Assembly (NCBI GenBank): GCA_012518395.1
Contig: JAAYSJ010000005.1
Coordinates: 1 to 40,441 of the forward strand
Length of the DNA: 40,441 nt
DNA from: Clostridiales bacterium
GTDB lineage: Bacteria > Bacillota > Clostridia > Caldicoprobacterales > UBA3941
Reading direction: 5' to 3'
The notes under the pieces: generated by a model
The model's database searches: none
What the model saw: only the letters and a program-made list of their open reading frames with translations
Told to the model about the DNA's origin: nothing
Shown: piece by piece, positions 1 to 40,441 of the stretch
How the letters are laid out: each line of letters starts with the position of its first letter
Position numbering within the stretch: position 1 is the stretch's first letter
Program-made: the position numbers and the translations under genes

Positions 1-620
1 ACTATTGGCAACATAACTATCTTAAATATTGGAAAAAGAACTTGGGCTTCACAATACCTTAAATCAATAAGGGATGCTTAAAACTGTAGATAAAGCAGGG
101 GGATATTCTTTTTTCTAAAAACCCATAATATCTTGACGCGATCGGCATGTCCTATTAAGTGGATATTTATGTTATAATCATAGTAGAATATTTCATTTGG
201 GGGTGAAAGCAAATAGACTAGAAGGAAGTAAGAAACCCCTATCCAAACCAATTTGTAAAATTCAAGGTATTGAAGTCACATATTAAAGAAGATCGTGAAT
301 ACGTTGATGAGATAGCCTTTATAAGTCCGGTTACCGATGATGAAGCAACAAAAGAACTTTTGGATTCCAGGGACAATGAACTCGTTTATCATACTTCAAA
401 AGAAGATATTATTGTATAGCTAAGGACCAGAATCGGTTTAAGGAGATTATACAGGAATGCAAGATGAAAAAGGTTATTTTGGTGATACCCAAGTTAAAAT
501 TCAATGCCCCGTTAAAATGGTATACTGCAATTGCTTTAGGCATGATAATAAAATTATTTTTGATTTAACTGAAAAAATCCGCTTGCTCAATCGTCATAGT
601 TTATGAGAGGAGGTCGGGAT

Positions 621-1136
621 ATGGATGCTAAAGAGCTTGCCAAACAATTTTCTAAAGTGCGTAGTGGGGATAAAGAAGCCTTTTCAATAATATACCACGA
701 CATGAAAACCCCCATCTACGCTGTTGTCCTACGTATTGTGGGTTCAAGGGAGACCGCGGAGGATATTACACAGGAATTGTTTGTAAAACTTTTTGTATCA
801 CCACCCGATACCTCAATAAAAAACCCCAGAGCATGGGTGTTTCAAATGGCGCGCAATTTGGCACTCGATGCTTTGAGAAAGAAACAGCACGCAGAGCTGG
901 ATAATAACGCCTCTTCATCAGATATTCCGGTAGATGAGTGGATGAGTATGCAATATGACATTGAAAAGGCCATAATGCGGTTGTCTACTGAGGAGCGGGA
1001 AATAGTCACATATTATCTAACTATTGGTCTATCCTTTAAAGAAGTTGCGAGCATAATGGATTTATCTCTTTCAGCGACATACAGAAGGTATAGAAAAGCT
1101 CTTACAGTTTTACGTGAACATTTACAGGAGGTTTGA
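621..1136 (+). CDS. RNA polymerase sigma-70 family (ECF-like) sigma factor
   Basis: ORF 603-1136; likely start ATG 621 after GAGGAGG. Region 2-like 'AEDITQELFVKLF...NPRAWVFQMARNLALDALRK' and region 4-like 'LSTEEREIVTYYLTIGLSFKEVASIMDLSLSATYRRYRKAL'. Confidence 0.88.
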   Translation: MDAKELAKQFSKVRSGDKEAFSIIYHDMKTPIYAVVLRIVGSRETAEDITQELFVKLFVSPPDTSIKNPRAWVFQMARNLALDALRKKQHAELDNNASSSDIPVDEWMSMQYDIEKAIMRLSTEEREIVTYYLTIGLSFKEVASIMDLSLSATYRRYRKALTVLREHLQEV

Positions 1137-1137
1137 A

Positions 1138-2058
1138 ATGAAAAAAAGTCTTTTGTTTGTATTGGCAGCACTGTTAGTGCTATTTGGGGGTGCTACTGCC
1201 CTTGCGGCTGAAACAGGACAAAAAGATATCGAACCAATTGAGCCATTGATAGAAAATGAAGAGGCCATTGCTGAGGACATAAATTCGGAAGACTTATCTG
1301 ATGAAAGAGCGGCTGATGATTCAGCCCATAAGACAATAACAGACGACAAGAAGTTTCAAACAGCAGATGACCTTTTTCAGTATTGGCATGGTAACCATAT
1401 TGATAGCGAAACAAGCCCATATCCACCTTATATTTGTGGTGTATACAGTACCGATGGGACGGGAAAGAATCTTACATTTGCTGTAACGAAAGATGAAGCC
1501 GGGGAGGCGGGAAAGGCAGAAATACTTGGCCTGGTTACCGATAAATCAACTGTATCCTTTACCTATCAGAGTTATTCCTATGCCGAACTAATGGAAGTGC
1601 AGCTCGAACTGACCCCATACCTAGGCGGTGAAGCTGGGGTTAACGGTCTTGGTATTGATGATAGGAAAAATGCTTTAATTGTGGGGATTGAAGAAGGGAA
1701 TAAGAAGGCAAAAGATTTCATGCGTAGTAGTTTTGAAAAATACGGTGATAAAATTCAGTTTGAACTAAATACAGGAGCAGTTCCTGGGGATTCTAATTTC
1801 CATGAAATTCCCGATAAAGTGATGGGTGGGCGCAGAGGTCTGTGGTATCTTTTTATACCCCTCGCATTGGTAATGTCCATGACCATACTTGTAACTTTTC
1901 GTCATCGATGGGTACCTTTGATGCAGACAAATATGGGCGGAGTCGCTACCAAAAGGACGATTAGTACCCATCAAGTAAAAGAGATGGTAAAAAAAGTGAA
2001 ACTCATCCCACCTACAGAGCTTGATGAAAAGGTTTTTACGGAAATTAAGGAGAAGTAA
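1138..2058 (+). CDS. Exported/membrane protein with signal peptide and C-terminal TM segment; possible partner of the upstream sigma factor
   Basis: Starts 2 nt after the sigma factor stop with RBS CAGGAGG; N-terminal signal peptide MKKSLLFVLAALLVLFGGATALAA and TM 'GLWYLFIPLALVMSMTILVTF'. Confidence 0.7.
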   Translation: MKKSLLFVLAALLVLFGGATALAAETGQKDIEPIEPLIENEEAIAEDINSEDLSDERAADDSAHKTITDDKKFQTADDLFQYWHGNHIDSETSPYPPYICGVYSTDGTGKNLTFAVTKDEAGEAGKAEILGLVTDKSTVSFTYQSYSYAELMEVQLELTPYLGGEAGVNGLGIDDRKNALIVGIEEGNKKAKDFMRSSFEKYGDKIQFELNTGAVPGDSNFHEIPDKVMGGRRGLWYLFIPLALVMSMTILVTFRHRWVPLMQTNMGGVATKRTISTHQVKEMVKKVKLIPPTELDEKVFTEIKEK

Positions 2059-2214
2059 TTATGGTTAGCCCACCTAGTCTATAGGAAATTGGAACCTCCA
2101 TCATGGTAGCCAAAAATGTATATTTAAGTGCCTACACTAATGTGACATAAAAGGGAACCGTAGACTTCAAATAATAGTTTGCGTTCTCTTTTTTGTTATG
2201 GTGAATTCCGGTAG

Positions 2215-2560
2215 GATGATACATGGATTATGGGACCGCTTCACGGGATATAATACTTTCAATAGACCATATACTACGAAGGAGCCAATAATATGACTAA
2301 TTCAGATAAAGTGCCAAATAGATTGATAAACGAGAAATTGCCGTATCTACTACAACACGCCCAGAACCCCATAGACTGGTATCTCTGGTCTGATGGGGTC
2401 TTTGAAAAAGCCAAGGCAGAAGATAAGCCCATCTTTCTGTCCATCGGTTATTCCACCTGCCATTGGTGCCATGTTCGTGAAATAAACTACCTGTAAATGA
2501 GTTAATATGATGGGCCCTAGGACTTTATAATATCTTTCTTATACATATTATACGCTTGAA
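2215..2560 (+). repeat. 5'-yyaL-like repeat, copy 1: promoter + N-terminal codons of DUF255/thioredoxin-domain gene + junction tail
   Basis: 'gggatataatacttt..caatagaccat...gaaggagccaataatatgactaattcagataaagtgccaaatagattgataaacgaga' matches the 5' region of the intact gene at 27311; tail 'gtgaaataaactac...cttatacatattatacgc' shared with the other truncated copies. Confidence 0.88.
2293..2496 (+). pseudogene. Truncated N-terminal fragment (67 aa) of DUF255/YyaL-type thioredoxin-domain protein, ending after CHWCHV
   Basis: [67 protein letters not shown] versus the full-length N-terminus at 27311. Confidence 0.85.
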
Positions 2561-2965
2561 ATATTAGACCAGGAAGTCTAGTCCTTGGGAACTAGTGCAG
2601 CGATTCTATGGCTATATTATTTTCTAATGTCTTCCCATAGACATTATCTGGTATAATGTATTCATAATACGGTGAAACAGGATAATATGTACTGTGATAT
2701 TTATAGACATAGGTAAGCCTCCAAAAAGGTCAATATTTATAAAAAATATTTAGGGTAGATTATATCCACATTGGTACATTTATATTTAGGCAGGGGAATA
2801 TAAAAGCTGTTGTCATATGCAGTCCGGGGTATGATGGGGGACATATTCTTTTGTCAGCTGAACTAGATACAATGTATTGGAAGTTTCCTAAAAAGTAGTT
2901 AAAAAGGCTATTAAAAGTGGCACGTTCCTAGATAGTATATAATACTTTCGCTGGCAAAGGACATT

Positions 2966-3220
2966 ATGGAATACGCATCTTCTAATGGTTCTGGACTAAT
3001 GGATAGTTCTGTAGATATCTTTTTTGGGAGGGTGAAATTAGTGGATGATATTTTTATATTGCCATATTCTTTGTATGACCTATCCTTTTTTAGGGTGATT
3101 GAAAATGCCATGCGAGGATACCATATTCAATTTGATTTTGCTAAGGAAATTGATCGGACTGAAGAATATATTAGACATATCGAAGAAAGTTTCCGAGCAA
3201 ATGACGGCAAAGATACCTAG
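2966..3220 (+). CDS. Hypothetical protein (possibly decayed cassette cargo)
   Basis: 84-aa ORF; no family recognised; sits between junction tail 1 and the AbrB/PIN module. Confidence 0.35.
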   Translation: MEYASSNGSGLMDSSVDIFFGRVKLVDDIFILPYSLYDLSFFRVIENAMRGYHIQFDFAKEIDRTEEYIRHIEESFRANDGKDT

Positions 3221-3397
3221 CTACCGTTGTTGGCCATAATATTTAAGTGTATGATATGGAGGGAAAAATAAATACAACGCTTATTTCAATTATCCTTTTT
3301 TGTTTTGTAACATTTTAACCTATTGTTTGTTAACCTCATATGCTATAATTAATTAAGCAATGGTGTTCTTAATATGAAGAGGAGGGATGTGTTAATT

Positions 3398-3640
3398 ATG
3401 AACTATATCTCTAAACTCAATGAAGATAGAAGCATAAAAATACCGGAGGAAATTTTAAAAAAGTCTGGTTTAAAGCCGGGTATTGATGTTATATGGCTGT
3501 ACGATGAAGATGCTGGACAAATATTATTAATGGAAAAACCTAATAGTTTTGCAAAGGCTATGAGAGGGTTGGGTAAAGGATTGTGGGGGAATACCGATGC
3601 TAATGCTTATATAAAAGAGGAAAGAGAATCATGGGAATAG
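3398..3640 (+). CDS. AbrB/MazE-type (SpoVT-like) antitoxin
   Basis: MNYISKLNEDRSIKIPEEILKKSGLKPGIDVIWLYDEDAGQILLMEK: swapped-hairpin AbrB pattern; RBS GAGGAGGG; stop overlaps the start of the PIN gene. Confidence 0.8.
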   Translation: MNYISKLNEDRSIKIPEEILKKSGLKPGIDVIWLYDEDAGQILLMEKPNSFAKAMRGLGKGLWGNTDANAYIKEERESWE

Positions 3641-4074
3641 ATAGCAGGAAGCACATATTATTGGACACTAATTGCTTTATATATTATTTTGAGGACAACC
3701 CCAACTATTCAGACAAATTGGAGAAAATGTTCACGGATATTCAAAATGGAAATTGTGAGGCATTTATGTCGATAATATCTTTTATGGAGATCTTGGTGAA
3801 GCCTAAAAAGGAAAATAATATATTTATAGAGAATAGATACAAATTAATGTTAACTAATTATCCGAATCTTTCAATTATCAATGTTGATTATAAAATTGCA
3901 GATATAGCATCAAGACTACGTGCGGAACATAATATTAAAACCCCAGATGCGATAATTCTAGCCACAGGCATTTCCAAGGACGTGAATTTTTTTATCACAA
4001 ATGATATAAGACTAAATGATATATGTAATAAAGTGGGGGTAAAGGGAATCATTTTAGAGAATCTAGTAGATTAG
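3631..4074 (+). CDS. PIN-domain (VapC-like) ribonuclease toxin
   Basis: HILLDTNCFIYYFEDN..., central acidic residues, 'KTPDAIILATGISKDVNFFITNDIRLN': PIN-domain pattern; overlaps the antitoxin by 10 nt. Confidence 0.88.
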   Translation: MGIDSRKHILLDTNCFIYYFEDNPNYSDKLEKMFTDIQNGNCEAFMSIISFMEILVKPKKENNIFIENRYKLMLTNYPNLSIINVDYKIADIASRLRAEHNIKTPDAIILATGISKDVNFFITNDIRLNDICNKVGVKGIILENLVD

Positions 4075-4282
4075 GGATTATAAATTTGTAAAGTTGGTAG
4101 CCTACCGTAATAAGGCTACTGGTTGTTTGGGCAAAAAACTTTCTTATGTAAATCAATTTAGCCATTTTAGCAAGTGACTTTTAAAGGATGCCATTTTTGC
4201 AACTCATTACAGCCGCCGCTATATGCCCATTATAATAAAACGAAATAAAAAGGATGCCTAGATGGCGACCCTAGCACGAATA

Positions 4283-4610
4283 TATCCGGATAGAACCACC
4301 ACCTTCCTGGGTATAATACTATCAATATACCATAGAGGAGCCTAATAATATGACTAATTCAAATAAAGCACCAAATAGATTAATAAACGAGAAATCCCCA
4401 TACCTATTGCAGCACGCCCATAACCCTGTGGACTGGTATCCCTGGCCAGACGAGGCCTTTGAAAAAGCCAAGGTGGAAGACAAGCCCATCTTCCTACCCA
4501 TCGGTTATTCCACCTGCCATTGGTGCCATGTTAGTAAAATAAACTAATGACAGCCCAAAGGATTCGAGAGTTATTCTCTATATCTCTTATATACATTATA
4601 CGCCTTAATA
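4283..4610 (+). repeat. 5'-yyaL-like repeat, copy 2, with junction tail
   Basis: 'ccggatagaaccaccaccttcctgggtataatactatcaatataccatagaggagcctaataatatgactaattcaaataaagc'; tail 'taaaataaacta...ctcttatatacattatacgcc'. Confidence 0.9.
4350..4547 (+). pseudogene. Truncated N-terminal fragment (65 aa) of DUF255 thioredoxin-domain protein
   Basis: [65 protein letters not shown]. Confidence 0.87.
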
Positions 4611-4712
4611 ATGAGCTGATGTATTGTTTTAATATGTTTAATTCTTGGTGGTTATTTGAGATAATACATATATTAATAGAAGAAAACAATTTGTCGGAGG
4701 TGTTGCAATACT

Positions 4713-4847
4713 ATGATTGTTAATGAGATAAGGGATTCCATAAAGGATATAGTGGCTAAGTATCCAGTAAAAAGACTGCAACAATATCACATAATGTGCG
4801 TCATAATGTATGGGGTGATAAAATTAAGAATTGGGTGTATTTCCTAA
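4713..4847 (+). pseudogene. Probable remnant of an MNT-type nucleotidyltransferase N-terminus
   Basis: Small ORF with GGAGG RBS: MIVNEIRDSIKDIVAKYPVKRLQQYHIMCVIMYGV...*; the first ~20 aa resemble the 'EIKxxIxxIVxKYxVKR' lead-in of MNT nucleotidyltransferases, then coherence is lost. Confidence 0.45.
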
Positions 4848-4890
4848 GTAATTCTGTCTGATGATGTTTATTGGGCATAAAGTATGAACG

Positions 4891-5958
4891 CTATATGTCT
4901 GTTACAACCGTAAAAACAAAAAACAGAGCAAATAACAATACACCGCCCCAGATAATTATACCAAGGGTTCTTAGTAAAACATTCCTGCTTTTTGATAGGG
5001 GGAAAAACCTCCAGATGTTTCGGTAGTTACCTAACCATAGGGTCCCGGAAAGAAAAACTAAAAAGGAGAAAATACGTTCCATTAGAAGTTCCCCTGCTGC
5101 AGCATCTTCTACTTCCATAGAGAAACTAATGAATACAATAAACATATACCATAATGCAGATAATAGAATAATCCAAACATTTTTGCCTCTAAACCCCGGT
5201 GGAAGCCATGTACGTAGGGTCGACCGTGTTTCAGTATATACCCCCATAGCCGCATCTATTCCCAGCAAAAGGTCATCGACGCTTTGATATCTATTGCTAG
5301 GATCCATTTCCAGACATGTTTTTATTACGATCTTTAACCTTCCGTCATACCCTTTATGATTTGGCAATTGTCCAGTTAGCAGCTCATTAAGGAGCACCCC
5401 AATAGCATATATGTCGGTGGCAGGCTGTGAAACGGAAAAACCATATTGCTCGGGAGCGGCATAATCAATTGTTCCAATTAGTATTGTATCTTTCCTTTGA
5501 TTATATTTGCTTTCTTTCGCCGAATTAAAATCTATCAACACCAGCTCCCCATCAGCGGTAATGAGGAGGTTGCTCGGCTTTATATCTCTATGGACAATAG
5601 GTGGATCAAGTCCATGCAGAGGACGCAGAATTGAACATAATTGCCGGATTAGGGATATAGCCTCGGTTTCGCTATACGCTCCCGACTCATCGAGTTTATT
5701 GCGCAGAGTAATTCCGGAAACATACTCCTCAATGACATACAAAAGATCATTGTCTTCTATTAATTCAACTATTTTCGGTATCCCCGGTGAAGGATTCTCA
5801 GCCAGATATTCATATACCTTAATGTCGTAAACCTCATGTATCTTCATAACGAAAATTCTGTTGTTTTCCACGTTCTGGACGAGGTCGACAGAGTGGACTT
5901 CATCCACTACGGCAATCTTACGATAGTATGACAAGCGCACTTTATTTTCAATTTGCAT
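4891..5958 (-). CDS. Membrane-anchored eukaryotic-type Ser/Thr protein kinase
   Basis: Catalytic loop HRDIKPSNLLI, DFN in place of DFG, 'GTIDYAAPEQYG', 'TDIYAIGVLLNELLTG'; C-terminal hydrophobic segments. Confidence 0.92.
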   Translation of the reverse strand: MQIENKVRLSYYRKIAVVDEVHSVDLVQNVENNRIFVMKIHEVYDIKVYEYLAENPSPGIPKIVELIEDNDLLYVIEEYVSGITLRNKLDESGAYSETEAISLIRQLCSILRPLHGLDPPIVHRDIKPSNLLITADGELVLIDFNSAKESKYNQRKDTILIGTIDYAAPEQYGFSVSQPATDIYAIGVLLNELLTGQLPNHKGYDGRLKIVIKTCLEMDPSNRYQSVDDLLLGIDAAMGVYTETRSTLRTWLPPGFRGKNVWIILLSALWYMFIVFISFSMEVEDAAAGELLMERIFSFLVFLSGTLWLGNYRNIWRFFPLSKSRNVLLRTLGIIIWGGVLLFALFFVFTVVTDI

Positions 5959-6063
5959 TTTCTCACCACAGTTTCCTGCTAATAATAGTCTTTAACAATG
6001 AGATGTGTTATCATTATATCATCCGATGTATATATATGTAAACTGGAGGTGTTTGGAGTATAT

Positions 6064-6510
6064 ATGAGATATAAAAGCACTTCAAGGTTATTTGATGTTC
6101 TAAAATCCGCAGATAAAGATAATATTGGTAAGTATCAAAAGGATTATCTAGCCCATACATTTTCTGGATTTGTTGCATATATGGATTGGCTCATTTCTGA
6201 CAAAAAGCTTAAACGGAAGGATATTTTTCAGAAAGCAGATATGCCGCAAAAATACGGATATAAGCTGTTGTCAGGAGAAAGTCGTACTATTGACAGAGAT
6301 AAATTATTACGGATATTTATTGCCATGAATATGACACTCAAGGAAACACAGCGAGCTCTGACACTCTATGGCATGTCAATCCTTTACCCAAAGCTTAAGC
6401 GGGATGCAATCATTATTATTGCATTAAATAAAGGTATTTCATCGGTGGATACCGTTAATGAATGGCTTATCGAGCATAAAGAGCCGGCATTATCCAGAAG
6501 CCCGGATTAA
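6064..6510 (+). CDS. HTH (XRE-like) protein divergently transcribed from the kinase
   Basis: ORF 5998-6510; likely start ATG 6064 after 'ctggaggtg'. 'KRKDIFQKADMPQKYGYKLLSGESRTIDRDKLLRIFIAMNMTLKETQRALTLYGM' resembles XRE-type HTH. Confidence 0.6.
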   Translation: MRYKSTSRLFDVLKSADKDNIGKYQKDYLAHTFSGFVAYMDWLISDKKLKRKDIFQKADMPQKYGYKLLSGESRTIDRDKLLRIFIAMNMTLKETQRALTLYGMSILYPKLKRDAIIIIALNKGISSVDTVNEWLIEHKEPALSRSPD

Positions 6511-6606
6511 ATTTCCCCCAATTTAGGGGAAAAATACTGTCATATACCCCTTATAATGCTAAGTGTAATTAGCTAATTGCAATTAGCAATGGGGGTATTA
6601 TTTATA

Positions 6607-6840
6607 ATGGAAGCTATTGAACTAGCTACAATCTTATACCAAATGTATAACAATGCAGACCGAAATGAGGCTACCTGCCAAATTCATTTGTTTGGAATTA
6701 TCTATGCTAGTGAACTTCAAAGTTGTGGTCATCCCCTGAGACATATCGTAAAGCTCTCAGGTATCAGCATGGGTTATCTTCCGGAAATCAGCAAGGGTAT
6801 AAAACTTTCCAAATATGTTCAACTGAAGGAGAACAATTAG
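6607..6840 (+). CDS. Small HTH-like hypothetical protein
   Basis: 77 aa from ATG 6607: 'FGIIYASELQSCGHPLRHIVKLSGISMGYLPEISKGIKLSKYVQLK', HTH-like. Confidence 0.5.
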   Translation: MEAIELATILYQMYNNADRNEATCQIHLFGIIYASELQSCGHPLRHIVKLSGISMGYLPEISKGIKLSKYVQLKENN

Positions 6841-7159
6841 CGAAAGTCATTATACCAGGGTTTATCTATGCAGAAATCTTAGCTTACCCCCTTTATTCTG
6901 TTAAATATGAATATAAAAATGATATGAAGGCTAAGGGATCTATATAAAGTCATAAGACTATACTCAAGTTGTAGAGTGAATCCATTAAGGTTTTGGGAGG
7001 GTTGATTTAATAAACAAATTTATTTGTTCGGGTATGGCAAATAACTGAATAATAGGGGTTTCAAATATCCGATTGAATGGACGTAATTTCAGGAACTTCT
7101 TAATGGACTGAATTTTTGAAACTCCTTATTAAATAAATTAAAAGGGAAGGAAGTATAAA

Positions 7160-7555
7160 ATGAAAACGGCAAAACTTATTATCGGTATAGTCAGTATTGT
7201 ACTTACATTTCTAATTCTGTTTCAATCGTGTGCGGTATCTATTGGTGAAGCATTGGAAAATGAGGGTGGAGGAACAGGTGGAGCTGGAATATTTGTAGCA
7301 ATTTTGATGCTAATTGCAGGTATTGTTGCAATAGCCGCGCGAAATAGTAAGGGCGGCGGGATTTTTTGCTTGGTTCTGTATGGGTTGGCCGGCATCATCG
7401 GCATTACATCAAAGGGCATTTTTAAAGATTTGGCCATTTGGGGAGGGCTTTGTTTGATCTTCGCAGTTTTCTTTCTTGTCAGCACAATTATGCATGATAA
7501 ACTTAAAACTGTGAAGGCTACAAAACTGGATGAAACAAAGGGGGAGGCATTATGA
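7160..7555 (+). CDS. Small multi-TM membrane protein
   Basis: Four hydrophobic segments; RBS 'ggaagg'; overlaps the next ORF by 4 nt (ATGA). Confidence 0.75.
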   Translation: MKTAKLIIGIVSIVLTFLILFQSCAVSIGEALENEGGGTGGAGIFVAILMLIAGIVAIAARNSKGGGIFCLVLYGLAGIIGITSKGIFKDLAIWGGLCLIFAVFFLVSTIMHDKLKTVKATKLDETKGEAL

Positions 7556-8487
7556 GAACGAAATTCCTTTTAATTATTATCAGCCTTACATTGACGTTAA
7601 GTTTCCTATCGGGGTGTGGAGAAGCGCCTACAAGAAAATCGATAACTACCGGTGGTGAAATTGAATCACAACTACAAAATACGGAAGAGGACGGTAAAGA
7701 AGAAAATAAAAATACGGGGGATAAGGAAGACCAGGACAGGGCACTGCCTACTATAGATACCACAGTTTTATTTGAGAAAGATGGTCTGACGATGACGGCG
7801 CAGGAATTAGTCGAAGATCCCATCTGGGGAATAGGTATCAAAGTCCTTATTGAAAATGATTCGGATAAGAATTTAGGAGTACAATGTAATACTCTAGTCG
7901 TAAATAACTACATGATTTCCGATCTATTTTCTTCTTCAGTCGCCGCAGGGAAAAAAGCCAACGATACGATCCACCTTTCATCTCTTGGCCTCGAAGCGGC
8001 AGGAATTAGCACGATTGCCGAAATTGCAATTAGTTTTAATGTTTTTGAAAGCGATAGCTATGATACCTTGTGGGATACCGATGAGATAGAATTAAAGACT
8101 TCTGCCTATGGCACAGTAGAGCAACCTATAATGGACGATGGGAGAGAATTGGTCAATCAGGATGGTATCCGCATTGTTGGCAAATACGTTGAAGAGGACA
8201 GCTTTTGGGGTGCAGGAGTACTTCTGTACATAGAAAATAATTATGGGGAAAATATTATTGTGCAAAGCGACAACATGTCAATAAATGGGTTCATGGTAAC
8301 GCCGCTTTTCTCTTGTACCGTAAATGATGGACGTATGGCATTGGATGACATCACTATTATGTCCAGCGATTTAGAAACAAACAGTATCGAATCGGTAGAT
8401 GATATCGAATTGACTTTCACCATTATCAATCCTGATACCTACCAAAGTATTATCGAGACAGATCCGATTGCCTTTAGTACAAAATAA
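7552..8487 (+). CDS. Lipoprotein with two tandem copies of a ~110-aa domain
   Basis: Lipobox LSFLSGCG; two related segments: 'LFEKDGLTMTAQELVEDPIWGIGIKVLIENDS...' and 'LVNQDGIRIVGKYVEEDSFWGAGVLLYIENNY...'. Confidence 0.8.
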   Translation: MRTKFLLIIISLTLTLSFLSGCGEAPTRKSITTGGEIESQLQNTEEDGKEENKNTGDKEDQDRALPTIDTTVLFEKDGLTMTAQELVEDPIWGIGIKVLIENDSDKNLGVQCNTLVVNNYMISDLFSSSVAAGKKANDTIHLSSLGLEAAGISTIAEIAISFNVFESDSYDTLWDTDEIELKTSAYGTVEQPIMDDGRELVNQDGIRIVGKYVEEDSFWGAGVLLYIENNYGENIIVQSDNMSINGFMVTPLFSCTVNDGRMALDDITIMSSDLETNSIESVDDIELTFTIINPDTYQSIIETDPIAFSTK

Positions 8488-8744
8488 GTAGATGGGTGGG
8501 GATTTGCATGGAGGTCGTATCCTTGCTCTTCTCCATATTTTACATGGGTGTTGATTTTCCTGGGGCTACTCCCGCACTAGAAATGTAGGGGGCAGCCCTT
8601 ACCTTAGTGATATGAACGTCAAGTAGTATTCACACCACATTACCAATATGACATTACCTCATAAAGTAGATAATATGGTATAATAAATGCATCAAGAGAA
8701 TAAAAACAAACGATTACCATTTATATGAGAAAGGGGTATATGGG

Positions 8745-11231
8745 GTGTCTGAAAGAGGAGGTCATACACCCATTTTGCCGGTCAAAGCCCGTTATTTTCC
8801 ATCCCGACTTTTAAAAAAACTAGGGGATGTATTAACCGTGCCGGTGACCGTAATTGAAGCACCCGCAGGATACGGTAAAACTACGGCGCTCAGGCATTAT
8901 CTTGAGAATAGCTCTGCTAACGGCATGCCTGTATATTGGTGGACTGTAGACGGGATCGATCATGTAGCTTCTTGGTCGAGGCTATGTAAAGAGTTATCTT
9001 CCATTGATGCCAAGGCCGGAAAGGGTCTTGTATCCTTGGGCTTTCCTAAGACAAGCACTGCCTGGGAAGCCGCCGAAGTTATAGGAGGCATAAATTGTGA
9101 CAGACCTTGTATATTGGTACTGGATAATTTTCAGTTTATACAGCAAAAACTGCCCAGTTCACTTATCTCTGCTCTGTTGTCTTATTCCGGGCTTAATCTT
9201 CATATAATAATCGTTACCCAAACCGTAAGGCCATATGAGCGTTCATTCTTTAAACAACATGGAGTTTATTACATAGATACAGAGGATCTAAGGCTGCAAA
9301 TATCCGATATAAAATCTTATTTCCGGCTTTGCGGGGAGACGATATCCAAATCTGATGCCGGAAAATTGTATCATTATACTGAAGGATGGATTGCGGCGCT
9401 TTATCTTATTATGCTGCAAATAAAACGGGGGGAAGGGTTTGAACCGGGACACGACATTATTCGGCTTATGGATAGTATTGTATGGGGTAACATACCAAAT
9501 TGCCATAAGAATATGATCTTATACTCGGCTATTTTTACTCATATTTCCCTTGAACAGATGCAATTTTTTAGACGAGAAGGGGAGCCCCAAGTGGATGTGC
9601 TTGATATTTTGGATGAAATCCCCTTTATCAGATATGATACCAATAAGGGACTCTATGCCCTGCATTTTATTTTGCGAAAAGCCCTCTTAAGAAGGCTGGA
9701 AGCCGCAGATAATTATATCAAAACCCTGTGTTACAGCCGGGCAGGTGATTGGTTGGCAAAAATAGGACAGGCAGAGGGGGCTTTCCATTGCTATTATAAG
9801 GCAAATAATCATGAATCTGCCCTTTCCCTGCCCCTTAGCAAATTGACTTTGATGCGGGTTGAAGGATTACCTTTTACGGAGCCGGCTTCTAGATTATTGG
9901 CCGATTGTCCTCCAGAAATTATGCGCCGACACCCTATAACTCTTTTACGCATTGCTTATGCATTTATAGGGGCCAATCAGCTGGAGAAGGCAGACTCATT
10001 GCTTAAAGAACTTAAAAGAATCATAGAAGAATTGGAAGATGAAGACGAGCGCCGACTTCTGCGGGGGGAGTGGCTTTTGGTTTCGGCTTTCAGAAGATAC
10101 CCAAATATCTTGGAAATGGAGTTTATGCTCAAAGAAGCTGTGTCTAAAATCGGCGGGAGATGCCGGACAATTACCCAAGGGGAGCCTTTTGCCTTTGGAT
10201 TACCTCTGATGATCTTCTTCCTTGGCAGACCCGGGAAGATGGAGGAGGAGTCGGAGGCTTTAACAAGAACTATAGAGTACCTCACCGATCTCACAGGGGT
10301 GTATAGCGGCGCTGATGTCCTTTTGAAAGCCGAATGTGCTATCTATAAGGGTAATCTTGACAAGGCTGAACCCCTATGTCACCAGGCCTTCTATTTATCT
10401 GATAGTGCTGGCCAATGGGCTGTTAAAGCAGGGGCGATAAATCAGTTGGCCCAGATAGCCTTCAAGCGGGGGAATATAAAGGATCTAAATCATTATATAA
10501 AGGAACTCGCAAAATCTATAGGGGACGATGCTATGGCCCCTTGGGTCAGTCAAATGCTCCAAGCCGATTATTATTCATGGATGGGTCTTACAAAATTGAC
10601 AGCACCATGGATAAATAAGGGGGAAATACCTTTCCCTGACGCCCCCGGTTGGACTAGGACATATCTTCGTTATGCCCATCTGGCAGCTTTAATACAGGGG
10701 AAGGAATATACCCGTTTTCTTGGGGCAGCTGAGGCGGCACTTATAGAATGTCATAACAATGAGCATTTGGTGATGAGGATATACATACACCTTCTTTTGG
10801 CGCTGGGTTATTTGAAGATGGGGGAGGGGGAGCAGGCCTTAAATCATACAATAAAGGCTCTTAGTTATGCATTGCCTGATCAAATCTATTTACCCTTTAT
10901 GGAATTTAAATGGATGCTGGACGACCTGATAGAGAAAGCTTTTGCCTCGTTGGACATAAAAATGCCGGAGGAAATAGTTATTAAGGGGAGGATGGTGGAG
11001 GGCAGCCAGAAGCTTTTAATGAGTACCGCATCAGCAGACAATACTCTTCCCTATGATCTGACAAGAAGAGAAATGGACGTGGCCGGCATGGCTTCAAAGG
11101 GTATGAGCAATAAGGAGATTGCAAGAAAATTGCACATATCTGAAACCACCGTCAAGTTTCATCTGCGTACCGTGTTTTCAAAAATGGGCATTGATCGGCG
11201 AACCAAGCTGCCGGGGCTTTTAAGCGATTAA
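8745..11231 (+). CDS. MalT-like LuxR-family transcriptional regulator
   Basis: Walker A 'APAGYGKTTALRHYL'; C-terminal LuxR HTH 'LTRREMDVAGMASKGMSNKEIARKLHISETTVKFHLRTVFSKMGIDRR'; TPR-like middle. Confidence 0.93.
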   Translation: MSERGGHTPILPVKARYFPSRLLKKLGDVLTVPVTVIEAPAGYGKTTALRHYLENSSANGMPVYWWTVDGIDHVASWSRLCKELSSIDAKAGKGLVSLGFPKTSTAWEAAEVIGGINCDRPCILVLDNFQFIQQKLPSSLISALLSYSGLNLHIIIVTQTVRPYERSFFKQHGVYYIDTEDLRLQISDIKSYFRLCGETISKSDAGKLYHYTEGWIAALYLIMLQIKRGEGFEPGHDIIRLMDSIVWGNIPNCHKNMILYSAIFTHISLEQMQFFRREGEPQVDVLDILDEIPFIRYDTNKGLYALHFILRKALLRRLEAADNYIKTLCYSRAGDWLAKIGQAEGAFHCYYKANNHESALSLPLSKLTLMRVEGLPFTEPASRLLADCPPEIMRRHPITLLRIAYAFIGANQLEKADSLLKELKRIIEELEDEDERRLLRGEWLLVSAFRRYPNILEMEFMLKEAVSKIGGRCRTITQGEPFAFGLPLMIFFLGRPGKMEEESEALTRTIEYLTDLTGVYSGADVLLKAECAIYKGNLDKAEPLCHQAFYLSDSAGQWAVKAGAINQLAQIAFKRGNIKDLNHYIKELAKSIGDDAMAPWVSQMLQADYYSWMGLTKLTAPWINKGEIPFPDAPGWTRTYLRYAHLAALIQGKEYTRFLGAAEAALIECHNNEHLVMRIYIHLLLALGYLKMGEGEQALNHTIKALSYALPDQIYLPFMEFKWMLDDLIEKAFASLDIKMPEEIVIKGRMVEGSQKLLMSTASADNTLPYDLTRREMDVAGMASKGMSNKEIARKLHISETTVKFHLRTVFSKMGIDRRTKLPGLLSD

Positions 11232-11519
11232 TTTTCGACAAAAAATTGTATAAAACCTATCCTTTTGGACGGGGCGGTAAAAGATATATTGTCGTATTAT
11301 AAAAATGTGGCAATATTTTTTTGTCCCCAAAAAACGCGGTGACAATACCTTGAAAGAATACATATTGACGCTATTATTAACAAGTATTTTTACTAAATTA
11401 TCTGGCGAAATAGTTTATTTCGGCAAACCGGCATATCGTTACAGAAGGGCGGCTTTTTACATTGGTTGGCTAAAGCTGTTGTATGCTCGCATGGGCGATG
11501 TGGAAATGGGGGTTTTAAA

Positions 11520-14500
11520 ATGTCTTTTAAAATATTTGCGGTGGGAAAAAATAATCTTTTCAAAAGATCTTTTTCAATAATTCTAATACTGTGCCTCAAT
11601 ATCGGCCTTATAGTTATGCCGCCGGCGGCGCCGAAGGTATATGCTGCCGCTGGAAATATGCCTGTGGCAACCGATGATCCGGCTACCGAAATCCCTATGC
11701 ATTTTGAATCGAAATCACGTGTTTCCGAGATAGAAGATAACATAGCGGCGACTAAGTTCTTGAACGTCAGTAATATACCAATGGACTCTTACCTCAATAG
11801 GATTACTGTGGATATCTGGTTATCATCCTATGACCCAAGGAGCCCTCTTGCACTCTGGATTCAATCGCCTATACTGTCCTCATACCTCGATGGCTATAAA
11901 TATCCAAAAGGAAAAGTATATACGCTTAAAAAAAACGGAACAGGTGTGGGTAGCGGGGGTCTGGGTATGGGCAGCGAATACAACCAAAGGATCATCTTTG
12001 ACGATAATGCCGAGCGTAGCATCAATACAGAGAATCCGAGTGATTCGTATATAGGCAGCTACAGAAGCCACGAATCTCTGGCAGATCTTGAAGGGAACAG
12101 AATCGGTGGGTCATGGGATTTATATGCTAAATATATGGTGACAGGCAAACGGGCCTCCTTGGTGGACTTCGGTTTAACTGCGTGGCTTCGTCTGGATCGT
12201 GATATCAGGTATGAAACCTATGGCTCAAGGCCCTTGACAGTAAATAAAGGGGACGGTGTTTTAATAAACGACTGGGACCCCCAGGGACGTGCGCTAACCG
12301 CAGAATTAGTATCCCAGCCGCCTGGCGGTACTGTAACCCTTAACCCCGACGGCTCCTTTACATATACCGCAAAGAGAGAAACCAAGGGAATTGATACCTT
12401 TTATTACAGGGCTTATAACGGCAGTCATTATTCCGATCCTGCCAAGGTTCTTATCAATGTAAAGAACAGAAAGCCCACGGCCAAGGATCATACCTTTACC
12501 GTCTATAAAACATACACCTTTGAGCGCCCCCCAAGATTTATGCTTGAGGCGCCGGGCATTTTGGTCGGCTCCCAGGATCCCGATGGCGATGTACTTAAAT
12601 CATATTTTAATTATGATCCGGTTATTTCGGAAAAATGGCGCATTGGAATATTCGCTGACGGAGGTTGTGACATTCATCCACAGGGCATCTGGACTGATAC
12701 TGATATTCGGGATACTAAGGAGGTAACATTCCAATATGTCGTGCACGACGGTAAAGAATATTCTGACCCGGCCAATGTAAGAATCCTGATCAAGAACCCG
12801 CCGACTATCAGCATAAAGGCTCAGCCGGAGGATAAAGTTATAGGCCTTGGTAGTAGCGTATCTCTGACCATGGGCGACATTTTCAGCATCGACCCAGCCG
12901 ACGAAAGGTTGACATTTACCAGTGATCTTGGCAGTATCGCTGTAAACGAAAGTGATTGGAAAAATACCCTTTGGAACTATACGCCTGACGGGGTTGGGGT
13001 GAAACCAGTCATTTTAACTGCCCGTGCGGCCAATGGCAGTACAGAATCCGTAAGCTTTAATGTAATGGTGCAGGGTAATATAGAAAGCGTCCCCAATGTT
13101 GAGGTTACAGTACCCTTGGGTACAAGCCTAAGCGAAGCTATAGCCTCCCTAGGTTCTGAGGCGCCGGTTATCCTGGAGGGGGGGATTGAAGCCTTAGTCC
13201 CCATAAATTGGAGCCAGAGTTCCAACCCGGCATATAACTCTTCCATAGCAGGGAATTATACTTTCACAAGCAGTTTCGGTGATCTACCTGCCTGGATAAA
13301 AAACAGCAATAATATTGGGGCGCCTTCGGGAATAGTAAAAGTCGCCCCAAAGACCATATTGGAAATAACCGTCCCCATAACCCCTGCTAAAACTGGTACA
13401 CCCTATGAATTGATCGTCACCGCAAAGGATGGCAAGGGCCAAATAAAGACCGACTATACCGGCACAGTACATTTTTTTGGTACTGAGGGCACACAAGGCT
13501 TGCCGGGTAGCTATACCTTCACGGCTGCCGATAAGGGAAAGCATACCTTTAACGTCACCTTTGAAACCGGAGGCCAACGTACCATAAAAGTTTCGGAAGA
13601 TGACGGATTAAAAGGGCATTATACCTTTGACGAGGGGAGCGGCACTGTGATATCCGATTCGTCGGGCAACGGCAATGCCGGAACAATAACAAGCCCTGAC
13701 GGCTGGAGTACCAATAAGCCGGTGCTGCAATCTGGGAACGGTTCCAGCCTTGATTTAAATAGTGCTGCCTATAAAATCCCCAGCTCGACAAACGCCTTGG
13801 ATAATATCACCCTATCAGCATGGATTCATCCAAATGGCGATATCAAGGATACCTTCCTTTATAATGGGAACAGCAGTTCATCGGGGTACGGCTTAATGGT
13901 GAAAAACGATCATTTAACTCTTCTTTGCGGCGGTGTAGCTGTAGCGGAAACCTCTGCCCATTTGATCCAAAACAAATGGCAGCATGTGGCTGCAGTAAGA
14001 TCCAGTGGGGTTTGGACCCTGTATTTAGATGGAACTGCCTATAGGGTGGCGGGAAATCCCACCCCGAATTCTATAACAAACGGTCAATTTCTTTATGGGA
14101 ATAATAATGGCTGCTTTATAGACGATGTGCGTATATACGCTCGTCCATTATTGGAAAGGGAAATCGGGCTCCTTGCCCTGGGGCACCCCTTAACGGTATC
14201 AGCCTCCCTTTCGGCTTCACCCTTATCCGGGAAAGGCACTAAAGAAGATCCCTATATCATTACTACTGCTGACGAATTAGACAGCATCCGAAATCAATCG
14301 GGGGCTAATTATAAATTGGGTGCGGATATCGACCTTTCTTCCTATGGTTTGGATTATGACGGGGGAAAAGGCTGGCTGCCCATAAACGGCGGGGACTACT
14401 GGTTTACCGGCAGCTTAGACGGGGTGGGGCATACTATCAGCGGACTTAAGATAAATCGACCCGATACGGAGTTCGTTGGACTTTTTGGACGTATCGGCTC

Positions 14501-17500
14501 CAATGGGACAGTCAAGAATATAAAGCTTAAAGATGTTGATGTAGTGGGTGGAGTAAATGCCGGCGGCCTGGCAGGCCAAATAGTCGGGATGCAACCTATC
14601 ACCGGGGCAAGGGCTGATATTCAAATGATATCTGTCACAGGGAAAATTAAAGGAACACAAAATACAGGGGGTCTTGCAGGCTCTGCTTTCAGAGCGGATA
14701 TATCCCAGGTTTTTTGTGATGTTGAAGTGGAGCAGGCGCCGAATTATAGCGCAGGCGGCATAGTGGGGTTCTTGGGCGACAGATCTGTTATTTCTAATTC
14801 CTATGCTGTGGGAAGCGTGACAAATACTGGCGGAAGAACGCTGGGCGGCCTGGCGGGTCACATTGATGAACAACAGTCTTCAATTAAAAATTCCTATGCC
14901 GCAGTTTCGGTACAGGGAAGAGAGAGCGGGGGTTTAGCGGGTATTAACCAGGGTACTGTAACATCTTCCTATTATGATAGCGGCATCGCGGGGGTGACAG
15001 CCGGTGCGGGAACCCCTCTAAGCACCGCCCAGATGATGAAACAATCAACATTTGTAGACTGGGATTTTACAAATATCTGGCGCATCGTCGAAGACGGTAC
15101 ATATCCAATCCTTAAGTATTTGCCCGTGGAAACAGCAGAAATTGATGGCATGGTCAAAGCTGATATGAAGCATTTAAAAATCGGTTATACTGACGGTGAT
15201 AGTCAAAGCAGCGTAACCTCCAATCTGACGCTGCCCACAAGCGGTGAATACGGCACAGCTATCAAATGGGCTTCTTCCGATTCTTCTGCAATTACAGCAA
15301 AGGGCATTGTCAATCGATTGGTAGGGAAAGATCAAACCGTGATCATGACAGCGGAGGGAAGTAAGGATGGGGGAATCACACTCACTAAAACCTTTGATCT
15401 CACAGTTTTAGGCATCCCCATTGTGCCCGCTATTGACGGACCCATGGAAATGATCCTGGAGCGGGGGTACAGTGCCTGCTCTACCGAGGCCTATACTGTC
15501 ACGGGATTTCCCCTGCCGACGGTGTCAATAGTTTCGGGGAATGAAAGAGTCACTTGGAACGATACGACAAAAAAACTGTATATCGGGGAAGGGCTTGCAC
15601 CGGGGGATTACGAGATTATATTAAAGGCTGAAAATGGTACTTCACCAGATGCAATGTTTACCTTTAAGCTGACAATAGCCTCAGGCTTTGCGGGGGGTAA
15701 TGGGGCCCTAGATGATCCATATCATATCCAAACGCCGGGGCAGCTTAATTTGGTACGCGATTATTTGGATAAGTATTTTGTCCTGGACAACGATATTGGC
15801 CTGACTGAGGCTTGTGAGCCAGGCGGTGATTATTATAACAATGGCGACGGCTGGCTGCCCATAGGCGATGGGAAAAACAAATTTACCGGCAACTTAGACG
15901 GAGCGGGGCATACCATCAGTGGGCTTAAAATAAACCGGCCTAATACAGAGTTTACTGGTCTTTTCGGATGTATCGGCTCCTATGGGACGGTTAGGGATAT
16001 AAAGCTTAAAGATATTGATATAAGGGGCGGGACAAATACCGGCGGCCTGACAGGTCAAGTAGCCGGAATGCAGCCCACCCCAGAAGCAAGGGCTGAAATT
16101 GAAATGATATCGATTACAGGGAAAATTAAAGGTGGCCAAAATACAGGAGGCCTTTTGGGTTCTGCCTTCAGCGCTGATATATCCCAGGTTTTCTGCGATG
16201 TCGAAGTGGAGCAGGACATAAATCCGAATGCAGGGGGTGTAGCAGGGTATCTAGGCAGCGGCTCTGATATTTCTAATTCCTATGCAACAGGAAAGATAAC
16301 CAAGCGCAGTGAGGGTGAATGGGGGGGTCTGACAGGTCAAATTGAAGGCGGGGCTTCCGTAACAAATTCCTATGCGGCGGTAAAGCTTAATGGGAACGGT
16401 GGAGGGGGCCTAACTGGTGCCAATAAAGGTGCTGTAACATCTTCCTATTATGACAAAGATGTTGCGGGGGTAACAGCGGGAGCAGGAACAGCCCTATCTG
16501 CTGCTGGGATGAAACAACGAGCGACATTTAAAAATTGGGATTTCGATAATATTTGGTACATAGTTGACGGGGTTATCTATCCGATTTTACGGTTTATGGT
16601 TCCGGGAATGGAAGAAGTAGATAGTGCCATCAAAGTCGATTTAGACGATTTAGAGATTGGCTATAGCGGGGACGATAAGGCGGACAGCGTGACAGAGGAT
16701 TTAACACTCCCGAATAGCGGGGAAAAAGGAACCACCATCACCTGGCAATCATCAGACCCCGAAGTGATAAGCGATTATGGAAAGGTCACTCGAGTGGATG
16801 GCATGCACAACACCGTCACTTTAACTGCCACACTGAATAAAGCGGGTGGGAACCCACGTACAAAGTCCTTTACCCTTACAGTCATGGGTCACCCCATTCC
16901 GCCTTCCATTGTCGGACCTACAGATATGACCCTGCCCCAGGGCTACGATGCCTGTTCCACAGGCGCCTATACCATTACGAGTTTATATGATGCCACGGTA
17001 ACCAAAGTTTTGGGCGATGAGAACTTCACATGGAATGACGAAACAAAGAAACTGGATATTGCGGAAGGGTTGGCCGAAGGGACTTATCCCGTTGAGCTAA
17101 AGGTCAGCAACGGAACAAAGCCAGATGCGACACTGACTTTTACCCTGACTGTTATTTCTGAGTTTGTGGAGGGATATGGTACCCGAAGGGAACCCTACCA
17201 TATCCAAACGCCTGGGCAGCTTAATAATATAAGAAACCATCTTAATAAGTATTTTATCTTGGATAAGGATATTGATCTCACGGAAGTGTGTTTACCGGAT
17301 GGAGATTACTATAACGGCGGCGCCGGCTGGCAGCCCATAGGGGATTCGGTAGGCAAATTTACCGGCAGCCTGGACGGAGCGGGGCATACTATCAGCGGAC
17401 TTAAGATAAACCGGCCTAATACAGAGTTTACTGGCCTCTTCGGATGTATCGGCTCCAATGCGGAGGTCAGGGATATAAAGCTTACAGATGTTGATATAGC

Positions 17501-20500
17501 GGGCGGGACAAATACTGGCGGCTTGACAGGTCAGATAGCCGGAATGCAGCCTATCCCAGGGGCAAAGGCTGATATTCAAACGATATCTGTCATAGGAAAA
17601 ATTAAAGGTGGCCAAAATACAGGGGGTCTGGCAGGTTCTGCCTTTAGCGCTGATATATCCCAAGTTTTCTGCGATGTCGGGGTGGAGCAGAACGAAAAAC
17701 CGAATGCAGGGGGCATAGTGGGGTATCTGGCAAGTGACTCTAATATTTTTAATTCCTATGCCATAGGAAAGATAACCAAGAGGAGTGGAACAGAATGGGG
17801 CGGCCTGACGGGTCAAATTCGGGCAGGGGCTTCTATAACAAATTCCTATGCGTCAGTAAAGCTAAGTGGGAACGGAGGAGGAGGCCTGACCGGAACTAAT
17901 TACGGTACCGTGACATCTTCCTACTATGATAAGGATGTTGCAGGAAGAAATGATACAGAAAAGGGAACACCCAAAACCACCCAGGAGATGAAACAAGAGG
18001 CGACATTTGAAGGTTGGGATTTTGAAAATACCTGGCGGATTATAGACGGCGCCATTTACCCGGCCTTTCTATGGCAGCCTTACACCTACAGCGAGATTAA
18101 CGGAGTTATTAATTATTTTGCTGGTTGGGATTATATCGGATTGGACAATTATTCACCTGAAAACATAACAGGGGATTTTAATCTTCCTGAATCTGTTGCA
18201 GATGGATTAGAAATCACTTGGGAAACTGACAGGCCTGATCTTTTAGACCCTAATACCGGAACTGTAACAAGACCGAATATAGATACAGACGTCAAACTGA
18301 CAGCCTACCTGCATTTTGGCGATGGAGAGCCGTTAATTAAAGAATACAATGTTGTCATAAAGTCTGCTGCACCGGTTTATACGCTAAGATTGAACGGTAA
18401 TGGGTCAGGGGAGGACGAAGTCATACAAAGTCTTGGGCCTGATAATGAGTTCATTTTGACGGATGATCAGTTTACCCTTCTGGGCAAAGAGATTATTGGG
18501 TGGAACACTATGCCGGACGGTTCCGGGGTAAGCTATCCGGTGGATGAAACGATTTCCATGCCTCCGTATGATTTGACTTTATATGCTATATGGAGGATAT
18601 ACATGGACGGCGACGGCAGCAAAGATAACCCTTATAAGATAGGTTCCCCTTTGCAATTAGCAGCAGTTAGGGACAGAATGATTGAGAACGGCGGTGATGT
18701 TTACTTTGCCCAGACGGAGGATATTGACCTTGGCGAAGATGGAAACTGGACACCCATAGGGAACAGCGACAGCCCGTTTATGGGAACCTACGATGGTAAT
18801 GGGAAAATTATTTCCAATCTAAAAATCAGTAGTGTCCAATCTGCGGATGCCGGGCTTTTCGGTTTCATAGGGCCCTCTGGGAAATTAGAGAACATCAGAT
18901 TGGACGATGTAGATATCGACTTAAACAAACCGAATATACATGTGGGAGGTCTTGCCGGCACCAATCAAGGGACCATTAAAAGTTGCAGCAGTGATGGAAA
19001 TATATCTGTTAATGTTAATGATCGAATGGAAGCAGATGTCGGGGGCTTAACGGGAATTAATGAAACCATGGGAATCATTACCGGCTGCACCGCCGGCGGA
19101 ATAGTGAAGAGCAATGTTGACGGAAGTTTTATTGGAGGCATCGCGGGTACATCCGGCGGAACTATCAGCGACACTAATAATACGGCCAATATAATCGGGG
19201 GCTTATATAAAGGCGGTTTAGCAGGGCGTACAACAGCAGATCTAAAGATAGAGGACAGCTGCAATACGGGTGATATAAATACCCTTACTAGCAATGCCTC
19301 TGGGGGTTTGGTTGGTTATACCTATGATAATACTATAACTACGATCAACAACAGTTATAATTTTGGTGATGTAAGTGGGACTTATAGTGGCGGCCTGATC
19401 GGTTACACAGGTAACAGTCAAGTGTCGATAACCGACAGCTATAATTCCGGAAACATAAGTGGTACTTATAGCGGCGGCCTAGCGGGCTATACTGATACAG
19501 GAACTCTTAATATCACAGGCAGTTATAACTCCGCCGCCATCAATGGCATTAAAGGTTCTAGCGGGGGTTGGGCCGGCGGTTTGGTTGCTTACATCAAGCA
19601 AGGCTCTGCTGCTATTGATTCAAGCTGGAATACTGGGGAAATAACGGGGAATTTTATAGGCGGCCTGGTGGGATATCTATACGAGTCACCGGCAAATGTT
19701 ACCATAACTAACTGTTATAACTTAGGGGAAATCAGAGCCGGCTCTATTGGGGGCGGCCTTACGGGTCACTGTTACCAGGGTTTTATCTATATAAGTAAAA
19801 GCTATAATTCTGGTGAGGTTATAAGCTCGAACTATGCCGGTGGATTGGCTGGCTATATGTACGATGGAGAGATATCAAATAGCTTTAATAGAGGAAAAGT
19901 ATCTGCAGTAAATTTTGTGGGCGGCTTGACTAGCCAAATTGAAAAGGGACAGATAACAAATGCCTATAATGCAGGAGTTATAGAGGGTGGTAACACTGCG
20001 AAAGGCGGATTGGTGGGTAGGAAGGATAATGGCAGTATAAGCGATAGCTATTATGATTCCGAAACTAGCGGCCAAGACGATACGGGAAAAGGAAATCCCC
20101 TGAGCACCGTCCAGATGAAACAGAAGACAAGCTTTGAAAATTGGGATTTTGAGACTATATGGGCTATAAAAGAGGGTATTTCCTATCCATATTTTCGAAC
20201 TGAGATCCACGAGATAACTATTTCCTGGGGCAGTATGGAATTTACCTATACCGATGGTGCATGGAATCCAAATACCCATGAATACGATGATGGTGGTTGG
20301 ACAGCGGCTGAAAATGCCAATAGGATATCCATAATTAATAACACCGATAATCCAGTGACTATATCCTATTCTTATACAAGGGAAACCGGTTTTGAGAATA
20401 TAGCGGGCAATTTTACAGACGGAACTAACACTATACGACAATATGAACTGCCAGCCTGGGATGATTCTCCCCAGTGGTTTGATGTATTTTTAAATCTTTC

Positions 20501-20576
20501 CGGTAAACTGCCGGAAATAGCCGACAAAAAAATCGGATCTATAACCGTTACTATTGACGGGCAGGAAGGGAGCTAA
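11520..20576 (+). CDS. Giant (~3018 aa) secreted surface protein with P-domain-like, cadherin/Ig-like, LamG, GLUG and InlB-type repeat modules
   Basis: ORF 11466-20576; likely start 11520 (MSFKIFAVGK...) with signal peptide. LamG 'GLKGHYTFDEGSGTVISDSSGNGNAG'; many GLUG-like motifs 'GGLAGQ/GGLTGQ/GGLVGY'; InlB-like 'EIIGWNTMPDGSGVSYPVDETISMPPYDLTLYAIW'; C-terminal WGSMEFTY domain. Confidence 0.93.
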   Translation: MSFKIFAVGKNNLFKRSFSIILILCLNIGLIVMPPAAPKVYAAAGNMPVATDDPATEIPMHFESKSRVSEIEDNIAATKFLNVSNIPMDSYLNRITVDIWLSSYDPRSPLALWIQSPILSSYLDGYKYPKGKVYTLKKNGTGVGSGGLGMGSEYNQRIIFDDNAERSINTENPSDSYIGSYRSHESLADLEGNRIGGSWDLYAKYMVTGKRASLVDFGLTAWLRLDRDIRYETYGSRPLTVNKGDGVLINDWDPQGRALTAELVSQPPGGTVTLNPDGSFTYTAKRETKGIDTFYYRAYNGSHYSDPAKVLINVKNRKPTAKDHTFTVYKTYTFERPPRFMLEAPGILVGSQDPDGDVLKSYFNYDPVISEKWRIGIFADGGCDIHPQGIWTDTDIRDTKEVTFQYVVHDGKEYSDPANVRILIKNPPTISIKAQPEDKVIGLGSSVSLTMGDIFSIDPADERLTFTSDLGSIAVNESDWKNTLWNYTPDGVGVKPVILTARAANGSTESVSFNVMVQGNIESVPNVEVTVPLGTSLSEAIASLGSEAPVILEGGIEALVPINWSQSSNPAYNSSIAGNYTFTSSFGDLPAWIKNSNNIGAPSGIVKVAPKTILEITVPITPAKTGTPYELIVTAKDGKGQIKTDYTGTVHFFGTEGTQGLPGSYTFTAADKGKHTFNVTFETGGQRTIKVSEDDGLKGHYTFDEGSGTVISDSSGNGNAGTITSPDGWSTNKPVLQSGNGSSLDLNSAAYKIPSSTNALDNITLSAWIHPNGDIKDTFLYNGNSSSSGYGLMVKNDHLTLLCGGVAVAETSAHLIQNKWQHVAAVRSSGVWTLYLDGTAYRVAGNPTPNSITNGQFLYGNNNGCFIDDVRIYARPLLEREIGLLALGHPLTVSASLSASPLSGKGTKEDPYIITTADELDSIRNQSGANYKLGADIDLSSYGLDYDGGKGWLPINGGDYWFTGSLDGVGHTISGLKINRPDTEFVGLFGRIGSNGTVKNIKLKDVDVVGGVNAGGLAGQIVGMQPITGARADIQMISVTGKIKGTQNTGGLAGSAFRADISQVFCDVEVEQAPNYSAGGIVGFLGDRSVISNSYAVGSVTNTGGRTLGGLAGHIDEQQSSIKNSYAAVSVQGRESGGLAGINQGTVTSSYYDSGIAGVTAGAGTPLSTAQMMKQSTFVDWDFTNIWRIVEDGTYPILKYLPVETAEIDGMVKADMKHLKIGYTDGDSQSSVTSNLTLPTSGEYGTAIKWASSDSSAITAKGIVNRLVGKDQTVIMTAEGSKDGGITLTKTFDLTVLGIPIVPAIDGPMEMILERGYSACSTEAYTVTGFPLPTVSIVSGNERVTWNDTTKKLYIGEGLAPGDYEIILKAENGTSPDAMFTFKLTIASGFAGGNGALDDPYHIQTPGQLNLVRDYLDKYFVLDNDIGLTEACEPGGDYYNNGDGWLPIGDGKNKFTGNLDGAGHTISGLKINRPNTEFTGLFGCIGSYGTVRDIKLKDIDIRGGTNTGGLTGQVAGMQPTPEARAEIEMISITGKIKGGQNTGGLLGSAFSADISQVFCDVEVEQDINPNAGGVAGYLGSGSDISNSYATGKITKRSEGEWGGLTGQIEGGASVTNSYAAVKLNGNGGGGLTGANKGAVTSSYYDKDVAGVTAGAGTALSAAGMKQRATFKNWDFDNIWYIVDGVIYPILRFMVPGMEEVDSAIKVDLDDLEIGYSGDDKADSVTEDLTLPNSGEKGTTITWQSSDPEVISDYGKVTRVDGMHNTVTLTATLNKAGGNPRTKSFTLTVMGHPIPPSIVGPTDMTLPQGYDACSTGAYTITSLYDATVTKVLGDENFTWNDETKKLDIAEGLAEGTYPVELKVSNGTKPDATLTFTLTVISEFVEGYGTRREPYHIQTPGQLNNIRNHLNKYFILDKDIDLTEVCLPDGDYYNGGAGWQPIGDSVGKFTGSLDGAGHTISGLKINRPNTEFTGLFGCIGSNAEVRDIKLTDVDIAGGTNTGGLTGQIAGMQPIPGAKADIQTISVIGKIKGGQNTGGLAGSAFSADISQVFCDVGVEQNEKPNAGGIVGYLASDSNIFNSYAIGKITKRSGTEWGGLTGQIRAGASITNSYASVKLSGNGGGGLTGTNYGTVTSSYYDKDVAGRNDTEKGTPKTTQEMKQEATFEGWDFENTWRIIDGAIYPAFLWQPYTYSEINGVINYFAGWDYIGLDNYSPENITGDFNLPESVADGLEITWETDRPDLLDPNTGTVTRPNIDTDVKLTAYLHFGDGEPLIKEYNVVIKSAAPVYTLRLNGNGSGEDEVIQSLGPDNEFILTDDQFTLLGKEIIGWNTMPDGSGVSYPVDETISMPPYDLTLYAIWRIYMDGDGSKDNPYKIGSPLQLAAVRDRMIENGGDVYFAQTEDIDLGEDGNWTPIGNSDSPFMGTYDGNGKIISNLKISSVQSADAGLFGFIGPSGKLENIRLDDVDIDLNKPNIHVGGLAGTNQGTIKSCSSDGNISVNVNDRMEADVGGLTGINETMGIITGCTAGGIVKSNVDGSFIGGIAGTSGGTISDTNNTANIIGGLYKGGLAGRTTADLKIEDSCNTGDINTLTSNASGGLVGYTYDNTITTINNSYNFGDVSGTYSGGLIGYTGNSQVSITDSYNSGNISGTYSGGLAGYTDTGTLNITGSYNSAAINGIKGSSGGWAGGLVAYIKQGSAAIDSSWNTGEITGNFIGGLVGYLYESPANVTITNCYNLGEIRAGSIGGGLTGHCYQGFIYISKSYNSGEVISSNYAGGLAGYMYDGEISNSFNRGKVSAVNFVGGLTSQIEKGQITNAYNAGVIEGGNTAKGGLVGRKDNGSISDSYYDSETSGQDDTGKGNPLSTVQMKQKTSFENWDFETIWAIKEGISYPYFRTEIHEITISWGSMEFTYTDGAWNPNTHEYDDGGWTAAENANRISIINNTDNPVTISYSYTRETGFENIAGNFTDGTNTIRQYELPAWDDSPQWFDVFLNLSGKLPEIADKKIGSITVTIDGQEGS
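14220..18080 (+). repeat. Three internal repeat modules within the giant surface protein (GLUG block with intervening Ig-like segments)
   Basis: Recurring 'GWLPIGD..KFTGNLDGAGHTISGLKINRPNTEFTGLFGCIGS...', 'SYYDKDVAGVTAGAGT', 'TSVTEDLTLPNSGE.GT.ITW'; high nucleotide similarity at about 14410, 15890 and 17370. Confidence 0.85.
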
Positions 20577-20578
20577 CC

Positions 20579-21202
20579 ATGAAAAACAAGAAGTTTTTTT
20601 TGCTCATAATAATACTTTGTGTCGCTACAGCCATATCTTTGACGGCTACTTTAATTCTGCTCAACAATAAAACAAAACCCGTCGATGTCTCTGATAAGTA
20701 TCCCCCGGTAATGACAGACCCTGAGGCTGAGCCCGTAGAAGAAGAAACAACCCAGCCCCCACTGGAGAATCCTGAGGGCGGGGGTGCGGTATCGCTTACT
20801 TATTCCGGACAGGCTGTTGCCCCAAAGGGCGATGGTGTAGCGGATATTATGTTTGAAAACCCGGCCAAATCTAATCAAGACGTCATAATTCAACTTCAGA
20901 TTACAGATAAGGAGCTGATAGAAAAAATCGGTAAGACAGGCAGGACTATGGCAGACAAAGCTAAAATAGAGGATGCCGAGGATTATGACAGCAAAGATTA
21001 CCGTATGGTCGTAGGAGAATCGGGGCTTATTTCTCCCGGGTACAAATTGGAGTCCATTCAACTCAATGCCCTACCGGATGGGACTGTTTTGCCTAAAGGC
21101 ATCTATAATGCAATATATTATATTTCGCCTTATGACAAAGAGACCAACGAAAGAGCCATGGTTAATGTGCAGATCCCAATTATGCTTGTCATAGAGAAAT
21201 AA
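20579..21202 (+). CDS. Membrane-anchored extracellular protein, probable partner of the giant surface protein
   Basis: Starts 3 nt after the giant gene stop; N-terminal TM, then a P/E-rich linker and a beta-rich domain. Confidence 0.75.
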   Translation: MKNKKFFLLIIILCVATAISLTATLILLNNKTKPVDVSDKYPPVMTDPEAEPVEEETTQPPLENPEGGGAVSLTYSGQAVAPKGDGVADIMFENPAKSNQDVIIQLQITDKELIEKIGKTGRTMADKAKIEDAEDYDSKDYRMVVGESGLISPGYKLESIQLNALPDGTVLPKGIYNAIYYISPYDKETNERAMVNVQIPIMLVIEK

Positions 21203-21322
21203 AGATTTATAATTATTACTCGTACCATCAGCCTACTGTGGAGTGCCCCGATAAAGATGGGCATACATGGCAGGGTTTGGATACGAATAATATAAAGAAT
21301 ATTTATGGAAGGAAGAAGAATC

Positions 21323-21856
21323 ATGAAAAAAACAATACATGTTCTCCTAGTTCTCGTTTTGGTGCTATGTATGAGCGCGACTGCTTTTGCCGAGACTATT
21401 GGGGGAGAAGGGGGAAGTACTACCGTAGATGTTAAGGGGACATATAAACAAGGAGGAGCCGAAACCATTGTCTATAGCGTAGATATTATCTGGGGCAGCA
21501 TGGAATTTACATACACCAGCGCAGGCGCTGGTACTTGGGATCCCAGTACCCACAAATCCGATGGGCAGACGGATGCGGCATGGTCTTGTATAAACGATGC
21601 CAATAAGATTACAGTCACAAATCATTCCAATACGGCTGTTAAGGCAACATTCGCATATGCCTCTGAACCGGCATACGAGACTGTAAACGGTTCATTCGGT
21701 AATTCCCCGCTAAACCTGGCGACTGCCATAGGAACCCAACTGGGGAGCGCACCATCCGGTAATGCAACCCTGACTCTCTCAGGTTCTCTGGCACAGAATG
21801 TATCAGCAAAGACTAAGGTAGGCACAGTCACTATCACTATTAACAAGGGCAATTAA
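21323..21856 (+). CDS. Small secreted protein homologous to the C-terminal domain of the giant surface protein
   Basis: ORF 21305-21856, likely start 21323; signal peptide MKKTIHVLLVLVLVLCMSATAFA; 'IIWGSMEFTYTSAGAGTWDPSTHKSDG..AANKITVTNHSN' parallels giant C-term 'ISWGSMEFTYTDGAWNPNTHEYDDGG..ANRISIINNTDN'. Confidence 0.85.
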   Translation: MKKTIHVLLVLVLVLCMSATAFAETIGGEGGSTTVDVKGTYKQGGAETIVYSVDIIWGSMEFTYTSAGAGTWDPSTHKSDGQTDAAWSCINDANKITVTNHSNTAVKATFAYASEPAYETVNGSFGNSPLNLATAIGTQLGSAPSGNATLTLSGSLAQNVSAKTKVGTVTITINKGN

Positions 21857-21972
21857 GTGCGGGTAAAAAATGGCCGTGGCTACAGATAGCTGACATAGGC
21901 AGTATATATCAAAATTGGTTTTACTTTAGACACTATTCATGGCGGTTCTATTCGTATATTTTTGTGGCGTGG

Positions 21973-22159
21973 TTGTAAATAAAATGCGAAAACGTAGGGA
22001 ACGACCCTTGTGTCGTTCCCTACCACATTTAATGTCGCGCCTGTTTGCATAGGCGACCAGAGGTGCGCCCCCACTGCAATTACGGTATCAATAGGAAATG
22101 TGACATCAATGCCATTCCCCTAATGGGTAGGGGCGACCTGTGGTCGCCCGGCCAAAGAC
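21973..22159. repeat. MITE/REP-like palindromic intergenic element, copy A (187 bp)
   Basis: 'ttgtaaataaaatgcgaaaacgtagggaacgaccc...gtcgttccctac...ggggcgacctgtggtcgccc..aaagac'; near-identical flanks to 25048-25281. Confidence 0.85.
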
Positions 22160-22540
22160 TCTTGCCGAGGGCTTAAGGTCTTTTTTATTACCCAATATCA
22201 TATCGTAATAACATTCGGATAGAACCGCTATCTTCCAGGGTATAATATTACCAATATACCGTGGAGGAGCCTAATAATATGACAAATTCAGATAAAGTAC
22301 CCAATAGATTAATAAACGAGAAATCCCCTTATATGCTCCAACACGCCTACAATCCAGTTGACTGGTATCCCTGGTCAGACGAAGCCTTCCAAAAAGCTAA
22401 AGCCGAAGACAAACCAATCTTTCTATCCATCGGTTATTCCGCCTGTCACTGGTGCCATGTTCGTGAAATAGACTAGTGGCGACTTAAAGAATTCAGGGAT
22501 TATCCTTTATATCTCTTACATACACATTATATGCTCAAAA
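22160..22540 (+). repeat. 5'-yyaL-like repeat, copy 3, with junction tail
   Basis: 'ccgagggcttaaggtcttttttattacccaatatcatatcgtaataacattcggatagaaccgc...gggtataatattaccaatataccgtggaggagcctaataatatgacaaattcagataaagtaccc'; tail 'gtgaaatagactag...ctcttacatacacattatatgc'. Confidence 0.92.
22279..22476 (+). pseudogene. Truncated N-terminal fragment (65 aa) of DUF255 thioredoxin-domain protein
   Basis: [65 protein letters not shown]. Confidence 0.87.
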
Positions 22541-22560
22541 CACAGAAGATACATATGCCT

Positions 22561-22660
22561 AAAATATTGGATTGATACATCTGTACAGGATTACAAGATC
22601 ATGTTAAATATATATAAAAGCAGAGATTATCATTGGAATTTATTATTAGGACATTTTAAA
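22561..22660 (+). pseudogene. Remnant of a HEPN-domain toxin gene
   Basis: 'aaaatattggattgatacatctgtacaggattacaagatcatgttaaatatatataaaagcagagattatcattgg' matches the start of the intact HEPN gene at 24322-24420 with few substitutions. Confidence 0.85.
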
Positions 22661-22957
22661 AGCTATGCGTTTTGGAGTTGGGGATTCTTGCTTCATCGGG
22701 GTCGCAACATGTCTGTATCCGTAGCTTGTACAGCATCTGGCAATATTGGGCAATTTAAAATGCCATGAAAGATAAAGGAATTGGGTTTATAAGCTTAGGG
22801 AGGACAATATTAACAATTTGTTCATAGTTTATTAAAATTTATCCTTTATACTATAAATCAAGTATAAGGGAGGTGAGAATCCACTTAGGGATTATTATCG
22901 ATGAGGTAAACACGTGTTTACGTATAATTCAATAATTAATTTTTAGGAGGGTTTTCT

Positions 22958-23263
22958 ATGAAAATCAGAAAAATTATTGCATCTATGTTAACCTTTGTAC
23001 TACTCCTTATGGTGGGCTTGACAGCCTGCTCTACCCCTAAAGATAGTGATAATGGGGATGTACCTGGAGAAGCTAATAGTATAGAAAGTGAGGATTCAGG
23101 TGATATAACAGATACAGAGGCAGATGAAGTAGAAGATGGGGTCGATGTATCTGACCATGAAACAGATTCGGGAGCAGAAAATGATGAATTAGGGGACGAC
23201 AGTGATACCGAAGCCCTTGATTCCGACTTAATTGATAATAACACAGAAGAACATGGGGATTAA
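22958..23263 (+). CDS. Small, highly acidic (D/E-rich) lipoprotein
   Basis: RBS 'aggaggg'; lipobox VGLTACS; mature part almost entirely D/E/S/T/G. Confidence 0.7.
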   Translation: MKIRKIIASMLTFVLLLMVGLTACSTPKDSDNGDVPGEANSIESEDSGDITDTEADEVEDGVDVSDHETDSGAENDELGDDSDTEALDSDLIDNNTEEHGD

Positions 23264-23359
23264 TAAATAACACAGGTGTGAATTGCGGCTTGATTGCCGC
23301 AATTTTCATTAAACAACAGGTTTTAATAATCATTTGTATCAAAGACTAAAAAGTGTTTA

Positions 23360-23392
23360 TTATATTCCTTATATGTACATTATGCGCAAAAA
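23360..23392 (+). repeat. Isolated junction-tail remnant without its 5'-yyaL part
   Basis: 'tattatattccttatatgtacattatgcgcaaaa' resembles tails 'atatctcttatatacattatacgcc' (copy 2) and 'cttacatacacattatatgctcaaaa' (copy 3). Confidence 0.5.
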
Positions 23393-23498
23393 ATTCATAT
23401 TACTTACTTGCTGGCCATGGTATAATTATGACACGCTGAGATAGCTGAAGGGGTATTTACGGGATGATCCTGTAAAAACATATAGGGGAGGGACCTTA

Positions 23499-23680
23499 TG
23501 TTTAAAACAATTGAACAGTTAAAAGAATAGCTAGAGCAATATAGGCCACTGACCAGCAAAGTATTGGATGTTGCAAATAATATAAAGGGGTTTAACAATG
23601 AAGATATACTATAATTCCAGTTTATGGGATAACGGAAAGGGATTACCCGGTGCTTCCCCAAAGGGTGAACTGGGAATTTA
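23499..23680 (+). pseudogene. Possible remnant of a Fic-family gene N-terminus (interrupted by stop/frameshift)
   Basis: MFKTIEQLKE*LEQYRPLTSKVLDVANN... reads like the 'ELxxxLxxYRPL' lead-in of Fic proteins; in-frame TAG then loss of frame. Confidence 0.35.
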
Positions 23681-23748
23681 AGTACGCGCGAAACAAATGC
23701 TACATACCCATGCTATATCGATTTTCCATAGAAATGAAATAGAGATTT

Positions 23749-23812
23749 GTGCCTGTCGCAGCACCCTCCATCGGTATCATCGGTGGAGTGGATGGATCCA
23801 CATCTGTTTTTT
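23749..23812 (+). pseudogene. Fragment resembling OadB/GcdB (Na+-translocating decarboxylase beta subunit)
   Basis: 'VAAPSIGIIGGVDGSTSVFLTTS' resembles the OadB core 'EAASIGIIGAADGPTSIYVANL' in the intact OadB of this window (33516-34622). Confidence 0.55.
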
Positions 23813-23922
23813 TGACAACAAGCAAAGATGCAAAAACATCAAAAGGTTCAAAGGGGTTGCCGTTTTATAACTGTCTGTCTATACCGAGGTTCCAAAAGGG
23901 GGATATGTCATATTTTATCCTT

Positions 23923-24107
23923 CCGAGGGCTTAAGGTCTTTTTTATTACCCAATATCATATCGTAATAACATTCGGTAGAACCGCCATCTTCCAGGGTAT
24001 AATATTACCAATATACCGTGGAGGAGCCTAATAATATGACAAATTCAGATAAAGTACCCAATAGATTAATAAACGAGAAATCCCCTTATCTGCTCCAACA
24101 CGCCTAA
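23923..24107 (+). repeat. 5'-yyaL-like repeat, copy 4 (shortest; truncated after 23 codons)
   Basis: Nearly identical to copy 3 over about 180 bp, then diverges at 'cacgccta'; encodes [23 protein letters not shown] (24036-24107). Confidence 0.92.
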
Positions 24108-24301
24108 GATATTGGAGGTTGACGGAGAACTAAATAAAGGGGAATTTCTGTTACTATACTAAAAATAGGAATTTTGTTTATAGTTTATTGAATTTATATG
24201 CTATAATTAATTTAGGAAGCATATCTTATTAAGACAAAATTCCAGAAATGGATTGGAAACTCAAGAAAAACTAAATTCCATAGTTAAAGGTGGGAGACAC
24301 A

Positions 24302-24697
24302 ATGGATAAAAAAGAAATAATAAAATATTGGATTGATACATCTGAACAGGATTATAAGACGATGCTAAATCTATATAAAAGCGGAGATTACCATTGGTGC
24401 TTATTTTTAGGACATTTAGTTATTGAGAAATTACTCAAGGCCATTTTTGTAATGAATGTAGATAGACATCTGCCAAGAATTCATGATTTACTTAGATTAG
24501 CAGAGCTATCAAAAATTGAAACATCTGAGAAGCAGAAAGATGTCCTAGATTTAATTACTACTTTTAATATAAGTGCAAGGTATCCTGATTATAAACAGAG
24601 TTTTTATGAAAGATGTAATAAGGAATTTACATCGGCTAATATTGAAAAGATTAAGGGGTTGAGAACATGGTTGCTTTCACTAATAGGGAAAGAATAA
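24302..24697 (+). CDS. HEPN-domain protein (toxin of HEPN/MNT module)
   Basis: MDKKEIIKYWIDTSEQDYKTMLNLYKSGDYHWCLFLGHLVIEKLLKAIFV...LPRIHDLLRLAELS: classic HEPN pattern; overlaps the MNT gene. Confidence 0.9.
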   Translation: MDKKEIIKYWIDTSEQDYKTMLNLYKSGDYHWCLFLGHLVIEKLLKAIFVMNVDRHLPRIHDLLRLAELSKIETSEKQKDVLDLITTFNISARYPDYKQSFYERCNKEFTSANIEKIKGLRTWLLSLIGKE

Positions 24698-24987
24698 AGG
24701 AGATTGCGGCAAAATATGCTGAGTTATTGAAAAGGGAATTAGACATAGAAAGTGTATATTTAGCTGGCTCTTATGCTAAAGGGACAAATACGGAAGATAG
24801 CGATATAGATATTATAGTTGTTAGTGATAGCTTTAGTGGTGATTTAATTAAAGATATGTTAAAGTTGATGAAAATTAGAAGGGAACTTGATTATAGAATA
24901 GAGCCCCATCCATTTACAAAATCTGAGTTCAATCCTTCCAATCCCTTTGTGGAGGAAATCCTCAATACCTCGATTAGAATCATGTAA
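24667..24987 (+). CDS. MNT-type nucleotidyltransferase (antitoxin of HEPN/MNT module)
   Basis: 'VYLAGSYAKGTNTEDSDIDIIVVSDSF': GSY-(x)n-DxD nucleotidyltransferase motif. Confidence 0.9.
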   Translation: MVAFTNRERIKEIAAKYAELLKRELDIESVYLAGSYAKGTNTEDSDIDIIVVSDSFSGDLIKDMLKLMKIRRELDYRIEPHPFTKSEFNPSNPFVEEILNTSIRIM

Positions 24988-25047
24988 TCGACGTGACAGG
25001 GTCATCGTGCATCAGATTTAATTAGCTAATCGCGAAGTGTGTCCTAC

Positions 25048-25281
25048 TTGTAAATAAAATGCGAAAACGTAGGGAACGACCCCTGTGTCGTTCCGGGTTT
25101 CTATATCGTCTATATTTGCGGAACGACACGGGGATCGTTCCCTACCGCATTTAATGTCGCGCCTGTTTGCATAGGCGACCAGAGGTGCGCCCCTACTGCA
25201 ATTAGGGTATCAATAGAAAATGTGACATCAATGCCATTCCCCTAATGGGTAGGGGCGACCTGTGGTCGCCCGGCTAAAGAC
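25048..25281. repeat. MITE/REP-like palindromic intergenic element, copy B (234 bp)
   Basis: Same ends as copy A (ttgtaaataaaatgcgaaaacgtagggaacgaccc ... gggtaggggcgacctgtggtcgcccgg..aaagac) with an extra ~47 bp inside the first palindrome. Confidence 0.85.
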
Positions 25282-25342
25282 ACATTCGTTTATATAATGC
25301 GACATGAGAATTAATAACAATGGAAAAGAGATTTTTATTGAA

Positions 25343-25376
25343 GGCCTAGCACCTGTCAGGTACTAAGGTCTTTTTT
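25343..25376 (+). terminator. Intrinsic terminator upstream of the copy 5 promoter
   Basis: GGCCTAGCACCTgtcAGGTACTAAGGTC hairpin followed by TTTTTT. Confidence 0.7.
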
Positions 25377-25468
25377 GTTATCCAATATTGTACCATAGCA
25401 ATATTCGGATAGGAGTACCACCACCTAGGGTATAATACTACCAATATACCATGGAGGGAATTAACAAC

Positions 25469-25681
25469 ATGACTAATTCAAATAGAGTATCCAATAGATT
25501 GATAAACGAAAAGAGCCCTTACCTTTTGCAACACGCCTATAACCCCGTTGACTGGTATCCTTGGAGTGATGAAGCCTTCGATAAAGCCAAAGCTGAAGAT
25601 AAGCCTGTCTTCCTATCCACCGGATATAGCACCTGTCATTGGTGCCATGTTCATGAAATAAACTACATGGAAATGGGCTAA
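25469..25681 (+). pseudogene. Truncated N-terminal fragment (70 aa) of DUF255 thioredoxin-domain protein
   Basis: [70 protein letters not shown]. Confidence 0.88.
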
Positions 25682-25899
25682 TATGGGGGACTTTAGGACT
25701 TTACAACATCTTACTGATGCACATTATACGCCTAAAATGATATGGATATATTATTGTTACAAAGCTAGAAAAATATCGCGGGATTAGTTAATACTTTCCT
25801 GTAGGGCTATTGGCATGTTAGAGGTTTTTAACGCATTGAATCTTTGTATAAAATTGGGTATAATTGAATTAAAAGAGTATAGAGAATGGGGTGTGAAAC

Positions 25900-26073
25900 T
25901 TGAGTTTAGCTGAAAGGTTTTTGAAAGAATTTAACGGTCTTCCTGATGACAAAAAAGAACAAGTCATTGATTTTATAGAATTTTTAAAGGCAAAGGATAG
26001 AAATGAGCTTGGGGCATTAATGGATACAGTTATCAAAGAGAACCAGCAAGCCCTTAAGGAATTAAGTCAATGA
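25900..26073 (+). CDS. Short (57 aa) DUF2281-like/antitoxin-like protein preceding Doc (below the ORF-track cutoff)
   Basis: TTG-start frame: (M)SLAERFLKEFNGLPDDKKEQVIDFIEFLKAKDRNELGALMDTVIKENQQALKELSQ*; stop overlaps Doc start as ATGA. Confidence 0.65.
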   Translation: MSLAERFLKEFNGLPDDKKEQVIDFIEFLKAKDRNELGALMDTVIKENQQALKELSQ

Positions 26074-26447
26074 AGATGATTGGTACAGAAGAAATTCTGA
26101 TTTTTCATAAAAAAATTATCAAACAAACTGGGGGTCTATACGGGGTTAGAGACATTGGGCTGATTGAAAGTGCGTTAAATCGGGCCTCTGTCACTTTTGA
26201 TGGTATCGAACTATATAAAAGTATTGAAGACAAGATATCTGTTATAACCTATGGATTGATAAAAAATCATGGGTTTGTTGATGGGAACAAGAGGATTGGT
26301 GTATCAACAATGCTACTGTTATTACGAATAAATGATATTCAAATTCACTATACGCAGAATGAATTAGTACAACTAGGATTAGGTATAGCTGATGGATCAC
26401 TTGATGAAAAAGAAATAAACAAATGGATAAAAAACCATATATTATAA
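26070..26447 (+). CDS. Doc/Fic (death-on-curing) family toxin
   Basis: 'GLYGVRDIGLIESALNRA' and Fic core 'HGFVDGNKRIGVSTMLLLLRIN'. Confidence 0.92.
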   Translation: MKMIGTEEILIFHKKIIKQTGGLYGVRDIGLIESALNRASVTFDGIELYKSIEDKISVITYGLIKNHGFVDGNKRIGVSTMLLLLRINDIQIHYTQNELVQLGLGIADGSLDEKEINKWIKNHIL

Positions 26448-26604
26448 AGGGGCTCCTGATGTAGGCACAGTTTTTTTAGGAATGTTCTGGAATGATAGTA
26501 AAGTGGGATCTACCTTAGGATATATAACGTATTAGTATAATTATGTGCAACAGTAAAATTGCATTGAACAAGGAAAACTAGTGAAAGATTGGGAGGCATA
26601 ATGA

Positions 26605-27003
26605 ATGGAATGGGAAATGGGATTAACTCTTAGTCCAAAGCAAAAAGAATTTAAGTGGAAATATTCTAAATCTGATGGTCTAATAATAACCCGTACCTTT
26701 AAGAGTGGTACTAATAAAACGGAATTTTCCAATGGAGATATAGATAAAATTATAAATTTCATAAAAGGAAAGGGAATAGTGCCTCTTGCTAACAATGTAG
26801 AGAAACTATCAAATGCAACGGAGAAGGAAGGCATCGGTAGCTTTATATATCAAAATATTTCGAGTGATATGGCTAATGCCCAAGCAGCCAGTCAATTAGT
26901 ATCCATACTCTATAATGTAGGAGCACTTGGATATAATGGTGCAGCCCGTGGAATGGAATTTTGGGTATTAGAAGAAAACTGGAAGGAAAAATTAATAAAA
27001 TAG
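26605..27003 (+). CDS. Hypothetical protein (cassette cargo)
   Basis: 132-aa ORF, plausible composition, no family recognised. Confidence 0.55.
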   Translation: MEWEMGLTLSPKQKEFKWKYSKSDGLIITRTFKSGTNKTEFSNGDIDKIINFIKGKGIVPLANNVEKLSNATEKEGIGSFIYQNISSDMANAQAASQLVSILYNVGALGYNGAARGMEFWVLEENWKEKLIK

Positions 27004-27139
27004 CATAGGAGAAGAGCATCAATAAAAATTATATTAGTGTAATTTTACATTATCCAAGAAAGTGAATAAAGCTTTGTATAATCTTTTTTGGATTAGGAAA
27101 TAATGTCGAGGGAATAAATGACTAACTCGTTCTTTTTAT

Positions 27140-27502
27140 AACACGATATAAGAACCAATAACAATGGGAAAGCAGATTGTTGATTAAGGCCTAACACCTG
27201 TCAAAGTCTAAGGTTTTGTATTACCCAATATCATGTCATAATAACATTCGGATAGAATAGCTTCTCTCCGGGGTATAATATTACCATTATATCATGGAGG
27301 ACCTTATAATATGAATAATTCAAATAGAGTATCAAATAGATTGATAAACGAAAAATCCCCGTACTTACTACAGCATGCCTACAACCCCGTAGACTGGTAC
27401 CCCTGGGCAGACGAAGCCTTTGATAAAGCCAAAGCAGAAGACAAGCCAATCTTCCTATCCATCGGTTATAGCACTTGTCACTGGTGCCATGTCATGGAAC
27501 GA
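27140..27502 (+). repeat. 5'-yyaL-like repeat, copy 6: promoter and 5' end of the intact gene
   Basis: Source/current copy; continues into the full 719-aa ORF after CHWCHV ([12 protein letters not shown]...). Confidence 0.92.
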
Positions 27503-29470
27503 GAATCCTTTGAAGATAACGAAGTGGCAGAAATATTGAACAAGTATTTTGTGTCCATAAAGGTAGATCGGGAGGAAAGACCCGATATAGATCACATTTA
27601 CATGACCGTATGTCAGGCCATGACAGGGAGCGGGGGCTGGCCCCTTACCGTTATAATGACCCCTGATCAAAAGCCCTTCTTTGCTGGCACCTATTTTCCT
27701 AAAAAAGGCAGAAGGGGCATGATGGGGCTTATGGGACTACTTGATAGGGTTAGGAAAGGCTGGCAAGATGATAGGCAAACCATGGTGGATTCTGCCGATT
27801 CCATAGTTGAGAGTATGAAACCGCATTTTGCCATGGGGGAAAAGGACGCTGAACTAACAAAAGAAACAATAGATGAGGCTTATAGGATGCTGGAGGCCTC
27901 ATTTGATAGTAACTATGGCGGATTCGGGCATTCACCTAAATTCCCGACCCCCCATAGTCTATCCTTTCTTCTCCGGTATTGGAAAATTGCCGGTGAGAAA
28001 AGGGCCTTAGAAATGGTCGAGAAAACCCTGGAAGGTATGTACAAGGGCGGCATATTTGACCATATAGGATACGGTTTTTCAAGGTATTCAACGGATCAGA
28101 AATGGCTTGTACCCCATTTTGAAAAGATGCTCTATGATAATGCCCTATTGGCCATAGCATATTTAGAAGCATACCAAGTTACGGCGCAAGAAGGATATGC
28201 AGTAATTGCCGAAAAGATATTTACCTATATACTCCGAGATATGACCCATCCTGAAGGGGGGTTCTATTCTGCCGAGGATGCGGATTCTGAGGGCGTAGAA
28301 GGTAAATTCTATGTTTGGACCCCGGAAGAGATAAAGAGTATCCTGGGGGAAGAGGATGGTAAATTCTTTTGCAACTTTTATGGGATTACCCCTAGAGGCA
28401 ATTTTGAAGGGAAGAGCATAGCCAATAGATTACATGACAAGGTTGCATGGAAAATTGGCAAAGACGGGGATACCAATAGCGATGGTAGGCATACAAGCGT
28501 TGATACTACAGATATATCAGCCGGTTCGGCAACCACAAATTTGGATTTCGCCGATGGAAGAATTGCCGAATTAAGAAAAAGAGTCTTCGATCAACGGAAT
28601 GAAAGGATCCACCCCCATAAAGACGATAAGGTATTGACCGCCTGGAATGGACTGATGATAGCTGCTCTTTCTATAGGTGCCAGAGTATTGGAAAAGCAGG
28701 ATTATCTTGATGCAGCGAAGAAGGCCTTGGATTTTATATTTTCCCATTTGGTTAATGAGGATGGCAGGCTACTAGCCAGATACAGGGATGGAGAAGCGGC
28801 TCATCTTGCCTACCTGGATGATTATGCCTTTTTAACATGGGCTCTGCTTGAAATGTATCATACTACCTTTGAATCCGGATATCTTAGTAAAGCTCTCAAA
28901 CTGAATGAAGAGATGTTGACTTTATTCGATGACGAAGAAAACGGTGGAATGTTTCTGTACGCCAAGGACGGTGAAGAGCTTATAGCTCGGCCTAAGGAAG
29001 TGCATGATGGGGCATTGCCCTCAGGCAATTCGGTAGCAGCCCTTAATATGCTCAGGCTGGCACGACTGACGGGGGACAGTGGGCTTGAAGAAAAGGCATA
29101 CAGCCACCTTAACGCCTTTGCAGGGGAAGTACAAACCAATCCGGCAGCCTATACCCATTTTCTTATGGCAGCAGTTTTCGGTCTATATCCTACAGGCGAA
29201 ATAGTATTGGCAGGTGACAGCAAGGATACCGGAATCCAAAGGATGATAAGCCTTGTCCATAAATCCTTTCTCCCTCAGATTACAGTCCTTCTAAACGATA
29301 CAGATTTACCGGAAGAACCTGCAGAAGATCAACCGCCCATTAGGGATTTAGCACCCTACGTTATGGGACAACAGGCTGTAGGTGGCAAACCCACCGCCTA
29401 TCTATGCGAGAACTATGCCTGTAAGGCACCTATAACTGACTTTGAAGAGTTTAGAAAAGCACTGAATTGA
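27311..29470 (+). CDS. yyaL: DUF255 thioredoxin-domain-containing protein (YyaL/SPATA20-like), full length
   Basis: [25 protein letters not shown]...[41 protein letters not shown]..., C-terminal 6-hairpin-glycosidase-like region. Confidence 0.95.
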
Positions 29471-29827
29471 CAGTCAAACAAAGGATATCTGTAGTGGGCA
29501 AAATCAGGTAATTGGTGATTTTCAGATGACATTTTCACTTAAATGTCTTATAATATGATTATTGTATATGTTATATTGATGGTTATCACTTACAGGGCAA
29601 ATTGAACTAAATCCCATCCGATATTTATTATCATTTTTAGTCCTGCCGATATTTGATATGGGGTAAGAAATTCAGTTATATGTTCTTTGGGGTGAAACCA
29701 TGTTGATAGTATAGATATGTAATATAAGAATTAAGAAAATGTTTTGTGCTATACCAACAAGATACAAAATAATGGTTATGATATTGACAATAAAACTATT
29801 TCAATGATGGTTTCATAGTCATTATAT

Positions 29828-29932
29828 ATATGTTTTGCATTAAATAACGATTACGCTGTTCCTATGGAAATGGAATTTTTGCCTGCTGCATAATTGTCAT
29901 TTTATACTCGGATTGTATAATGCAAAACATAT
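29828..29932. repeat. 15-bp inverted repeat pair (ATATGTTTTGCATTA / TAATGCAAAACATAT) about 105 bp end to end
   Basis: Perfect inverted repeat at 29828-29842 and 29918-29932 in the intergenic region upstream of the ABC transporter. Confidence 0.75.
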
Positions 29933-29974
29933 TTTTTGATTCATATATAGCGTGAAACATATAGAAGGGGGAAA

Positions 29975-31750
29975 GTGTGTTTGGCTAAGGACAAAAAGGT
30001 GCTTAAGCGTTTTGTATCCTATTATAAGCCTCATAGGAGGCTTTTTATTATAGACATAATTTGCGCCTTTACTATTTCAGTTATCGATTTGTTTTTTCCT
30101 GCCCTGACAAGGCAAGTCTTGCAGACCGTTATACCTAACGGTCAAATCAATATATTTTGGATATTTATAGGGACAATGGCTCTTATGTATATTGTGAGGA
30201 CCTTTCTGCAATATGTTGTTAATTACTGGGGACATATCCTGGGGGTAAGAATCGAATACGATATGAGAAAGGATCTATTCTCCCATCTGCAGACACTGTC
30301 TTTCAGGTTCTTTGACAGAAACAGAACAGGCCACCTTATGTCCAGAATGGTAAACGATCTGGCCGAGATTGCTGAGCTTGCACATCATGGGCCGGAGGAT
30401 CTGTTCTTGTCACTTGTGATGCTCATAGGATCTTTTTTTATGCTGGTAAGAATCGAATGGAGATTGACCCTTATGGTTTACGCCTTCGTTCCCTTTATGG
30501 TATGGTACGGTATAAACAGGCGTAAGAAAATGAACAAAGCCTTTAAGGATATGCGGGTAAAATTAGCAGATGTAAATGCCCAGTTGGAAAGCAGCATTTC
30601 AGGGGTCAGGGTATCAAAATCCTTTACCAATGAAAGGCATGAAAAGGATAAATTCGAAAGGGGAAACCTTAAGTTCCGTGGATCCAAGTACTGGGCCTAC
30701 AAATTTATGGCTTTTTTCCATACGGGAATAGAGTTGATGGCAGCCCTTCTCAATATAACGGTAGTAGCGGCCGGCGGGTATATGATTTTTAAAGGGACTA
30801 TTGATATAGCTGATTTGCTAGCTTTTATAATGTATATTGGCCTATTTATGCAGCCCATCCGACAATTATCAAATTTTGTGCAACAGTTCGAGTCGGGGAT
30901 GACCGGTATTGAAAGGTTTGTCGAGATAATGGACGAGAAATCCGAGATAAGCGACTCTCCCGGTGCCAAGGAATTAGTCGGTGTCAGGGGAGATATTAAA
31001 TTCCATAATGTAAGCTTTTCTTATGATGAAAATGAGCGTGTTCTGGAAAATATCAATTTAAGGATAGATGCAGGCAGGACTGTAGCCCTGGTGGGTCCTT
31101 CAGGTGGGGGCAAGACTACCATGTGCCACCTCATCCCTCGTTTTTATGAGGTCAATGAAGGCTATATATCCATTGATGATAATGATATAAAGGACTACAC
31201 CATAAAATCCCTTAGGAAGAACATCGGTATAGTCCAGCAGGACGTCTTTTTGTTTGCCGGAACTATAGGGGAGAATATCCTTTATGGTAATATAGATGCC
31301 ACTCAAGAAGAGGTTATACAGGCTGCTAAGAATGCTAATATTCACGATTTTATCATAGGCTTGCCAGACGGTTATGATACCGACGTAGGTGAAAGAGGCG
31401 TAAGGTTATCCGGTGGACAGAAACAAAGAATATCCATCGCCAGGGTATTTTTAAAAAACCCGCCCATCCTCATATTGGATGAGGCTACCTCTGCCCTTGA
31501 CAACGAAACGGAAATAAAGATACAGAAGGCCTTGGAGAACCTATCCAAAGGCAGGACCACCTTGGTCATCGCTCATAGGTTATCCACTATAAAGAATGCT
31601 GACTGGATATTGGTATTGACAGAAGATGGCATTAAAGAGCAAGGCAGCCATGAGGCTTTGCTGGCTGAGGGCGGCATTTACTCCAATCTTTACAGTGCCC
31701 AATTTAAAGGGATAGATCTTGAAGATATGTTAAAACCCGAGGCAGGTTAA
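29975..31750 (+). CDS. ABC transporter ATP-binding/permease (MsbA/MdlB-like exporter)
   Basis: Walker A 'GPSGGGKTT', signature 'LSGGQKQRISIARVFLKNPPILILDEATSALD'; N-terminal TM domain. Confidence 0.96.
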   Translation: MCLAKDKKVLKRFVSYYKPHRRLFIIDIICAFTISVIDLFFPALTRQVLQTVIPNGQINIFWIFIGTMALMYIVRTFLQYVVNYWGHILGVRIEYDMRKDLFSHLQTLSFRFFDRNRTGHLMSRMVNDLAEIAELAHHGPEDLFLSLVMLIGSFFMLVRIEWRLTLMVYAFVPFMVWYGINRRKKMNKAFKDMRVKLADVNAQLESSISGVRVSKSFTNERHEKDKFERGNLKFRGSKYWAYKFMAFFHTGIELMAALLNITVVAAGGYMIFKGTIDIADLLAFIMYIGLFMQPIRQLSNFVQQFESGMTGIERFVEIMDEKSEISDSPGAKELVGVRGDIKFHNVSFSYDENERVLENINLRIDAGRTVALVGPSGGGKTTMCHLIPRFYEVNEGYISIDDNDIKDYTIKSLRKNIGIVQQDVFLFAGTIGENILYGNIDATQEEVIQAAKNANIHDFIIGLPDGYDTDVGERGVRLSGGQKQRISIARVFLKNPPILILDEATSALDNETEIKIQKALENLSKGRTTLVIAHRLSTIKNADWILVLTEDGIKEQGSHEALLAEGGIYSNLYSAQFKGIDLEDMLKPEAG

Positions 31751-31840
31751 TATATGGATGCATTTACTGAAATAGCAGGGTTTAGTCCCTGCTATAAAAC
31801 ATAATTATTGCGAGATAATCATAGGTAAGGGGTACAAATT

Positions 31841-33292
31841 ATGGATCAATTCGCGCGAAAGCATAAAAATATTTTGGGTATAATAATTTTTATAATCCTC
31901 ACAGTCATATTATTTGGGTGTGGTGCAACTCCTTCCAGTACGACTCCCATAGTTGAGGGGGTTCCCGATACATCAAAGTATGTAAAGCTTGCCATGGTTC
32001 TGGCTGCTCCGGCATCGGAAGATACAATAATGGGCTATAGTGATACTGTAAAGGAACTGAATTTAAGCTTAAGGGAGAAGATAAACGCTAATGTGGAGAT
32101 AACTTTTATGCCCGTGGGCGAATCCGATACAGAATACCTCTTGGCCTTTGATTCAAAGGATTCCCCAGATATTATTTATGGGAGCGCAGGGGGACACCCG
32201 GGATATTTCAGCCTGATTAAGCAAGACATTCTTATGCCCCTTGATGAGCTGCTGCCTGTTTATGCTAAAGGGATATGGGAGGGGATCGACCCCGATCGTT
32301 GGGAAGATGTAAAATATCAGGGTAAAATATACGGTATCCCCTTTGGTAGTGAAGAATATTGGGGTAACGGGTTTTTCTATCGAGAAGACTTACTTATGAA
32401 ATATGAGATGGAGCCCATTAAATCCATAGAAAATCTGGAGACTTTTATGGATATTTTATTGGAAGAAGAGCAGGATATCACCCCGATAGCTATGAATGAG
32501 GACGAGGCCGTAGGGCTCTATAATATGCTTGTTGGTCTCCATGAAAACTGGATTCCTGCCCCCGGCCTGCCATTAGATGGCTTATACTTGGTGGCAGAAT
32601 CACAGGATGATATTAAGAATATAATTCACCCCGCCTTTAGCAATGAATTTTTACAATTCGCCGAGAAGACAAAGGAGTGGGCAAATAAAGGTTATTGGGC
32701 TGAGGACGTCTTATTAGCAGGGGATGAGGTAGTGGATGGCCTAGAAACAGGGAAAACGGTCTTGGCGTTTGGCAACCCTGATCGATATGCGGATTATATT
32801 AATGGGATTGAAAGCCCCGGGAACGGGGTAAAAAAGGATTTAAAATATTTTTGTTTTGAGAATGAAACCAAAAAAGTCATTAAGAGTAGCGCAGCCCAAA
32901 ATGTTTTTAGTATTAACAGTGAATCCGAAAATGCAGAAAGGGCATTGATGGCCTTAGATTATATATTAAGAGACAAAAGATTTGAAGAGATAATGGGGTA
33001 TGGGTTCAACGGTTCCGTTAATCCTTCAACCGATGGCGATGATTTAGAGGATTTGATCGGAGAGTATACCAAAGATGCAATAACGGATCCTTTCGCAAAG
33101 TTTGAGCTTGATCTTTCTTCAGTGAAAAAGGAGATTGAGGATACCAATAGGGTAAACAGCCAATACGGTATACCTATCCTCTTGGGGCAGGTAGAAGATC
33201 CTCAGGATGCGGTTAGAAGATATAGGAGGGAATTGGGGGATGCCGGCATACAAAAAATTATTGAGACATTGGGGGAACAGCTGAGACCATAG
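31841..33292 (+). CDS. Extracellular solute-binding lipoprotein
   Basis: Lipobox 'ILFGCGA'; periplasmic-binding pattern 'SPDIIYGSAGGHPGYFSLIKQDILMPLDELLP'. Confidence 0.85.
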   Translation: MDQFARKHKNILGIIIFIILTVILFGCGATPSSTTPIVEGVPDTSKYVKLAMVLAAPASEDTIMGYSDTVKELNLSLREKINANVEITFMPVGESDTEYLLAFDSKDSPDIIYGSAGGHPGYFSLIKQDILMPLDELLPVYAKGIWEGIDPDRWEDVKYQGKIYGIPFGSEEYWGNGFFYREDLLMKYEMEPIKSIENLETFMDILLEEEQDITPIAMNEDEAVGLYNMLVGLHENWIPAPGLPLDGLYLVAESQDDIKNIIHPAFSNEFLQFAEKTKEWANKGYWAEDVLLAGDEVVDGLETGKTVLAFGNPDRYADYINGIESPGNGVKKDLKYFCFENETKKVIKSSAAQNVFSINSESENAERALMALDYILRDKRFEEIMGYGFNGSVNPSTDGDDLEDLIGEYTKDAITDPFAKFELDLSSVKKEIEDTNRVNSQYGIPILLGQVEDPQDAVRRYRRELGDAGIQKIIETLGEQLRP

Positions 33293-33303
33293 GATATTTT
33301 CTA

Positions 33304-33333
33304 TTGACAGATAGTGTCGACAGGGTCTATGAT
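33304..33333 (+). promoter_or_regulatory. Sigma-A-type promoter upstream of the riboswitch
   Basis: TTGACA - 18 nt - TATGAT. Confidence 0.65.
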
Positions 33334-33351
33334 GGTTATATAGAATTTTGG

Positions 33352-33452
33352 ATAAAGGGGAGTAACTCGTCGCTTTTTTGCGATTATCCCGGCCGTCAAT
33401 ACGGTGGCACAGTCACCCGGTCGTGATTCAAATATTTATTTGGGAGTGAGAC
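33352..33452 (+). ncRNA. yybP-ykoY (Mn2+) riboswitch
   Basis: ATAAAGGGGAGTAAC ... GGCCGTCAATACGGTGGC ... GTCACCCGGTC ... GTGAGACTTTT, the conserved blocks and order of the yybP-ykoY motif, followed directly by a terminator. Confidence 0.85.
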
Positions 33453-33488
33453 TTTTGTCTGGCTTTTTTGCCGGACAAAAGTCTTTTT
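33450..33488 (+). terminator. Riboswitch expression-platform terminator
   Basis: GACTTTTGTCTGGC-tttttt-GCCGGACAAAAGTC followed by TTTTT; its 5' arm overlaps the riboswitch 3' P1 strand. Confidence 0.88.
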
Positions 33489-33515
33489 ATATTATGTTTG
33501 TGATGGGGGAAAAAC

Positions 33516-34622
33516 GTGGATAAATTATTAGAGGGATTGGTCAATATGACCTGGCAGCAAGGGACAATGATTTTAATCGGCCTGGCTCTTATCTATCTGG
33601 CAATAAAAAAAGAGTATGAGCCGATGCTTCTTTTACCGATTGGCTTTGGGGCTATACTCACCAACATACCCATGTCTTCAGCGGTAGGGGAGGGTGGCTT
33701 TCTGACAATTCTCTATGGGGCAGGTATCAGTACCGAGCTTTTCCCCATACTGATATTCATTGCCATAGGTGCGATGATAGATTTCAGTCCCCTTTTAAAG
33801 CAACCGGTGATGATATTCTTCGGGGCGGCCGCTCAACTTGGGATTTTTGCAGCAATGCTTCTAGCGGCATCTACCGGTGTATTCAGCTTAAAAGAGGCGG
33901 CTTCGATCGGGATAATTGGTGCCGCCGACGGGCCCACCTCCATCTATGTAGCCAATCTCTTTGCTCCTGACTTATTGGGTCCTATATCGGTAGCGGCTTA
34001 TTCTTATATGGCTTTGGTACCTTTAATACAGCCCCCTGTTATACGGGCGCTTACGACCTCAAAAGAACGCAAAATTCGTATGGATGCGGATTTTGATGTG
34101 AAAGTCTCAAAGAAGGTGCTGATACTTTTCCCTATAATTGTGACCTTGGTGGCTGGGGTTATTGCCCCTGTTAGTGTAGGCCTTATAGGATCATTGATGT
34201 TTGGAAATCTGGTAAGGGAATCTGGTGTACTGGAGAGGCTTTCAAAATCAGCCCAAAATGAACTGGCCAATTTGGTGACATTGCTGTTGGGGATAACCAT
34301 CGGTTCTACTATGGTGGCCGAGAAATTCCTGGCTCCTGCCACCCTATTAATCATTTTTATTGGGTTTTTAGCCTTTGTCCTTGATACGGCGGGAGGAGTC
34401 CTCTTTGCAAAGTTCATCAACCTCTTCCTAAAGAAAAAGGTCAACCCCATGATAGGGGCGGCGGGCATATCCGCCTTTCCCATGTCGGCAAGGGTGGTGC
34501 AGAAGATGGCTCTCAAAGAGGATCCCGGCAATTTTATCTTGATGCAGGCTATTGGAGCCAATGTATCCGGGCAGATTGGATCTGTTATTGCCGGCGGGAT
34601 ATTATTGGCGTTGATAGGCTAG
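33516..34622 (+). CDS. Sodium ion-translocating decarboxylase beta subunit family (OadB/GcdB-like) membrane protein
   Basis: 'EAASIGIIGAADGPTSIYVANLFAPDLLGPISVAAYSYMALVPLIQPPVIRALTT' and 'GAAGISAFPMSARVVQKM': OadB family pattern. Confidence 0.93.
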   Translation: MDKLLEGLVNMTWQQGTMILIGLALIYLAIKKEYEPMLLLPIGFGAILTNIPMSSAVGEGGFLTILYGAGISTELFPILIFIAIGAMIDFSPLLKQPVMIFFGAAAQLGIFAAMLLAASTGVFSLKEAASIGIIGAADGPTSIYVANLFAPDLLGPISVAAYSYMALVPLIQPPVIRALTTSKERKIRMDADFDVKVSKKVLILFPIIVTLVAGVIAPVSVGLIGSLMFGNLVRESGVLERLSKSAQNELANLVTLLLGITIGSTMVAEKFLAPATLLIIFIGFLAFVLDTAGGVLFAKFINLFLKKKVNPMIGAAGISAFPMSARVVQKMALKEDPGNFILMQAIGANVSGQIGSVIAGGILLALIG

Positions 34623-34695
34623 AAGATCATTATGACTGGTTTAATAGGAAGAGCTAGCAAGTTCGAAGGTCGTGCTGGCGGATTAGGGGGATATA

Positions 34696-34818
34696 ATGAA
34701 TCAGGTTGTTGTAGAATCTATTAAAATATTGGGTATGGGTATGGGGACGGTTTTCGTGGTATTAGCTTTGTTTTATGCCATAGTAAAGGGGCTTAATAGG
34801 CTATTCCCTTCAAATTAG
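34696..34818 (+). CDS. Short (40 aa) OadG-like single-TM protein (below ORF-track cutoff)
   Basis: MNQVVVESIKILGMGMGTVFVVLALFYAIVKGLNRLFPSN*, typical OadG gamma-subunit N-terminus; RBS 'taggggg'. Confidence 0.7.
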   Translation: MNQVVVESIKILGMGMGTVFVVLALFYAIVKGLNRLFPSN

Positions 34819-34827
34819 GGATTGGGC

Positions 34828-34857
34828 GTAGGGAACGACCCCTGTGTCGTTCCCTAC
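34828..34857. repeat. Solo inner palindrome of the MITE/REP-like element
   Basis: GTAGGGAACGAC-ccctgt-GTCGTTCCCTAC, same core as 21994-22023. Confidence 0.85.
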
Positions 34858-34967
34858 AATATTTAGATAATAATTTGATCTGATATAAATTCTATTATCA
34901 TGGGGGCACAGCATAATCGTTATTTAATACAAAACATATAGGTAAAGGAGCATAAACGATAAAGGCT

Positions 34968-35180
34968 ATGAAAAAAATTAAAATATTTAGCAATATCACA
35001 TTTTTCGCCACTATAGGACTGTCTGCTTATCTCATAATAAACTTTTTTATTACCCGTAGAGGCCTACCCCCGGGGGTTTGTCCCATTGACAACAATAGGC
35101 CGCTTTTGTATGTAACTATTGGGCTGGCTATCATATCATTTGTCCTCTCTATCTTAGAGAGCAGATTAAAGAAGGACTGA
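34968..35180 (+). CDS. Small two-TM membrane protein
   Basis: 70 aa, two hydrophobic segments. Confidence 0.55.
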   Translation: MKKIKIFSNITFFATIGLSAYLIINFFITRRGLPPGVCPIDNNRPLLYVTIGLAIISFVLSILESRLKKD

Positions 35181-35279
35181 TTAGTAGCCGACTCAGCCTA
35201 ACAATCAATTCTTTTTTTCACCCTACAGAATATACATGATAGTGTTATCCATTATCCTTAATCTGTTAGGGGCGATTAT

Positions 35280-36788
35280 ATGAAAACTTTATTTACCAGG
35301 AAGAGGATCTTTATAGGGGTTATTGTGCTGGTTATGATATCTGCCTTGACTATCATCCTGCTTAATCCTTTATTAAAAGGTAAATACCCCTTCTTTTTTT
35401 ACCGTAAGAATCTGACCCAATACAGTATCGATGTGGCTTTTAGCCCCAGGGATCATAGAATTGATTGTAGTCAACAGGTTAGATTTATCAACTCACAGGA
35501 TACAGACCTTTGGAATATATATTTTCACCTTTATCCCAATTCCTTTAAATATGAAGAAAAGCCAGTCTTTCCGCCAGAAGAATTTGACAGGGCCTATCCA
35601 AAGGGATTTTCTCCGGGTTTTTTAGAGATCCATAAAATATCCCTTGGGGGAAAACCCATACCCTATACTACAGAAGGTTATAGTGAAGACATATTGATGC
35701 TATCCCCTGAAAAGGCTATTAAGCCGGGTAAGGTCATAGATATCCAGCTGGACTATTCCGTAAAACTGCCTAATTCCCCAGGAAGATTTGGATTTTGGGA
35801 TAACACTTACAATATTGGTAATTGGTATCCTATAATCTGTGTATATGATGAAAGAGGGTGGAATACCGAACCCTATTATCCTTTAGGGGATCCGTTCTAT
35901 AGTGATGTAGCCGATTATAAGGTAAGTATTACTGCACCAAAGGAATTTGTCATAGCCTCGACTGGAGATCAGGTCAACACCGCGGAGGATGGGGATCAAA
36001 CTATATGGGAGTTGGAGGCACCATCGGTCAGGGATTTCGCTTGGGTAGCCAGTGAAAAGTTCCGAACCTTATCTAAGAAGGTGGGCGAAACCACCGTCCA
36101 TTCTTATTTTTACGATATCGATGGAGGACAAAAGGTGCTTGATTATGGTATAGCTGCTCTTGCAATCTTTAATGGGATGTTTGGCTCATACCCCTACAAG
36201 AATTTATCAATAGTACAGACGGATTTTTTTATAGGGGGTATGGAATACCCTAAAATAGTTATGATAGATGGAAGTCTATATGGTATGGATGAGGATGATT
36301 GGCTGGAGATAATAACGGTTCATGAGGTTGCCCATCAATGGTGGTATGGCCTAGTAGGCAACGATCAGATTCATGACGCTTGGATGGATGAAGGCTTGGC
36401 CGAGTACTCAACAGTGTTATACTACGGGAAATATTACGATGAGGCTAAAGAACGCCGTATGTATCAAGGTCTAATAGATATCGGGAAATACCAATTGTAT
36501 AAAATTTATAGGTCTGATGAGAATATTGATGAGACCATTCACAGGCCTCTCTATAGTTTTGAAGATTGGGCAGAATATGATGCTATGGTTTACGGCAAGG
36601 GAGCCAAAATGTTTCATCAGCTAAGGCAGGAAATGGGGGATGAGGCATTCTTCCAGGTTCTAAAAGAGTATTTTGAGGGGAATAAATACAAAAATGCCAA
36701 ACCGCGGGATTTGTTTGAAGTATGCCAAGAAGTCACAGGCCAGTCCTGGGAGAATTTTTTTCAGGAATGGCTCTATGAAGAAAAATAA
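35280..36788 (+). CDS. M1-family (gluzincin) metallopeptidase
   Basis: HEVAHQWWYGLVGNDQIHDAWMDEGLAEYS: HExxH-(x)18-E signature. Confidence 0.92.
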   Translation: MKTLFTRKRIFIGVIVLVMISALTIILLNPLLKGKYPFFFYRKNLTQYSIDVAFSPRDHRIDCSQQVRFINSQDTDLWNIYFHLYPNSFKYEEKPVFPPEEFDRAYPKGFSPGFLEIHKISLGGKPIPYTTEGYSEDILMLSPEKAIKPGKVIDIQLDYSVKLPNSPGRFGFWDNTYNIGNWYPIICVYDERGWNTEPYYPLGDPFYSDVADYKVSITAPKEFVIASTGDQVNTAEDGDQTIWELEAPSVRDFAWVASEKFRTLSKKVGETTVHSYFYDIDGGQKVLDYGIAALAIFNGMFGSYPYKNLSIVQTDFFIGGMEYPKIVMIDGSLYGMDEDDWLEIITVHEVAHQWWYGLVGNDQIHDAWMDEGLAEYSTVLYYGKYYDEAKERRMYQGLIDIGKYQLYKIYRSDENIDETIHRPLYSFEDWAEYDAMVYGKGAKMFHQLRQEMGDEAFFQVLKEYFEGNKYKNAKPRDLFEVCQEVTGQSWENFFQEWLYEEK

Positions 36789-37029
36789 AACCAGAAAATG
36801 CATGATGAAGTTTACATAAATAGATGCTATAATATAGCAGGGGATTAAATGAGACAATGTCTTTTTTCACGCCTGGGAATATTTTAATGGAATTTATGAA
36901 ATTAAACGCCCTTTTTAATGAAATATTGTTATAATAGTGTTATAATGATTGCGTTCGTGTGTAGAAGTGGGACTGAAGTGCATCAGAGAAAAGCCCCTGG
37001 ACAATAACAGGGGAGCAGGGGGACATGAA

Positions 37030-38352
37030 GTGGAAAAACTGCGTATATATGGTGGTAAAAGTTTAAAGGGTAGGGTCAAGATCAGTGGTGCGAAAAACGC
37101 TGCTGTAGCAATATTGCCCGCAGCACTGTTGGCAGACGATACCTGCGTCATAAGTAACCTGCCCTATATTGATGATATTACTGTATTGGCTGACATTTTA
37201 CATGAGATGGGTGCTCATGTCGAGCTGGATAGAGAGGGTACAGTAAGGATAAACGCCCTGGAAATGAATGAATACAAGGCACATTACGATATGGTAAGGC
37301 GGATGAGGGCGTCCTATTACTTGTTAGGGGTTCTTCTCTCCAAGTTCGGCAAAGCTGAGGTATCCTTTCCCGGGGGTTGTGCCATAGGGACAAGACCCAT
37401 CGATCAACATATAAAAGGCTTTGAGGCCCTTGGTGCCCAAGTTAACTTAGAGCACGGTGTTATCAAAGTATCTGCTGATAGATTAATAGGCAATGAGATC
37501 TATTTAGACGTGGTCAGTGTAGGCGCTACAATTAATATAATGTTGGCCGCCGTCAAAGCAGAGGGAACCACTACCATAGTAAATGCAGCCAAAGAGCCCC
37601 ATGTAGTAGATGTAGCCAACTTTTTGAACACCATGGGCGCAAATATCAAGGGTGCAGGGACGGACATCATAAGGGTCATGGGAGTGGAGACCCTCTCAGG
37701 TTGTGAATATGCCATTATCCCAGATCAGATCGAGGCCGGAACATATATGATCGCCGCCGCAGCAACGGGTGGTGACGTTACAGTAACTGATGTCATTCCA
37801 AAACATATGGAAGCTCTGACTGCCAAGCTTTTGGAAATGGGTATGGAGGTCTTGGAAGGTGACGATGAGATTAGAGTCATTGCAGGGCAAAGACCCCGCA
37901 AGGTCAATATTAAGACCCAACCTTATCCAGGTTTTCCCACAGATCTGCAGCAGCCCATTTCAGCTCTTCTATGTATAGCTGATGGAGTCAGCGTGGTTAC
38001 CGAAAATGTTTGGGAGGCTCGATATAAGCATATGGATGAGATAAGCCGTATGGGAGGAAAAGCCAAGATTGAGGATAGGGTAGCAATCATTGAGGGTGTT
38101 GAAAAACTGTCTGGGGCTCCGGTAACAGCAACCGACCTCCGTGCAGGGGCAGCCCTTATAATAGCAGGTCTTATGGCTGGTGGTATGACAGAGATCAGCG
38201 ATGTGGAGCACATCGACCGGGGATACGAGGAGATTGAATACAAACTGGTAGCCCTGGGGGCAGATATCGAGCGTGTCGACGAGAATGGTAAAGCACGCAG
38301 ATTAAAATTGATCCAGTCTTCTTATGGGGAAAAAGCCAGAGCCATACTTTAA
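37030..38352 (+). CDS. murA: UDP-N-acetylglucosamine 1-carboxyvinyltransferase
   Basis: [37 protein letters not shown]...; likely GTG start at 37030 inside ORF 36949-38352. Confidence 0.95.
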
Positions 38353-38468
38353 TATTGACTGCGGATAACGGGCTTATATAATTTGTTTCTAATGAATCGA
38401 TGGCGATAGAACCGGAGCTAATCATCCGATTTATCGCCTTTTTAATTTTATATTTGAGGAGGTGTCTT

Positions 38469-39266
38469 GTGGGCTTTAAATTTTGCTCACTTTTTAGTGG
38501 CAGCAGCGGAAACTCAAGCTACATCGGGACAGATCAAGCCCATATTTTAGTAGATGCCGGGCTGACAGGTAAGGCCGTAGAAGCGGCTCTTAAAAAGCTG
38601 GATATTGGTGCTTCAGTATTGCAGGGTATTTTGATTACCCATGAGCATGATGATCATATAAGGGGTGCCGGTGTTCTGTCCAGAAGATATAATATTCCTA
38701 TCTATGCCAACCAAGGTACTTGGGAGGCTATGGAATCTAAAATAGGTAAAATCAGTATCAATAATATTAGAGTCTTTGATACCGATAGGGATTTTTACAT
38801 AAATGATATAAATGTACACCCTTTTGGCATTCCCCATGATGCAGCGGCTCCGGTGGGATTCTGTTTTTTTAACAGGGGCAAAAAGATTAGTATAGCAACG
38901 GATTTAGGGCATACTAATTCCAAAATCATAAATACCGTCATGGATTCGGATTTAGTAGTCCTAGAAGCTAATCATGATCCTGAAATGTTAAAAGGAGGAT
39001 CCTATCCCTATCATCTAAAAAGACGCATAATGGGCAGAAAGGGGCATCTGTCCAACGAAGATGCAGGCTTGGCTCTGACTAAGATTATGAATGGAAAGTT
39101 GATCCGTGTTTTGCTGGCTCATTTAAGCGCTAAGAACAACATTCCTCAATTAGCATACCAAACTGTAGTACAAATGCTGGCAGCCCAGGGTATTGTGAAC
39201 GGACGGGATATAGTGGTAGACATGACCTATAGGGATCGGATAGGCAATTTTTATCATATAGGTTGA
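38469..39266 (+). CDS. MBL-fold metallohydrolase (WalJ/YycJ-like)
   Basis: 'ILITHEHDDHIRGAGVLSRRYNIPIYAN'; likely GTG start 38469 after GAGGAGG; next to an HtrA-type protease, as often seen in walJ-htrA loci. Confidence 0.9.
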   Translation: MGFKFCSLFSGSSGNSSYIGTDQAHILVDAGLTGKAVEAALKKLDIGASVLQGILITHEHDDHIRGAGVLSRRYNIPIYANQGTWEAMESKIGKISINNIRVFDTDRDFYINDINVHPFGIPHDAAAPVGFCFFNRGKKISIATDLGHTNSKIINTVMDSDLVVLEANHDPEMLKGGSYPYHLKRRIMGRKGHLSNEDAGLALTKIMNGKLIRVLLAHLSAKNNIPQLAYQTVVQMLAAQGIVNGRDIVVDMTYRDRIGNFYHIG

Positions 39267-39313
39267 ACCTCAATTCAGACATCCATGGCCTGAGGAAGTG
39301 AATATATCCTGAC

Positions 39314-40426
39314 ATGAAAAAACCTTGCCGGATTATATTTGGAAGTTTGATTTTACTGACAGTATTAGTAGGCGCCAATGGGTGCGTGCAAAGGGCACCC
39401 ACCGAACCTGGTGAAAATAGGGCAGAAGGAATGGAAGCCAGACCCCAGGGAGAGCAGATCGGGGTCAGGGACAGGGTGTTGACCAGCGGTACTATAGTGG
39501 AGGTGGCGGATAGTGTAATCCCGGCAGTAGTAGGGGTATCCACCACTGAAATAACCCGGGAGTCCATGTGGGGTGAGCCAATTACCCTTAAGGGTGTAGG
39601 GTCAGGGGTCGTAGTCCATAAAGACGGATACATTCTGACCAATGACCATGTTGCAGGTGGAAACCCCGCAAGCATTAATGTTATATTCAGTGACGGGACG
39701 GATCTGGCAGGCAGAACCCTGTGGTCTGATCCTACCTTGGATCTGGCGATAGTAAAAATAGATGCAAAAAATTTGGTAGCCGCTCCTTTAGGCAGCAGTG
39801 AAAGCCTGGCTGTAGGGGAGACGGCTATTGCTATAGGTACACCTTTGGGTCTTCAGTTTCAGCATACCGTGACGTCCGGTATTATCAGTGCCTTAAATAG
39901 AACAGTAAAGGTTCCCACCGCCAGGGGAGAAAACTTTATGGAGGATCTGATACAAACCGATGCATCAATAAACCCCGGAAACAGCGGCGGCCCATTGTTA
40001 AACATTAAGGGTGAGATCATAGGGATCAATACTATCAAGGTGACCAGCGCTGAAGCTATTGGCTTTGCCATACCTATTGATGTAGCCAAACCTATCATCG
40101 AGCACTTTATTGAAGAGGGCAGTTTTACAACCCCCTATCTTGGAATCGTGGGTTTTGATAGGGAGATGGCCTCTTATTACGATAGAAATAATTATATCCA
40201 AGAGGGCGTCTATGTGGTAGATATGGATACAACAGGCCCAGCTTATCATGCCGGCATCAGGGTTGACGACATTATAACCATGGTGGGAGATCAAAAAGTA
40301 AATAAAATGTTGGACTTAAGAAGGGGCATCTATTCCTATGGTGTAGGGCAAAATATTGACATAAGGATTATCAGAGATGGGCAAGAAATAATACTTAATA
40401 TGACCTTAGTCAAGAAGCCGATCTAA
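39314..40426 (+). CDS. HtrA/DegP-type S1C serine protease with PDZ domain
   Basis: 'GSGVVVHKDGYILTNDHV', 'DPTLDLAIVKID', 'DASINPGNSGGPLLN', C-terminal PDZ-like region. Confidence 0.95.
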   Translation: MKKPCRIIFGSLILLTVLVGANGCVQRAPTEPGENRAEGMEARPQGEQIGVRDRVLTSGTIVEVADSVIPAVVGVSTTEITRESMWGEPITLKGVGSGVVVHKDGYILTNDHVAGGNPASINVIFSDGTDLAGRTLWSDPTLDLAIVKIDAKNLVAAPLGSSESLAVGETAIAIGTPLGLQFQHTVTSGIISALNRTVKVPTARGENFMEDLIQTDASINPGNSGGPLLNIKGEIIGINTIKVTSAEAIGFAIPIDVAKPIIEHFIEEGSFTTPYLGIVGFDREMASYYDRNNYIQEGVYVVDMDTTGPAYHAGIRVDDIITMVGDQKVNKMLDLRRGIYSYGVGQNIDIRIIRDGQEIILNMTLVKKPI

Positions 40427-40438
40427 GATCGGCTTTTT
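40415..40438 (+). terminator. Intrinsic terminator overlapping the end of the HtrA gene
   Basis: AAGCCGATC-taa-GATCGGCTTTTT; the stop codon lies in the loop. Confidence 0.9.
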
Positions 40439-40441
40439 AAC

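Follow-up and report, generated by a model that had tools for sequence, protein, structure and literature searches.

Two described systems serve as the nearest references for the gene cluster considered here. In the TasA system of Bacillus, the N-terminus of TapA resembles the TasA donor strand, a resemblance that pointed to TapA as the source of the first strand (PMC9674648), and a chaperone role has been described for TapA as well (PMC10151520). By gene set, the closest analogue is the WxL cluster (PMC10599100). We describe a cluster built around a secreted domain that we name S, and on balance consider it probable, from the sequences of its parts, that these form a TasA-like donor-strand fibre of unrelated sequence on which giant adhesins are carried. 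S-bearing clusters of this kind belong to gut and digester Clostridia, and the finding bears on how these bacteria expose giant adhesins at their surface when those adhesins themselves lack a wall anchor. No description of the system was found in the literature searched, in which subscription journals and preprints were thinly represented.

The window, i.e. the whole stretch of DNA that was analysed (40,441 nucleotides from the draft genome of a Clostridiales bacterium), contains three genes of the cluster, encoding the candidate tip, the membrane protein T1 and a single candidate shaft subunit (Table 1). The giant protein consists of a signal peptide, Big_9/cadherin-like, LamG, GLUG and aBig_2 repeats (as assigned with Pfam), and the C-terminal S domain. 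Judging from the sequence, its gene most likely starts at the ATG at 11520 rather than at the TTG at 11466, and the small gene most likely starts at the ATG at 21323 and not at that at 21305, because the latter sits inside GGAAGGAAGAAG, which resembles a ribosome-binding site.

Table 1. Positions in the window of the operon's genes and of the elements within and between them
Feature	Position	Strand	Basis
Giant secreted protein, candidate tip adhesin	11520..20576	+	ORF; Pfam domains; start codon revised by sequence inspection
S domain of the giant protein, without N-terminal donor-like segment (candidate acceptor only)	about 20196..20558	+	tblastn, profile, motif absence
T1: N-terminally membrane-anchored, extracellular Ig-like beta domain, candidate assembly chaperone/anchor	20579..21202	+	AlphaFold2, homology, gene order
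Sigma-70-like promoter match before the small gene (TTGTCA-16-TATAAT, 11/12)	21186..21213	+	Consensus scan alone, no functional weight
Small secreted S protein, candidate shaft subunit, 177 aa	21323..21856	+	BLASTP, start codon context, AlphaFold2
Signal peptide of the small S protein, MKKTIHVLLVLVLVLCMSATAFA	21323..21391	+	Sequence inspection
Candidate donor-strand segment TTVDVKGTY (motif V-x-[AG]-x-Y)	21419..21445	+	Conservation in small S and P; unfolded in AlphaFold2 model
S domain core of the small protein (WGSMEFTY ... GTVTITI)	21470..21853	+	BLASTP, alignment, AlphaFold2

Several neighbouring genes deserve mention. Directly 5' of the giant gene (8745-11231) lies a MalT-like LuxR-family ATPase regulator, a candidate regulator of the operon, and at 603-2058 a sigma-factor-like gene overlaps the gene of a secreted protein whose TM helix lies in its C-terminal half. 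On the 3' side of the operon (21963-27505), a thioredoxin-domain (DUF255) gene has its 5' end repeated three to four times, and HEPN/MNT-like pieces are duplicated too; this duplication may mark where T2 and P, two further members of the cluster that are introduced below, were lost. By eye, no SipW-type peptidase gene was recognised among the window's ORFs around the operon.

According to the original prediction, the C-terminal domain of the giant protein is duplicated as a stand-alone secreted protein, and BLASTP bears this out: the products of 21305-21853 and 20160-20573 share 32% identity and 55% positives over 129 aa (E=1e-21). S takes in the last ~125 residues of the giant protein and is found again in the small secreted one; a six-frame search of the whole 2.16-Mb draft genome recovered only these two copies, that of the giant protein with E=3.3e-16 by tblastn and E=1.7e-37 with a 42-row profile. 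On inspection neither protein has an LPXTG-type end, in agreement with the earlier observation that the giant protein lacks an evident LPXTG anchor.

The S domain also recurs in comparable operons, a recurrence on which the original prediction depended. The S alignment, run against 84,980 species genomes, recovered 32 further loci, a number that is a lower bound because the scan requires an exact short peptide. Nearly all carriers are MAGs labelled Clostridia or families within, and the cultured Evtepia gabavorous carries the domain as well; the distribution of the module is patchy (searches of about 400 genomes each). The trio of a large protein ending in S, a 207-aa T1 and a small S also occurs in a genome from a different family of the same taxonomic order. 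With rebuilt profiles a longer conserved order was recognized: the large protein with C-terminal S, T1, one to three small S, T2, and P. It is complete in 12 loci (L007, L008, L012, L014, L019, L022, L024, L028, L029, L032, L033 and L035), beyond which the near-copy L037 is also complete. Among the 33 loci, window included, 23 have T1 immediately 5' of small S and 20 have T2, which P follows in 17 (a hand count gives P in 18). T1 and T2 are homologous to each other. Searches detected neither T2 and P nor remnants of them in the window or its genome (98% complete, with one sortase), leaving T1 as the only candidate base there. Longer variants of small S, with an extra C-terminal domain of ~100-120 aa, occur at L019:6016-6897, L024:2638-3477, L009:796-1707 and L011:6001-6900, and are possibly specialised subunits. 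Viral or plasmid spread was considered, and no relative appeared in the viral_contigs scan or in tblastn against plasmids.

Neither S nor T (T1 and T2) has a convincing family match in Pfam; S has weak and scattered matches in NCBIfam, and P matches nothing in Pfam except anchor models. Sequence searches of the PDB matched only signal peptides when made with S, and mainly designed Ig proteins when made with T. A number of family assignments were tried and rejected. S shows no homology to WxL domains, as PF13731 is absent from the genome and from 42 S members and hhalign against seven WxL domains gave a probability of about 0; T shows none to WxLIP proteins, having no DUF916/DUF3324 match and an hhalign alignment to five WxLIP proteins that covers the TM helix only. 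Membership of S in the TasA/camelysin family was dismissed for lack of any PF12389 match among S members, and profile comparison found no homology between S and T. Usher, PapD-like chaperone or pilin families had no Pfam match in S, T or the scanned neighbours. Elsewhere in the window genome (G000:C47:9732-10672) there are two PF12389 matches, so that a separate TasA-like system may be present.

Evidence for our hypothesis comes from the distribution of a short segment. Following the signal peptide, small S proteins bear a conserved [I]-[DN]-V-x-[AG]-x-Y (V in 42/47, A or G in 45/47, and Y in 44/47). It precedes the WGSM core by 9-26 residues in 48 of 50 small S proteins versus three of 16 S domains of large proteins (Fisher p=2.6e-9, a value to be read as a guide only, because sequences that are related do not count as independent samples). 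Of the three large-protein cases that have it, two are long multi-domain subunits and one is an InlB-like repeat end. P has the segment at its mature N-terminus and no S domain, and no homology between the P and S bodies was detected by profile comparison. With a 9-residue matrix made from P, small S can be told apart from 87 control ORFs at an AUC of 0.96 (mature N-termini, signal peptides removed), and the reverse matrix, made from small S, separates P with an AUC of 0.99, the sole control scoring >8.2 being a P fragment; both figures are rough, because signal peptides were located with a simple script and many of the control ORFs were mechanical. When a P-only profile was run against the whole window genome, the best match was the N-terminus of small S (E=5.7e-9, signal peptide included) and the next had E=0.07. 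T was also tried as a donor of the same segment and rejected, its motif matches being scattered in position and mostly weak. At the other end, P carries a sortase signal (srtB_target and LPXTG models) or choline-binding repeats; by sequence, the P family is one of differing anchors behind a single conserved N-terminus. The homologues in which choline-binding repeats replace the sortase signal are L029:7196-8419 and L032:7333-8526.

These patterns have to be set against a reading with no fibre, in which S would bind peptidoglycan or a wall polymer as WxL domains do, the small protein and the giant protein's S would form a platform, and T1 would be its membrane-anchored stabilising partner. Its appeal is that the gene set (a domain-only small protein, a large protein with the same C-terminal domain and a membrane-anchored Ig-like partner) mirrors WxL clusters (PMC10599100) and that the window holds exactly those three genes. 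We nevertheless regard it as unlikely, given that the genome has no PF13731 match, that S and T show no profile similarity to WxL and WxLIP, respectively, and that it leaves unexplained both the presence in P of the segment without S and its absence from the large proteins. Of the two functions originally proposed for the domain, "surface attachment or assembly", with T1 as a possible docking partner, assembly fits better than direct attachment: in complete loci it is a separate, wall-anchored P that bears the small-S segment, and the giant proteins mostly lack it. The assembly idea is supported in its broad lines, although the mechanism proposed here is another one and an anchor protein, P, is added.

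Structure prediction adds to this picture. The AlphaFold2 model of mature small S has a pLDDT of 90, with a beta-sandwich core at about 97, while the segment, in the single-chain model, has a pLDDT of 56-65 and no secondary structure. T1 (pLDDT 84) is modelled as a TM helix (residues 4-29) followed by an Ig-like beta domain. The Foldseek list for S against the PDB includes CfaB, Caf1/Caf1M and the Sulfolobus thread filament, none below 1e-3, so the fold match is not specific; that for T includes AggA, SafA/SafB, CooA and PapD-type chaperones. As donor-strand pilins, chaperones and Ig-like folds generally, these predicted-structure matches weakly back the fibre reading. A short segment directly behind a signal peptide could instead be conserved for targeting: in small S and P it might be a recognition tag (a docking site for T or a signal for dedicated processing, for example), with S proteins monomeric on the surface. 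Its position and its disorder in the monomer model are compatible with such a tag, as is the fact that T genes adjoin both small S and P genes. We think this improbable, since the giant proteins cross the same membrane, should need the tag and mostly lack it, and since V-x-[AG]-x-Y alternates in a way that is suited to a beta strand.

Returning to the fibre, we hypothesize that S is an Ig-like beta-sandwich module that polymerises through strand donation. The N-terminal I-D-V-x-[AG]-x-Y segment of small S would complete the S domain of a neighbour, and small S, being donor plus acceptor, would form the shaft. The giant protein, whose S domain is without the segment, could only accept a strand, and would therefore cap the distal tip and display its adhesive ectodomain; P, which has the segment without an S domain, could only donate, and would therefore sit, wall-anchored, at the base of the fibre in complete loci. 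T1 and T2 would keep S subunits at the membrane, or chaperone them there, until strand exchange, and may be membrane-bound chaperones. Segment insertion into S, fibre formation and the roles of T1 and T2 are what we infer; the distribution of donors and acceptors and the unfolded state of the segment in the predicted monomer fit donor-strand logic. In a complete locus the genes run from tip to base, and donors and acceptors balance.

As a counterpoint to the fibre, the window genome has neither T2 nor P, and several loci have T1 and S alone (e.g. L030, the locus of the cultured Evtepia gabavorous), which indicates that tip and P are dispensable or located elsewhere. Such minimal loci would also suit a small protein that acts as a soluble decoy, inhibitor or regulator, copying the giant protein's end domain and competing for T1; this we consider very improbable, because it gives no role to the one to three S copies per locus or to the pattern in P.

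The candidate tips differ widely among loci. In addition to the LamG/GLUG/aBig_2 protein of the window, the large proteins carry BspA-type LRR (L007 and L032), GLUG (L014 and L028) or YDG/MBG domains (L029), and in L010, L012 and L015 the S-bearing gene encodes a ~300-aa protein with a cohesin-like domain. Directly upstream of the latter lies a giant protein with a dockerin-like end (L012:2-4872, L010:2-4868 and L015:1-5361). In L012 the dockerin (E=7.8e-5) and cohesin (E=0.0013) matches are below Pfam's cut-off, and those in L010 and L015 are weaker or absent; no solved structure was matched by a profile built from the cohesin-like adaptor domains. The arrangement suggests, as a lead and not as a result, that the cohesin-like S protein is an adaptor mounting an adhesin on the fibre. 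At L034:4750-6387, a sigma-factor-like gene precedes one for a membrane protein that combines a cohesin domain (PF00963, E=5e-10) with a C-terminal S; this protein may be an anti-sigma-like sensor for fibre subunits that are free.

Taken at its fullest, the proposal is of a clostridial donor-strand fibre system that polymerises independently of sortase, has no sequence relationship to TasA or the chaperone-usher pilins, possesses a full tip, shaft and base with exchangeable giant tip adhesins (fused directly or, in some loci, mounted by a cohesin-dockerin pair) and base anchors, and uses T1 and T2 as equivalents of periplasmic chaperones without a periplasm; we put this forward tentatively, at slightly less than an even chance. 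If the fibre reading is right, it identifies which proteins make up the tip, shaft and base of a new commensal fibre, with a tip-to-base order that is derived from sequence alone and is testable; it suggests donor-strand assembly in Gram-positive bacteria beyond the TasA family; and it would assign functions to protein families not covered by Pfam and NCBIfam.

How the cluster compares with known systems can be stated part by part. With the WxL cluster (small WxL, large WxL and WxLIP/DUF916-DUF3324) it shares, in one operon, a domain-only small protein, a large protein ending in the same domain and a membrane-anchored Ig-like partner; it differs in that T is anchored by its N-terminus and WxLIP by its C-terminus, and in having T2 and P in addition. 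As in sortase-assembled Gram-positive pili, there is a wall-anchored candidate base subunit, P, in many loci but not in the window genome. The small S proteins end at or just past IGTVTVTI, with no C-terminal TM helix or LPXTG signal, and for shaft candidates lacking a C-terminal sorting signal covalent polymerisation by sortase is not expected. The proposed acceptor-only tip, the donor-plus-acceptor shaft and the N-terminal segment of alternating hydrophobic residues recall chaperone-usher pili (Fim, Pap and Caf1), in contrast to which the candidate chaperone T is membrane-bound. Like TasA/TapA (Bacillus; PF12389), the system is Gram-positive and has secreted beta-sandwich subunits with a candidate N-terminal donor strand; unlike it, the cluster has ordinary signal peptides, giant tips fused to the subunit fold, a sortase-type or choline-binding anchor and two extra membrane-bound Ig-like proteins. 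In both, the N-terminus of a base or accessory protein resembles the donor strand of the subunit (TapA there, P in the other loci here), and the TapA-TasA model rests on the same kind of evidence, N-terminal similarity to a donor strand, as the case for P and small S.
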